Part shown: positions 1 through 45,722 of the stretch, piece by piece
Layout of the letters: each line of letters opens with the position of its first letter
Numbering within the stretch: the stretch's first letter is position 1
NCBI GenBank assembly: GCA_027006055.1
Contig: JALTKX010000204.1
Location: forward strand, 1 to 45,722
From: Calditrichia bacterium
GTDB taxonomy: Bacteria; Calditrichota; Calditrichia; Calditrichales; J004
Direction: 5' to 3'
Length of the DNA stretch: 45,722 nucleotides
Made by a program: the position numbers and the translations under genes
Notes under the pieces: generated by a model
What the model was told of the DNA's origin: nothing
The model's input: only the letters and a program-made list of their open reading frames with translations
Databases searched by the model: none

Positions 1-2
1 AA

Positions 3-533
3 AGACAGATTGATCTCAAGGAGAAGGAGCGCAAGCGGCTCTCCGGTCTGATTGCCGCCCTGGAACAAAAGCGTAAGGCCCGCGACATGGAGCGTCGCGA
101 AACCAACGAGCCGCCGCCGATTGATTTTGATGATTTTAAAAAGGGCCGGGGCAAGCTGCCCTGGCCGGTAAGGGGCAAGGTTGTCAGCAATTACGGCAAG
201 GATTACGACCCCAAAACCAAAACCTATGTCACCAACTCCGGCATTGAAATAAGCAGTGCCATCGGCACGCCGGTAAAATGCGTCTTTACCGGCGTGGTCA
301 GTCTGATCACCTATATGTCCGGTTACGGCAATACCATCATCATCGACCACGGTCACGGTTATTACACCGTCTACTCCCATCTGGGTGAAATCTATGTGCA
401 AAAGGGAGATGTGGTGGATGGTAACCAGATCATCGCCCTGATCGGCGACTCCGGTTCCCTGGCCGGGTCCAAGCTGCACTTTGAAATTTACGCCGGCAAC
501 AAGGCCAGCAACCCCCGCCTGTGGCTGCGTTAA
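3..533 (+). CDS. EnvC-like murein hydrolase activator, LytM/M23 domain (5' end outside window)
   Basis: The frame is open from the first bases of the window, so this is the C-terminal part of a longer protein. A charged coiled-coil-like stretch (rich in K, E and R) leads into a LytM/M23 domain beginning near GKLPWPVRGKV. EnvC-type proteins sit in the periplasm and activate amidases at the division site rather than cutting murein. The sequence agrees with this: the first zinc-ligand motif of active LytM enzymes (HxGxD) is replaced by NSGIEIS, with His to Asn and Asp to Glu, while the later YSHL and LHFEIY motifs remain. An ATG at 87 exists but lies inside the coiled coil and is unlikely to be the start. 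A divergent active M23 peptidase is less likely. Confidence 0.8.
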   Translation, partial: RQIDLKEKERKRLSGLIAALEQKRKARDMERRETNEPPPIDFDDFKKGRGKLPWPVRGKVVSNYGKDYDPKTKTYVTNSGIEISSAIGTPVKCVFTGVVSLITYMSGYGNTIIIDHGHGYYTVYSHLGEIYVQKGDVVDGNQIIALIGDSGSLAGSKLHFEIYAGNKASNPRLWLR

Positions 534-556
534 GGCCACTGTTATAAGCCGACTAC

Positions 557-587
557 TTGCTTGTTAAACGGAAAACAAATATATAAT
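557..587 (+). promoter_or_regulatory. possible promoter upstream of hsdM
   Basis: A perfect TATAAT lies at 582-587, with TTGCTT (557-562) or TTGTTA (561-566) upstream at non-ideal spacings of 19 or 15 bp. It lies in the 200-bp AT-rich gap between the EnvC-like gene and hsdM, where no convincing gene is seen, and would transcribe the R-M operon. It is weak evidence based on the -10 box and position only. Confidence 0.35.
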
Positions 588-733
588 GTATAACATGTGC
601 GGGATATATTTAAGACAGAAAAAGATACGAATGGAAATACCGCAAACTTATCCAGAAAAAATCAAAGCAAATTTCCCGGTTTTATTTCAATAATTTTAAC
701 ATCATCGTATTTTCGTTTAACAAGGAAGGCTAA

Positions 734-2437
734 ATGGCAAGGAATAACAACAAAGAAGAACCGCTGGAAAAACAGCTCTGGAAAGCCGCTGACAAACTGC
801 GTAAAAACATCGACGCAGCCGAATACAAACACATCGTTCTCGGACTAATATTTCTAAAATACATTTCCGACGCTTTCGAAGAACTGCACGAAAAACTCAA
901 AAAAGGCGAAGGCGAATATGCCGGCGCCGATCCCGAAGACCGCGACGAATACAAAGCGGAAAACGTCTTCTTTGTGCCGCCGTCCGCGCGCTGGTCTTAT
1001 TTGCAGTCACGGGCCAAACTGCCGGAAATCGGCAAGGATGTGGATGCGGCTATGGATGCCATCGAGCGGGACAATCCCTCCCTGAAGGGCGTTCTGCCCA
1101 AAGTGTTTGCCCGCGGCAACCTTGATCCGACCAGCTTGGGCGGACTCATTGACTTAATCAGTAATATTTCCATGATAAAAGGCAATGGCAAAGGCGATTT
1201 TCTTGGCCGTGTCTTTGAATATTTTCTCGGCGAGTTTGCCCTGGCCGAAGGCAAAAAGGGCGGACAGTTTTATACTCCGATAAGCGTGGTTAAACTGTTG
1301 GTCGAAATGCTGGAACCGTACAAAGGACGCGTACTCGACCCCTGTTGCGGCAGCGGCGGCATGTTTGTGCAATCGGAAAAATTTGTAGCGCAGCACCAGG
1401 GCAAGGTAAACGACATTTCCATTTACGGTCAGGAAAGCAACCTGACCACCTGGCGTTTGTGTAAAATGAATCTGGCTATTCGCGGCATTGATAGTTCACA
1501 GGTGAAATGGAACAACGAAGGTTCTTTTTTGAATGACACCCACAAAGACCTTAAAGCCGATTTTGTCATCGCCAATCCGCCGTTTAACGACAGCGACTGG
1601 TCCGGCGACCTGTTGCGCAACGACGCCCGCTGGCAATACGGCGCGCCGCCCACCGGCAACGCCAATTACGCCTGGATACAACACTTTCTTTTCCATTTAA
1701 GCCCCGGCGGCCAGGCCGGTTTTGTATTGGCCAAAGGCGCGCTTACTTCCAAAACTTCCGGCGAAGGCGAAATTCGCAAAAAGCTGGTGGAAGCCCGGAT
1801 GGTGGACTGCATCGTCAACCTGCCGGCCAAACTGTTTTTGAACACGCAAATCCCGGCGTCACTCTGGTTTTTGCGTAGAAACAAGACCGGGCGAAAGGAT
1901 GAAATTCTGTTCATTGACGCCCGCAATATGGGCCATCTGATTAACCGCCGCACCCGTGAATTTTCCGATGAAGACATCCAAAAAATAGCGCAAACCTACC
2001 ACAACTGGCGCAACATATTCCCCTCCTCTGGAGGGGTGTCCGAAGGACGGGGTGGTGGTGAATTCCCCGAGACCGAAGGACGGAGTAGTGGTAACGACAC
2101 GCTGTCCGAAGGACGGAGCAGTGGTAACGACACGCTGTCCGAAGGACGGAGCAGTGGTAACGACACGCTGTCTGAAGGACGGGGTGGTTATAAAGACGTA
2201 AAAGGCTTCTGCAAATCCGCCACCGTGGAAGAAGTAGCCGCGCTGGATTATGTGCTCACCCCCGGCCGCTATGTGGGCCTTCCCGATGACGAAGATGACT
2301 TTGATTTTAACGAACGATTTACCCGACTCACAGCGGAACTGAAAGAACAGATGCTGGAAGAAGAACGGTTGAATGTGCAGATACTGGAAAATCTAAACAA
2401 AATCATTTTGAATATGGATAGCGAAAACCATGATTAA
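734..2437 (+). CDS. hsdM: type I R-M system DNA methyltransferase subunit HsdM
   Basis: This is the modification subunit of a type I R-M system. It transfers a methyl group from S-adenosylmethionine to adenine at the site chosen by HsdS. The N-terminal HsdM_N helical domain covers about residues 10-145. The N6_Mtase core has SAM-binding motif I (DPCCGSGG, residues 202-209) and catalytic motif IV (NPPF, 281-284). [18 protein letters not shown] and [10 protein letters not shown] are typical family segments. The start follows AAGGAAGGCTAA. Residues about 429-485 are foreign: an in-frame repeat block described separately, in a loop before the conserved GFCKSAT segment. The catalytic core looks intact, so activity is plausible. 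The prophage begins 21 bp after the stop and separates hsdM from hsdS and hsdR. Confidence 0.95.
2018..2188 (+). repeat. in-frame palindromic plus 33-bp tandem repeat block inside hsdM
   Basis: The block opens with a palindrome (CCCCTCC, 3-nt loop, GGAGGGG), then a second hairpin GTCC-GAA-GGAC, then GGGGTGGT. About three 33-bp tandem copies follow (11 codons each, reading [11 protein letters not shown]), each rebuilt around CCGAAGGA, and the block closes with another GGGGTGGT. It is open in the hsdM frame. The same opening modules are the ends of the DUF559 insertion in hsdR. It looks like a nuclease-free remnant or non-autonomous copy of that element that later expanded by slippage. Confidence 0.85.
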
Positions 2438-2457
2438 AAAACTTGAATATAGGGGGG

Positions 2458-2540
2458 TGAGATAAAAATCTAATGAAACTGAGATAAGTTAAAGGTAAAA
2501 GAAACAAGGAAATGTAACATTTTAGATTATCTCAGTTAAA
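2458..2540. promoter_or_regulatory. left prophage end with repeated transposase-site candidates
   Basis: The motif (AC)TGAGATAA(TCTAA) occurs three times: at 2458 (terminal), at 2478-2487 in the same orientation, and inverted at about 2523-2537 (TTAGATTATCTCAGTT). The last copy is nearly identical to the right end at 31618-31634. Multiple end-binding sites are characteristic of MuA-type transposases. That these are the sites is inference. Confidence 0.6.
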
Positions 2541-2568
2541 TGGAAACAATTAGAATAGCATAGACGAG

Positions 2569-3099
2569 TTAATCCTGGAAAGCACTATAAAACAAAACCA
2601 GGGAAGACAAACTCACCGCTATACCCACGCCGAATTTCCGGGAACGCTGGGAGTCAACCCTGGAAACATCAACAGACGGATCGACCGCGCGCAAATCATC
2701 AATAGAGTCCTGCAAATCCGAAGCATCAGCAAAAAAATCATAAGCAATAGCGGCAAAAGTGATAGCCGTGGCAAGATAAGCAACATTAATATCAGCATTG
2801 GCCGCCGGTGGCTGGCGTAAATTAAATTGCTTTAAGTTGAAGTCGGCGCAATTTACAGAAAGGGAAGTCGCATTTGTAACCAGGCTGCCAGGAATAACCT
2901 TAGCAACACGATGCAAAGGAATGCGTAGCTGTTCAGCCTTTTTTCCATCAGTGTATTTTTGGACATAATAGTAAAAGTTGTTCTTTTTTATGATGGTGAC
3001 ATTAGTAAGCGAACAGTTATTTTTGAACACAATCGTGTCAGCAAAAAGAAAAGGAAAAATTAGAATAATGAATATAATGGTATGTATAAAACGCTTCAT
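2569..3099 (-). CDS. unknown membrane/exported protein coupled to the repressor (possible moron)
   Basis: Function not recognised. The chosen start is ATG 3099 (MKRFIHT), preceded by GGAGAAGTGAC and starting one base after the repressor stop, which implies translational coupling. The N-terminus is a hydrophobic signal sequence (IIFIILIFPFLFA), followed by a polar domain with a short beta-rich segment, a hydrophobic segment (AYLATAITFAAIA), an acidic linker and a C-terminal hydrophobic segment (VGIAVSLSSLVLFY). It is thus exported or membrane-bound. Being cotranscribed with the lysogeny repressor, it is likely expressed in the lysogen, a place where phages often carry exclusion or host-altering genes. 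That role is inference from position only. Confidence 0.7.
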   Translation of the reverse strand: MKRFIHTIIFIILIFPFLFADTIVFKNNCSLTNVTIIKKNNFYYYVQKYTDGKKAEQLRIPLHRVAKVIPGSLVTNATSLSVNCADFNLKQFNLRQPPAANADINVAYLATAITFAAIAYDFFADASDLQDSIDDLRAVDPSVDVSRVDSQRSRKFGVGIAVSLSSLVLFYSAFQD

Positions 3100-3100
3100 G

Positions 3101-3565
3101 TCACTTCTCCGAATATAAATCAATAAGGTCTAAAATAATTTTCAACCGTTCAGGGTCAATCTTCTTCATTTTTTCGATAACCTTGAGCGGATCGTCGACG
3201 GCGCCAAACTTGTTAGGCGGATTGTCCAAATTATGACGACCGAAAGAGGCAAGCTTATCCACGTCGTTTACAACCGGGGCATCCGCTGTTTTACCGACAG
3301 GTGTTTTTGTCTCAAACGTCGGTTCACCTTCACCGGTAATAAGCCAGTGAATATTGACCCCGGCCATCTTGGTTAACAATAAACTATAATCAATACGGTT
3401 TCTCTTTTTCCAGCCAGAAATAGTATTGGGTTTTATGCCCAAAAAACTCGCAAGCTCGGAATCATTCTTCAATCCAAGAACTTCTTCTGCTCTTTTAATG
3501 ATCTCTTTCACAGAATGAGATACATATCCCCGGGGATGTGTCACAATACTTGACATAATGCTCAT
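3101..3565 (-). CDS. phage CI-type repressor
   Basis: DNA-binding repressor expected to hold the early operon off. It has an N-terminal helix-turn-helix of the phage CI repressor type (EIIKRAEEVLGLKNDSELASFLGIKPNTISGWKK) and the family's following segment ending WLITGEGEPTF. The C-terminus is short and lacks an S24 protease domain, so induction by RecA-driven self-cleavage is not expected. The frame is open to 3622, but the extra N-terminus lies in the operator region. ATG 3565 or ATG 3556 is more plausible, though neither has a strong ribosome site. It is transcribed divergently from the early genes and coupled to the membrane protein downstream. Confidence 0.8.
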   Translation of the reverse strand: MSIMSSIVTHPRGYVSHSVKEIIKRAEEVLGLKNDSELASFLGIKPNTISGWKKRNRIDYSLLLTKMAGVNIHWLITGEGEPTFETKTPVGKTADAPVVNDVDKLASFGRHNLDNPPNKFGAVDDPLKVIEKMKKIDPERLKIILDLIDLYSEK

Positions 3566-3639
3566 TTCGCGATATATTACTAATGAATTAATTAGACTAA
3601 TCGAATATTGAGAACTACACAAAGGAAAGGTGTCTATAT
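3566..3639. promoter_or_regulatory. divergent operator/promoter region of the lysogeny switch
   Basis: An AT-rich gap between the leftward repressor and the rightward Cro/Ner-like gene. It contains the dyad CTAAT-6 nt-ATTAG at about 3580-3595 followed by a further ACTAAT, typical of operator half-sites. The ribosome site for the rightward gene is AAAGGAAAGG before ATG 3640. No unambiguous -35/-10 pair could be assigned by eye. Confidence 0.55.
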
Positions 3640-3849
3640 ATGAGAATTAGATCGAAAAGGAAGAAGCCACCATTTACCCCAGGGAAGTCAAGACAAATAA
3701 TCCGTGATTCCGGTTTTACGCAAAAAGAGATTGCCCAAAAATTCGGAATAAGAGAATCAACTCTTTCCATGTATCTCGATGGGCACGCGTATTCGCAACC
3801 ATTCTGGGATAAATTCTTTGATTATTTCAATATCCGAAAAGCATCATGA
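3640..3849 (+). CDS. Cro/Ner-like early repressor (helix-turn-helix)
   Basis: A 69-residue basic protein with one helix-turn-helix (SRQIIRDSGFTQKEIAQKFGIRESTLSMYL). It is the first gene of the rightward early operon and faces the CI-type repressor, the place of Ner in Mu and Cro in lambdoid phages, where it would damp early transcription and repressor synthesis. The role is inferred from domain and position. The strong AAAGGAAAGG ribosome site decides the start. Confidence 0.75.
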   Translation: MRIRSKRKKPPFTPGKSRQIIRDSGFTQKEIAQKFGIRESTLSMYLDGHAYSQPFWDKFFDYFNIRKAS

Positions 3850-3921
3850 TGCAATATAAGTCGGACAAAGTCATGATGTCAATTATAAGATTAATCACAT
3901 TTTCCAGGAACGGGGGAAAGT

Positions 3922-4407
3922 ATGAGTAGAAAGCGAACGGACATTTATAAATCGGTGCCCGAGCTGATTTATGACACCGCCTACCAGGGCACGGACGACA
4001 TGTCAATAGACCAACTGGCGGAAGAATTAAACGTAAGCCGGGAAAACCTATACCGGCAACTTAATCCATACGATTTAAAGGCCAATTTTCCGGCCCGGCT
4101 ACTGAACAACCTGATGCGGATCAAGAAAGATTTCCGCATACTGCACTCCCTGGCCAACCGCAACGGATATATCCTGGTGAAAGCGCCGATCGGAAATTTT
4201 AAAAAGATCGACGAGCAATGCCTGATTACGGAGTTTCAGTATATGTGCACGGAGGTTGTGAAACAACTACTCGACCACTTCCACAAAACCCCCACCCCGG
4301 AGAAAACCAAAAACCTGATCATAGACCTGAACCGTGTTATGCGGCAGACGGCCACGATCCGCGCCTATGTTTCGCGCGACACCAAACAGATGGACTTATT
4401 CGAATGA
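3922..4407 (+). CDS. CII-like phage regulatory protein (Phage_CP76 type)
   Basis: A 161-residue protein with an N-terminal helix-turn-helix (MSIDQLAEELNVSRENLYRQLNP), then FPARLLNNLMRIKKDFRILHSLA and GYILVKAP. These segments match the phage regulatory CII (CP76) family known from transposable and P2-like phages. It probably regulates lysis/lysogeny or early transcription. The ribosome site is GGGGGAAAG before ATG 3922. Its stop overlaps the ATG of the small repeat ORF at 4404 (ATGA), so transcription runs straight into the iteron region. Confidence 0.8.
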   Translation: MSRKRTDIYKSVPELIYDTAYQGTDDMSIDQLAEELNVSRENLYRQLNPYDLKANFPARLLNNLMRIKKDFRILHSLANRNGYILVKAPIGNFKKIDEQCLITEFQYMCTEVVKQLLDHFHKTPTPEKTKNLIIDLNRVMRQTATIRAYVSRDTKQMDLFE

Positions 4408-4598
4408 AATACAAGATTAAAATCAAGATTAAGATCAAGATGAAGTACAAGAAAGAATGTAACACGGTGTTACAAATCAGGAATTGTAACACGGTGGTAC
4501 AACTCGAAAAATGTAACACGGTGATACAAAAAGGAGAATGTATTGATCGACGTGGAAAAAGTGATGCGCCTGCACAGGCGAGGAAAATTGCAGCGTGA
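4404..4598 (+). CDS. small repeat ORF spanning the iteron array (doubtful gene)
   Basis: A 64-codon frame starting at an ATGA overlap with the CII-like gene. The product would begin with an alternating Lys-Ile run (KIKIKIKIK) and then contain three 9-residue repeats, CNTVLQIRN, CNTVVQLEK and CNTVIQKGE, because the 27-bp DNA iterons keep the frame. Its 3' part overlaps the next gene in another frame. It may be a real small peptide or only a by-product of the DNA repeats. No family is recognised. The ATGA overlap is the only support for translation. Confidence 0.3.
   Translation: MKYKIKIKIKIKMKYKKECNTVLQIRNCNTVVQLEKCNTVIQKGECIDRRGKSDAPAQARKIAA
4458..4528 (+). repeat. three 27-bp-spaced palindromic iterons (operator-like)
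   Basis: Copies begin at 4458, 4485 and 4512, exactly 27 bp apart. The first is TGTAACACGGTGTTACA, a perfect 17-bp palindrome around one central base. The second and third differ at one position of the right half (GTGGTACA, GTGATACA). The array lies just upstream of the TTG start of the HTH gene at 4543. Such arrays are typically bound by a dimeric regulator, here most simply the neighbouring HTH protein, or serve as a transposition enhancer like the operator region of Mu. The function is inferred. Confidence 0.85.
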
Positions 4599-4830
4599 AA
4601 TCGCTATGGAAATGTCATGCAGTCGCGTTCAGGTCAGCCGCATTATCAATAAGCATCGCGCGCCCCTGGATGACACTCTGCATTATTATGCCCGCCAGGG
4701 CGATGAGTTTAAAGTTTGGTATGCCCTGGCTTCGGATGTCGGGGTGACGCTGAATGATATTGCCAATTATGTAGGCGTATCGGTGCAATATGTACAGGAA
4801 AAAATAACACCTTATTTAAGGAGGATTTAA
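4543..4830 (+). CDS. double helix-turn-helix DNA-binding protein
   Basis: A 95-residue protein starting at TTG 4543, supported by AAGGAG at 4531-4536. The N-terminal resolvase/sigma-like HTH is VEKVMRLHRRGKLQREIAME followed by SCSRVQVSRIINKH. A second HTH-like segment near the C-terminus is VTLNDIANYVGVSVQYVQEK. It starts 14 bp after the third iteron and overlaps the next gene by one base (TAATG). It is a good candidate for the iteron-binding protein, either as autoregulator or in transposition. No named family was recognised. Confidence 0.75.
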   Translation: MIDVEKVMRLHRRGKLQREIAMEMSCSRVQVSRIINKHRAPLDDTLHYYARQGDEFKVWYALASDVGVTLNDIANYVGVSVQYVQEKITPYLRRI

Positions 4831-5735
4831 TGAAAAAGGAAATTGAGTTGGTGGAAGCGGTACAGGGTAACGCCCGGCAAATTAAGAGTGTTAAAATTTA
4901 TGATGCGGACAATGACAGATGGTTGACTTTTAGTCCTGCGGAGCGCCAGGAGGCTGAAAAGTGGATCGGTGAAATTAAGCATGTGCAGAGGTTGCTTTTT
5001 GAAGCCATCCTGGAAGGGATAAACCGGGGTTTTCATTTGCGGCTGGGTTATGAGTCTGTCAAGTCCTTTGTCGAAAGCCTTGGCTTTAGCCGCATGCAAA
5101 CACATCGCTATAAAAAGATCGGAGAGGTGATTTCCGTGTTTAGCGATCGTCTGGAAAGCGAAGAACACAGGAATGTTTTTGTGGAGAATGCAAAGTCTCT
5201 GGGTATGGGAAAGTTGTATGAAATATTCAGGCTGTCCTCCGGGGATGTGGAGGCTTTGCTGCTGGATGAGGGCGTGATTGAGCGCAACGGAGAAAAAATC
5301 AGTCTGCAAGAAGTGAAGAAGCAAAGCCGGGATGTTATTGCCGAAACGATCAGCAAAATAAACCGCGAAGAAAAGGCAAAAAACAGCATACTTAAGCAGG
5401 ATATAGCCCTATACAAATCCGAAGTGGCCGTTATGAAGGATAAGTACAAAAAGGTTAATGAAGAAAGAGAAAAGTTGCGCCGCGAGCTTAATCTTTTTCA
5501 GGAAAAATACGGCCCCAAGGTGTCCGGGTTGAAGGAGAAAATGGAGCTGTTGGAAGAGGCGCACACGGTGGAGACGCACCTGTTTAACCTGATCAACCGG
5601 GTGGAGATAGAGGAGGATGATCCGCCGGAGCTGTTAGAGAAGTTTGCCTTTGTGACCAACCTGATCGTGGGTAAGGTGGAGGCTAACGCCCACGCCTGGC
5701 GGGCCATCGTGGACGCGGCGGAGACGGCGCAATGA
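4830..5735 (+). CDS. unknown coiled-coil early phage protein
   Basis: A 301-residue protein coupled to the HTH gene (TAATG). The N-terminal half contains a segment like those of plasmid/phage DNA-binding proteins (GYESVKSFVESLGFSRMQTH, then RYKKIGEVISVF). Residues about 165-240 form a long charged coiled coil (KINREEKAKNSILKQ, DKYKKVNEEREKLRREL), followed by an acidic helical C-terminus. It lies between the iteron-linked HTH gene and GemA/transposase, so a role in replication, partition-like DNA binding or early regulation is plausible but not shown. No family name can be given. Confidence 0.7.
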   Translation: MKKEIELVEAVQGNARQIKSVKIYDADNDRWLTFSPAERQEAEKWIGEIKHVQRLLFEAILEGINRGFHLRLGYESVKSFVESLGFSRMQTHRYKKIGEVISVFSDRLESEEHRNVFVENAKSLGMGKLYEIFRLSSGDVEALLLDEGVIERNGEKISLQEVKKQSRDVIAETISKINREEKAKNSILKQDIALYKSEVAVMKDKYKKVNEEREKLRRELNLFQEKYGPKVSGLKEKMELLEEAHTVETHLFNLINRVEIEEDDPPELLEKFAFVTNLIVGKVEANAHAWRAIVDAAETAQ

Positions 5736-6139
5736 GGGCACGGATAAGCAAGGATCAGATAAGGGCCATGCAGACGCTGCGGCATAAGGTTTTTGGCACG
5801 GACGAGGAGTACCGCGAGTGGCTGGCCAACAATTTTGGCGGCAAGCGCAGCACCAGGGATTTGAGCCATGCCGAGGCGCGGGAGGGCATTGCCCTGCTGG
5901 CGGGTAACAAACCGCAGGACGGCCCCTGGCTAAGCCGTAAACAGGCCTGGCTTATTGACAAGATGGAAAACGAACTCTGCTGGCAGGACAATCCGCAGCG
6001 CATGGTCGGCTTTATCCGCCGCCAGACCGGGCTGAACAAGACAAAAGAAATGCTGACGGTGAGGGAGGCAAGCAAGGTGATTACCGGACTGAAAAAGCTG
6101 ATAAAGGAAACGGAAAATGGACTATCTACCGGAAATTAA
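5732..6139 (+). CDS. GemA-like protein (DUF1018, Mu gp16 family)
   Basis: A 135-residue protein with the DUF1018 pattern: an N-terminal basic segment (RISKDQIRAMQTLRHKVFG), a Y-R-W stretch, then LSRKQAWLIDKM and MVGFIRRQTG. In Mu, GemA/gp16 modulates host gene expression and DNA supercoiling in early infection. It overlaps the preceding gene (ATGA) and the transposase by 23 bp. In Mu this gene lies downstream of the B gene, whereas here it precedes the transposase. Confidence 0.8.
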   Translation: MRARISKDQIRAMQTLRHKVFGTDEEYREWLANNFGGKRSTRDLSHAEAREGIALLAGNKPQDGPWLSRKQAWLIDKMENELCWQDNPQRMVGFIRRQTGLNKTKEMLTVREASKVITGLKKLIKETENGLSTGN

Positions 6140-7634
6140 AGCGAAACTGGACAAGGCCTCTTACCGGGAAAAGGGCGGCATTATCCGCTATTACGCAGGC
6201 GTTACGGGCAAGTCGGAAAAAACGTTGTACCGCATGTTGAAAAAGCAATACGGCAGTCCGCGCAAGCCGCGCAAACGGACAACGCAGGTGCCGGACGCTT
6301 ATATCGACGTTATCGCAAAAATCAAAGAGATCAGTATGGGATACGGACAAAAGGAGCGGGAGCTATCCACGGAGCTGGCCATTAAACAGGCCGTGGATGC
6401 AGGACTGGTACCGCCGGGCGTGCTTACGCCCTCCACCGTTAACCGGCGCATCGCCGAAAACGGCTTTCGGAAAAAGAAACCGGTCAGCCGCTTTGTGGCC
6501 GAGTTTTGCAACCAGGTGCATTTTTTTGACATGTCCCGCTCGGAGTATATATCGCCGGTGGCTTATGACGAACAGGCGGACGACTGGATATTGAAAACGC
6601 ACCCCAAAAGTCTGCGCTATAAGAATAAGGAAGGCAAGGGCATGAGCCTGTGGCTGGCGGGTTTGCGCGACGACCGCAGCGGCATGGTTTACTTCCGCTA
6701 TTACATGACCACGGGCGAGAACGTGGCCGTGGGTCTCGATTTTTTTAACCGCGCCTGGAATCGTCCCACCGACGAGCATCCCCTGAACAACCCGCCCTAC
6801 TATCTGCATATCGATAACGGCGCAATCGGCTCCAGCAAGGAATTTAACGAGGCCATGCAGGCCATCGACGTGAAAAAGGTGCATAACAAACCCTACAACA
6901 AACAGGCGATGGGCAAAATAGAACGCATGTGGCGCACGCTGTGGCAACGCTTCGAACTGCCGCTGATCAGCAAGCACGGCCCCGGCCATGAGCTGCGCCT
7001 GGAGGAGCTGAACGCCCTGGTGTTTGACTATGCCCTGGAGGATATGGAGCGGGAGGCGCCCTTTAGCCGCCTGAGTAAGCGGGTGATGTTTGAGCGCGAC
7101 CTGATGGCGCATCCGCCGCGCCGCTTTGACGTTGACCTGAGCTTTTTGGCGAGTTGGCCGGAACGGCGCAAGGTGCGCAACGATTTGACCTTTTCCTATC
7201 GCGGGGAAATATACAGCGCCCCGGAACGCTACTACGGCAAATATATCATCGTGCGCGAAAACCGCCAGGGCGACATCATCGGCCGGGGCGAGGATGACGG
7301 CATCCTGTTTGAGATTACCCCCTTCCGGCCGCAGACTTACGGCGACTATCGCGGCTTTAAGGATACCTACCGCGACAAGCTGCAAAAGGAGATCGCCGCC
7401 GGAGTTATGCGCATGAAACCGCGCGAGGAAAAGATTACGGTGAAGTCGGATTTTACGGCGCCGGCAGCGGAAACGGTGATGAGCGACAGCGAGGCGCGGC
7501 TGTACATTGCGCGGCAGCTCAATCTTGAAAGTTATGCCGAGGTGGCGGAGTTGTTCGATCCGCTGTTAACGGAACGCAGGGACAAGGAAAGTATCGACCG
7601 GGTGATCAATGTGGTCAAGAGCCGGGCGGTATAA
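6117..7634 (+). CDS. MuA-type DDE transposase
   Basis: A 505-residue recombinase expected to pair the prophage ends, nick them and join them to target DNA. The N-terminus holds short HTH-like DNA-binding segments (SEKTLYRMLKK, LTPSTVNRRIAENG). The rve-type catalytic core shows Asp138 (HFFDMS), Asp233 (LHIDNG) and Glu269 (GKIERMWR), and the Mu transposase C-terminal beta-barrel region follows (RKVRNDLTFSYRGEIYSAPERY). It is shorter than MuA (663 residues), with a smaller N-terminal end-binding region. ATG 6117 follows AAAGGAAACGGAAA. An ATPase gene follows 33 bp downstream, as in all Mu-like phages. Confidence 0.93.
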   Translation: MDYLPEIKAKLDKASYREKGGIIRYYAGVTGKSEKTLYRMLKKQYGSPRKPRKRTTQVPDAYIDVIAKIKEISMGYGQKERELSTELAIKQAVDAGLVPPGVLTPSTVNRRIAENGFRKKKPVSRFVAEFCNQVHFFDMSRSEYISPVAYDEQADDWILKTHPKSLRYKNKEGKGMSLWLAGLRDDRSGMVYFRYYMTTGENVAVGLDFFNRAWNRPTDEHPLNNPPYYLHIDNGAIGSSKEFNEAMQAIDVKKVHNKPYNKQAMGKIERMWRTLWQRFELPLISKHGPGHELRLEELNALVFDYALEDMEREAPFSRLSKRVMFERDLMAHPPRRFDVDLSFLASWPERRKVRNDLTFSYRGEIYSAPERYYGKYIIVRENRQGDIIGRGEDDGILFEITPFRPQTYGDYRGFKDTYRDKLQKEIAAGVMRMKPREEKITVKSDFTAPAAETVMSDSEARLYIARQLNLESYAEVAELFDPLLTERRDKESIDRVINVVKSRAV

Positions 7635-7667
7635 AAAAACATACTCAACCAAATAAAGGAGAAGATT

Positions 7668-8639
7668 ATGAAGTTCAAACGGCGCATTTTGGAGAATGTC
7701 GGCTGTCAGCCGGAGGTGTGGCGGGGCAAAAGTTTCCGCAAGCTGGCGCGGGACGTGCGGGACGCGATGAACGACGACGAGTTTCTGGCCCTGGTGGGCA
7801 AACCCGGCTGCGGCAAAAAGACGGTGGTCAACGCGGTGTGCATGGAGATTGAAGAGGAGAACAAACGGGGTCTAAAGCCCTTCCACCATATCGTCCACGT
7901 GCAGAGCATGGATAAGGAGCGCATCCGCATCGGGCAGATCGCCAACGCCATTATTTTTGATATGAGCGACGAGCGGCCCAGGCGCGACCCGGAGGCGCGC
8001 ACCCGGCAACTGGCGCGCATACTGGGCCGGGCCGTGGTGGGCAACGGTGAAAAGGTAACGGTGATCGTGGGACAGGCGCACCGCCTGCACCCCAACACCA
8101 TCCGGGCCATCAAGGAATTGCGGGAGCTGACCTTTTTGGGGCGCATGGACTTGTTCGGCGTGGTACTGATCGGTCACCCGCCGCTTAAGAGCAGGATCGA
8201 AAACCTGAACGACGTGATCCTGCGGGTGGAAATAGAGATGATGGACGAGGCGCATGGCTGGATGACCGGCGCGGAACGGCGGGAATATCTTAAAACGGTT
8301 TTTAACGGTCTGCTTACTCCCTCCATGCGCGAGCAAATCAGCATGAGCTGCAACACACCGCTGGAGATGGACAGGCTGATCTATAACAAGATGAAAGAGG
8401 TCTTTTTGCGCGGCTCGGATCACTTTGAGGAGGCGGATTTTATGCTGGAGCTGAAAACGGTTATTGAGAAGTCGGGTCTGAGCTATGACAAGATCGCCCG
8501 GGCCACGCCGCGCGGACTGAGCAAGGCCACGGTGGGCCAGGTGGTTAACGGCAAGTATGACAACCCGGAGGTGATCGCCGAGGTACGGGCTACCATCGCC
8601 CGGCTGACGGCCGGAAAGGAAAAGGAGGCGGCGGCATGA
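7668..8639 (+). CDS. MuB-type transposition AAA ATPase
   Basis: A 323-residue target-selection protein that would form filaments on DNA and deliver targets to the transposase. The AAA core starts near residue 35. The Walker A region is GKPGCGKKT (residues 44-52): the Ser/Thr after GK is Lys, with Thr one place later. The Walker B position reads VTVIVGQAHRLHP (131-143), with Gly-Gln where Asp-Glu is expected. The C-terminus carries an HTH-like segment (SYDKIARATPRGLSKATVGQVVNG), unlike MuB where the HTH is N-terminal. The ribosome site is AAAGGAGAAG. Both nucleotide motifs look degenerate, so ATP hydrolysis may be weak or absent. Family and position are nonetheless clear. Confidence 0.85.
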   Translation: MKFKRRILENVGCQPEVWRGKSFRKLARDVRDAMNDDEFLALVGKPGCGKKTVVNAVCMEIEEENKRGLKPFHHIVHVQSMDKERIRIGQIANAIIFDMSDERPRRDPEARTRQLARILGRAVVGNGEKVTVIVGQAHRLHPNTIRAIKELRELTFLGRMDLFGVVLIGHPPLKSRIENLNDVILRVEIEMMDEAHGWMTGAERREYLKTVFNGLLTPSMREQISMSCNTPLEMDRLIYNKMKEVFLRGSDHFEEADFMLELKTVIEKSGLSYDKIARATPRGLSKATVGQVVNGKYDNPEVIAEVRATIARLTAGKEKEAAA

Positions 8640-8827
8640 CACGGGAAGAGAAAGACAAACTGTTTGAGTATGACGAGAGCTATCTCTATCAGATATCCTG
8701 GATCGACAGGATGATCGAGAAGCTGGAAAAACATAAAGACCGCCTGCACCGGCGGCAACTGACACTTATATCCCGGCGCAAAAGAAAGGAGGCCATGCGC
8801 CGGACACGTGGATTACGGGTTAATTGA
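8636..8827 (+). CDS. small basic helical phage protein
   Basis: A 63-residue protein overlapping the MuB-type gene (ATGA), hence translationally coupled. It is predicted to be fully helical, with an acidic N-terminus and a very basic C-terminus (DRLHRRQLTLISRRKRKEA). No family was recognised. The basic tail suggests nucleic-acid contact. It could assist the ATPase, but this rests on position only. Confidence 0.6.
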   Translation: MTREEKDKLFEYDESYLYQISWIDRMIEKLEKHKDRLHRRQLTLISRRKRKEAMRRTRGLRVN

Positions 8828-8873
8828 CAGAACGGAACGGGCGTTAACCAATAACCTAAATGAGGATAGTATT

Positions 8874-9359
8874 ATGATTATCAAATCGTGGGAAGATGTG
8901 GACAACGCCCTGATGGAAATACGCTCGCTCAAGAACGAGCTGGATCAAAGCATCATCGAGACGGACAAAAAGGTTTTGCCCTTGCAGAAGAAGATCAACG
9001 AAATCCAGGAGAAAAACGCGGCCCGCAACGAAAGCAAGGCCAAAAAGCTTTTTGAGCTGGAAGAACAGATCGAATCTTTCGCCTGGAAGAACCTGGAAGC
9101 CGGAACGAGCAAAAAGCTGGGTTACGGCGTGGTGCAAATCCGCAAGGGCAAGCCGAAAATCGACCTGATCGATGACGCTAAGACGGTACTGGAAAAGGTG
9201 AAAAAGGCTTTCCGCAAGCGCTATGTGCGCATCACGGAGGCGCTGAACAAAACGGCGGTGATGGATGACTACCGTAAGGAAAAGCTGGACGATGAACAAC
9301 TGCGCGAACTGGGCATGAAGGTGATCAGCGAGCCGACATTCAGCTACAAGGTAGGGTAA
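8874..9359 (+). CDS. Gam-like host-nuclease inhibitor
   Basis: A 161-residue Mu Gam-family protein, which binds double-stranded DNA ends and shields them from host exonuclease. The long N-terminal helix pair (DVDNALMEIRSLKNELDQS to about residue 70) is followed by the diagnostic segment SFAWKNLEAGTSKKL, then GYGVVQIRKGKPKI and the C-terminal helices. This is the order seen in Gam, a homologue of eukaryotic Ku. ATG 8874 is preferred over the open-frame ATG at 8808 because GAGGA precedes it and the extra residues overlap the previous gene. It is located after the B gene, as in Mu. Confidence 0.88.
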   Translation: MIIKSWEDVDNALMEIRSLKNELDQSIIETDKKVLPLQKKINEIQEKNAARNESKAKKLFELEEQIESFAWKNLEAGTSKKLGYGVVQIRKGKPKIDLIDDAKTVLEKVKKAFRKRYVRITEALNKTAVMDDYRKEKLDDEQLRELGMKVISEPTFSYKVG

Positions 9360-9360
9360 C

Positions 9361-9648
9361 ATGATATTCGGTCGCGATCCCATACCCTTCGATCTGGATG
9401 AACAGATCGAATACGTGACCGGGGAACTCCGGCGCCGGGAGGAAAAACTTCCCGGCCTGGTCTCCCAGGGACGGATAAGCCAAAAATATGCGCGGCGGGA
9501 AATTGACATGATGCGGCGCATTAAAGACACATTAGAAAAGGTAAGGTTTTATGGTACAGAAAAAGAAATTCCGCAGCGAGGAATGGTTGCGGAAAACAAA
9601 TATCAGCCTGATGCGGCTGACCAGCGTGGCGGAAAAACTGAAGAGTAA
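9361..9648 (+). CDS. small helical early protein, paralogue of the 12084 product
   Basis: A 95-residue protein of unknown function. Residues about 10-60 (DEQIEYVTGELRRREEKL, then SQGRISQKYARREIDMM) align by eye with the C-terminal half of the protein at 12084-12476 (the QIKCVRREL and QGKMSPEEARREYDLM segments), so the two share a helical domain. The last 33 codons overlap the next gene in another frame. The start lies directly after the Gam stop, following AAGGTAGGG. Confidence 0.6.
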   Translation: MIFGRDPIPFDLDEQIEYVTGELRRREEKLPGLVSQGRISQKYARREIDMMRRIKDTLEKVRFYGTEKEIPQRGMVAENKYQPDAADQRGGKTEE

Positions 9649-9775
9649 TGGTGATAAAGGCATCCGCGTGTTGGGGCATGAGCTGGATAATGAACTGCGG
9701 CATCTGCGCCAGGAGCATCAGGCGATACTGCTACACTACGAACTGATGGAGTTTCAGAACAATGCACTGTCCTGA
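9551..9775 (+). CDS. small helical phage protein, unknown
   Basis: A 74-residue protein read in another frame over the last 98 bp of the preceding gene, starting at ATG 9551 after AAAAGGTAAGG. It is helical and highly charged, with a Leu/His/Glu-rich C-terminal half (LGHELDNELRHLRQEHQ). It overlaps the zinc-ribbon gene start at 9762. No family was recognised. The large overlap with its neighbour leaves some doubt about which frame is used there. Confidence 0.5.
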   Translation: MVQKKKFRSEEWLRKTNISLMRLTSVAEKLKSNGDKGIRVLGHELDNELRHLRQEHQAILLHYELMEFQNNALS

Positions 9776-10061
9776 TTGTCTCTCTCCGCATAACCGCATC
9801 GTCGGCTCGCATTATTCCGGGGATGTGAAAATCCGCATCCGCAAGTGCGCCTGCGGCAACCTGTGGAGTACCTCGGAACCGGTGCGGCGGGTGTGCGAAA
9901 TATGCGGCGGAAAAAGCTGGGATATATCCCGCGTGGAGCATAACGGTCCGGACCAAAAGATGCGTCTGCATACCTGCCGCAAGTGCGGCAATAAGATGCA
10001 CACCATCGAGCGCAAGATCAGTGGCAAGAAACAGGGCACCTTAAAACTGGGGTACCGCTAA
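9762..10061 (+). CDS. zinc-ribbon phage protein
   Basis: A 99-residue protein with four cysteine pairs: CPDC at the N-terminus, CAC near residue 30, CEIC near residue 46 and CRKC near residue 74. This gives two zinc ribbons. The pattern resembles nucleic-acid-binding ribbons such as NrdR/Ogr-like proteins, but no exact family could be named. It may be a transcriptional regulator acting in the middle of the lytic cycle (inference). Its stop overlaps the next ATG (TAATG at 10059-10063). Confidence 0.7.
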   Translation: MHCPDCLSPHNRIVGSHYSGDVKIRIRKCACGNLWSTSEPVRRVCEICGGKSWDISRVEHNGPDQKMRLHTCRKCGNKMHTIERKISGKKQGTLKLGYR

Positions 10062-10801
10062 TGACGGAGAATGAATTCTGGCGGGCGGTGGAAAAGGCCC
10101 TGGCCCTGGAGCTGAAGAAGAGCGACGACTACAAGGAGAAGATGCTGCGGCGGCTGGTGAAACTGTTGACCGATAACAGCGACGACCTGCGCGACGCCGA
10201 AGCGCGCGAGCGGGAAAAGCTGTTGAAAAAGCTGTTTACACAGGCCGGTTATAACCGCTATTGGAACATCGTGCAGGAGAGCTTTGACCGCATTCACCGC
10301 TATCAGAACGAGTTGTGGAAGCGGGAGACGACGGCGGAAACGCCCCTGCCGCGCAGCCATACGCGGTTGATTGCCCTGGAAAAGGTGCAGTTTGAGCGCT
10401 TTGGCGACCTGGGCCGGGACAGCGTGCGGGAACTGAGCCGGGAGTACAAAGAGGCGGCGCTAAAGGGACGGAGCAAGGCGGAACTGATAGAGCGCATCAA
10501 GCCCATCGGCGGCAAGGTGGCCACCTATGCCGGGGCCATCGCCGACAGCGGCCTGCGCGGCTGGGACAGAACAATTACGGCCACCAAGGCGGAAATCGCC
10601 GGGGTTGACCGGGCCCTGTATGACGGCCCGGCATTGCGTCCCAACAGTCACGACTTCTGCGTGGAGCATTATCAACAGGAATACAGCCGGGAAGAGATAG
10701 AGAACATGAGCAACGGTCAGCTTGATCCGGTGATCACTTACGCGGGCGGATATAACTGCGTTCACCGCTGGCGCTGGCGGATTGCCAAAATACTGAAGTA
10801 A
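10061..10801 (+). CDS. MuF-like minor head protein (head morphogenesis C-terminal domain)
   Basis: A 246-residue protein. The N-terminal two thirds are helical (typical of the SPP1 gp7/Mu F head-morphogenesis group). The C-terminus has the family's Cys/His end region: HDFCVEHY, a Y-S-x-E-E segment and YAGGYNCVHRWRW, comparable to the C...H...NCRC pattern of Mu gpF. Such proteins sit with the portal in the capsid and are packaged. It is unusual that it lies in the early region, far from the portal gene at 15932-17125 and in the opposite orientation to it. It is coupled to the zinc-ribbon gene. Confidence 0.6.
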   Translation: MTENEFWRAVEKALALELKKSDDYKEKMLRRLVKLLTDNSDDLRDAEAREREKLLKKLFTQAGYNRYWNIVQESFDRIHRYQNELWKRETTAETPLPRSHTRLIALEKVQFERFGDLGRDSVRELSREYKEAALKGRSKAELIERIKPIGGKVATYAGAIADSGLRGWDRTITATKAEIAGVDRALYDGPALRPNSHDFCVEHYQQEYSREEIENMSNGQLDPVITYAGGYNCVHRWRWRIAKILK

Positions 10802-10806
10802 TAATA

Positions 10807-10839
10807 AGACCTTCCAGGTCTTCAATACCTGGAAGGTCT
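10807..10839. repeat. 13-bp perfect hairpin after the MuF-like gene
   Basis: AGACCTTCCAGGT and its exact reverse complement are separated by a 7-nt loop (CTTCAAT). No T-run follows, so it is not a standard intrinsic terminator. It lies between the stop at 10801 and the ribosome site AAGGAG of the next gene. It may be an RNA-stabilising hairpin, a processing site or a dispersed palindromic repeat. Confidence 0.75.
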
Positions 10840-10855
10840 GGAAAAGGAGCACATT

Positions 10856-11416
10856 ATGAACAAAATTACAAAGCTATATCTGTCGATGTCCTGGGATATA
10901 ATTACCGTGTTGACACTGTTACTGTTTATCGGCCTGACGATCCGCCAGTGCGAGCGGGAGCCTGTTCCCCGTCCGGCGGCGGTGGAGACGCGGCAGGCGC
11001 CTGACACGGTACTCATCGGGAGCCGGGCGGCGGACAGCACGGCGCTGGACAGTCTGCGCGGCGAAATAGCGCGACTGAGCCTGCAACTGATACGGGCAAA
11101 ACAGCGGGCGCGAAAACGACCGGCCACGGTGATCATCCGCGATACGGTTACCCTGCACGACGACGCCGGGGCGGACACGACGGCGCCGAGGATAACGCGT
11201 TTTATCTCCTCGCGGATTTTTAAGCGGGACTATCTGACCGCGCGGGTGGAGGCGCTGGCGCCCGCGCCGGTGGACAGCTTTGGTCTGCGGACGACGGTGG
11301 ATTTTGAACGCTGGTATCGCGAGCGCCGCCGGCCGCTGGCGGAAAAGGAGCGCTGGGCCGACCGGGCCATGTGGTTTTTTATAGGCGCGGCGGTCGTGGC
11401 CGTAGTGGCCAATTGA
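10856..11416 (+). CDS. membrane-anchored phage protein, unknown
   Basis: A 186-residue protein with an N-terminal membrane segment (IITVLTLLLFIGLTI), a polar middle with a helical stretch (SLRGEIARLSLQLIRAKQRARKR) and a second hydrophobic segment at the C-terminus (MWFFIGAAVVAVVA). The topology recalls membrane-bound spanin or lysis-accessory proteins, but the lysis genes lie at 22 kb, so this is only a possibility. No family was recognised. The start is supported by AAAAGGAGC. Confidence 0.55.
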   Translation: MNKITKLYLSMSWDIITVLTLLLFIGLTIRQCEREPVPRPAAVETRQAPDTVLIGSRAADSTALDSLRGEIARLSLQLIRAKQRARKRPATVIIRDTVTLHDDAGADTTAPRITRFISSRIFKRDYLTARVEALAPAPVDSFGLRTTVDFERWYRERRRPLAEKERWADRAMWFFIGAAVVAVVAN

Positions 11417-11438
11417 TTAAAGGGACGGTGAAAACAAA

Positions 11439-12074
11439 ATGATTCGTGTGGCTAATCTGTATGCGGGTATAGGCGGTAACAGAAGATTATGGCATGGAGA
11501 TATAAAGGTTACGGCGGTTGAAAAAAATGAAGCAATCGCACATGTTTACCGTGACTATTTTCCCGGCGATAAAATTATTATCGGGGATGCGCACGATTTT
11601 CTTTTAAAAAACTATGATCAGTTTGATTTCATCTGGTCAAGTCCTCCGTGTCCTACACATTCCCGCGCGCGTTTTTGGGCAAACAGGAAAGATCGGTATC
11701 AACCGGCTTATCCTGATATAAGACTATACGAGGAAATTCTGTTCTTAAAACATTATTACAAAGGCAAGTGGGTAGTAGAAAACGTTGTACCCTATTACGA
11801 ACCTCTTATACCCGCAAGGAAAATAGGCAGGCATCTGTTCTGGAGTAATTTCTATATCCCGGAATATAAAGTAAAGGATGTTGATGTTAACAGAGCGACA
11901 ATCAGGGAAATGGAAAGGTATCATAAGGTTGATCTTTCCTCATATAAGGGCCTTGGAAGAAGAGACAGAATATTAAGGAACTGTGTTAATTCGCAAACAG
12001 GTCTTCTCGTTTTTGAAAGCGCGCTAAATACGCTAAAAAAAGAACTTATAACAGAACAAAAAACATTATTTTGA
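11439..12074 (+). CDS. orphan DNA (cytosine-5) methyltransferase
   Basis: A compact 211-residue enzyme that would methylate cytosine in phage and host DNA using S-adenosylmethionine. Motif I is NLYAGIGGNR, motif IV is SSPPCPTHS with the catalytic Cys71, and motif VI is ENV at 114-116. A C-terminal RNCVNSQTG corresponds to motif X. The target-recognition region is very short. No cognate endonuclease gene adjoins it, so it is orphan. Its base composition is clearly more AT-rich than the flanking phage genes, pointing to separate acquisition. Protection of the phage from host restriction is the simplest role. Confidence 0.88.
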   Translation: MIRVANLYAGIGGNRRLWHGDIKVTAVEKNEAIAHVYRDYFPGDKIIIGDAHDFLLKNYDQFDFIWSSPPCPTHSRARFWANRKDRYQPAYPDIRLYEEILFLKHYYKGKWVVENVVPYYEPLIPARKIGRHLFWSNFYIPEYKVKDVDVNRATIREMERYHKVDLSSYKGLGRRDRILRNCVNSQTGLLVFESALNTLKKELITEQKTLF

Positions 12075-12083
12075 GGGAAAAAT

Positions 12084-12476
12084 ATGGAAAATATAATCAA
12101 CAAAGGCACTTTTCCGCAGCGGGTATTGAAGGCGACGGAGTGGATTAAGCGGGAGATCGAACGGGCCTACCGCCAGGCGGCGCGCGATCCGCGCTATATG
12201 GATAACGCGGAGTTTTTTAAGGGTCAGCGGGTGCGGCCGCTGGAGAGTCTGCGCGAGCTGTTGCACGACATGAACAAGGCGCTCAGCGAACATCAGAAAC
12301 CGGTTACGGACGTCTATGCCCTGGAGGCGCAGATCAAATGTGTGCGGCGCGAACTGGCCCTGCGCAAAAACGTGTATAGCGCGCGGGTAAAACAGGGCAA
12401 AATGAGCCCGGAAGAGGCCCGCCGCGAGTATGACCTGATGCAGGGGGTGCTGGAAACGCTGGAGGGATTGCAATGA
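12084..12476 (+). CDS. small helical phage protein, paralogue of the 9361 product
   Basis: A 130-residue helical protein. The N-terminus (VLKATEWIKREIERAYRQ) is followed by a basic middle, and the C-terminal half resembles the 9361 protein (RRELALRKNVYSARV, then MSPEEARREYDL). No family was recognised. It starts after GGGAAAAAT, 10 bp from the methyltransferase stop, and overlaps the next gene by four bases (ATGA). Confidence 0.6.
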   Translation: MENIINKGTFPQRVLKATEWIKREIERAYRQAARDPRYMDNAEFFKGQRVRPLESLRELLHDMNKALSEHQKPVTDVYALEAQIKCVRRELALRKNVYSARVKQGKMSPEEARREYDLMQGVLETLEGLQ

Positions 12477-12775
12477 GAATAATCCGAAAAGAACTGGACG
12501 CGGTGCGGGTGAGCGTGATCCGCGCCGGAAGCCGCTGGGCCTATCTGGCGGATTACCGGGGCGAGCGGGTCTATTATGATTTTTTCGGCCATTACAGTCA
12601 TCATAACGCCCTGAAATTCGTTGCCCGTTGTCACCGGGAGACGGGGCAAAAGGTGTATATCCTGCCCGCCGATCTGTGCGACGAGGAGTATACGGGCCTG
12701 TTGCGTCGCATGGAGATAACCGTCATCGGCGAGTATGACAAAACGATTGGAGGAGATAATGTTGTGGAACGTTAA
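12473..12775 (+). CDS. small phage protein, unknown
   Basis: A 100-residue protein coupled to the preceding gene (ATGA). It has an alpha/beta look, with a Tyr/His-rich centre (YYDFFGHYSHHNALKF) and CDEEYTGLL near the end. No known family or motif. Its 3' end overlaps the start of the next gene by 17 bp. Confidence 0.55.
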   Translation: MRIIRKELDAVRVSVIRAGSRWAYLADYRGERVYYDFFGHYSHHNALKFVARCHRETGQKVYILPADLCDEEYTGLLRRMEITVIGEYDKTIGGDNVVER

Positions 12776-12968
12776 AGACCGGAACGGAAGAAAATTAAAG
12801 CGCGGTGATCATATCCTGTTGAACGGGGAACCGGTGAAGGTGACTTATCTGACCGCGACAAAGATGATCGTACGCCGGAGCGACCGGCTGGAGGAACTAC
12901 GGCTAATGCCCTACCGGGGACGGCTGAGTAATGTCGAGAAGGTAACGGAGGTAATGGTGGAGCAATGA
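12759..12968 (+). CDS. small beta-rich phage protein, unknown
   Basis: A 69-residue protein. The ATG at 12759 (MLWNVKDRNG) is preferred over the open-frame ATG at 12735 because GGAGGAG lies directly upstream. It is predicted to be a small beta-barrel (KRGDHILLNGEPVKVTYL), the kind of fold used for protein or nucleic-acid contact. No family was recognised. A short AT-rich spacer follows before the next gene. Confidence 0.55.
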   Translation: MLWNVKDRNGRKLKRGDHILLNGEPVKVTYLTATKMIVRRSDRLEELRLMPYRGRLSNVEKVTEVMVEQ

Positions 12969-13013
12969 AAAATAAAAAATAAAAAATATAATAACTTTTG
13001 AGGAGGTCTGTTA

Positions 13014-13652
13014 ATGGAGAAGCGGACGGAACTTAGGGCATGGCGCGAAACGGTATTGCGGGACATGAGCGTTATGAACGCGGAGGCGCTGGCCCGGAAA
13101 TATGATCTGAGTCCCTGTACGGCGCGGCAGTGGATGGCGGCCCGGGAAAGCGGCCGCAATATCAATAACCGGCTGAACAATTATTATAACCGGCTGGCGG
13201 AGGGCTGGACGCGGAAACAGGAGATCACCGCCTGCCAGGTGTGGGTATACGGGATGCTGGACATGCTGGGCGGCGAGATGACGACGGCCGAAATCTCCCG
13301 GCGGGAGAATCTGCGCGAGTCGCAGGTGAAAAAATGGCGCATAAAGTTGCAGGAGGGTTATGACCTGAAACCCGCCCTAAGGGGATATCATTACAGGTGG
13401 CATTTAAAGTCCGACCGGCCGCGCCGCCTTTCCCGCGCGCGGGCAGACAGGGATAAGGGACACAGGGACGACCGGGAACATCATCCGGTGATCAGCGGCC
13501 ATAAGTGTGCCATGTGCGGGGTGTGGTTTAGCGGGGAGCACGGCCGGGCGGTGGTGTGCCGCGACTGCCGCAAACGCCCGGACTTTAAGCCGCGCGTGCG
13601 ATTTTACAACCGCCTGTTAATATTGGTTGAAGCCTGGCTGCCCGAGGTTTAG
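13014..13652 (+). CDS. HTH plus zinc-ribbon protein, candidate late-gene regulator
   Basis: A 212-residue protein. An N-terminal HTH (MNAEALARKYDLSPCTARQW) is followed by a second HTH-like segment (MTTAEISRRENLRESQVKKW), a basic linker and a C-terminal zinc ribbon (CAMC ... CRDC). It is the last gene of the rightward early/middle operon, directly before a strong terminator. In Mu the late activators Mor and C occupy this place, so a late transcription activator is a reasonable guess. No sequence similarity to Mor/C is claimed. The ribosome site GAGGAGGT decides the start. Confidence 0.65.
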   Translation: MEKRTELRAWRETVLRDMSVMNAEALARKYDLSPCTARQWMAARESGRNINNRLNNYYNRLAEGWTRKQEITACQVWVYGMLDMLGGEMTTAEISRRENLRESQVKKWRIKLQEGYDLKPALRGYHYRWHLKSDRPRRLSRARADRDKGHRDDREHHPVISGHKCAMCGVWFSGEHGRAVVCRDCRKRPDFKPRVRFYNRLLILVEAWLPEV

Positions 13653-13664
13653 AAAAAAAAAGAG

Positions 13665-13692
13665 ACGGCTTGAAAAAAAAGCCGTTTTTTTC
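13665..13692 (+). terminator. intrinsic terminator ending the early/middle operon
   Basis: Stem ACGGCTT / AAGCCGT, a loop of Gs and As, then a T7 run at 13685-13691. It directly abuts the -35 box of the next promoter (13693). Confidence 0.9.
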
Positions 13693-13721
13693 TTGACAAA
13701 TATACGGCAATGCCGTATATT
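13693..13721 (+). promoter_or_regulatory. strong promoter covered by a 23-bp perfect palindrome
   Basis: A consensus TTGACA (13693-13698) and TATATT (13716-13721) are separated by exactly 17 bp. A perfect palindrome with half-site AATATACGGCA around one central base fills 13699-13721, covering the whole spacer and the -10 box. This is the classic layout of a tightly repressed, autoregulated promoter. The small HTH protein encoded at the end of the same cassette (14318-14482) is the obvious candidate repressor. Confidence 0.9.
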
Positions 13722-13751
13722 AGAACCAACGAAACAGAGAAAGGCAAGAAG

Positions 13752-14087
13752 ATGGAAGAATTAAAAAATAAAATTGAAGAAGCAAAAAAATTGTTAGACA
13801 ACTGGGAGTATGATGTTATTGGTCTCCGGTACCACAGAGGAGCGCCGCCCGCTATTGGTGAAAGAGTTCCGTGCTCTTTTGTTTGGGATGATGGAAATAT
13901 CACAGAAGAACAATTGCCAGGTACATCATGTCTTGATTTAGCAAATATTGACCCGGAAAAAGCAATCGAAGAAGTTAAAGCATATTGTTGGGGAGAAGGT
14001 GAACTGATTATTATTGCCGGAAGTTCTGCCGAAGGGGGCAATGATGTCGGTGAAATCATTATCCACGACGCGGTAAGAATATTTTAA
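13752..14087 (+). CDS. cassette protein 1, unknown (repressed promoter cassette)
   Basis: A 111-residue acidic protein, first gene of the self-contained cassette. ATG 13752 (MEELKNKIEE) follows GAGAAAGGCAAGAAG. The frame-open ATG at 13710 lies within the operator and is rejected. It has an N-terminal helix, then a mixed region (PCSFVWDDGNITEEQ) and a C-terminal hydrophobic beta segment (GELIIIAGSSAEGG). No family was recognised. It is AT-rich relative to the virion genes, consistent with an acquired moron. It could be an effector regulated by the HTH protein, but no toxin motif is visible. Confidence 0.65.
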   Translation: MEELKNKIEEAKKLLDNWEYDVIGLRYHRGAPPAIGERVPCSFVWDDGNITEEQLPGTSCLDLANIDPEKAIEEVKAYCWGEGELIIIAGSSAEGGNDVGEIIIHDAVRIF

Positions 14088-14103
14088 TTAATAGGAGGAC
14101 ATC

Positions 14104-14325
14104 ATGGTAAACGGTTTAATCACATTAGAAGACCTGGTAAAGGTTGATGCGCTAAAGGATTTTGCAAGCAAAGCTTCTACGGAAGAGGCTGAGGAAATCG
14201 CCAGCGCTGTTATTAAAATTCTATTTCAAGGGGAAGTAGACCAACCCGAGGGCATTAAGGATGTTGGGATGTGTTTTAAGGTGGACGACAAAGGCAATCT
14301 AACGGTTGAGGAACTGGATGACTAA
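14104..14325 (+). CDS. cassette protein 2, small acidic protein
   Basis: A 73-residue acidic protein following the first cassette gene by 16 bp, with AGGAGG before ATG 14104. It is helical in the first two thirds (LVKVDALKDFASKASTEEAE), with a short DDKGNLTVEELDD tail. Its stop overlaps the start of the HTH gene by eight bases, which implies coupled translation. No family was recognised. Confidence 0.6.
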   Translation: MVNGLITLEDLVKVDALKDFASKASTEEAEEIASAVIKILFQGEVDQPEGIKDVGMCFKVDDKGNLTVEELDD

Positions 14326-14482
14326 AGAGAAAATCAAAAAGCTGCGCAAGCGGCTGATGATGAATACCCGGGAGTTCGGCGAGGCTTGCGGGGTCTCCTC
14401 CCGGACGGTGGAGGACTGGGAACAGGGCCGGAGAAAACCTTCCGGCCCGGCCAGGAAACTCTTAGAACAACTGATGAAGTAA
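14318..14482 (+). CDS. small Xre-type helix-turn-helix regulator
   Basis: A 54-residue protein consisting almost entirely of one helix-turn-helix: KLRKRLMMNTREFGEACG then VSSRTVEDWEQGRRKPSGPA. It resembles the DNA-binding half of HigA/MqsA-type regulators. ATG 14318 lies within the end of cassette gene 2 and is read in another frame. A terminator follows three bases after the stop. It is the likely repressor of the palindrome-covered promoter at 13693-13721 (inference from domain and operon position). Confidence 0.75.
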   Translation: MTKEKIKKLRKRLMMNTREFGEACGVSSRTVEDWEQGRRKPSGPARKLLEQLMK

Positions 14483-14484
14483 CT

Positions 14485-14511
14485 ATCCCGGCATTACGCC
14501 GGGATTTTTTT
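14485..14511 (+). terminator. intrinsic terminator between convergent operons
   Basis: Stem ATCCCGGC / GCCGGGAT, loop ATTAC, then a T7 run. It ends the rightward cassette. The leftward DUF1834-like gene ends at 14510, within the T-run. On the minus strand no T-run follows, so it mainly serves rightward transcripts. Confidence 0.9.
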
Positions 14512-14935
14512 ATTCCGCCACTTCCAGCGGCAGGGAGAGCACCTGCTTGAGGCGCAGGTTGAACACGGGCCGTATAACGCCGATAAAGACGTCGAACAGG
14601 CGGTTGCCCTGGCTGTCCGTCCACTCGCCTGGCAGGTTGTCCTTAAGCGTGTCGCTCAGGGTCATGCTCTCGGTCAGGCCGTCCTTACTGTCCGTGCATA
14701 TCAACAGCGTATAGCGCAGTTGACTGTCCGGTTCCGGGCTTACGCCGCCGCCGGGGTTGTCCTCGGCAAAGTTGATGAGGATGGCGGGCAGGGTAACCGC
14801 CTCAACGGTCAGCTTGACGATATCGATCTGTCCGTTATAGATATCGATTTTGGTGCCCGCCGGAAGGATGCCGTCGCTGACCAGTTGTTCCAGCATAGAC
14901 TTGATCTGATTTTGCACGCTGACGGATTTAAGCAT
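14510..14935 (-). CDS. gp37-like (DUF1834-type) phage structural protein
   Basis: A 141-residue protein. ATG 14935 (MLKSVSVQNQ) has an excellent GGGAGGTG site and overlaps the stop of the upstream gene (TAATG), so the longer open frame is rejected. The segment TLPAILINFAEDNPGG, the R-Y-T-L strand and the C-terminal VIRPVFNLRL fit head-tail connector/tail terminator proteins of the Mu gp37 group (DUF1834). It would help close or join the tail. It is the last gene of the leftward packaging/connector operon. Confidence 0.65.
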   Translation of the reverse strand: MLKSVSVQNQIKSMLEQLVSDGILPAGTKIDIYNGQIDIVKLTVEAVTLPAILINFAEDNPGGGVSPEPDSQLRYTLLICTDSKDGLTESMTLSDTLKDNLPGEWTDSQGNRLFDVFIGVIRPVFNLRLKQVLSLPLEVAE

Positions 14936-15339
14936 TATACACCTCCCTGCCATTGTTCATTGTTGAAACGCCGGGTATAGGATTCCTGACGCACCGGATC
15001 GTCGGTATCGTCGGCCGGGTCATTGATACCGGTCAGCATACCGGCGGAGATATCGCGCAGGGCCTTGCGCGCGTCGATACAATCCTTATAGATATGACTG
15101 TCGTCATCCACCAGTTCGTGGAAGTTATAGAGCCAGTAACGGCCGATGACGCCGCCCAGTTTGCGGACGATTTCCGGGGTGGAAGCGACGTCGGCGTAGG
15201 TTTTGGTGATCAGCGACTCGATTTCGGCGTTGGTCTTGTCCACGGCAAAGGTGACGGCGTTGGCGTCGGCGGAAAGTTCCGCCCAGCGGTCGGCCTTTAG
15301 CGTTTTCTGAATCTCGGCGCTGTCGATATAATTAGCCAT
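14935..15339 (-). CDS. gp36-like (DUF1320) head-tail connector
   Basis: A 134-residue protein with the helical DUF1320 pattern: YIDSAEIQKTL at the N-terminus, then NAEIESLITKTYADV, a Leu-rich GGVIGRYWLYNFHEL and KALRDISAGML. Mu gp36 homologues are connector proteins at the head-tail joint. It precedes the DUF1834-like gene as in Mu (gp36-gp37). The ribosome site AGGAGG lies before its start on the minus strand. Confidence 0.75.
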   Translation of the reverse strand: MANYIDSAEIQKTLKADRWAELSADANAVTFAVDKTNAEIESLITKTYADVASTPEIVRKLGGVIGRYWLYNFHELVDDDSHIYKDCIDARKALRDISAGMLTGINDPADDTDDPVRQESYTRRFNNEQWQGGV

Positions 15340-15348
15340 AAGGGCCTC

Positions 15349-15813
15349 CTATTCGGGTAAATTTTTTTCAAGAAGCACATCGATGCGCTTCCCGGCTTTT
15401 TCCAGTATGTACTCGGCCACCTTTTCCTGTTCCTGGTCGGTCAGGCCCATAAAGGCGCGCACGACGCGGTTTTTTCCGGCGCCCTTCTCATCGTGATAGG
15501 ACATGATGCGGGCCAGCTCGTCGCGGTTAAAACCGAGACTGATTTCCGCCTGGCGCACATCAAGGACGTGGTCGAAACTGCCCCAGGCCGCTCCGCTGAA
15601 TTGCAGATCGACCCGCGCGGTTTGCAGGCCGCGCTTTTGGCGCTTGCGGGCGTAGGCCTTGCTGTACGGTTTGCCGCCGCCTTCCAGGTAACGCCCGGCA
15701 AGGGTGCGCTCCTCGATGATCTGACGGGCCAGAAGGGCCACGCCGCTGAGAATGACCTCGGCGGCTATTTCCTCCTGCAACATGCGCAGACGCTCTCCCA
15801 GATTGTCGCTCAT
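15349..15813 (-). CDS. gpG-like virion morphogenesis protein (gp31 type)
   Basis: A 154-residue protein with the phage virion morphogenesis pattern: helical N-terminus, a basic segment with YSKAYARKRQKRGLQTARVDL, a beta-rich centre (DVRQAEISLGFNRDELA) and the final PFLGLS-like motif, here RAFMGLTDQEQEKV. Mu gpG and its relatives are needed for head/tail completion. It lies between portal and DUF1320 genes. The 118-bp upstream gap contains two direct 10-nt repeats (GTTTAAAATG / GTTTAAAATC) and a GC-rich hairpin. Confidence 0.75.
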   Translation of the reverse strand: MSDNLGERLRMLQEEIAAEVILSGVALLARQIIEERTLAGRYLEGGGKPYSKAYARKRQKRGLQTARVDLQFSGAAWGSFDHVLDVRQAEISLGFNRDELARIMSYHDEKGAGKNRVVRAFMGLTDQEQEKVAEYILEKAGKRIDVLLEKNLPE

Positions 15814-15873
15814 AACAAAAACCCCGTTTAAAATGCGTTTAAAATCGTTTCTCCCGCCTTTTACCCCGTCATA

Positions 15874-15901
15874 GCGTGTCTACGGGCGGGCAGAGACACG
15901 C
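15874..15901. other. hairpin between portal and gpG-like genes
   Basis: Stem GCGTGTCT / AGACACGC with a 12-nt loop, lying in the 118-bp gap downstream of the portal stop on the minus strand. There is no T-run, so termination is unlikely. It may moderate mRNA stability within the leftward operon. Support is by symmetry only. Confidence 0.4.
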
Positions 15902-15931
15902 GCGGGCGCAGGCGGCCTTTTAGCCGAAGCG

Positions 15932-17125
15932 TTAAAAAACAAAATCGGTTGACCGTTTAAGGGGCGGAGCGTTCTCGTCCACGCGCACGCCGAAGGTTTC
16001 GAACTGCTTGGGATCGACCTCCCCGCCCATGTCCCAGTATAGTTTTAGCGCTTCGCGGATTTCAGAGCGAGAAAGAATATCGTTTTTGACCAGCACGGGA
16101 CGCAGGGGCGCGGGCGCGGGAAAGTTAAGCGTTAACAGCGGTCTGACGAATCCGGCATAGAGCCAGCGCACGGCAAAGCGGCGGTCGGCGGCGGCCAGGT
16201 CTTCGCGCACCTGCATGGCTCCGGTCTCGTTGCCCAGTTTGCCGGGGGTACTGTCGGCGGCGGCGCTATGCCCCAGAATGGCCTTGGACAGTCCGGCCTC
16301 GCTGGCGGCCACCAGGTCGCCAAAGGTTTGCCCGCCGGTGCGGCTGTTTTCCACAAATTCGATTTTGGCGCTCATGGGCATGGCGGCCGCGCCGTCCTGC
16401 CCCAGGTTGTAGACGGCTTCCCAGACCTGGTCGCGGATTTCCTTGCCCGCTCCGTCGGGATAGCGGCCGACGCGGAAGGGATCGGAAAAGACCTCGATGA
16501 AATGGGCCCAGCTTTCGTAACCGAAATTTTTGAGCACATAGGGTTTAAGGCAGCGCAACAGGATGGCTTTTTTGGAGCGCACCTTTACGGCATAGATACT
16601 GTCGCGCGGGGTATCGGCAAAGCTTTTGCGCTTCGATCCCGACCAGATATACAACTCGTCGCGGTCGAACTGAAAGAGATCGTTGTCCTGGTGATTGAAA
16701 CCGGACAGCACCAGGCGGTTGTCCCGAATTTCCCAGTGGGGTTCGATGACGCGGAACAAGCGCAGCTTGGCTTCCAAAATTTCCTCAATCAGATCATCGA
16801 CCTGGATATTCTCAAAGACCTGCTTCAAAAAATCGCGTTGGGCGTCCACGGCGCTGCCCTCTTCGGCCGAGCTGAACTCCAGGGAGAGGCCGGAGGTGGC
16901 CGAAAGGCGGGAGCTAATGCAACCCTCGGCGTGCTCGTCGAGGGCGATCTTGTTAAAAATGGGCTCGATAAGCGATGGGTCGCCGTTGAGAAAACCGGTC
17001 AGGGCGTTTTTAAGCACCTGCGGCGTCACCTCGCTACGGGGAAGGGGCTTTTCTTTTTTGACAACATCGGTGCGGGCCTGACTGCCGATCAGGCGCGTCA
17101 GCCAGTTCTTAATGGGCTTGATCAT
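15932..17125 (-). CDS. portal protein (gp29/DUF935 type)
   Basis: A 397-residue protein forming the portal ring through which DNA enters the head. It has N-terminal VVKKEKPLPRSEVTPQVLK, then the DUF935 features SLIEPIFNKIALDEHAEGCI, a tryptophan-anchored strand (VIEPHWEIRDNRLVL), GYESWAHFIEVFSDPFRVGRY and GLSKAILGHS. It is shorter than Mu gp29 (512 residues), mainly at the C-terminus. It lies directly downstream of the large terminase on the minus strand, the same order as Mu gp28-gp29 but in inverted orientation relative to the capsid genes. Confidence 0.85.
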   Translation of the reverse strand: MIKPIKNWLTRLIGSQARTDVVKKEKPLPRSEVTPQVLKNALTGFLNGDPSLIEPIFNKIALDEHAEGCISSRLSATSGLSLEFSSAEEGSAVDAQRDFLKQVFENIQVDDLIEEILEAKLRLFRVIEPHWEIRDNRLVLSGFNHQDNDLFQFDRDELYIWSGSKRKSFADTPRDSIYAVKVRSKKAILLRCLKPYVLKNFGYESWAHFIEVFSDPFRVGRYPDGAGKEIRDQVWEAVYNLGQDGAAAMPMSAKIEFVENSRTGGQTFGDLVAASEAGLSKAILGHSAAADSTPGKLGNETGAMQVREDLAAADRRFAVRWLYAGFVRPLLTLNFPAPAPLRPVLVKNDILSRSEIREALKLYWDMGGEVDPKQFETFGVRVDENAPPLKRSTDFVF

Positions 17126-17138
17126 GGCATACTCCTTG

Positions 17139-18701
17139 TTAATGCAGTCGCTTGCGCTTAAAGGTGCGCTTAACGACGGACATAATGGTGAACTCGGTGC
17201 CCTCGGCGTCCAGGATGTCGATGGCCGAGCGCAGGGCGTCGGGGCCGTCCTTGTCCGGGTGATCCGGATAAAAAACGAACTGATCGCGCAATTCGATTTG
17301 GTCGGGATCGGTCAGGTCGAACAGGATATCGCCGCGCTCGATAAGACCGCTGCATGACTCGATGCGCAGGTTTTTGTCAATCGTGTTGACATGCGGCAAA
17401 ACGGGAAAGCGCCAACCCTTGCGGCGGGCGGCGTCGTCATAATCGCGCTTAAGCTCGTCAAGCTGGGCGAAGTTGTTTTCCACGTAGGTATTGCGCAGGC
17501 CGACGGGCTGATCGCGCCAGCGCTGCCACATGGCGTACTGGGCGTCAATCATGGCGCTGATGCTGGCGTTGCGTATCCAGGCGTCGAGCACGACATAATG
17601 GGTGCCCGTCCAGCCGAGCATGATCACGGCTTTTTTACAGGCTGATTTGCTTTTACCGGTGCTGGGATCGGTATAGATCACACTGCGGGCGACGTCCGGC
17701 CGCGCGGCGTATTGCTTGAACCATTCTTCTCGAAAGACGCGCCCCTCGGAAACGGGATTGAGCTTATACTCGCGCTCATAAGCCACGGTGCCGACGGCCT
17801 TGCGCAGATTGTCGCACACGGCGCGGGTTTTGACCGAGGGCCACAGCAAGCCGTTTTTGAAGCGGGCGCGGCGGGCCTCGTCCATGTCGGTCTCCGCGTC
17901 TATTTCCAGCGGATAAAAAAGGATAAAACGCTTTCCGGCAAAGTCGGGCGACTGTTCGGTTTCGTTTTTGAACAGGGCGGCGGCGCACTTTTTGCCGGGC
18001 AGATTGGACAACCAGATGACATTGCCGTTGCTGTTCATCACCGGATAGAGTTCCTCGAGCACAAACTCCTTCTTTTCGTTACTGATCTTGATGTTGCGGG
18101 CGGTCTGTTTGTTTTCGAAGTCCTCAATGACAATCAGATCGGGGCGGTGCGGGCCGTTAAGGAGGCCGCGCACATGGCCCTTGTAGCCGAAGGGTTTGAA
18201 ACGCACACCGTTGCGCAGAGTGAAGTCGTCCATCTCCCACAGGCCGGGGTTTTTCATGGAGCCGAAGTCGTGCAGTATGCGGGGGTTGCTTTCCAGCTCG
18301 GCCTTAACGGCGATAAGCCGGTCGATGGCCAGGTCTTCCGTGTGGGCAACGTAAACGATGTAATTGCGCCGCTCAAAAAGGGCCTGGTGCAGGGGGTAGC
18401 CGACGGCGTTCTGCACGGTTTTGCCGGTTTCCCGCGCGCCGATAACCAGGGTGATGGTGCCCTTGCGCTTTGCGGCATGCGCGTCCATTTCGCGGTGATG
18501 CCAGTTGGGCTTCAGGTCGAAATAGTGCGGCAGATAGGTCTTATAGAAATAAAACCTGTCTTTGCGGGCGCGGTTGATGCGCCGGGCCTTCTTTTCCGGG
18601 GTGTCATTGGGAAAAGGGGCGACGTCGCGGCTGACGATCTTTTTCTGTTCGGCCAGCATCTTCTCCAGCTGGGCGATGCCGGTAATTTTGCGGGCGATCA
18701 T
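17139..18701 (-). CDS. terminase large subunit (gp28 type)
   Basis: A 520-residue ATP-driven DNA-packaging motor and nuclease. The N-terminal region has FYFYKTYLPHYF and NWHHREMD. Walker A is GARETGKT (residues 88-95) and the Walker B acidic stretch is LIVIEDFE (189-196). The C-terminal RNase-H-like nuclease begins with IYTDPSTG, followed by HYVVLDAWI and LRDQFVFYPDHPDKDGPDAL, where DGPDAL is a typical last active-site segment. It overlaps the small terminase gene by four bases. Mu-type phages package by a headful with flanking host DNA. Confidence 0.9.
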   Translation of the reverse strand: MIARKITGIAQLEKMLAEQKKIVSRDVAPFPNDTPEKKARRINRARKDRFYFYKTYLPHYFDLKPNWHHREMDAHAAKRKGTITLVIGARETGKTVQNAVGYPLHQALFERRNYIVYVAHTEDLAIDRLIAVKAELESNPRILHDFGSMKNPGLWEMDDFTLRNGVRFKPFGYKGHVRGLLNGPHRPDLIVIEDFENKQTARNIKISNEKKEFVLEELYPVMNSNGNVIWLSNLPGKKCAAALFKNETEQSPDFAGKRFILFYPLEIDAETDMDEARRARFKNGLLWPSVKTRAVCDNLRKAVGTVAYEREYKLNPVSEGRVFREEWFKQYAARPDVARSVIYTDPSTGKSKSACKKAVIMLGWTGTHYVVLDAWIRNASISAMIDAQYAMWQRWRDQPVGLRNTYVENNFAQLDELKRDYDDAARRKGWRFPVLPHVNTIDKNLRIESCSGLIERGDILFDLTDPDQIELRDQFVFYPDHPDKDGPDALRSAIDILDAEGTEFTIMSVVKRTFKRKRLH

Positions 18702-19144
18702 AAGCGGCTCAGGGTTTGTTTGAGAAAATCGCCGATGGCGTTGTTAAGGGGCACGGTTAACAGCTCCGGGCTGTGGTCGCGCAAAAAACGTTGGAACTTA
18801 TCCAGCACGTCAAAGGCGATGCCCATGTAGTTGGATTCGCGCATGACCGACTCGCGGGCCTTGGAGAGCTTGGCCAGGGCGTCGCTTTCCTTGCCGTCCA
18901 GGGCGCGTTTTTCCTCGCGGGCCCGGTTGAGTATAACCAGCATGGAGCGCTTGAACTCCGCCGCGAGGGCCGCCGGACTGATGGTTTTTCCTTCCCGCTC
19001 GGCCTTCCAGTCCTCGTTTTGGGCCCAGGCATATACGGTGCTGCGGGCCAGTCCCAGGGTCTCGGCGATCTCGGCGATTTCCCGGCCTTCGTAGACGTAG
19101 AGCATACGGGCGTATTGCTGTTGATTGATGCGATCCTGTTTCAT
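18698..19144 (-). CDS. terminase small subunit (gp27/DUF1804 type)
   Basis: A 148-residue protein beginning at ATG 19144, supported by AAAGGATTATC; the longer open frame to 19192 lacks a site. The N-terminal HTH (ARMLYVYEGREIAEIAETLG then LARSTVYAWAQNEDW) binds packaging sequences. It is followed by a coiled helical region (RAREEKRALDGKESDALAKL) for oligomerisation. This is the layout of Mu gp27 and DUF1804 small terminases. It is the first gene of the leftward packaging operon, divergent from the protease/scaffold gene. Confidence 0.85.
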   Translation of the reverse strand: MKQDRINQQQYARMLYVYEGREIAEIAETLGLARSTVYAWAQNEDWKAEREGKTISPAALAAEFKRSMLVILNRAREEKRALDGKESDALAKLSKARESVMRESNYMGIAFDVLDKFQRFLRDHSPELLTVPLNNAIGDFLKQTLSRL

Positions 19145-19303
19145 GATAATCCTTTCCGTGTAAGCAACAGCCCCAATATGGGCATGAGGCACACATTATA
19201 TCTATATGTTCGGTACGGATAAGCGCATAGCGTCAGGTTATCCTTGCACGGGGTGGTAATCCCTTGCTATCCTTAGCCTGCAACGCAAAAACAAGGATGC
19301 ACC
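19145..19303. promoter_or_regulatory. divergent late promoter region
   Basis: A 159-bp gap between leftward packaging and rightward capsid genes. The minus strand has TATAAT (complement of 19195-19200) without a recognisable -35 box. The plus strand has TTGCAC (19244-19249) and TATCCT (19268-19273), 18 bp apart. Two near-copies of a TTATCCTTGC/TAATCCCTTGC element (about 19238 and 19257) could be activator sites. Weak or missing -35 boxes fit promoters that need a phage activator, as Mu late promoters do. Confidence 0.5.
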
Positions 19304-20404
19304 ATGCTCAGATTTCGCATACATAATCACGCCGACGTCCGCAAGGGGATCATCTGGCTGCACGACATTATCGGCGTCGAGGACAATACCTCGGCCGAGG
19401 TGGCCCGCGTGCTCAACCAGATGGAAAGCAACGGCGTGAGCAAGTTTGAGGTGCATATCAACAGTCCGGGCGGACTGGTTTTTGACGGCCTGGCCATCTA
19501 CAACATGCTGAGGGAGCGGGATACGGATATCATCATCGATGGAATCGCGGCCAGCATTGCCAGCGTGATCGCCTGCGCCGGGCAGAATGTGAAGATGTAT
19601 AAGAATACTTTTTTCATGATTCACAATCCCTGGACGTTCGCGGCGGGCGACGCCGATTATATGCGCAAGCTGTCCGACCAATTGGATCAGATCAGGGAAT
19701 CGATCACCCAGGCGTATGCCGAGCGTACCGGTCTTAATGCCGAGACGCTGACGGCCATGATGGACGAGGAGAGTTACATCAACGCCGAGGACTCCCTGGA
19801 ACTGGGCTTTTGCACGGAGATCATCGACAAAAAAAGCTCCGTGGACACGGAGAAAATCAAGAATCAGTTTTTGAACCTCATCAAAGGAGACGACCCCATG
19901 AGAGAATTTTTAATCCAATTGCTGGCCCTGGCGGCCACGGCCACGGACACGGATATTCAGAACGCTCTGAAGGCGCTGAAATCCAACGCCGATCAGGTGG
20001 ACGACCTGGTGGCGCAGGTGGCGGAGCTACAAAGCAAAATCGAATCCGGCGGGGATTCTGGTAGCGGGAGCGGAGGCACGGAAATTGACGCGCTGAAAGC
20101 GTCGATTGAGAGCCTGACAACGGTTGTTAACGACCTGAGCAAGGAGAACAGGCGCATTAAGGCCCAGGCCGCCGTGGATCAGGCGATCAGCGAAGGTAAG
20201 ATATTCCCGGCGCAGCGCGAGGATTACATGGCGACGGCCGAGGCCGATCCGCAGGCCTTTTTGGCGCGGGTGGAAAAGATGCCGGTGCTTTTTGATCCGC
20301 AAAACAAGATTGATTTTGGCGGCGACGGCGACAATGACGACGCGCCGATGAGCAAAACGGAAAAATTTAAGGCAGCCATGCGCAAAAAACAGGCCGTGGC
20401 CTAA
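19304..20404 (+). CDS. ClpP-like prohead protease fused to scaffold (Mu gpI-like role)
   Basis: A 366-residue head maturation protein. The N-terminal half is a ClpP-type serine protease: HINSPGG at 51-57, catalytic Ser84 in GIAASIAS and His107 in FMIHNPW. After a break near residue 195 the C-terminal half is scaffold-like: helical, with a Gly/Ser linker (GGDSGSGSGG), a coiled segment and KIFPAQREDYMATAEADPQAF as in phage I-type proteins. Mu gpI is the functional equivalent. The start follows AAGGATGCACC. The scaffold half has its own start signal, listed separately. Confidence 0.88.
   Translation: MLRFRIHNHADVRKGIIWLHDIIGVEDNTSAEVARVLNQMESNGVSKFEVHINSPGGLVFDGLAIYNMLRERDTDIIIDGIAASIASVIACAGQNVKMYKNTFFMIHNPWTFAAGDADYMRKLSDQLDQIRESITQAYAERTGLNAETLTAMMDEESYINAEDSLELGFCTEIIDKKSSVDTEKIKNQFLNLIKGDDPMREFLIQLLALAATATDTDIQNALKALKSNADQVDDLVAQVAELQSKIESGGDSGSGSGGTEIDALKASIESLTTVVNDLSKENRRIKAQAAVDQAISEGKIFPAQREDYMATAEADPQAFLARVEKMPVLFDPQNKIDFGGDGDNDDAPMSKTEKFKAAMRKKQAVA
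19898..20404 (+). CDS. internal-start scaffold protein (Mu gpZ-like nested gene)
   Basis: Within the protease gene, AAAGGAG (19883-19889) stands 8 bp before an in-frame ATG at 19898 (MREFLIQLLALAATATD), exactly at the protease/scaffold junction. Mu makes its scaffold Z from an internal start in gene I in the same way. The product would be a 168-residue free scaffold. The internal translation is inferred from a strong site at the domain border. Confidence 0.65.
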   Translation: MREFLIQLLALAATATDTDIQNALKALKSNADQVDDLVAQVAELQSKIESGGDSGSGSGGTEIDALKASIESLTTVVNDLSKENRRIKAQAAVDQAISEGKIFPAQREDYMATAEADPQAFLARVEKMPVLFDPQNKIDFGGDGDNDDAPMSKTEKFKAAMRKKQAVA

Positions 20405-20422
20405 AAGAAACGGAGTGAGCAC

Positions 20423-21337
20423 ATGTTACTAAGAGAATTATCCCCGGCGGGACAGGCGGAAGCGCTTTTTTTGACGGAAGCGGAAAACAAGGGCCCCATC
20501 CTGCGCTATCTGGAGTTCGAAACGATTGTGGGCAACGCCGACCAGTGGCGCAAGGCCAGCGCGGCCACGGGCGGTAAATTCCGCGCCCTGGACGCCGACT
20601 ACGTGGCAAACAAACAGACGCCGAGCTTCGCCAGCGTGGCGCTGAAAATCTTTGGCGACAAAATCGAGACCGATATCGCCCACGAGCGGCGCGGACAGGA
20701 TATCGAAAGCGTGCACATGCGCAATGTGCTGCGCTTTGCCAAAGACCTGGGCGCCAAGTTCCAGTATGAGTTCGTCAACGCCACCGGCGCGGGCGACGAC
20801 TTTGTGGGTATCAAATCCCAGGTGGCGGCGGATCATATTCTGAGTCCCGGCGGCGCCAATGGCACGAATATCGCTTACGGTCAGGACGCCAACATCGAGA
20901 AGCTGTTGGGCACGATGCGCGAACTGCTGGCCTACAATCTGACCTTCTGGCTGGCCGATATCACCTTTATCAGCCGCCTGACCAACATCCAAAACAGTCT
21001 GGTAACGATTAATCGCGACGAGCTGGGCAATACTATTGTGCAGTTTGGCGGGGTGCCGATGGTGCCCGCCGGGCGCAAGGGTCTGACCCAGGGCGACGCC
21101 AAAACCCTGCCCGCCACGGAGACCAAGGGCACGGCGGCCAACATATGCCAGTCCGTTTACGCGATCCGCTCGGAAGAGATCGGCGGCGTGGCGGCGGCCA
21201 GCAATACCGGGCTTGACCTGGATCACTTCGGGCATGTGGCGGATGACCGTTGCTATCGCAGCGTGGCGGAATTTGACGCCGACATCATCAGTCTGGAAGA
21301 CGACGCCCTGTGGCGCATCGAAGGCATTAACTTCTAA
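20423..21337 (+). CDS. major capsid protein
   Basis: A 304-residue protein, probably of the HK97 fold as in other Mu/B3-like phages. It immediately follows the protease/scaffold gene with a GGAGTGAGC site and precedes a strong terminator. It shows an N-terminal arm and E-loop-like part (TGGKFRALDADYVANKQTPS), a long helix (RRGQDIESVHMRNVLRFAKD) and a C-terminal beta region (VQFGGVPMVPAGRKG, HFGHVADDRCYRSV). No single motif is diagnostic; the call rests on size, order and overall pattern. Confidence 0.8.
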   Translation: MLLRELSPAGQAEALFLTEAENKGPILRYLEFETIVGNADQWRKASAATGGKFRALDADYVANKQTPSFASVALKIFGDKIETDIAHERRGQDIESVHMRNVLRFAKDLGAKFQYEFVNATGAGDDFVGIKSQVAADHILSPGGANGTNIAYGQDANIEKLLGTMRELLAYNLTFWLADITFISRLTNIQNSLVTINRDELGNTIVQFGGVPMVPAGRKGLTQGDAKTLPATETKGTAANICQSVYAIRSEEIGGVAAASNTGLDLDHFGHVADDRCYRSVAEFDADIISLEDDALWRIEGINF

Positions 21338-21360
21338 CAGGCTTAATCTCATAATCCACG

Positions 21361-21405
21361 CCGGGGGGCCGCGTCCCGTTCCGTTCGCACGCTCCCCGGT
21401 TTTTT
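21361..21405 (+). terminator. terminator downstream of the major capsid gene
   Basis: Stem CCGGGGGGC / GCTCCCCGG (9 bp with one G-U pair), a long loop of about 21 nt and a T6 run. It would partly insulate high capsid expression from the tail genes. Confidence 0.75.
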
Positions 21406-21421
21406 AAAAAAGGGTATTATC

Positions 21422-21895
21422 ATGGCACGTACACAGGCCAACATCAAAAAACGGCATTACCGGGTTTTGCACCGCAGTCCGGCCAGTTTTTCCGTACCGG
21501 CGTCGGCGGCGGAGTTCGCCACCTTTCTGGGCACCTTCACGGAGCTGGGCTACTGCCGGGACAAGACGATTAAGGTGACGATTAACAAGGGCGACCAGGA
21601 GACGCTGGACGACGGCACCAAGCTGTTGCAGGGTTACAACTGCAAGACCGAGGGCATACTGTTGCAGAGCGAGCCGGGCGATTACACGGCTTACGAGACA
21701 ATCGAAAACGTTAAGCAGGATATTCTGCTGTACGCCCAGAGCACCAAGCAGTGTATCTTTTTCCCCAACGCGCTTCTGGCCTTTGAGGAAGCGGTCACCT
21801 CCGGCGAGACGGAGAGCGTTCCGTTCAGCTTTGAGGCGGAAAACGTGGGCAGTAAGTCCGATTTCCGCACGCGCTTTGCCGAAAGCACGGCGTAG
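21422..21895 (+). CDS. probable tail tube protein
   Basis: A 157-residue protein with the beta-rich, Thr/Val/Glu-rich look of siphovirus tail tube subunits (KTIKVTINKGDQETLDDGTKL ends a strand-turn region; ESVPFSFEAENVGS is a further strand). It lies between the major capsid gene and the lysis/tail genes, and no other tube candidate was found. No family is recognised with certainty. A capsid decoration protein is an alternative. The ribosome site is AAAGGGTATTATC. Confidence 0.55.
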   Translation: MARTQANIKKRHYRVLHRSPASFSVPASAAEFATFLGTFTELGYCRDKTIKVTINKGDQETLDDGTKLLQGYNCKTEGILLQSEPGDYTAYETIENVKQDILLYAQSTKQCIFFPNALLAFEEAVTSGETESVPFSFEAENVGSKSDFRTRFAESTA

Positions 21896-21906
21896 GCATA
21901 ACGATT

Positions 21907-21979
21907 CGCGGCGTGGAGCAACTGGCTGCTCGCCTGGCTCATACCCAGGAGGTTGCGGGTTCGAATCCCGCCGCCGCTA
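21907..21979 (+). tRNA. initiator-type tRNA-Met (CAT), phage-borne
   Basis: A full 73-nt cloverleaf can be drawn. The acceptor CGCGGCG pairs with CGCCGCT except at position 1-72 (C-T). The D stem is GAGC/GCTC with an 8-nt loop containing GG. The anticodon stem is CCTGG/CCAGG with loop CTCATAC, giving anticodon CAT. The variable loop is AGGTT, and the T arm is GCGGG-TTCGAAT-CCCGC. The discriminator is A, and CTA follows, so CCA is not encoded. The unpaired 1-72 position and the A11-T24 pair are marks of bacterial initiator tRNAs. The three consecutive G-C pairs of the initiator anticodon stem are not all kept (T-A at one position). It lies between tail and lysis genes. Confidence 0.9.
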
Positions 21980-22006
21980 CTAACCCTTACCCGGAAGAGC
22001 ATAAGA

Positions 22007-22049
22007 CCCGGACGCGCCCTCCTTTCACCTCCAATTAATCGCGTCCGGG
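22007..22049. other. hairpin downstream of the tRNA
   Basis: CCCGGACGCG and its exact complement CGCGTCCGGG are separated by a 23-nt pyrimidine-rich loop; AT-rich sequence but no T-run follows. It lies between the tRNA and the amidase ribosome site (AGGAG at 22061-22065). It could be a processing or weak termination structure for the tRNA transcript. Confidence 0.5.
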
Positions 22050-22073
22050 AATTATGCGAAACAGGAGATCATT

Positions 22074-23078
22074 ATGAAATCATTTTTTTTGCGCTTTGAG
22101 ACCTTTTTCCGCATGCTGACCCTGCGCAATTGGGGCGCGCCCTATCATTATATCATCGTCAACATGTCCACCATGCTGGTGATCGCCGTTTTTGACATGC
22201 GCACCATGTATCACCCGGCGATGCCTTTTTATACGGCGCTGTTAATCGTGGGCATTATGATTTATGAGTTTTGGCAGCGGACAAAGGGTCAAACCTGGCA
22301 GGGCATGTTTGAGGATATGGCCTTTAACGCGGCGGGTTATATTTTCGCGGTCATCCCGCTGATACAGCACTCTCCCGATGTGAGCACGCTCAGCCTTATG
22401 GGCATGAGCCTGGCGGCGCTGCCGTTCGTGTTCGGGAAGAAAATCAAGGTGTGTATCGACGCCGGTCACGGCGGGAAAGACCACGGCGCGGTTTACGAGG
22501 GGGTGGCGGAAAAAGATGTGACTCTGCGCGCGGCGCTGATTTTACGCGAGTATCTTAAGGCCCTGGGCATGGACACGGTGATGGTGCGGGAAGAGGACAG
22601 GGATATCGACCTGGGACGGCGTATTCATATTCCCAACTCGGAACTGGCCGACCTGTTCGTCAGCCTGCACGCCAACGCCTCGCCCAGTTCGTTTCCGTTC
22701 GGCATCCAAAGCTATTATTACAGCGAGGTGACGCGCAAGCGCATCGGCGGCGTGATCCAGGCGGCCCTGGAAAAGGTATATAGCCGGGAAAGCACCTGGA
22801 ATAAGGCCGAATACGGTAACTTTTATGTACTGCGGCATACGGCCATGCCCGCCGTGCTGGTGGAGATGGGTTTTTTGAGCAACGCGCACGACCGGGAGCG
22901 GCTGACAAATGACTATTATGTACCGGCGCTGATGGAGGCGCTGGCCAGGGCGATTAACGAATTACAAGGGGTTGACGATGGAGCAAGCGGCAACAATCAA
23001 GGACCTGATGCGCCTGCAAAAGGAAACGCTGGACGCCATAAACGTGGTAAGCGTGGAAATCGCAAAACTCAAGGTTAA
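22074..23078 (+). CDS. membrane-domain/N-acetylmuramoyl-L-alanine amidase fusion (holin-endolysin-like)
   Basis: A 334-residue lysis protein with two parts. Residues 1-121 hold four hydrophobic segments (about 25-42, 50-67, 83-99 and 106-121), like a multi-pass holin. From residue 124 an Amidase_3 domain follows: DAGHGG with His132, Glu146 in EGVAEKD, His199 in SLHANA and Glu264 in VEMGFLSN, the full zinc and catalytic set. It would cut the bond between muramic acid and the stem peptide. The C-terminal tail is basic (KRGKRGNRKTQG). No stop or start lies at the junction, so this is a true fusion frame. The start follows AGGAGATCATT. Confidence 0.85.
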   Translation: MKSFFLRFETFFRMLTLRNWGAPYHYIIVNMSTMLVIAVFDMRTMYHPAMPFYTALLIVGIMIYEFWQRTKGQTWQGMFEDMAFNAAGYIFAVIPLIQHSPDVSTLSLMGMSLAALPFVFGKKIKVCIDAGHGGKDHGAVYEGVAEKDVTLRAALILREYLKALGMDTVMVREEDRDIDLGRRIHIPNSELADLFVSLHANASPSSFPFGIQSYYYSEVTRKRIGGVIQAALEKVYSRESTWNKAEYGNFYVLRHTAMPAVLVEMGFLSNAHDRERLTNDYYVPALMEALARAINELQGVDDGASGNNQGPDAPAKGNAGRHKRGKRGNRKTQG

Positions 23079-23160
23079 GGTGATGATGATCTCAGGCGGC
23101 GTATCGTTTGTGATGAGCGCGGTGGTGGTGATCGTGGCCGCCTGGATTAAGAAGGGATAA
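22978..23160 (+). CDS. XhlA-like membrane lysis accessory protein
   Basis: A 60-residue protein with an N-terminal amphipathic coiled coil (TIKDLMRLQKETLDAINVV) and a C-terminal membrane segment (MISGGVSFVMSAVVVIVAAW) ending in Lys residues. This is the layout of haemolysin XhlA, a holin partner in several phages. ATG 22978 has AAGGGG upstream; a TTG two codons earlier is a poorer choice. It overlaps the last 101 bp of the amidase fusion in another frame, which ties it to the lysis module. Confidence 0.7.
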   Translation: MEQAATIKDLMRLQKETLDAINVVSVEIAKLKVKVMMISGGVSFVMSAVVVIVAAWIKKG

Positions 23161-23161
23161 G

Positions 23162-26092
23162 ATGAGCGCAAAGATATACACGGACAGCATTCCTCTGCGT
23201 TATAAAAGCGACGACAGCAAGGCCAGCGGCCTTGCTGTTTCGCTATGGCAGAACGGGGTAAAAGTGGCGGATTTAACGCAGAACGCCGGGAAGAACTGGT
23301 ACTATGATTTTCCGGCCGCAATCGTTAACGGCACTTATGATCTGTATATTAATAATACTCCGGTTAAGCACAACGGCATCCAGGAGACGGTAAGGGTAAT
23401 CCGAAGCGGCATTGTTGAAAAATCAGATATTAAGGATAGCTCCGTAGACGGGAACAAAATAGAACAGTTAAGTATTGACGAGCCGCACATTAAAATCGGA
23501 GCGGTAACTACGCCAACCATGCAGGCACAATCCGTTGACGCAGGCATTCTTGCCGACCAGGCGGTGACAGCCACAAAAATACCGGACGCGACGATAAAGT
23601 GGGATCATTTTACGCAGGCGACCAAGGACACCATCAATAGTTCCGGAGGAGGGACGATCACCAATAACCCGGATGACGTCACTCTTGAGACCAAAACCGG
23701 GTCTAAAATAGGTATAAAAAACGCTTGGGATACGGTAGCGGATGAGATAGCCCTGGCGGCTCTGACCGGGGTGGCCGAGGGCGACCGGCGACACGTCAAA
23801 CAAATATCAACGCTCTCCAATCCGGCGGAGGGGGCCGGACTTTTTATACTGACTTCGACGACCGTTAACCCGGACGGTTACGCGCATTTTTCCTCGACGG
23901 TCTCCGGGTTGGTCTGGAAAAGGCAGGTGCCGCAGGATGACGCTCTTTTTTGGGGATTTACGCCGCAAAACTCGGCGGCAAATAATGTCACGGCCCTGCA
24001 AAACGCGCTTAATGGCGGAAACAAAACGATCCGCGTCACCCTGCCGGGTACGTATCAGTTTGACGCTTACTGGCGCATATATAGCAATACGGAATTAATT
24101 TTCGGGGCAGGCGTGATACTAAGCAAGGTAGCGGGGACGGAGAGCAAAAACACTTTTATTAATGACGCCGCTTACAACGGGGGGACAAACGAAAACATTA
24201 TTATACGCGGATTAACGCTTAAAACGAACGGCATAGCCGTTGCTCATAGTCTTGGCGACGTCCTGTATGCTATACGGGGGGAGTTGTCCTTTTTTAACGC
24301 CAAAGATGTGAAAATATATAATTACACCGTGAAAGATTTGGGCACGCAACATTGGGGCGTGGGCATTAACAGCGTGGAAAATTTCCTGCTTCAGGATTTT
24401 GAAATTCGCGGGGACAAGGACGCGGTGATGCTGCAAAACAGCAAAAACGTTATCGTGCGCAACGGTATTGTGTCGACCTATGACGACCGCATTTCCCTGC
24501 GGGGAGGCGACTACCCGGGTGTGGCCAAAACTCTGGGTGATATAGACAACGTACTGGTGGAGAACATCAAGGATATACCTTACCCGAGCCAGTTGGGACA
24601 TTTTAGCCGCATTATCCCGGCTAAGTGGGTGAGCTGGTACAGCGGCATGAGCTTACGAACAGGGGACACAGTAGAAAACGGGGGCAATGTTTACCGGCCG
24701 TTGTCCGGCACGTCGGCGTCTCCGGTAACCTCCACGGTGGCCCCGACGGGGACAACACGCTATTTTACGACATCAGACGGTATCGACTGGGTATACTGCC
24801 AATCCGACGGCGCGCTCTCGGCGACCGTCAAAAACGTAACATTTCGTAATATCGAGATCGGCGCGGATCGTCCGGGTTTTATGGTCAGCGCGCTGGAGGA
24901 TACTTATATGCGGGCGGTTTATCCGGGCGAGGTGGCGCCGTTGGTGGACAATATCGTTGTGGAAAATATGATTGACAACGTGCTCAATAATGACGTTGTA
25001 TTCTGGCTGTATGCGGCGATCACTCTTAAGATTATCAATCCGCGCACGCGGCGCAAGCTGGTGGAGGCCCGTACCTGGGAGACCAGTAAGGGAGTTGATT
25101 ATGACATTACGATTGACAACTGGACGATCGATCAATCCCTGTATAATGCGGGCAACGGCGACATATCAGTACACGACACGAAATCGGATGTATATTACCG
25201 GATTAACACGGTCAAGCAGATACGGGACATTACGGTAATTAAAGGCTTGGCCGTGTATGATAAGATTGTAAGTATATCGGGAAACGCCAGCATTAACGAG
25301 GCTTTCGGTTTAAGCCCGGCTAAGGGCGACCGCATTATGATTCAGGGTAAAGAACGATATTTTGACGGGACAAAATGGAATTTCCCCGGACGCAGAGCGC
25401 TTGTTTTGGAAATTGATCCGACAATATCCGCCACGTTCTCGGCAAATTTTTTAGGCACCAGCGGCCGTTCAATAACAGTTGATTTCGGAGACGGGACAAT
25501 AAAAAATTATGATCTCGATCCGTCCGTTAATGTTGCCGTATCGCACACGTATACCGTGTCCAATACGTGCACAATTTTGATTTACGGCGATCTAAACGAT
25601 TTGACAAAAGTTGACCTGTCTAATTATGGATACAGTGTATATTTTGATATAGGTCAGATCGCCGATCTCATTAATTTAACCACTCTCCAGTTGCGCGGTA
25701 ATAATGAGTTGCAAGGGGACATAAGTTTAATCAAAAATATGGTTAAGCTTACAAGCTGCCAGCTTTATCAGTCCGCCCTTAAGGGTGATCTGAGTGTTCT
25801 GGCTAATCTGCCCGCAAACGCTCTTTACATATATGCCTATGGGTTAACCGGAGGAACGATAACTTACACGTCAACGACTTTAAAAAGCTGGAACAATACG
25901 ATATTAAGGCTGCAAGATAATAATCTAACGGCTTCGGAAGTAGATCAGATACTCATCGATCTTGCCGCTGCGTCTGTTTCCGGCAGTACGAGTCAGGTAC
26001 GGCTGGACGGGAGCAACGCGGCCCGGACTTCGGCCAGTGACGCGGCGGTATCGACATTAACAAGCAACGGCTGGACGGTAACAACTAATTAA
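23162..26092 (+). CDS. tailspike: beta-helix plus PKD-like plus LRR-like modules
   Basis: A 976-residue receptor-binding protein. Residues 1-90 form a BppU-like tail-attachment domain (MSAKIYTDSIPLRYKSDD, SLWQNGVKVADLTQNAG). Residues about 90-190 are a collagen-like/short-repeat neck (SSVDGNKIEQLSIDEPHIK). Residues about 280-690 look like a pectate-lyase right-handed beta-helix (TELIFGAGVIL, NIIIRGLTL, NVIVRNGIV, VENIKD), typical of polysaccharide-degrading spikes. Residues about 745-805 hold a PKD-like domain (TVDFGDGTIKNYDL, SHTYT), then a leucine-rich stretch (LTTLQLRGNNELQGDI) and a C-terminal module with NNLTASEVDQIL. It lies unusually upstream of the tape measure gene. Confidence 0.8.
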   Translation: MSAKIYTDSIPLRYKSDDSKASGLAVSLWQNGVKVADLTQNAGKNWYYDFPAAIVNGTYDLYINNTPVKHNGIQETVRVIRSGIVEKSDIKDSSVDGNKIEQLSIDEPHIKIGAVTTPTMQAQSVDAGILADQAVTATKIPDATIKWDHFTQATKDTINSSGGGTITNNPDDVTLETKTGSKIGIKNAWDTVADEIALAALTGVAEGDRRHVKQISTLSNPAEGAGLFILTSTTVNPDGYAHFSSTVSGLVWKRQVPQDDALFWGFTPQNSAANNVTALQNALNGGNKTIRVTLPGTYQFDAYWRIYSNTELIFGAGVILSKVAGTESKNTFINDAAYNGGTNENIIIRGLTLKTNGIAVAHSLGDVLYAIRGELSFFNAKDVKIYNYTVKDLGTQHWGVGINSVENFLLQDFEIRGDKDAVMLQNSKNVIVRNGIVSTYDDRISLRGGDYPGVAKTLGDIDNVLVENIKDIPYPSQLGHFSRIIPAKWVSWYSGMSLRTGDTVENGGNVYRPLSGTSASPVTSTVAPTGTTRYFTTSDGIDWVYCQSDGALSATVKNVTFRNIEIGADRPGFMVSALEDTYMRAVYPGEVAPLVDNIVVENMIDNVLNNDVVFWLYAAITLKIINPRTRRKLVEARTWETSKGVDYDITIDNWTIDQSLYNAGNGDISVHDTKSDVYYRINTVKQIRDITVIKGLAVYDKIVSISGNASINEAFGLSPAKGDRIMIQGKERYFDGTKWNFPGRRALVLEIDPTISATFSANFLGTSGRSITVDFGDGTIKNYDLDPSVNVAVSHTYTVSNTCTILIYGDLNDLTKVDLSNYGYSVYFDIGQIADLINLTTLQLRGNNELQGDISLIKNMVKLTSCQLYQSALKGDLSVLANLPANALYIYAYGLTGGTITYTSTTLKSWNNTILRLQDNNLTASEVDQILIDLAAASVSGSTSQVRLDGSNAARTSASDAAVSTLTSNGWTVTTN

Positions 26093-26106
26093 TGAAGGGT
26101 AAGAAA

Positions 26107-26322
26107 ATGATTAAGGGACAACGCAAGTACAGGGCTTATATGTACACCATTACGGGCGTCTTTATTCTGGCGGGATTGACGATACTGGCGGCGGCGGATC
26201 AGGCGGCCGGTATTATTGCCGCCATCGGCGGGGTGGCCACGGCGGTGATGATTCCGTTCATCGCCGGGAACAATGTGGAAAACAAGGCCGAGGCGGGCGC
26301 TTACCGCAGGGCGGAGGGCTGA
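26107..26322 (+). CDS. small two-segment membrane protein (holin candidate)
   Basis: A 71-residue protein with two hydrophobic segments (ITGVFILAGLTILAAA and GIIAAIGGVATAVMIPFIAG) and charged ends. ATG 26107 is preferred, as GAAGGG stands 7 bp upstream; the TAATG start at 26092 has no site. The size and topology fit small phage holins or tail-associated membrane proteins. It lies between spike and tail chaperone genes, away from the amidase fusion. Its role is uncertain. Confidence 0.6.
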   Translation: MIKGQRKYRAYMYTITGVFILAGLTILAAADQAAGIIAAIGGVATAVMIPFIAGNNVENKAEAGAYRRAEG

Positions 26323-26323
26323 G

Positions 26324-26716
26324 GTGTATCAATACAAGATCGGACGGATATGGTGGACGCAGGAAGAACTGACCTGGAAACAGGACAAGCAACTGGCAGC
26401 GCTGTTTAACCGGTTGCGACAGGCGGCCGACGGCGAGGAAGAGATCAGCATTGACAACACAATGCGCCTGCTGCTGAAACATGATCTGTTAAAGGCGTTT
26501 CTGGCCATTATTTTGCGCCCTAAAAACCGTTTTTTAAGGCTGTTGCCTATTCGTCCCAGGGTGAACGTGCTTAGCAATTCACAGATTAATGAGATCCGCG
26601 AGGATTTTTTTTTATCAAACAAGACTGTGCTGACAAAATTGAGCGGGTTCGGGAACGTCTTGGCATACCTGTCGCGGGCGATGGAGACGCTGGAGAAACA
26701 GAAGAATACAGCCTGA
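26324..26716 (+). CDS. tail assembly chaperone, upstream frame (gpG-like)
   Basis: A 130-residue protein starting at GTG 26324, one base after the preceding stop, with GGAGGG 5 bp upstream. It is mainly helical (YQYKIGRIWWTQEELTWKQ, MRLLLKHDLLKAFLAIIL). It stands immediately upstream of the tape measure gene, the fixed place of tail chaperones, which usually come as a short and a frameshifted long form. A T9 run at 26605-26613 begins within codon 94. Normal decoding ends at 26716; a -1 slip opens the frame that reaches 26901. Confidence 0.75.
   Translation: MYQYKIGRIWWTQEELTWKQDKQLAALFNRLRQAADGEEEISIDNTMRLLLKHDLLKAFLAIILRPKNRFLRLLPIRPRVNVLSNSQINEIREDFFLSNKTVLTKLSGFGNVLAYLSRAMETLEKQKNTA
26605..26613 (+). 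promoter_or_regulatory. T9 slippery site for programmed -1 frameshift
   Basis: Reading GAT TTT TTT TTA in the zero frame, the run contains the slippery heptamer T TTT TTT. Moving back one base joins the two open frames of the tail chaperone gene. The run is unusual in this GC-rich neighbourhood, and the downstream frame would otherwise be unexplained coding space of 170 bp. Confidence 0.8.
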
Positions 26717-26901
26717 GCGAGGAAAACCCGGAGGAGGCTATCGACCGGGAATCGTTGCTGTACCAGGTTTGCGACGGCGACATACGCCGCCGCCGGGAGA
26801 TGGAAAACATGAAGGTGAGCGCGGTACACATCTGGGCTATGTACAACATGACCCGCCGCCCGCCGCTGAACTACGGAAAAAAGGACGATGGCGAAGTTTA
26901 A
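26611..26901 (+). CDS. tail assembly chaperone, -1 frameshift extension (gpGT-like)
   Basis: The frame entered by a -1 slip at the T9 run is open for 96 codons: it begins FIKQDCADKIERVRER, continues through an acidic segment (GETEEYSLSEENPEEAIDRE) and ends in the tail-chaperone-like VSAVHIWAMYNMTRRPP. It stops at 26901, 14 bp into the tape measure gene. It has no credible start of its own. With the upstream part it would give a product of about 192 residues, the long chaperone that binds the tape measure. Confidence 0.8.
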   Translation, partial: FIKQDCADKIERVRERLGIPVAGDGDAGETEEYSLSEENPEEAIDRESLLYQVCDGDIRRRREMENMKVSAVHIWAMYNMTRRPPLNYGKKDDGEV

Positions 26902-29323
26902 GGATATCAATTTTCTGCTGAAGCTCAGCCCGGAACAATTTAACAAGGTTGTCAGCCAGGCACGGGCGGAATACGGCAAAACCAAGGCCAAGGTGGAAAA
27001 GCCCATGCGCATGCGTCTGGATGTGACCAAGGCGCTTAACGGCATGGCCACGCTGGGCCTGGCGCTGAGCGGTATCCGTCAAAGTTATAACCTGATCGCC
27101 GGGCCGCTGAAAGAGGTTACCCGGCTGAGCGATATCCAAGAGCGGGCCGATAACCGGCTGGCCACCTCCCTGCGCAACGCCGGGGACGCCACAAAGGAGA
27201 CCTACACCGAAATGCGGGAGTTCGCTTCCTGGATTCAGACGGTGACTACCGTCGGAGACGAACAGGCGGAGATGCTGACCTCGATGGCGCTGAACATGCA
27301 GGCGCCGATCGATAAAACCAAGGAGGTGGTCAAAAACGCCATCGCCCTGAGCAAGGCTTACGAGCTGGATATGAACGTGGCCATCCGCGCCGCCGTTTCC
27401 GCCCTGGATGACAACTACTCTATGCTTACCCGCTATATACCCGCCCTGCGCACCGCCAACAGCGAAGCCGAAAAGGCCGCCGTGTATCAAAGAACCGTGG
27501 CCGACGGCTGGACAACCGCCACCGAGGAGCTCAAAACCAACGCGGGCGCGCTGGAAGATTTTCAGAACACGATCGGCGACGTTAAGGAAGACCTGGGCGA
27601 TTTTGTAAAGGCCGGTATCGTGCCGGTGATTAAGGTGCTTAAGCCCCTGCTTGACGGATTTGCCAGCCTGGATCAGGGCACGCAACAAGCTTCATTATCC
27701 ACCTTAACCCTGCTGGCGGTCGGTTCCCGCGTTCCGGCCATGCTGGCGGGCATCCGCGCCGGTATTGCCACGCTTAACGCCTCGCTGGGGCCGGTGGGCT
27801 GGCTGATATTGGGCGTCAGCGCCGTGGCCACGGCCTGGATCACCTATTCCAGCAATGCCGACGAGGCGGCCAAAAGCAACAAAAATCTTGCTGATTCCAA
27901 CCGTGATCTTAAGGACTCTTTCGACAGCGTTTTAGACCGCACGCGCAAGATAACCGAAGCCCTGTCGCTTACGGGATTGCAGACCCGGCAACAGGCCACG
28001 GCCAATGCCATTACCAAGACCATCGGCGTGATCCAGGGCCTTTACCGCGACCTGGAGAGCGCGGAAAACCAGGTGCAGAAAACGCGGATTGAGAACAGTA
28101 TTAAAGCTAATGAGGAACTGTTGGCCCGGCAAAAAGAGGAATATGACGCTTTTGAAAAGCTGATCAATGAGCGGCGGGAACGGCTGGCCCAGGCGGAAAG
28201 CAATTTGACCAAGGAGCAACAGGAGGCGCTGGATAAGCGCAAGGCTTATGAGTTTGAGACAAACCGCATCACCCTGGCGGAATATGTCGCCTATCTGGAA
28301 TCGCGCAAGGAGGCGGTGCGCATCAGCCTGGGCGAGGAGACGGCCGAATATCTGCAATTTATTGACAAGCTGGAGGGGTTGAAATTACAGCTTAAGGCTC
28401 CGCAGTTAACCGGGGATCAAACCGACCCGGTAACCTCGTCCATCAAGCGACAGCAACAGGCCTTTATTGATCTGGGACAAGTGTCCACCGATTACAACGA
28501 TATGATTTTCGAGCAGATGCAGGCGCAGTATGACTACCGGTCGAGTATTATTGAGTCCGGTCTTGCCCTGGCGGAAAAGGCTCACGGTCGGGAGTCGAAG
28601 CAATATGCGGACATGCTGCGCACGCGGGAACAGAACGACGCCAATTATCAGAAAGCCCGCGAAAATCTGGAAAAAGAAGGGGCCAGGGCGATCCTTTCCA
28701 TCGGCGCAAGGCTGATGAATGCCTTCCAGGGAGAGAATCAGTTCTTTTTCGAGGCGGGGAAAGTATCCTCGGCGGGTATGGCGGCCATCAACACGTATGA
28801 GGCGGCCACGATGGCCCTGAAATCCTATCCCCCGCCCTACGGGGAGATCGCCGCCGCCGCCAACATTGTTTTCGGCCTGCTTCAGGTGCAAAAGATTCTG
28901 TCCACCAAATATCAGCCGCCGAAAAAGCCTAATGTTAAGGGTTTGGCCGGTGGCGGTCCGGTAACTTCGGCCATGTTGTTTGATTCAATTTTCACCCCGG
29001 AGGGCGAAGACGGCATCGCCGGGTTGCAGATTGGTGAGTATGTGCACGATAGGGAGACAACGCGCAAGTATTTTCCGCTGTTGGAGTCTATGCGCAGGGG
29101 TACTTTTCCCGTGCCCGCCTATGCCAGCGGCGGCCCGGTAACCGAGGTGGCCACGGCGCAGGCGCCTTTGTTTGATCCGGCCCTGTTGGGCGCGGCCGTT
29201 GAAGATGCCGTCGTAGAAGGCTTTCGCCAGTCACGCCTCAAAATCGAGGGTGAGTTTTTCGCGGCGGGGAAAGAGCTAAAAGCCTCGCTGGACAAGTTGG
29301 CGTCGTTAAAGGAGACGGTGTAA
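26888..29323 (+). CDS. tail tape measure protein
   Basis: An 811-residue protein that sets tail length and helps DNA entry. It has a long alpha-helical build with hydrophobic segments (LAVGSRVPAMLAGIRAG, GPVGWLILGVSAVATAWI), extended coiled coil around residues 340-500 and a Gly/Pro-rich C-terminal third (LAGGGPVTSAMLFDS). It is the longest tail gene after the spike and directly follows the chaperones. At three bases of DNA per residue and about 1.5 angstrom per helical residue, the tail would be of the order of 120 nm. The start overlaps the frameshift product. Confidence 0.88.
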   Translation: MAKFKDINFLLKLSPEQFNKVVSQARAEYGKTKAKVEKPMRMRLDVTKALNGMATLGLALSGIRQSYNLIAGPLKEVTRLSDIQERADNRLATSLRNAGDATKETYTEMREFASWIQTVTTVGDEQAEMLTSMALNMQAPIDKTKEVVKNAIALSKAYELDMNVAIRAAVSALDDNYSMLTRYIPALRTANSEAEKAAVYQRTVADGWTTATEELKTNAGALEDFQNTIGDVKEDLGDFVKAGIVPVIKVLKPLLDGFASLDQGTQQASLSTLTLLAVGSRVPAMLAGIRAGIATLNASLGPVGWLILGVSAVATAWITYSSNADEAAKSNKNLADSNRDLKDSFDSVLDRTRKITEALSLTGLQTRQQATANAITKTIGVIQGLYRDLESAENQVQKTRIENSIKANEELLARQKEEYDAFEKLINERRERLAQAESNLTKEQQEALDKRKAYEFETNRITLAEYVAYLESRKEAVRISLGEETAEYLQFIDKLEGLKLQLKAPQLTGDQTDPVTSSIKRQQQAFIDLGQVSTDYNDMIFEQMQAQYDYRSSIIESGLALAEKAHGRESKQYADMLRTREQNDANYQKARENLEKEGARAILSIGARLMNAFQGENQFFFEAGKVSSAGMAAINTYEAATMALKSYPPPYGEIAAAANIVFGLLQVQKILSTKYQPPKKPNVKGLAGGGPVTSAMLFDSIFTPEGEDGIAGLQIGEYVHDRETTRKYFPLLESMRRGTFPVPAYASGGPVTEVATAQAPLFDPALLGAAVEDAVVEGFRQSRLKIEGEFFAAGKELKASLDKLASLKETV

Positions 29324-30810
29324 TGATATTTGAAAAATGGGACAGCGGTTCCGGCAGTTGGATTGATATATCACAATATATAGAGCGCAAGGATGAGCAA
29401 ATTGAGCTTGATCTGTTGGGCACATATGAGATACAGCAAAACGGACAAAGCTATAAGCTTGACGCCGGTTCTGTTTCTGTTGCCGAAGGCGATTATATGC
29501 GTATCCGCGAAGAGGGCGCGGCGGTTAACTATGTCAATATGATTAAGGGTAACGATTCGGACATGAACGCCTCGGCTGGGACGCATTGGGGATTGTCGGG
29601 CCTTAACAATAATCCTGTTTTTGATATAGACAGCACGGTTTCCGGTAAGATGTTTTTCGATATGAACGGCGAGAGCGTGGCGCGCGTGCGGCTTAATTTT
29701 AATATGCTCGTTTCCGGAAAATCATACCGGGTGCGCGTTAAGCTGCGCTATCGCTCCGGTTCCGGCGCAAAAATGTACTTCGGTGATGATCCGGTTACCA
29801 GCACGGCCCAGGTATCCTTTTTGCCCACAGCCACCGAAGCCACGTATGAAGGCACTTTTACGGCGGATAACAGCGGCCGGGAGTTTTATATCGGGGCCAA
29901 GAGTGATGACGGCCTGGCCAATACATCTCAATTTGAGATAGACGATATCGAGCTCTATGTAGAGTCCGATCCGGTTATTTACAGCGGTTTTGCCGCCAAT
30001 CTTATTAAGTCGGTGCGGACGAATAAGGTTGAGTTCGATCTTATCCCGGAGATATCCGATCTCAAGTCCAAACCGGTGCAGTTAACGCTGTCCGGGAGTA
30101 ATTTATATGAGCGTCTGCTGGATGCCATGCCCTCGGATTATGTGCTTGTGGAGATGGACAGCACGGCGGAGTCGGTGCTTAACAGCGCGCCGTCCGGGCT
30201 AACCGGCATTATATATCCGGGGGATCAGGTTTTAGGCACGGACAGCAACAATTATCACTGTATCCAAAAGCACAAATCCACCACCGACGATAAGCCAATA
30301 ACCGGTGCTAATTGGGCGACATACTGGCAATCGGGCGGGGCCAACGGCGTTGCCTGGGAGTTCGATAAGACCTATGACGTTCGCTATTTTAACGATGTGC
30401 TTTATGACACCATCGCCATCGGCAACGCCGTCAGTCAGGGCAATAATCATATTTATTGCGTCGTAGTCAATAAGGAGCTGCGTATCTACGGGCGCAATGT
30501 CAACGATACGCCCACATCTTTAACCGCCAGTAAACTTAATGATATTTTTGAGGATGATTCCGAGGAAATCGTTACAGGCTACTATGACGACTATGTTAAT
30601 GATTCCCTGCGCGGAGAGGGAGCGCTGACCATCGGTAATCAGGTGACGATTGACTGGAAAAAGACAGAGCACAAGATATTGTCAACCGAGAAATTTAAGC
30701 TGATGCAGCTTCTGCAATATAATGCCGTTGATTACGGCATGATCACGTCGATTAGCAAAAAGGGGTTGATGTACACTTATTTAACCACAAGACTTGAGCG
30801 TGTGCCGTGA
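29323..30810 (+). CDS. distal tail/baseplate protein with carbohydrate-binding-like inserts
   Basis: A 495-residue protein, coupled to the tape measure gene (TAATG). The ends (WIDISQYIERKDEQIELDLL; DYGMITSISKKGLMYTYL) look like a distal tail protein. Residues about 75-215 resemble a CBM4/9-type beta sandwich (SGKSYRVRVKLRYRSGSGA, YIGAKSDDGLANTSQFEIDD). Residues about 295-345 match the short tail motif YHCIQKHKSTTDDKPITG ... NWATYW seen in phage fibres and CBM5/12-like modules. These inserts suggest sugar contact on the host surface. Confidence 0.7.
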   Translation: MIFEKWDSGSGSWIDISQYIERKDEQIELDLLGTYEIQQNGQSYKLDAGSVSVAEGDYMRIREEGAAVNYVNMIKGNDSDMNASAGTHWGLSGLNNNPVFDIDSTVSGKMFFDMNGESVARVRLNFNMLVSGKSYRVRVKLRYRSGSGAKMYFGDDPVTSTAQVSFLPTATEATYEGTFTADNSGREFYIGAKSDDGLANTSQFEIDDIELYVESDPVIYSGFAANLIKSVRTNKVEFDLIPEISDLKSKPVQLTLSGSNLYERLLDAMPSDYVLVEMDSTAESVLNSAPSGLTGIIYPGDQVLGTDSNNYHCIQKHKSTTDDKPITGANWATYWQSGGANGVAWEFDKTYDVRYFNDVLYDTIAIGNAVSQGNNHIYCVVVNKELRIYGRNVNDTPTSLTASKLNDIFEDDSEEIVTGYYDDYVNDSLRGEGALTIGNQVTIDWKKTEHKILSTEKFKLMQLLQYNAVDYGMITSISKKGLMYTYLTTRLERVP

Positions 30811-31136
30811 CTGACTTACAATTCAAAAAGACATCGGGATCAACAGCGGAGGACTTCCAGGCCGTCTTTATTGAGACGGATTATTTCGTTGATGAAGAGG
30901 CTAAGTTTAAGGATATTAACAATGTTCTCCGGCGGGAAATAAGCCTGGTTTACAAACGGTGGAACATTCGTTTTAGCTATTTGACCGAGGCCAAAATGGA
31001 CTATCTTCTTGAGCTTAAAAAAGAAGCGGCTCCACAAATGATACTTAACAGCGTTACTTATAACATCCGGGTTGAAGAGGTTAAGGCCCGCCCGCTATCC
31101 GGATCGATTACAGTAATTAATACGGTCAAGGAATAA
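30807..31136 (+). CDS. small tail protein, unknown
   Basis: A 109-residue protein overlapping the distal tail gene by four bases. Its mixed alpha/beta pattern contains DYFVDEEAKFKDINNVLRRE and WNIRFSYLTEAKMDYLL, and its C-terminal strands read NSVTYNIRVEEVKARPL. The size and strand pattern resemble small baseplate-linked proteins of siphoviruses. No family was recognised; the call is from position. Confidence 0.6.
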   Translation: MTDLQFKKTSGSTAEDFQAVFIETDYFVDEEAKFKDINNVLRREISLVYKRWNIRFSYLTEAKMDYLLELKKEAAPQMILNSVTYNIRVEEVKARPLSGSITVINTVKE

Positions 31137-31137
31137 C

Positions 31138-31575
31138 ATGAACGGCATATTGCAATTTGGCGACGGCGCGACTCCGATTACTTACAAATACTTAGGTACA
31201 GTGCGCCCGAACAAAAAAAGATCATTTGCCATTAATGCGGTTAAGGGCTCCAATCGTGCGGGAGAGCCGGAAATAATAGGCTTTAAAGTCGTTGTAGAAG
31301 CTATCGCAAAGGATTTAGAGAGCACTTTCCTTGACAGTGATCAACATAATTTCCGTATAATCTATCCAGACAGCCTTGAAATGATTGAGCTGGGACTTAG
31401 GTACTATATTATAGACTATGACGGCCTCCTAAAGCGTCATGGTATAGAGTATCACACAATAAGATTAGAGTTTATTATACCGGTTAGCCAGCTTAAAACA
31501 TACAAAAACAGAGTGCCTTTGCCCGCATCTGAGGGTGGTGTTGTCCTTGAGGATAGTGACATTTATCTGTCCTAA
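31138..31575 (+). CDS. terminal tail protein, unknown
   Basis: A 145-residue protein starting two bases after the previous stop, the last gene of the prophage. It is beta-rich (QFGDGATPITYKYLG, FRIIYPDSLEMIELGLRYYI) and resembles distal tail or fibre-connector proteins in composition only. It ends 54 bp before the proposed right prophage end. No family was recognised. Confidence 0.55.
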   Translation: MNGILQFGDGATPITYKYLGTVRPNKKRSFAINAVKGSNRAGEPEIIGFKVVVEAIAKDLESTFLDSDQHNFRIIYPDSLEMIELGLRYYIIDYDGLLKRHGIEYHTIRLEFIIPVSQLKTYKNRVPLPASEGGVVLEDSDIYLS

Positions 31576-31604
31576 AAATGCGCGGTTTTTTTCAAGTAAC
31601 ATAT

Positions 31605-31634
31605 ATTGGTAGTTTATTAGATTATCTCAGTTTT
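31605..31634. promoter_or_regulatory. right prophage end
   Basis: GTTTATTAGATTATCTCA ends at 31629 and reads on the opposite strand as TGAGATAATCTAATAAAC, matching the left end (TGAGATAA, 3 extra bases, TCTAAT). Beyond it the sequence (GTTTTGTGATTTG) has no similarity to the left flank. The nearest inner copy at the left end (2523-2537) is even closer in sequence. Confidence 0.6.
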
Positions 31635-31666
31635 GTGATTTGATTTTCGCGGTTTGGTATAGAACC

Positions 31667-31683
31667 GGTCGCAAATTGCGACC
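31667..31683. repeat. 17-bp palindrome upstream of the ORF6N gene
   Basis: GGTCGCAAATTGCGACC is a perfect palindrome around one central base, 24 bp before the ORF6N start. Its 13-bp core recurs inside that gene at 31927-31939 in codons for S-Q-I-A. It may be an operator for the ORF6N protein or a sequence duplicate from the gene. No promoter is clear here. Confidence 0.5.
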
Positions 31684-31707
31684 ATAAAAATATTACAGGT
31701 AAAAATA

Positions 31708-32613
31708 ATGGCAAACCGTAATAAGGAAATAGTCGTTTACAATACAAACTTTATTCAAAAAAAGATATACACGATCCGCGGTATGCAGGTGATGCTTGAT
31801 GAAGATTTATCTATGTTATACGGTGTTGAAACGAGAAGGTTGAATGAACAAGTAAAAAGAAATATCGAACGATTTCCTGAAAAATTCATGTTCCGCTTAT
31901 CCAAAGAAGAATACAGAAACTTGATGTCGCAAATTGCGATATCAAGTCCTGGGCACGGGGGAAGAAGAAAACTCCCTTATGCCTTTACCGAACAAGGCGT
32001 GGCCATGCTCTCCGCCGTGTTGCGCAGCGAAACCGCGGTAAAAGTAAGCATTCGTATTATGGAAGCGTTTGTCGCCATGCGCCGCTTTATGCTGACTAAT
32101 GCGCAAATATTTCAAAGGCTAGATACGCTGGAAATGAAACAAGTTGAAACCGATAAAAAAGTGGATCAGGTTTTATCGGCTATTGAAATGAAAAAAATCC
32201 AACCCAAACAGGGCGTCTTTTTTAACGGGCAGATTTTTGATGCCTACAAGTTCGTTTCCGGGCTGGTGCGTAAAGCCAATACATCTATTTTACTGATTGA
32301 CAATTATATCGATGAAACCGTTTTAGACCTTTTCAGCAAAAAGAAAAAGAATGTTAAAGTGACAATATTTACCGGCAAAATTAACAAAGACCTGGAACTG
32401 GACGCCAAAAAATTCAACGCTCAGTATCCAACCCTTGAGATAAAGAAATTCAGCAAAGCCCACGATCGCTTTTTGATTATTGATGATAAAAATGTTTACC
32501 ACTTTGGCGCGTCGCTGAAGGATTTGGGCAAAAAGTGGTTCGCCTTTTCCAAGATGGATAAATCGGCGTTTGCGTTGATGGAAAATTTGAAAAAGGTGAT
32601 GGGCGATGAGTGA
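31708..32613 (+). CDS. ORF6N-domain protein with PLD-like C-terminus
   Basis: A 301-residue protein. The N-terminal ORF6N DNA-binding domain covers about residues 15-105 (KKIYTIRGMQVMLDEDLSML, RFPEKFMFRLSKEEY, FTEQGVAMLSAVLRSE). A short coiled linker follows, then a phospholipase-D-like domain (about 175-300) with SILLIDNYIDETVL and HDRFLIIDD, a variant of the HxK motif. Proteins of this type are common passengers in type I R-M operons, where their role is not known. ATG 31708 is the first gene after the prophage; its 3' end overlaps the next open frame. Confidence 0.85.
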   Translation: MANRNKEIVVYNTNFIQKKIYTIRGMQVMLDEDLSMLYGVETRRLNEQVKRNIERFPEKFMFRLSKEEYRNLMSQIAISSPGHGGRRKLPYAFTEQGVAMLSAVLRSETAVKVSIRIMEAFVAMRRFMLTNAQIFQRLDTLEMKQVETDKKVDQVLSAIEMKKIQPKQGVFFNGQIFDAYKFVSGLVRKANTSILLIDNYIDETVLDLFSKKKKNVKVTIFTGKINKDLELDAKKFNAQYPTLEIKKFSKAHDRFLIIDDKNVYHFGASLKDLGKKWFAFSKMDKSAFALMENLKKVMGDE

Positions 32614-32622
32614 AGATGGATT

Positions 32623-32645
32623 TTCGATTTTCGATTGGGGATTTT
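32623..32645 (+). repeat. left copy of 23-bp direct repeat flanking the four-helix-bundle gene
   Basis: A 23-bp element built on GATTTTCGATT. Its partner at 33023-33045 differs at one position only (G or C after TTCGATTGG). The copies are exactly 400 bp apart and bracket the four-helix-bundle gene. Confidence 0.8.
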
Positions 32646-32648
32646 GTG

Positions 32649-33005
32649 ATGGATAAAGAAGATATCAAAAAAAGAACTAAAAAGTTGGCTATTCAGATTA
32701 TAGAATTTTGCGATACTTTGCCAAGACAAACAAAGTATTTTGTCATTGAAAAGCAACTAATACGTTCGGCAACTTCTGTCGGCGCCAATTATCGTGCCGC
32801 CTGTCGTGGAAAATCTAAAGCAGATTTTATCGCTAAATTAGGCATTGTAGAAGAAGAAGCGGACGAAACGCTTTATTGGTTGGAATTGATCGTTGAATTG
32901 GATAATCATTATCGTGAAAGAGTAACTCCACTGTACAAAGAAATGAATGAAATACTTTCTATTGTTGTGGCAAGCAAGAAGACGGCAAGGAAAAACAAAA
33001 AATAG
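32649..33005 (+). CDS. four-helix-bundle protein (S23/23S rRNA intervening-sequence family)
   Basis: A 118-residue helical protein. It shows the family hallmarks LAIQIIEFCDTLP, KQLIRSATSVGANYRAACRG, KADFIAKLGIVEEEADETLYWLEL (in two pieces) and a basic tail. Relatives were first known as the ORF in intervening sequences of bacterial 23S rRNA genes and form pentamers. The function is unknown, but nucleic-acid binding is often suggested. ATG 32649 (MDKEDIKK) is preferred over the open-frame ATG at 32610, which would translate the left direct repeat. The gene lies between 23-bp direct repeats, as if inserted as a cassette between ORF6N and hsdS. Confidence 0.88.
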   Translation: MDKEDIKKRTKKLAIQIIEFCDTLPRQTKYFVIEKQLIRSATSVGANYRAACRGKSKADFIAKLGIVEEEADETLYWLELIVELDNHYRERVTPLYKEMNEILSIVVASKKTARKNKK

Positions 33006-33022
33006 ATTTACGATTTAGGATC

Positions 33023-33045
33023 TTCGATTTTCGATTGGCGATTTT
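33023..33045 (+). repeat. right copy of 23-bp direct repeat flanking the four-helix-bundle gene
   Basis: Partner of 32623-32645 with one mismatch. It lies in the gap before hsdS, which also carries further degenerate GATTT(T/A)CGATT units (33003-33055). Confidence 0.8.
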
Positions 33046-33062
33046 CGATTTGAAGGAATTTT

Positions 33063-34274
33063 ATGAAGGACAATTGGAAAACATATAAAATTAAAGATGT
33101 TGTTGAAGTTGTTATGGGACAATCCCCACCTTCAATTACATACAATGACAAAAAAAATGGATTACCTTTTTATCAAGGCGTTGTTGATTTTGGAAGAAGA
33201 TTTGTTAATGAAAGGATTTATTGTACTGAACCAAAAAAAATAATAGATGAAAACTTTGTATTATTAAGTGTAAGAGCGCCTGTCGGAAAAGTTAATCTAA
33301 CAAAACGAAAATGTGCAATCGGGCGGGGAAATGCTGGACTTAGAATGAAAAATGGTGAAAAATTATTTTTATTCTATTTACTAAAGTATTATGAAGATAA
33401 TTTTCATTCGAATTCAGAAGGAACGGTATTTTCTTCCATAAACAAATCGACAATCGAAAATCTCGAAATCGAAATTCCTCCTGTTTCCGAGCAAAAAGCC
33501 ATTGCCGCGGTACTCTCCAGCCTGGATGACAAAATAGACCTATTGCACCGCCAAAACAAAACCCTGGAAGCCCTGGCCGAAACCCTGTTCCGGCAGTGGT
33601 TCATCGAACCCTTCGACCCCGCTCAGGGCGGGAAAGCGCAGGATGATTGGGAAGAAGTTAGTCTATTTGATGCAATTGAATTAGTAGGTGGTGGCACTCC
33701 TAAAACATCCATCTCTGATTATTGGAATGGAAATATCAATTGGCTATCTGGCGGTGATATAGCAGCGAGTCATAAAGGGATTATTGTACATACTGAAAAA
33801 ACAATCACGGAAAAGGGATTAGAAAATAGTTCAACTAAGTTATTACCTGAATTTTCTACAGTTATATCTGCACGGGGAACAGTTGGTAAATACTGCATAT
33901 TATCTAAGCCAATGGCTTTTAGTCAATCAAACTATGGAATAAAACCCAAATTTTCAGATTGCTATTTTTTTACATATCTATTGATAGCGCATTCTGTTGA
34001 AGAGTTAAAGTCAGCTGCCTATGGAAGTGTCTTTGATACGATTACAACAAATACATTCAAAGAACACATGCTATCTCTCCCAAAACCAGAAGTCATTAAG
34101 GATTTTGAAAATGAAGTGAAGCCATTATTTAAAAAAATATTAAATAACCAATTACAAATCCGCACGCTGGAAAAACTGCGCGACACCTTGCTGCCGAAGT
34201 TGATGAGCGGGGAAGTGCAGGTGAAAATGTCTGAACCACAGATGGGCGCAGATGAATTGATTGCGCAGATGTAA
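33063..34274 (+). CDS. hsdS: type I R-M specificity subunit HsdS
   Basis: A 403-residue subunit that reads the bipartite target sequence. Two target-recognition domains are present: the first about 1-140 (VEVVMGQSPPSITYND to IENLEIEIPPVSEQKAI), then a conserved helix (LDDKIDLLHRQNKTLEALAE), and the second about 193-355 (AIELVGGGTPKTSISDYW to HMLSLPKPE), then a closing helix (LRDTLLPKLMSGEV). The recognition domains are AT-rich and the helices GC-richer, a common sign of domain shuffling. The linker after FRQWFIE carries an extra PFDPAQGGKAQDD. GAAGGAATTTT precedes ATG 33063. Confidence 0.93.
   Translation: MKDNWKTYKIKDVVEVVMGQSPPSITYNDKKNGLPFYQGVVDFGRRFVNERIYCTEPKKIIDENFVLLSVRAPVGKVNLTKRKCAIGRGNAGLRMKNGEKLFLFYLLKYYEDNFHSNSEGTVFSSINKSTIENLEIEIPPVSEQKAIAAVLSSLDDKIDLLHRQNKTLEALAETLFRQWFIEPFDPAQGGKAQDDWEEVSLFDAIELVGGGTPKTSISDYWNGNINWLSGGDIAASHKGIIVHTEKTITEKGLENSSTKLLPEFSTVISARGTVGKYCILSKPMAFSQSNYGIKPKFSDCYFFTYLLIAHSVEELKSAAYGSVFDTITTNTFKEHMLSLPKPEVIKDFENEVKPLFKKILNNQLQIRTLEKLRDTLLPKLMSGEVQVKMSEPQMGADELIAQM
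33611..33645 (+). repeat. short palindromic in-frame insert in the hsdS linker
   Basis: CCCGC-TCAGG-GCGGG forms a 5-bp hairpin inside the codons PFDPAQGGKAQ, between the central helix and the second recognition domain. The peptide PFD-AQG recurs in translated repeats of several FCB genomes, as I recall. In a variable linker, so the case for an insert is moderate. Confidence 0.45.
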
Positions 34275-34367
34275 AAACATTTGAAAGTAGCGGGTTTAAT
34301 AAAATGAAATGGATACAATATTTGATAAATTTTTTTGAAAATCTGTGTAATCCGAAAATCATAACAT

Positions 34368-34388
34368 AATCTGCGGTTCAGACAATGG
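34368..34388 (+). repeat. left copy of 21-bp direct repeat flanking the GxxExxY gene
   Basis: A 21-bp sequence beginning AATCTGCGG and ending GACAATGG, identical to 34841-34861; the unit length is 473 bp. The ATG of the GxxExxY gene lies at the end of this copy. Confidence 0.9.
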
Positions 34389-34795
34389 GTGAAGAATATA
34401 AATATAAAGATTTAACCCATAAAATCATCGGTTGCGCCATGGCGGTTCATAATACGCTGGGCAATGGGTTCCAGGAGGTTATCTATCAAAGGGCCCTGGC
34501 GATTGAGCTGGCGCAGGCCGGGCTTGACTTTCAACGGGAATTGGCAATGCCCATCTTTTACAAGGAACAGCAGATCGGTACCCGACGGGTTGATTTTCTT
34601 GTTGAAAATAAAATTATGGTTGAATTAAAAGCCATTACCCAGCTCGAAAAAGTTCACCTGGCTCAAGCACTAAATTATTTGGAAGCATACAAACTGGAAA
34701 TTGGTTTATTGATAAATTTTGGCAACACTTCACTGCAATTCAAAAGAATTATCAATGAACGGAAATTGAAACGAAGTAAAGAATCAAAGGAATAA
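34385..34795 (+). CDS. GxxExxY protein (PD-(D/E)xK_3 nuclease-like)
   Basis: A 136-residue protein of the GxxExxY family. The name-giving motif is GNGFQEVIY near residues 27-35 (G-x-x-E-x-x-Y inside), followed by ALAIELAQAGLDFQRE and the nuclease-like core RRVDFLVENKIMVELKAI, with Asp and Glu-x-Lys in the positions of PD-(D/E)xK enzymes. Such genes occur singly in many genomes and their role is unknown. It separates hsdS from hsdR and lies between identical 21-bp direct repeats, so it looks like a late insertion. The C-terminal tail is basic. Confidence 0.9.
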   Translation: MGEEYKYKDLTHKIIGCAMAVHNTLGNGFQEVIYQRALAIELAQAGLDFQRELAMPIFYKEQQIGTRRVDFLVENKIMVELKAITQLEKVHLAQALNYLEAYKLEIGLLINFGNTSLQFKRIINERKLKRSKESKE

Positions 34796-34840
34796 AATCT
34801 GCAACCCCCTGAATCAGCGGAATCAAATAATCTGCGCTCC

Positions 34841-34861
34841 AATCTGCGGTTCAGACAATGG
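34841..34861 (+). repeat. right copy of 21-bp direct repeat flanking the GxxExxY gene
   Basis: Identical to 34368-34388, ending 10 bp before the hsdR start. The ATG in this copy (ATGGATGTTCAAG) runs into hsdR's leader, so the repeat seems to represent the original hsdR upstream sequence. Confidence 0.9.
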
Positions 34862-34871
34862 ATGTTCAAGA

Positions 34872-37800
34872 ATGAAAAAAATAACCGAGTCCGACATCGA
34901 AACTTTAGCTATTGAATTACTGGAATCCCTTGGCTATCAATACATCTACGGCCCGGACATCGCCCCTGATGGCGACCGGCCGGAACGTTCATCTTTTGAA
35001 GATGTGCTTCTTCTGGAACGGCTGCAAACTTCCCTGCGGCGCATCAATCCCACGTTGCCCTCTTCGGCCATCGAAGACGCCGTCAAACACATTCAGCGCA
35101 TCCATTCCCCGGAACTGATTACGAACAACGAAACCTTTCACCGCATGCTCACCGAAGGCGTCAAGGTCAGCTATCAAAAGGATGGCAAAGAACGCGGCGA
35201 CCTGGTCTGGCCGGTGGATTTTAAAAATCCCGAAAACAACGATTTTGTGGTCTGCAACCAATTCACGGTTATTGAGAACAATATCAACAAACGTCCGGAC
35301 GTCATTCTTTTTGTCAACGGTCTGCCGCTGGTGGTCATCGAACTGAAAAATCCGGCCGATGAAAACGCCACGGTCAAATCGGCTTTTAAACAGATTCAAA
35401 CCTACAAAAGCGCCATACCGTCTCTGTTTACCTACAACGGTTTTTGCGTCATATCCGACGGTCTGGAAGCGCGCGCCGGAACCATTTCTTCGGGCTACAG
35501 CCGTTTTATGGCCTGGAAAACGGCTGATGGCAAAAAGGAAGCGTCGCCGCTTATCGGGCAATTGGAAACGCTGATCAAAGGCATGCTCAATAAGGAAACC
35601 TTGCTGGACTTGATCCGCTATTTCATCGTTTTCGAAAGGAATAAAAAGGAAGATTTGAAGACCGGCATTACCAACGTTGAAACCGTTAAAAAGCTGGCCG
35701 CCTACCACCAGTATTACGCGGTGAACCGGGCGGTGGAATCCACCCTGCGCGCAGCAAACTATTCCCCTCCTTTGGAGGGGTGGCAGACGAAGTCTGCCGG
35801 GGTGGTAAATTCTCCTTCTGTGGAAGAGCGCCAGACGAAGTCTGCCGGGGTGGTAAATTCTCCTTCTGTGGAAGAGCGCCAGACGAAGTCTGCCGGGGTG
35901 GTAAATTCTCCTTCTGTTGAAAAGCACCAGACGAAGTCTTACGGGGTGGTTAAAACCCCTCCGTCGGAGAGTGGCTATACACAATCAGGCGGCGTGGAAC
36001 CTCCCTCACCTTCAGAAGGATCATCAAAAACCGGAAAAATCAAAAGAAACTCCAAAAACTATTTTAGCCTTCCCTACAATCCCAAATTAAAAGAAAGAGC
36101 CAGGGAATTGCGGAAAGCAGGCAATCTTTCCGAAGTGCTTCTCTGGCAACATTTAAATAAAAAACAGTTCAAAGGATATGATTTTGACCGTCAAAAAATC
36201 ATCGGAAATTATATCGTCGATTTTTATTGCGGTAATTGTAATGTGGTTATTGAAGTAGATGGTAGCAGTCATTTGGACAAGCAAGAATATGACGAAGCGC
36301 GTGACCGTTTCTTGGAATCCCTGGGACTAACAGTTATTCATATTCCGGCGAAAGATGTTCTTAAACGGTTGGATAGTGTGTTGGAAATGCTTCACCACCA
36401 CCCTGCATTGACGGGCTCTGGTGACCAGGGCGTAAAAGACCTCCCCGCCCTAAAGGGCACCGGTGCTCAAGGTGTAAATGACCACCCCGCCCTAAAGGGC
36501 ACCCCTCCAACGGAGGGGAATTTGGTAAAGGAAGCGCCGGAGAGTTATGGGGTACCGGGGGTAAGTTTGCAACCCACCGGCGACCGACGCGGCGGCGTGG
36601 TCTGGCACACGCAGGGCAGCGGCAAATCACTTTCCATGGTTTTTTATACCGGAAAGATCGTATTAAAACTGGACAACCCGACCATCGTCGTCATTACCGA
36701 CCGCAACGATCTGGACGATCAGCTCTTTGATACTTTTGCCGCATCCAAACAATTGCTGCGTCAGGAACCGGTTCAGGCAAAAAATCGCGGGCATCTCAAA
36801 GAACTGTTAAAAGTTGCTTCCGGCGGCATTGTGTTTACCACCATTCAGAAATTCCAGCCGGACCCGCCTGCGCGTGGAAGCACGCGGGCAGGTGAAGGCA
36901 ATGTGTATGAAGAACTCTCGGGACGCAGGAACATCGTGGTGATTGCCGACGAAGCGCACCGCACCCAATATGGCTTTAAAGCCAAAACGATTGATGATAA
37001 AGATGAAGGTGGCAACGTCATCGGCAAAAAAACGGTTTACGGTTTTGCCAAATACCTGCGCGACGCCCTGCCCAATGCCACCTATTTGGGATTTACCGGC
37101 ACGCCCATCGAAAAAACCGATAAAAACACGCCTGCCGTTTTCGGTAATTATATTGATATTTACGATATCGCCATGGCTGTGGAAGACGGCGCAACGGTGC
37201 GTATTTTTTATGAAAGCCGTCTGGCGAAAATTCATTTGAGCGAAGAAGGCAAACGTTTGGTTAAGGAACTGGACGAAGAACTTAAAAAAGATGATCTCAG
37301 CGAAACGCAAAAAGCCAAAGCCAAATGGACGCAGCTGGAAGCGCTGGTCGGCAGTAAAGACCGCGTGAAGCGTGTTGCCAAAGATATCGTTTCCCACTTT
37401 GAAGCGCGGCAGGAAGTTTTTGAAGGCAAAGGGATGATCGTCGCCATGTCGCGCCGCATCGCTGTTGAACTGTATGATGAAATTATCAAACTGCGTCCGC
37501 AATGGCACAGCGACGACCTGAGCAAAGGCGCCATCAAAGTGGTAATGACGGCGGCGTCTTCCGATGGCCCGGAACTGGCCAAACACCATACCACCAAAGA
37601 ACAGCGCCGCGCCCTGGCCGACCGCATGAAAGACCCGCAGGACGAAATGAAACTGGTGATTGTGCGGGATATGTGGCTGACCGGCTTTGACGTGCCCTGC
37701 CTGCACACGCTTTATATCGATAAACCCATGCAGGGGCACAACCTGATGCAGGCCATTGCCCGTGTCAATCGCGTTTACAAAGACAAACCCGGCGGCTTGA

Positions 37801-38867
37801 TTGTAGATTATCTCGGCATCGCTTCCGATTTGAAAAAGGCCTTATCTTTTTATTCCGAAAGCGGCGGCAAAGGCGATCCAACCGTAACACAGGAAAAAGC
37901 CGTTCAACTCATGTTGGAAAAACTGGAAGTGGTTTCAAACATGTTCTTTGGCTTTAATTATGAAGATTATTTCACGGCGGACACATCGCAAAAACTTTCC
38001 ATTATTCTATCCGCCGAAGAACACATTCTCGGTTTGGAAAACGGCAAGAAACGCTATGTGGATGAAGTGACCGCTTTATCAAAAGCGTTTGCCATTGCCA
38101 TTCCGCACGAACAGGCTATGGACGTCAAAGATGAAGTGGCCTTCTTTCAGGCGGTCAAAGCCCGGCTGGTAAAATTTGAAACACCCGGCCCCGGCAAAAC
38201 CGATGAAGAGCTGGAAACCGCCATCCGTCAGGTCATCGACAAAGCTTTGGTTACAGATAAAGTGATCGACGTGTTTGACGCAGCCGGAATCAAAAAACCG
38301 GATATTTCCATCCTTTCGGAAGAATTTCTTCTGGAAGTCAAAGGAATGAAACACAAAAATATCGCCATTGAAGTGCTTAAAAAACTTTTGAATGATGAAA
38401 TTAAGTCGCGCGCCAAAACCAATTTGGTGCAAAGCAAATCCCTGATGGAAATGCTTGAAAAGGCCATTCTGAAATATCACAACAAAATTATCACCGCCGC
38501 CGAGTTCATCGACGAATTAATCAATCTGGGCAAAGATATTCAACAAATGGACAAAGAGCCGCAGGAAATGGGGCTGTCCACTTTTGAATATGCTTTTTAC
38601 ACGGCCATAGCCAACAACAAAAGCGCCCGGGAACTGATGCAAAAAGAGAAGTTGCGGGAATTGGCCATTGTTCTTTTTGAACGTGTAAAACAAAATGCCA
38701 GCATCGACTGGACAATAAAAGAAAGTGTGAAGGCAAAGTTAAAAGTGATTGTAAAAAGAACCTTGCGTCAATACGGCTACCCGCCGGACATGCAAAAGCT
38801 GGCCACGGAAACGGTTTTAAAACAAGCTGAACTCATCGCCAGCGAATTAACAAAAGAAAAAGAATAG
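34872..38867 (+). CDS. hsdR: type I R-M restriction subunit HsdR with inserted DUF559 nuclease domain
   Basis: A 1331-residue motor and nuclease subunit; without the insert it would be about 1060 residues, the usual size. The N-terminal nuclease has Asp143 (RPDVILF) and Glu157-Leu-Lys159 (VVIELKN). The helicase starts after residue 570: Walker A HTQGSGKS (579-586), DEAH in VVIADEAHR, GFTGTPIE and QAIARVNR. Between these, residues about 297-569 are foreign: repeats, then a complete DUF559 domain at about 396-507, then inverted repeats. A second small palindromic insert lies before DEAH (36867-36892). The frame is intact throughout. Whether the enzyme still folds and cuts is open. Confidence 0.93.
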   Translation: MKKITESDIETLAIELLESLGYQYIYGPDIAPDGDRPERSSFEDVLLLERLQTSLRRINPTLPSSAIEDAVKHIQRIHSPELITNNETFHRMLTEGVKVSYQKDGKERGDLVWPVDFKNPENNDFVVCNQFTVIENNINKRPDVILFVNGLPLVVIELKNPADENATVKSAFKQIQTYKSAIPSLFTYNGFCVISDGLEARAGTISSGYSRFMAWKTADGKKEASPLIGQLETLIKGMLNKETLLDLIRYFIVFERNKKEDLKTGITNVETVKKLAAYHQYYAVNRAVESTLRAANYSPPLEGWQTKSAGVVNSPSVEERQTKSAGVVNSPSVEERQTKSAGVVNSPSVEKHQTKSYGVVKTPPSESGYTQSGGVEPPSPSEGSSKTGKIKRNSKNYFSLPYNPKLKERARELRKAGNLSEVLLWQHLNKKQFKGYDFDRQKIIGNYIVDFYCGNCNVVIEVDGSSHLDKQEYDEARDRFLESLGLTVIHIPAKDVLKRLDSVLEMLHHHPALTGSGDQGVKDLPALKGTGAQGVNDHPALKGTPPTEGNLVKEAPESYGVPGVSLQPTGDRRGGVVWHTQGSGKSLSMVFYTGKIVLKLDNPTIVVITDRNDLDDQLFDTFAASKQLLRQEPVQAKNRGHLKELLKVASGGIVFTTIQKFQPDPPARGSTRAGEGNVYEELSGRRNIVVIADEAHRTQYGFKAKTIDDKDEGGNVIGKKTVYGFAKYLRDALPNATYLGFTGTPIEKTDKNTPAVFGNYIDIYDIAMAVEDGATVRIFYESRLAKIHLSEEGKRLVKELDEELKKDDLSETQKAKAKWTQLEALVGSKDRVKRVAKDIVSHFEARQEVFEGKGMIVAMSRRIAVELYDEIIKLRPQWHSDDLSKGAIKVVMTAASSDGPELAKHHTTKEQRRALADRMKDPQDEMKLVIVRDMWLTGFDVPCLHTLYIDKPMQGHNLMQAIARVNRVYKDKPGGLIVDYLGIASDLKKALSFYSESGGKGDPTVTQEKAVQLMLEKLEVVSNMFFGFNYEDYFTADTSQKLSIILSAEEHILGLENGKKRYVDEVTALSKAFAIAIPHEQAMDVKDEVAFFQAVKARLVKFETPGPGKTDEELETAIRQVIDKALVTDKVIDVFDAAGIKKPDISILSEEFLLEVKGMKHKNIAIEVLKKLLNDEIKSRAKTNLVQSKSLMEMLEKAILKYHNKIITAAEFIDELINLGKDIQQMDKEPQEMGLSTFEYAFYTAIANNKSARELMQKEKLRELAIVLFERVKQNASIDWTIKESVKAKLKVIVKRTLRQYGYPPDMQKLATETVLKQAELIASELTKEKE
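35762..36520 (+). mobile_element. 759-bp in-frame DUF559 element with inverted palindromic ends
   Basis: Left end: TTCCCCTCC-TT-TGGAGGGGTG, then hairpin GGCAGAC-GAA-GTCTGCC, then GGGGTGGT. Right end, on the opposite strand: TTCCCCTCC-GT-TGGAGGGGTG, then hairpin GCCCT-TT-AGGGC, then GGGGTGGT. Inside are about 3.5 tandem 48-bp units (16 codons) on the left and a degenerate set on the right, around a DUF559 (Vsr-like PD-(D/E)xK) domain with Glu421, Asp450 and Glu461. The domain has no start codon of its own, so it is only made as part of HsdR. The length is 253 codons exactly. Confidence 0.85.
36867..36892 (+). repeat. palindromic insert before the DEAH box of hsdR
   Basis: CCTGCGCGTG-GAAG-CACGCGGGCAGG, a hairpin with a two-base bulge, in codons for DPPARGSTRAGEG. 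HsdR proteins normally have a short acidic linker here between TIQKF and the DEAH strand, so the segment looks inserted in frame. Confidence 0.65.
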
Positions 38868-39081
38868 GTTTTTGGGGTTAAAATAAATATTAAGCGAAGG
38901 GCTGTCACGCTGGCCTTTCCTCTTTCGATAAATATAACACAGACCATTAAAGCCTTGTCCCCCATTATATATCAGAATATAAAATCGTTAATATGAGGGG
39001 CAAATGCCTTGAAAAAGGCAGTCTTAGGCATTATCTTGTTTTTTCAATGTTCTTTTCTTTCCGTTATAATTTTGGAGTGAT
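38868..39081. other. intergenic gap after the R-M operon
   Basis: A 214-bp AT-rich gap between hsdR and the META lipoprotein. It contains GCCTTGAAAAAGGC (a short hairpin at about 39006-39019) and a TATAAT at 39065-39070 too close to the next start to be its usual promoter. No gene or clear terminator was seen. Confidence 0.5.
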
Positions 39082-39084
39082 ATG

Positions 39085-39858
39085 ATGGCCAAAATAAAAA
39101 AATTCTCTTTAGCTCTGTTTCTCTTTCTTCTGTCATGTACGTCCGGTACCGGTCCGGATCTGTACGCTCCCCCGGATATGGAGCTGATTGTCAATGTGCC
39201 CTGGAACCTGACGGAGATAAAACCGGCCCCGGCCAATGTTTCCCTCGATGATATGCGGCCCTTTGCGCTTTACTTTGGTTCCGATACGCTGCTGTTTGCC
39301 CATAACGGTTGTAACACTTTTTTCGGCCCCTTCACCATTGAGGGGGACAGTTTGAAGCTGCGGGGTTTCGGCTCTACGTTGATAGGATGTCCGTCCCATG
39401 ATTTCTTTGACGCCAATGCCCTGTTGAAAACCTCGAAAATAACAATACATAACGGCAATCTGGAAATGAGCCATGACGACACCACCTTGATATTTACCTC
39501 CAAATTTTATACTCCCCTGCCGGAAACGGCCGTTTTGAATAAAACGATGACCCTCGTTTCATCCAACGACCCCCAAATGGCTTACTATGACTCCATTCAG
39601 TCTTATCCAACACTGCGTCTTAATGAAAACCGTACTTTTACCATACGCAGGCAAGTCAATACGGAATCCGGGGAATATGTCTATAAGGCAAAAGGCTTGT
39701 TTGGCATGAACAAAGAGGGCGACTGGACCTTTGCCTTTTCTCCGCCCTATCTGTTTTTTGAAGGAAACTTGAAGAACGCCGGTCACTACGGTTTTAAAGA
39801 AAATATTCTGAAGATAGAAAACCGGGACAAAGGTTATTATTATAATTTTCAACTGTGA
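39085..39858 (+). CDS. META-domain (HslJ-like) lipoprotein
   Basis: A 257-residue lipoprotein. The signal peptide FSLALFLFLLSC ends in a lipobox with the Cys near residue 18. The following META domain has the family segments MELIVNVPWNLTEIKPA, FAHNGCNTFFGPFTIEGDSL and STLIGCPSHDFFDANALL. A second, beta-rich domain of unknown kind fills the C-terminal half. META/HslJ proteins are outer-membrane or periplasmic stress factors of unclear action. ATG 39085 fits the GGAG spacing better than ATG 39082. Confidence 0.8.
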   Translation: MAKIKKFSLALFLFLLSCTSGTGPDLYAPPDMELIVNVPWNLTEIKPAPANVSLDDMRPFALYFGSDTLLFAHNGCNTFFGPFTIEGDSLKLRGFGSTLIGCPSHDFFDANALLKTSKITIHNGNLEMSHDDTTLIFTSKFYTPLPETAVLNKTMTLVSSNDPQMAYYDSIQSYPTLRLNENRTFTIRRQVNTESGEYVYKAKGLFGMNKEGDWTFAFSPPYLFFEGNLKNAGHYGFKENILKIENRDKGYYYNFQL

Positions 39859-39917
39859 CGGGTGTGAAGAACCGGTGATTGTCTCCACTATACAGACTGT
39901 TTTTGCGTAAAATAAAA

Positions 39918-39942
39918 ATCCCCCGCGGATTAGGCGGGGGAT
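39918..39942 (-). terminator. bidirectional terminator between the lipoprotein gene and glmS
   Basis: Stem ATCCCCCGC / GCGGGGGAT with a 7-nt loop. On the minus strand it is followed by TTTTATTTT, ending the glmS operon; A-tracts on the other side allow some rightward use too. Confidence 0.9.
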
Positions 39943-39956
39943 GGGAAAAAATCATC

Positions 39957-41783
39957 TTATTCCACGGTAACGCTCTTGGCCAGATTTCTGGGCTGATCCA
40001 CATCGCAGCCGCGCATAACGGCCACGTGATAGGAGAGCAGTTGTAGCGGAATCACCGAAAGCAGCGGCGTCAGCGCCTTTAGCGTTTCCGGCACGTAAAT
40101 CACATGGTCGGCATATTTCTGAATGACGTCATCCCCCTGGGTGGCGATGCAGATGATGCGTCCGCCCCGGGCCTTAACCTCTTCGATATTGCTGATCACC
40201 TTATCATAGATGGCGTCTTTGGTGGCCAGAAAAACCACCGGCATATCCTTGTCGATCAGGGCGATGGGGCCGTGTTTCATCTCCGCCGCCGGGTAGCCCT
40301 CGGCATGGATGTAGGATATCTCCTTCAGCTTCAGCGCCCCTTCCAAAGCCACGGGGAAATTAAATCCCCGTCCCAGATAGAGAAAGTTGCGCTCATCGGT
40401 ATAACGGCGGGCAAAATCGCGGATATAGTCGTTCTGGTGCAAGATTATTTGCACCTTTTCCGGAATGCGCAATAGTTCATCCACCATGGCCTTGCCCGTT
40501 TCGGAACTCATATTAAGCCTGCGGGCGATCATCAGGGTGATCAGGGTTAATACCGTTACCTGCGAGGTAAAAGCCTTGGTGCTGGCCACGCCGATCTCCG
40601 GCCCGGCATGGATATAAACGCCGGCGTCCGTCTCGCGGGCAATGGTGGAGCCCACGGCGTTGACCACGCCCAGAACCAGTGCCCCCTTGCGTTTGCCCTC
40701 GCGCAGGGCGGCCAGGGTGTCCGCCGTTTCCCCCGACTGGGAGATGGCGATAATCACATCGTCTTCGCCAACGATGGGATTGCGGTAACGAAACTCGGAA
40801 GCATATTCCACCTCCACCGGAATGCGGCAAAACTCCTCGATCAGATACTCGCCCAACAAGGCGGCATGCCACGAGGTGCCCGAGGCGGTAATGATGATTT
40901 TCCTGGCCTTGATCAAACGGTCGGCCACCGCTTCCAGCCCCCCCAGCTTAACCACGCCTTCATCCTTGATGATGCGTCCGCGCATGGCGTCCATGATCGT
41001 TTTGGGCTGTTCGTAAATTTCCTTAAGCATAAAGTGATCAAAGCCGCCTTTTTCAATGGATTCCAGCTCTATGGTCACCCGCTCTACGTTTTTCTTTATT
41101 TTTTTGTTTTCGATGGTTTTGGTGGTGACGCCCTTTTTGGAGATTATCGCCATCTCGTAATCATCCAGATAGAAGACGTCCCGCGTGTATTGCACCAGCG
41201 GCGTCACATCCGAGGCGACAAAATATTCATCCTTGCCCACGCCGATAACGATGGGACTGCCCTTGCGGGCCACAAAGATATGATCGGGCATATAGGTGCT
41301 GACCACGGCAATGCCATAGGTACCGTCTACTTCGTGCAGGGCCTTGCGTACCGCCGCCTCGAAATCATCGGTATAAAACTCCTCGATCAAATGCACCAGG
41401 ATCTCGGTGTCGGTTTCGGATTTAAAGGTGTGTCCCTTGTCTTCCAGCATCTTTTTCAGGCTGGCATAATTTTCGATGATGCCGTTATGGATTAAAACGA
41501 TATTACCGCTGCCGTCCGTATGGGGGTGGGCGTTGTTTTGATTAGGCTCTCCGTGCGTGGCCCAGCGCGTGTGTCCGATACCCACATTGCCTTTCAGGGG
41601 CGTGCTTTCCAGGGCCGCTTCCAGATTGCGTATTTTACCCACTTCCTTAACCATGTTGACGCCGGTGCCGTTTTGTACGGCGATTCCGGCGGAGTCATAG
41701 CCCCGGTATTCCAGGCGTTTCAATCCGCCTATCAGAACATCCACGGCATCCTTATTACCGAGATAGCCTACAATTCCACACAT
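39957..41783 (-). CDS. glmS: glutamine-fructose-6-phosphate aminotransferase
   Basis: A 608-residue enzyme that makes glucosamine-6-phosphate from fructose-6-phosphate and glutamine, the first step of UDP-GlcNAc synthesis for murein and lipopolysaccharide. The N-terminal class II glutaminase starts MCGIVGYLG with catalytic Cys2 (after Met removal) and has RWATHGEPN and HNGIIENY. Two SIS sugar-isomerase domains follow (IITASGTSWHAAL, AISQSGETADTLAAL, ASTKAFTSQV), ending in the conserved DQPRNLAKSVTVE. It is full length. AAGGAGAATTTT precedes the start, 15 bp from guaA. Confidence 0.98.
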   Translation of the reverse strand: MCGIVGYLGNKDAVDVLIGGLKRLEYRGYDSAGIAVQNGTGVNMVKEVGKIRNLEAALESTPLKGNVGIGHTRWATHGEPNQNNAHPHTDGSGNIVLIHNGIIENYASLKKMLEDKGHTFKSETDTEILVHLIEEFYTDDFEAAVRKALHEVDGTYGIAVVSTYMPDHIFVARKGSPIVIGVGKDEYFVASDVTPLVQYTRDVFYLDDYEMAIISKKGVTTKTIENKKIKKNVERVTIELESIEKGGFDHFMLKEIYEQPKTIMDAMRGRIIKDEGVVKLGGLEAVADRLIKARKIIITASGTSWHAALLGEYLIEEFCRIPVEVEYASEFRYRNPIVGEDDVIIAISQSGETADTLAALREGKRKGALVLGVVNAVGSTIARETDAGVYIHAGPEIGVASTKAFTSQVTVLTLITLMIARRLNMSSETGKAMVDELLRIPEKVQIILHQNDYIRDFARRYTDERNFLYLGRGFNFPVALEGALKLKEISYIHAEGYPAAEMKHGPIALIDKDMPVVFLATKDAIYDKVISNIEEVKARGGRIICIATQGDDVIQKYADHVIYVPETLKALTPLLSVIPLQLLSYHVAVMRGCDVDQPRNLAKSVTVE

Positions 41784-41798
41784 AAAATTCTCCTTAAA

Positions 41799-43352
41799 TT
41801 ATTCCCACTCAATGGTAGCCGGCGGCTTGGAGCTCACATCGTATACCACGCGGTTAATTCCTTGTACTTCGTTTATAATGCGGTTGGAAATGCGCCCCAG
41901 GGCCTCGTAAGGCATGGGAAACCAATCCGCGGTCATGCCGTCCGTGCTGGTTACCGCGCGCAGGCCGACAACCGACTCATAGGTGCGCTCATCACCCATC
42001 ACGCCCACGGTGTTCACCGGCAGGAAAACGGCAAAAGCCTGCCAGATGTGATCATACAATCCAAAGTTATGCAGTTCCTGCATATAAATATCGTCCGCTA
42101 ATTGCAAAAGGTGAATGCGTTCTTTTGTAATTTCACCCAAAATACGCACCGCCAGTCCCGGCCCGGGAAACGGATGCCGGCCGATAAGGTTTTGCGGCAA
42201 GCCCAGGGCCCGGCCCACGGCCCGTACTTCATCCTTAAACAGCTCGCGCAGGGGTTCCAATAGTTTAAAACCCATCTTTTCCGGCAGGCCGCCCACATTA
42301 TGGTGCGACTTTATGGTGGCCGACGGCCCCTTAAAAGAGACGCTCTCTATCACGTCGGGGTAAAGGGTACCCTGCCCTAAAAAGGTGAAGTCTCCCAATC
42401 TTCGGGACTCTTTCTCAAAGACATTAATAAATTCATGGCCGATAATCTTACGTTTTTTCTCCGGGTCGCTTACGCCCGCCAGGGCTTTGTAAAACTGTTC
42501 GCTGCTGTCCACGGTGGTCAGCTTTATCTTGTAGGCGTCGCGGAACATCTTTTCCACCTGGGCCGCTTCGTTCAGACGCAACAGGCCGGTATCGATGAAC
42601 ATGCAATGTAACTGATCGCCAATGGCCCTGTGGATAAGTACGGCGGCCACGCTGGAATCCACCCCGCCGCTGAGGCCCAACAGCACCCGCGCGTCGCCCA
42701 CGGTTTCGCGAATCTGGCGGATGCTCTCTTCGATAAAGGATTCGGGGGACCAGTCTCCGCGGCAGCCGCACACCTCAAAAAGGAAGTTCTCCACCATTTT
42801 CCGGCCAAAGGCGCTGTGGGCCACTTCCGGATGAAACTGCAGGCCGAAAATGGCTTTTTCCCTGTGCTGAATGGCGGCAAAGGGTGAGTTGCCGGTGGTG
42901 GCGATGGCCTTAAAATCGTCCGGTAGTTGCAGCACCTTGTCTCCATGGCTCATCCAGACGGTGCTTTCCTCCGGTATGTTTTTAAAAAGGGGAGAATCCT
43001 CTTTCACAAACAGTTCGGCGCGGCCGTATTCCTTTTTGGAAGAGGCCTCCACCTTTCCGCCCAACAGGTGGGTGGTCAGTTGCAGGCCGTAACAGATGCC
43101 CAAAACGGGAACACCGCTGCTGTAGATTTCCCTGGAAATATGCGGGGCCTTAGGGTCGTTAACGGAAAAGGGACTGCCGGAGAGGATGATGCCCTTTAGC
43201 AGGGGCGGGCGGTTATCTTTCCAGTTGTAATTGTAGGGATGAATTTCGCAAAAGACGCCGCTTTCACGCACCCGGCGGGCGATAAGCTGAGTATATTGCG
43301 ATCCGAAATCCAGAATAAGTATGGTTTCATGTCCTAGGGCTTTAGTTTCCAC
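41799..43352 (-). CDS. guaA: GMP synthase (glutamine-hydrolysing)
   Basis: A 517-residue enzyme converting XMP to GMP with ATP and glutamine in purine synthesis. The class I glutaminase domain has [20 protein letters not shown], catalytic Cys87 in GICYGLQ and the FHPEV motif. The PP-loop ATPase motif is [10 protein letters not shown], followed by the dimerisation domain ending PPATIEWE, which is invariant in the family. Its start overlaps the surE end by 19 bp. It is in one leftward operon with surE and glmS. Confidence 0.98.
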
Positions 43353-44095
43353 GTGGCAAGTTCCTTTAAGAATTCGTGATGGGTTAGATCATATTGAATG
43401 GGGGTGACAGATACCTTGTTGTGCATCACAATAACGTCGTCCACATCGTCGGCGCTGTCCAGAATCATCCGCTTACCGGCCATCCAGTAGTAGGGGCGGT
43501 TTTGCGGATCGAAACGCTTGTCAAACTGCTCTTCATAACGGCCTTCGCCCTGCCGCGCGGGCAATACGTCCTCGATTTCCTCCTCCGTCAACGGGGGCAC
43601 GTTTACGTTAAGCAGGGTGCGCGGCGGCAGCCCTTTTTCCAGCACCAGCCGCGTCAGGTGGCGGGCCACCCTGGCCGCGTAGCCGAATTCCTTTTTTTCA
43701 AAGCTGACCAGGGAAACGGCAATGGCCGGTATGCCCAGGATGACGCCCTCGGCCGCGGCGGAGACCGTGCCGGAATAGATGACGTTGGTGGCCGTGTTGG
43801 AACCCTGGTTGATGCCGCTGACGATGATGTCGGGCGGCTCCTCCATCAGGCACTTCACGGCGATTTTCACGCAGTCGGCCGGCGTGCCGCTGACGGCATG
43901 GCCGAAGAAAACACTGTCCCGCTCGATTTCCACCACCCGCAGCGGATCGTAAACGGTGATGGCGTGGCCGATGGCGCTGCGTTCGGCCAGGGGGGCCACC
44001 ACGGTAACCTCTCCCACGGGTCGGAGTGCCTCGGCCAGGGCTTTGATGCCCGGGGCGTAAATACCGTCGTCGTTGACAACCAAAATAGATGGCAT
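43334..44095 (-). CDS. surE: 5'/3'-nucleotidase SurE
   Basis: A 253-residue metal-dependent nucleotidase that dephosphorylates nucleoside monophosphates, linked to survival in stationary phase. It shows the N-terminal metal motif [10 protein letters not shown] (Asp9, Asp10), [11 protein letters not shown], the [10 protein letters not shown] segment and [17 protein letters not shown] appears later. The C-terminus ends in the usual [15 protein letters not shown]. It is located upstream of guaA, which shares nucleotide metabolism. Confidence 0.95.
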
Positions 44096-44221
44096 GCTTT
44101 TTCCTTGTTTAAATGGTATTTTGGGAAACGTTCATGGGATATAACCCTTTTCGGTCTGTTAGCGCGGAGGGCTTAGTGAAAAATAATACTCCGGGCGGTT
44201 ATTTTGCCGGGCCTGTCTTGG

Positions 44222-44977
44222 TCAGGGGACTAAGCCGCCTCCGTTGGCGCGGCCTTGCAGGGTTTCAATCTCTTCGTTGCTGTAGTGAATTTCGCCGCTG
44301 TTTTTATCCACGCGGTAATAGGCCCTGCGCACGGTAATCCGGTCATTCAGGCCCCAATCGCCATATGAGATGATCAATTCCGTCAGGGTATGCAGAAAGA
44401 AGCTTTCCTCTTCCCGGCACTCGGAGGAAAGCACTTTGTAACTGCCGTTGTTATATTCATTTACAAAAACCAGATATTCGATAAGCTCCCTGACGCCGTC
44501 CACCGTCATCGGACGAACATTGTAGCGGCCGACCACCGCTCCCTTATTAAAGGAATCGTACATGGAGCGATCCAGATAGCCGCGCTTATGCACGCGGGAA
44601 AGAATGACGTCACCGGGGTGCTGTTCCCGTACGCGGCGGAATTCAAAAAACTTTTCCGTTTCCCGCTCGCGGACCAGCCTGCGGTAATAGGCGCTGTTGA
44701 GCGCGGATAGTTCCGACCAGTAACGGGCCGTATCCATGCTGTTGGTGGAAAGCTCGATCCAGACCGCTTCCCGTTCATTCAGGGCTTTTATGCTGACGGT
44801 GTTTTCATAATAAAAACTGCCGCTGTCGGTCTCTTCCGTATAAAAGCCCTCGGGGAATTTATAATCCGAGTAGACCAGTTTCAGGATGTCATCATCGGAG
44901 AACTGCAAGGGATGTGTCTCGGTGCAACTCATTAAGACCGGCACAAGCAGGGCGAAGGTAAGCAGGCTGTTTCTCAT
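44222..44977 (-). CDS. lipoprotein of unknown function
   Basis: A 251-residue protein with signal peptide LLTFALLVPVLMSC, a lipobox with Cys at residue 18. The mature part is polar and alpha/beta with many Tyr and Arg residues (KFPEGFYTEETDSGSFYYEN, ALNSAYYRRLVRERETEKFF). No family was recognised. It lies between accD and surE on the minus strand, with 126 bp to surE in which no other gene is seen. Confidence 0.75.
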   Translation of the reverse strand: MRNSLLTFALLVPVLMSCTETHPLQFSDDDILKLVYSDYKFPEGFYTEETDSGSFYYENTVSIKALNEREAVWIELSTNSMDTARYWSELSALNSAYYRRLVRERETEKFFEFRRVREQHPGDVILSRVHKRGYLDRSMYDSFNKGAVVGRYNVRPMTVDGVRELIEYLVFVNEYNNGSYKVLSSECREEESFFLHTLTELIISYGDWGLNDRITVRRAYYRVDKNSGEIHYSNEEIETLQGRANGGGLVP

Positions 44978-44998
44978 CGCGCCTTTCTCCGTAAAAGG

Positions 44999-45721
44999 TT
45001 ATTTCACCGGATTTTTATGTTTAAAAAAGCTCAGGGCGTCGCTGATGCGTTGTTTCAGTTCATGGCGGTGCACGATCATGTCCAAAAAGCCGTGGTCGCG
45101 TACAAACTCGCTGCGCTGAAAGCCCTTGGGCAGATCCTGACCGATGGTTTGTTTTATTACCCGCGGCCCGGCAAAACCGATCAGCGCCCCCGGCTCGGCG
45201 ATGTTGATATCGCCCAGCATGGCGTAGCTGGCCGTGGTTCCGCCGGTGGTGGGGTTGGTCAGCAGGGAGATGTAGGGTATGTTGATGCTGGCCAAACGGG
45301 CCAGCTTGGCGCTGGTTTTGGCCAACTGCATCAGGCTGAGCACCCCTTCGTGCATGCGCGCCCCGCCGGAAGCGGAGAGGATGATCAGCGGTTGTTTCTT
45401 TTTATAGGCCATGTCGATGGCCCGGCCTATTTTTTCACCCACCACGGAGCCCATGCTGCCGCCCATAAAGCGGAAATCCATAAAGGCGATCACCACGCTT
45501 TGTTTGTTGATCTTTCCCGTGCCGGTAATGACCGCTTCCTTCAGGCCGGTCTTCTTTACCGTGGCCAGGTATTTATCCTTGTAGCTTTTTACATCCACGA
45601 ATTCCAGCGGGTCGGCCGAGGCCATGCCGGCGTTAAACTCCTTGAAACTGCCCTCATCCAAAAGCAGATCGATATAGACGTCGCTGCCAATACGGAAATG
45701 GTGATCACAGTCGGCGCAGAC
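44999..45721 (-). CDS. accD: acetyl-CoA carboxylase carboxyltransferase subunit beta (N-terminus outside window)
   Basis: The beta subunit of the carboxyltransferase that makes malonyl-CoA for fatty acid synthesis. The first visible residues (VCADCDHHFRIG) are the second Cys pair of the N-terminal zinc ribbon; the first pair lies beyond the window. The core shows FMGGSMGSVVGEKI, PLIILSASGGARMHEG, NPTTGGTTASYAMLGD and GFAGPRVIKQTIGQ, the biotin-carboxyl and CoA binding regions. The TTG at 45661 is internal and is not the start. The stop is at 44999. Confidence 0.97.
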   Translation of the reverse strand, partial: VCADCDHHFRIGSDVYIDLLLDEGSFKEFNAGMASADPLEFVDVKSYKDKYLATVKKTGLKEAVITGTGKINKQSVVIAFMDFRFMGGSMGSVVGEKIGRAIDMAYKKKQPLIILSASGGARMHEGVLSLMQLAKTSAKLARLASINIPYISLLTNPTTGGTTASYAMLGDINIAEPGALIGFAGPRVIKQTIGQDLPKGFQRSEFVRDHGFLDMIVHRHELKQRISDALSFFKHKNPVK

Positions 45722-45722
45722 A

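Follow-up and report, generated by a model that had tools for sequence, protein, structure and literature searches.

An initiator-type tRNA gene among the late genes of a transposable prophage, and the 29:41 pair of viral initiator tRNAs

Gene neighbourhood of the tRNA

The window, by which we mean the whole 45,722-nt stretch of Calditrichia DNA analyzed here, contains a prophage with a tRNA gene among its late genes. The genome containing the window (~86% complete) is referred to as the host. The features needed for the argument are the following.

2459–31633, no strand: approximate extent of the transposable prophage, ~29 kb, with TTAGATTATCTCAGTT near both ends; ends approximate
6117–7634, plus: MuA-like transposase (phrog_310, E 2e-19)
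7668–8639, plus: MuB-like DNA transposition protein (phrog_296)
8808–9359, plus: Mu Gam-like end-protection protein (phrog_491)
15932–17125, minus: portal protein
17139–18701, minus (strand opposite to the tRNA): terminase large subunit
19304–20404, plus: ClpP-like head maturation protease
20423–21337, plus: major capsid protein, ~25% identity to annotated capsids of Gordonia and Streptomyces phages
21422–21895, plus: 157-aa late protein with no family match, directly upstream of the tRNA and co-directional
21907–21979, plus: initiator-type tRNA gene (ARAGORN and Rfam), anticodon CAU, C1xU72, A11-U24, A73, no encoded CCA
21933–21949, plus: anticodon arm CCTGG CTCATAC CCAGG, in which U29 (21935) pairs with A41 (21947); C38 at 21944
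21999–22057, plus: strong hairpin between the tRNA and the lysin ribosome-binding region, −30.2 kcal/mol, z −4.1, no U-tract
22074–23078, plus: amidase (Amidase_3) endolysin, directly downstream of the tRNA and co-directional
26888–29323, plus: tape measure protein

The prophage has the marks of a transposable (Mu-like) phage, namely MuA-, MuB- and Gam-like proteins and an ordinary gene region as insertion site. From left to right it encodes transcription regulators and the three Mu-like proteins, followed by a minus-strand block with portal and terminase and a plus-strand block with the head protease, capsid, 157-aa protein, tRNA, lysin, tape measure and tail genes. For a Mu-like phage it is unusual that the minus-strand block (15932–19192; portal, terminase large subunit and a terS-like gene for a small DNA-binding protein) precedes head and tail genes lying on the opposite strand. 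The terminal motif TTAGATTATCTCAGTT, found at about 2522 and 31618, recurs as TTAGATTATCTCAGTT / AACTGAGATAA at 2477–2493, 2522–2537 and 31618–31633, and these copies are likely transposase-binding end sequences; the exact prophage ends and a target duplication could not be fixed. The host gene flanking the prophage on the left is hsdM (734–2437); on the right lie an ORF6N protein, hsdS and hsdR, followed by a META-domain protein, SurE, GMP synthase and GlmS. The prophage splits a type I restriction operon, with hsdM on one side and the ORF6N gene, hsdS and hsdR (31708–38867) on the other. No tyrosine integrase was found in the prophage. Searches of viral contigs for sister phages with the capsid, lysin and terminase proteins gave no close relative; nor did capsid searches of genome contigs. 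Within the class only one weak relative was found, and no relatives of the 157-aa protein were found in three same-genus genomes.

With ~19 kb of prophage on one side and ~10 kb on the other, the tRNA is phage-encoded. It sits within the head module, ~3.2 kb from the terminase gene, in a 178-base gap and in the same direction as its neighbours. Since no strong promoter-like site of its own was found in this gap and no intrinsic terminator was detected after it, the tRNA is likely transcribed by read-through with the late genes. The hairpin at 21999–22057 is not a classical intrinsic terminator, because it has no U-tract; roles in RNA processing or protection, or in the control of lysin synthesis at translation, are conceivable.

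Structure of the tRNA and comparison with the host initiator

ARAGORN called a tRNA-Met(cat) at 21907–21980 on the plus strand, and the Rfam model RF00005 covered 21907–21979 end to end (58 bits, E 4e-10); the two agreed on this as the only tRNA in the window. Divided by stems, and compared with the window letter by letter, it reads CGCGGCG TG GAGC AACTGGCT GCTC G CCTGG CTCATAC CCAGG AGGTT GCGGG TTCGAAT CCCGC CGCCGCT A, with the anticodon CAU (positions 34–36) at 21940–21942. Position 1:72 is an unpaired C.U without a Watson–Crick pair, and the D stem has A-U at 11:24. A sequence-only reading of the same DNA had described an initiator-type tRNA with these three characters, and both programs and the letter check bear it out; the T-A that it saw in place of one anticodon-stem G-C pair is U29-A41. 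The folding energy of the 73-nt tRNA is unremarkable (z = −1.5, against z = −1.7 for the host initiator), and the tRNA call depends instead on the covariance model and on compensatory changes.

In the textbook account, the ribosome recognizes an initiator tRNA by three consecutive G-C pairs in its anticodon stem (29–31:39–41). The phage tRNA departs from this pattern at 29:41 alone, where U29-A41 replaces G29-C41, while G30-C40 and G31-C39 are retained. We therefore call it initiator-type rather than a canonical initiator.

A canonical initiator gene is present in the host genome itself (G000:C257:7107-7180), next to an elongator tRNA-Met. It shares with the phage tRNA the anticodon CAU, C1xU72, A11-U24, G30-C40, G31-C39, A73 and the absence of an encoded CCA, and differs from it in having G29-C41 instead of U29-A41, A38 instead of C38 (a feature that had escaped the sequence-only reading) and a 9-nt instead of an 8-nt D loop, and in not being phage-borne. 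The missing CCA had been noted as an oddity. The absence itself is real, CTA being the sequence directly 3′ of the phage tRNA, but most tRNA genes of the host genome also lack CCA and the host initiator too has C1xU72, so that neither feature is odd in the phage tRNA. Outside the D loop, 52 of 65 positions are identical between the two tRNAs. The comparison with the host tRNAfMet, which had been proposed as a check, revealed six differing pairs (6:67, 27:43, 28:42, 29:41, 51:63 and the tertiary pair 15:48), all six altered on both sides with pairing preserved, indicating that the gene is maintained in working order and is not a decayed copy. As judged from these letters, the phage tRNA is intact and has diverged from the host gene in a compensated manner. 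A pseudogene reading is ruled out by the compensated pairs.

These results also bear on the idea that the gene is a functionless passenger, captured as a host initiator gene or as an attachment site. Prophages commonly adjoin host tRNA genes, and the tRNA lacks CCA and lies in an intergenic gap, as such a remnant might. However, every differing pair is compensated, a transposable phage needs no attachment tRNA, the host initiator is intact elsewhere, and comparable genes occur in unrelated prophages of the same class (see below), which makes this explanation very improbable. The earlier suggestion of a captured attachment remnant does not survive the MuA-like transposase, the insertion inside a restriction operon and the intact host initiator.

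The 29:41 pair in viruses and cells

Searching the same class with the tRNA, we detected a second initiator-type tRNA in two further genomes (G005 and G026), in both cases inside a prophage: between a weakly matched terS gene and a terL gene in G005, and between head morphogenesis and protease genes in G026. The expectation that initiators would be exceptional in phages was not borne out, as the U29-A41 subtype by itself was found on at least 120 viral contigs. An initiator-type tRNA is located just after terL in the Xanthomonas phages Elanor and DoCa5 and just before the terminase genes in Sinorhizobium phage phiLM21 and Streptococcus phage Javan59, and Pseudomonas phage D3 also carries one; according to a published report, tRNA-Met or tRNA-fMet genes also occur in prophages resembling phiLM21 (PMC12429752). 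Among viral loci with a U29-A41 tRNA and a detectable terminase large subunit, the two were within 1 kb of each other in 14 of 19, compared with 18% expected for random positions in the same loci, a proportion inflated to an undefined degree because some search seeds were terminases beside such tRNAs. In an unseeded family scan of the tRNA neighbours, terminase, portal and head proteins ranked top.

Some further viral tRNAs may be recorded here. In Erythrobacter phage R6L (L395:1501-1577) and at L270, L271 and L398, a tRNA-Met lies at most ~0.8 kb from terminase and is unannotated in the deposited records. The initiator-type tRNA of Rhizobium phage RHph_TM3_3_3 (L394:1347-1422) has A-U at 29:41 and C-G at 31:39, leaving G30-C40 as the sole pair kept. 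The initiator-type tRNAs of the G005 prophage (L274:8426-8499) and of phage D3 (L273:1501-1576), which are unrelated, keep G29-C41 and have C33 in place of the nearly universal U33.

We surveyed the anticodon stem in viral sequences with the patterns TGGAGC...GCTCG...CTCATA and TAGAGC...GCTCG...TCATA, which leave this stem free. Viral counts refer to unique tRNAs among the matches listed; viral contigs may contain host DNA, and we kept only matches lying 200 bases or more from either end of the retrieved sequence. Among the matches listed, G29-C41 was missing from 122 of 171 viral initiator-type tRNAs (38/62 with the TGGAGC pattern and 84/109 with the TAGAGC pattern), whereas 30:40 was not G-C in only 2/171 and 31:39 in 31/171. 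With the identical TAGAGC pattern, none of the 38 cellular genomes among the matches listed had lost G29-C41, and all of them also had G30-C40, G31-C39 and A38. With the cellular GGAGC patterns, which fix 30:40 and 31:39 as G-C, G29-C41 was present in 260 genomes and replaced by A29-U41 in 17, a loss of 17/277 among the matches listed, the window's own tRNA aside. Fisher tests of viral against cellular tRNAs in the two pattern comparisons gave p = 5e-21 and 1e-18, for sequences that are not phylogenetically independent. Taken together, initiator tRNAs are frequent in viruses, and most of these lack G29-C41, a pair that cells almost always keep. We found no published account of this viral bias in the open-access literature, which is weak evidence of novelty.

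The view that U29-A41 is specific to phages, to which its absence from the other sampled genomes (0/384) had pointed, was overturned by the chromosomal initiators of Patescibacteria in a larger genome collection. In this group (Saccharibacteria and Moranbacteria; L276–L355), U29-A41 is the normal form of the chromosomal initiator, which likewise departs from the three-G-C pattern, indicating that organisms can live and initiate translation with this pair. Saccharibacteria are evidently rare in, or absent from, the 385 sampled genomes, and we claim the association of U29-A41 with viruses solely for bacteria outside Patescibacteria. There, the 12 cellular U29-A41 loci examined were mostly prophage-like: a terminase was found near the tRNA in seven (Lautropia, Sediminimonas, Wallbacteria, Pararhizobium, Phycisphaerae, a Bacteroidetes bin and an unclassified bin), an integrase at one and a phage-type protein at one, and three were not placed.

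The main rival to the reading that we prefer below is simple dosage, in which an additional initiator copy serves to increase translation starts on many late mRNAs, the 29:41 change reflects drift at a tolerant site and no nuclease is involved. In its favour, the gene belongs to the late module here and is found next to a terminase or head gene in many phages, the ribosome contacts 29:41 more weakly (PMC11497404), and cells vary at this position too, with A29-U41 in 17/385 sampled genomes and U29-A41 in Patescibacteria. But outside such special lineages cells hold 29:41 as G-C in 94–100%, and drift should also yield C-G or wobble pairs. The 122 altered viral pairs among the matches listed comprised 79 A-U, 42 U-A, one C.A and no C-G, whereas at 31:39 C-G was the commonest replacement (16/31 among the matches listed). 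The absence of C-G from viral 29:41 speaks against pure drift, and we regard dosage with drift as possible but somewhat unlikely.

The conservation of 30:40, which is G-C in 169/171 viral tRNAs among the matches listed, is relevant to another proposal, that an initiator with only two of the G-C pairs vies with that of the host and upsets the maturation of host ribosomes or the fidelity of start-site choice, to the benefit of phage mRNAs. In Escherichia coli, an initiator stripped of the whole G-C triplet still undergoes charging and formylation, and its overexpression hampers 16S maturation and makes cells more sensitive to a drug directed at IF2 (PMC10486304). That mutant, however, had lost all three pairs including 30:40, and keeping this pair is the opposite of what an inactive decoy would need; interference of this kind seems improbable.

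Another proposal is that the tRNA serves as a general methionine tRNA, both starting and extending chains. Among the matches listed, 1:72 was paired in 58/234 viral initiator-type tRNAs (about a quarter), and the usual initiator has neither A-U nor U-A at 29:41. The window tRNA nevertheless keeps the C1xU72 mismatch, which normally bars initiators from elongation, and we give dual use the least credence.

Proposed function and comparison with known systems

The reading that we prefer, and hold with moderate confidence, builds on what the sequences show: an intact tRNA, its compensated divergence from the host gene, its co-directional location among late genes and, across phages, the loss of G29-C41 while G30-C40 is retained. 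The gene would encode an initiator tRNA of the phage that is functional, under selection and used late in infection, and its altered anticodon arm most likely escapes a factor that targets the host tRNAfMet. The tRNA would be read through with the late head and lysis genes and matured by host enzymes, CCA addition included. Having kept C1xU72, A11-U24 and A73, it would be charged and formylated like the host initiator. In the P site, 16S A1339 docks G30-C40, and G1338 contacts 29:41 more weakly (PMC11497404); the requirement for the P site in initiation was shown with mutants including C30-G40 (PMC2268962) and a triple G-C mutant (PMC10486304). The ribosome would thus grip the phage tRNA mainly through the conserved G30-C40, and viral tRNAs that keep 30:40 and vary 29:41 are as expected of a working initiator under different selection. 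Late in infection the tRNA would add to, or replace, the host initiator pool.

What U29-A41 and C38 most likely evade is an agent acting on the host tRNAfMet, and anticodon-arm nucleases such as VapC are the leading candidates. Enteric VapC cuts tRNAfMet between A38 and C39 (PMC4105405), and C38 of the phage tRNA is the base 5′ of that cut, so that the change lies at or near a known cut site. Position 38 was A in every cellular match whose letters were printed (part of the cellular matches), and C38 was also present in the Phycisphaerae U29-A41 tRNA. Anticodon-loop changes in other phage tRNAs are predicted to block anticodon nucleases (PMC10264068). Of the two roles suggested by the sequence-only reading, more late translation starts or replacement of a cleaved host tRNA, the second finds some support in C38 and in the phage-wide anticodon-arm bias. 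Against this preferred reading, the 29:41 change is also expected from relaxed constraint at a weak contact, and position 38 is not A in just 16/171 viral initiator-type tRNAs among the matches listed (~9%). Of the two PIN-domain proteins of the host, one resembles the 23S rRNA nuclease VapC20 and neither is tied to tRNAfMet cutting; a search of the host for a PrrC/RloC-type nuclease gave no match at the family cut-off and one sub-threshold match. Moreover, enteric phages are reported generally to avoid tRNA-fMet (PMC10264068).

More broadly, and only tentatively, we propose that viral initiators are a recognizable class, repeatedly selected to drop G29-C41 (to A-U or U-A, never C-G) while keeping G30-C40, to start translation and to escape a host factor reading the 29:41 region, the window tRNA being the first noted in a transposable phage. 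If viruses drop the first G-C pair and yet use the tRNA, they offer hundreds of natural experiments on the contacts that initiation needs, and the loss of G-C at viral 29:41 would, if true, point to a cellular nuclease or quality check that reads this pair. It would also argue that phage initiator tRNAs found singly, often next to terminase and in many cases unannotated, recur and are no accidents. Such tRNAs open a new and testable way of asking what viruses gain from tRNA genes: since codon usage inside genes cannot explain an initiator tRNA, they allow a direct test among the codon-supply, dosage and nuclease-escape ideas.

Among known phages, Elanor, DoCa5, phiLM21, Javan59 and D3 resemble the window in having a lone or nearly lone tRNA-Met(CAU) with an initiator-type D stem, several of these being unannotated in the records, but unlike the window phage they are not transposable. 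The first four also have U29-A41, and their tRNA lies within ~0.8 kb of terminase genes; D3 is the exception, and its tRNA, unlike that of the window, keeps G29-C41 and has C33. The Patescibacteria chromosomal initiator shares U29-A41, G30-C40 and G31-C39 with the window tRNA, and differs in being cellular and the organism's main initiator, with A38 and mostly a CGCGGGG acceptor stem. That no tyrosine integrase was found sets the window phage apart from tRNA-dependent lysogeny (Guerrero-Bustamante and Hatfull 2024, PMC10865867), in which a temperate phage likewise carries a single tRNA of an essential isotype; here the phage is not in a tRNA gene and the host tRNA is intact, and this mechanism is ruled out by the transposase, the insertion into a type I R-M operon and the intact host fMet gene. 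The nuclease-insensitive phage tRNAs (van den Berg et al. 2023, PMC10264068) likewise have an anticodon-arm change near a known cut site; the same study, however, found that enteric phages generally avoid fMet, and in the initiator-type tRNAs described here the commonest change is in a stem pair and not in the loop.

Follow-up and report, generated by a model that had tools for sequence, protein, structure and literature searches.

The window, a stretch of 45,722 nucleotides from a Calditrichia bacterium, encodes a type I restriction-modification (R-M) system (Table 1). Its hsdR is stop-free throughout and encodes 1331 aa, in which Pfam and PADLOC identified the PD-(D/E)xK nuclease, SF2 helicase and C-terminal domains of a type I HsdR (HSDR_N, residues 4-207; SWI2_SNF2, 570-807; T1RH-like_C, 997-1324), together with a DUF559 domain between the nuclease and the helicase. 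No PADLOC model covers the DUF559 domain, and Rfam returned zero matches over window 33000-39000. A Mu-like transposable prophage (window about 2450-33000), with genes for a transposase, DNA transposition protein, terminase, head protease, endolysin, tape measure and anti-repressor, splits the locus between hsdM and hsdS; in G011, a genome of the same order but another family, the hsdM-hsdS distance is about 1.6 kb. The PDDEXK_3 gene is flanked on both sides by a repeated sequence (AATCTGCGGTTCAGACAATGG) and is possibly another mobile nuclease unit. HsdS has FDPAQGGKAQDD (window 33612-33647) in the linker that follows its first specificity half; this peptide is similar to a translated repeat of another family. 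The small insert in the helicase part of HsdR is missing from the G011 orthologue, as judged by protein alignment.

Table 1. Features of the R-M locus and of the elements within it.
Feature	Window coordinates	Strand	Basis
hsdM, type I methyltransferase, same system as hsdR	734..2437	+	ORF; PADLOC MTase_I 650 bits
Palindromic element without DUF559, in frame in hsdM: one full arm, then partial tandem units	2017..2187	+	
hsdS, specificity subunit	33063..34274	+	Pfam Methylase_S; PADLOC
PDDEXK_3 (GxxExxY-type) nuclease gene, between hsdS and hsdR	34385-34795		
hsdR, type I restriction endonuclease subunit with in-frame insert	34872..38867	+	ORF; Pfam; PADLOC REase_I 1292.6 bits
DUF559 palindromic element, in frame in hsdR	35761..36521	+	Inverted arms; linker empty in 78 homologues
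Left arm: ATTCCCCTCC-TTT-GGAGGGGTG + hairpin GCAGAC-GAA-GTCTGC + CGGGGTGGT	35761..35806	+	DNA fold z -4.5
Tandem array, four 48-bp units, left (5') end of element	35761..35952	+	
DUF559 nuclease domain (PD-(D/E)xK, Vsr/EDxHD-like), HsdR residues 405-507	36084..36392	+	Pfam, alignment, structure
Right arm, inverted copy: ATTCCCCTCC-GTT-GGAGGGGTG + hairpin CCCTTTAGGG + CGGGGTGGT	36478..36521	-	
Small palindromic insert PPARGSTRAG, in frame in HsdR helicase part, other repeat type	about 36864..36893	+	Protein alignment

Anatomy of the insert and selection on its nuclease

The first-pass annotation had described a stop-free block at 35762-36520, in frame in hsdR, with inverted palindromic ends that contain a variable hairpin. 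Both observations held: the block measures 759-761 bp (35761-36521), and its outer arms (35761-35782 and 36500-36521), of 22 nt each, are inverted and 95% complementary. Each full arm is composed, in this order, of the palindrome ATTCCCCTCC-nnn-GGAGGGGTG, a second hairpin and GGGGTGGT, and the second hairpin differs in sequence between the arms (GCAGAC-GAA-GTCTGC on the left versus CCC-TTTA-GGG on the right). Single-stranded DNA folds of the arms beat those of shuffled sequences (z -4.5 left and -2.5 right; -4.5 to -2.1 for the arms overall), and the inverted-arm structure is beyond a chance pattern. The four tandem units at the left end are followed by a fifth, decayed one; the hsdR element of G011 has fewer units, and the unit number always differs by whole codons.

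The DUF559 domain inside the block is complete, matching PF04480 with 102.9 bits against a cut-off of 20.6 over profile positions 2-104 of 109. The conserved E421, R440, Q441, D450, E461, D463 and H467 are all present, as they are in 78-80 of 80 relatives; the catalytic Asp450 and Glu461, already recognised in the first-pass annotation, are kept in 79/80 and 80/80 DUF559 sequences, respectively. The domain had also been said to lack a start codon, which is correct for ATG, but GTG codons in frame exist. Its AlphaFold model has a pLDDT of 90.7, and a model of HsdR 1-690 with the insert was uninformative (pLDDT 45.5). By profile search and Foldseek, the closest solved structures were 3HRL and I-Bth0305I, followed by PvuRts1I and Vsr. 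The match to I-Bth0305I (3R3P; profile E 4.3e-4; Foldseek E 2.2e-3, probability 1.0, TM 0.71 by target) indicates that the DUF559 catalytic domain is homologous to this homing endonuclease. An extended DNA-binding region beside DUF559 was not found, as the insert has no further Pfam domain and the arms encode low-complexity spacers; a Y1 (HUH) transposase was likewise not detected by Pfam in the insert, DUF559 being the sole enzyme found. Viral contigs yielded no relative of the window's DUF559.

We compared HsdR with 80 homologues from many phyla, of which 78 were readable across the insertion site, a linker that is hypervariable in both length and sequence. The first-pass annotation had named DUF559 at this place in unrelated homologues as evidence against its reading; the domain occurs at the linker in 0/78, and a single orthologue, that of G011, carries the element at the identical site. 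The comparison placed the insertion in the linker between RAxGY and ESPxSYG, where it seems to replace a few host residues, but the exact borders that the first-pass annotation had hoped to obtain in this way could not be drawn by DNA alignment because the host linkers vary. A search for empty sites, suggested there too, found the linker empty in the 78 homologues and related elements absent from congeneric genomes (see below), but neither an empty site exact to the base nor a target-site duplication, since linkers and intergenic sequence of the hosts diverge too far.

To evaluate selection we used the window's hsdR and its G011 orthologue, for which dS is about 1.5 in the flanking HsdR parts and about 1 in DUF559. 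dN/dS was 0.099 for DUF559 (117 codons), 0.079 for HSDR_N and 0.035 for the helicase, and reached 0.57 and 0.92 in the arm-encoded spacers, which span few codons. As the DUF559 value is near those of HSDR_N and the helicase, the nuclease is under constraint, and its surroundings are drifting. The codon comparison thus indicates that DUF559 is under purifying selection inside HsdR, with arms and spacers nearly free to vary.

Related elements in other genes and genomes

Further copies of the terminal palindrome, which the first-pass annotation had proposed to look for, turned up both within the hsdM gene of the window's genome and on either side of a DUF559 gene in G030, a genome of the same class but another family. 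The G030 gene is free-standing, has an ATG start, is 61% identical and adjoins type I R-M genes; it is bracketed by the same arms as the HsdR insert, with the ends in opposite orientation. In a DUF559 tree, which has few columns and uncertain deeper forks, the two HsdR inserts are sister to this gene (support 100/97) and belong to a clade of 20 (98/88) whose other members are all free-standing genes. The only perfect palindrome copy elsewhere in the window's genome is the one in hsdM (2020-2036), which is in frame; at this position G011 hsdM carries one unit, and 16/21 HsdM sequences have a short empty linker. Since the arm type is confined to this R-M locus, both in the window's genome and in G011, it probably arrived with the locus and looks imported rather than active there. 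The G030 copy, too, has type I R-M genes as neighbours, and at present the element is probably carried along with loci of this kind. The same HsdM linker holds unrelated in-frame repeats without DUF559, including VIPAQAGIQ and HSELDSES, in Bacteroidetes (L051), Sulfurovum (L112) and Nitrosomonas (L115), and these alignments point to the linker as a hot spot for in-frame insertion.

DUF559 inserts were also detected in an Eco57I-like methylase of G021, the plasmid homologues of which are colinear without the insert; in hsdS of G037, where the insert is cut by the contig end; in a plasmid-borne PglX-like methylase of Pseudanabaena galeata, in which two arm pairs are nested; and in a frameshifted DUF1156 methylase of Synechocystis B12. 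Empty or uninterrupted homologues were found for the last two. All the arm-bearing in-gene inserts that we saw are in R-M or methylase genes, a bias that reflects five or six cases, found partly in DUF559 searches and partly by eye. One more candidate host, in which DUF559 lies in a methylase-like C-terminus (L192), turned out to be a hicA/methylase remnant and was not counted. We rejected the idea that free-standing DUF559 is linked to methylase genes in general, as a methylase-like motif is near only about 4/103 loci. In G006 (C1:4107000-4112000) DUF559 lies within a probable intein, recognised by a weak Intein_splicing match, with Gly/Ile-rich repeats ahead.

The bracketing of DUF559 genes was then surveyed in two sets of loci, two further phyla with too small samples being left out. 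In the first set, 57 loci drawn from the phylum of the window plus some distant genomes, an inverted flank match of >=16 was found for 39% of the true flank pairs versus 1.8% of mismatched pairs (p 2.8e-18), and the second set, of 27 loci from a second phylum, repeated the excess (41% versus 4.8%, p 2.4e-11). A best inverted match of >=14 was present in 40/84 DUF559 genes (48%) versus 0/87 neighbouring genes (Fisher p 8.5e-16), a contrast that was robust to flank length; about half of the DUF559 loci have no strong bracketing arms. An arm alignment in which one row, the left arm of G011 hsdR, had been picked wrongly was kept out of the pair counts. The arm sequences are widely different between elements yet match within each element, which argues for a functional pair. 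Related elements are present in at least two other bacterial groups. In four genomes (G044, G094, G095 and G004) the arms are dispersed repeats that far outnumber the 1-4 DUF559 genes: BLAST gave tens of pieces in each genome, although most places enter this number twice, one arm being the inverted copy of the other. The element of G078 is not found between the same gene pair in the congeners G074, G075 and G077 (with ~1.5 kb less in G075), and that of G004 is absent from the same gene pair in its congener G005; neither comparison gave base-exact borders. In G081 (C46:4944-5923) two equal-scoring DUF559 genes are 656 bp apart, probably by a recent tandem duplication. In E. coli, the DUF559 gene ycjD, between sapF and fabI (L169-L175), is present with its region in 3334/5426 genomes (about 61% of complete genomes). 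We rejected ycjD as a population-level empty site, as the alternative alleles examined carry an efflux operon after sapF, a larger replacement and no clean excision.

Origin of the insert

We consider it likely that the block represents a palindromic mobile element bearing DUF559, driven by a homing-type nuclease, that entered HsdR in frame. Mobility had been inferred in the first-pass annotation; the free-standing gene with the same ends and the common bracketing by inverted palindromes agree with it, but in the window's genome the arm does not extend beyond the R-M locus. The element would consist of a compact Vsr/EDxHD-type nuclease gene between two inverted ~45-bp double-hairpin repeats of REP/MITE type. 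DUF559 would drive its mobility by cutting DNA, with host repair copying the element into the break, and the structured ends may serve as recognition or repair sites; solo ends would persist as dispersed palindromes, such as the hsdM copy. Entry into the variable nuclease-helicase linker of HsdR would have been in the reading frame that is open right through the element, followed by loss of its own ATG and by inheritance together with the R-M locus. The embedded domain may still cut DNA in the HsdR complex. More broadly, and with a confidence that approaches an even chance, we propose that arm-bracketed DUF559 genes are an undescribed class of autonomous mobile elements in several bacterial phyla and the source of many REP-like palindromes, the in-frame copies being kept mainly in R-M and methylase genes, with the nuclease preserved as a second catalytic domain.

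Two diverged HsdR proteins keep DUF559 under strong purifying selection (dN/dS 0.099 at dS about 1) and with intact catalytic residues, which would also fit a domesticated fusion, in which DUF559 is now a working accessory nuclease of HsdR, for example on modified or mismatched DNA, and is kept for the better restriction that it gives. The location of all observed arm-bearing in-gene inserts in R-M or methylase genes points the same way, as does the similarity, albeit distant, to PvuRts1I, an enzyme specific for 5hmC DNA. However, only a single HsdR insertion event, common to two genomes, is known, the DUF559 linkers are flexible and fast-changing, and purifying selection may reflect a selfish nuclease gene or selection against a toxic or misfolded insert. 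We regard such a fusion as a serious possibility, though somewhat doubtful; it is compatible with the mobile-element explanation, as a later stage.

It is unlikely that DUF559 is a passive passenger, caught in a composite-like manner between two copies of palindromes that another enzyme, such as a transposase acting in trans, spreads. The many arms without DUF559 in the same genomes, and the VIPAQAGIQ/HSELDSES-type repeats at the same hsdM linker, are in line with this view, but none of the 87 neighbouring genes is similarly bracketed, and the palindromes thus prefer DUF559 specifically, in an association seen with divergent arm types and in no fewer than two phyla. An intein with a DUF559 homing nuclease might come to mind, since DUF559 does occur in inteins, with the weak splicing match around it in G006, and since PMC9403480 treats a DUF559 gene under inteins. 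Pfam found no Hint/intein match in HsdR, however, and DUF559 is accompanied there only by Pro/Gly/Ser-rich arm-encoded spacers and in-frame tandem repeats, making this reading very improbable. An assembly chimera or a pseudogene might be suspected in a draft assembly of 298 contigs, but an independent genome, G011, has the same insert at the same site, with flank dS above 1, the frame kept and constraint visible, and we give this suspicion hardly any credence.

Relation to known elements and implications

DUF559 has been placed among the EDxHD homing endonucleases (PMC9403480), and Caulobacter VsrA, a DUF559 protein, is a Vsr-like nuclease, so that DUF559 can act in repair (PMC12907096). The element shares a homologous catalytic domain with EDxHD/Vsr-like homing endonucleases (I-Bth0305I, PDB 3R3P; PMC3943268). 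These reside in introns or inteins and have long DNA-binding regions, whereas here the protein is about 105-130 aa, has no such region and is bracketed by inverted palindromes. The first-pass comparison with Rickettsia palindromic elements (Ogata 2000, 2002), the known case of palindromes retained in proteins (PMC10969869), is fair as an analogy: here too, palindromes are in frame in coding genes and kept in the protein. The Rickettsia elements are about 150 bp and nuclease-free, unlike the complete nuclease between inverted arms and the free-standing copies reported here; the hsdM copy fits this short enzyme-free type, while the HsdR insert, carrying DUF559, does not.

With REP/REPIN-RAYT (TnpA-REP) systems the elements share multi-copy dispersed palindromes and few copies of one bracketed protein gene, the dispersed gene-free palindromes being present in G044, G094, G095 and G004; the window's genome has one extra copy only. 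RAYT is a Y1 HUH transposase, whereas the bracketed protein here is a PD-(D/E)xK-type nuclease. Like bacterial MITEs, the elements are short, have inverted structured ends and lie within and between genes, but no parent DDE transposase was recognised, and DUF559 is what the candidate autonomous partner encodes. Known relatives exist for each part, and it is the combination that appears to be new: searches of the open-access literature gave no account of palindrome-bracketed DUF559 genes or of a restriction enzyme with an insert of this kind.

Many genomes have scattered REP-like palindromes, for which we know of no established means of spread outside the RAYT-linked families. A nuclease gene that, in at least two phyla, is specifically bracketed by such palindromes is a testable candidate for driving this spread, and DUF559, still an unnamed Pfam family, gains a testable genomic role. 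As the HsdR case suggests, in-frame entry into a restriction enzyme is possible for such an element, with preservation of its nuclease, and defence enzymes could acquire nuclease domains in this way. Several unrelated repeat families have entered the HsdM linker, which would thereby serve as a natural guide to where type I systems tolerate insertions.
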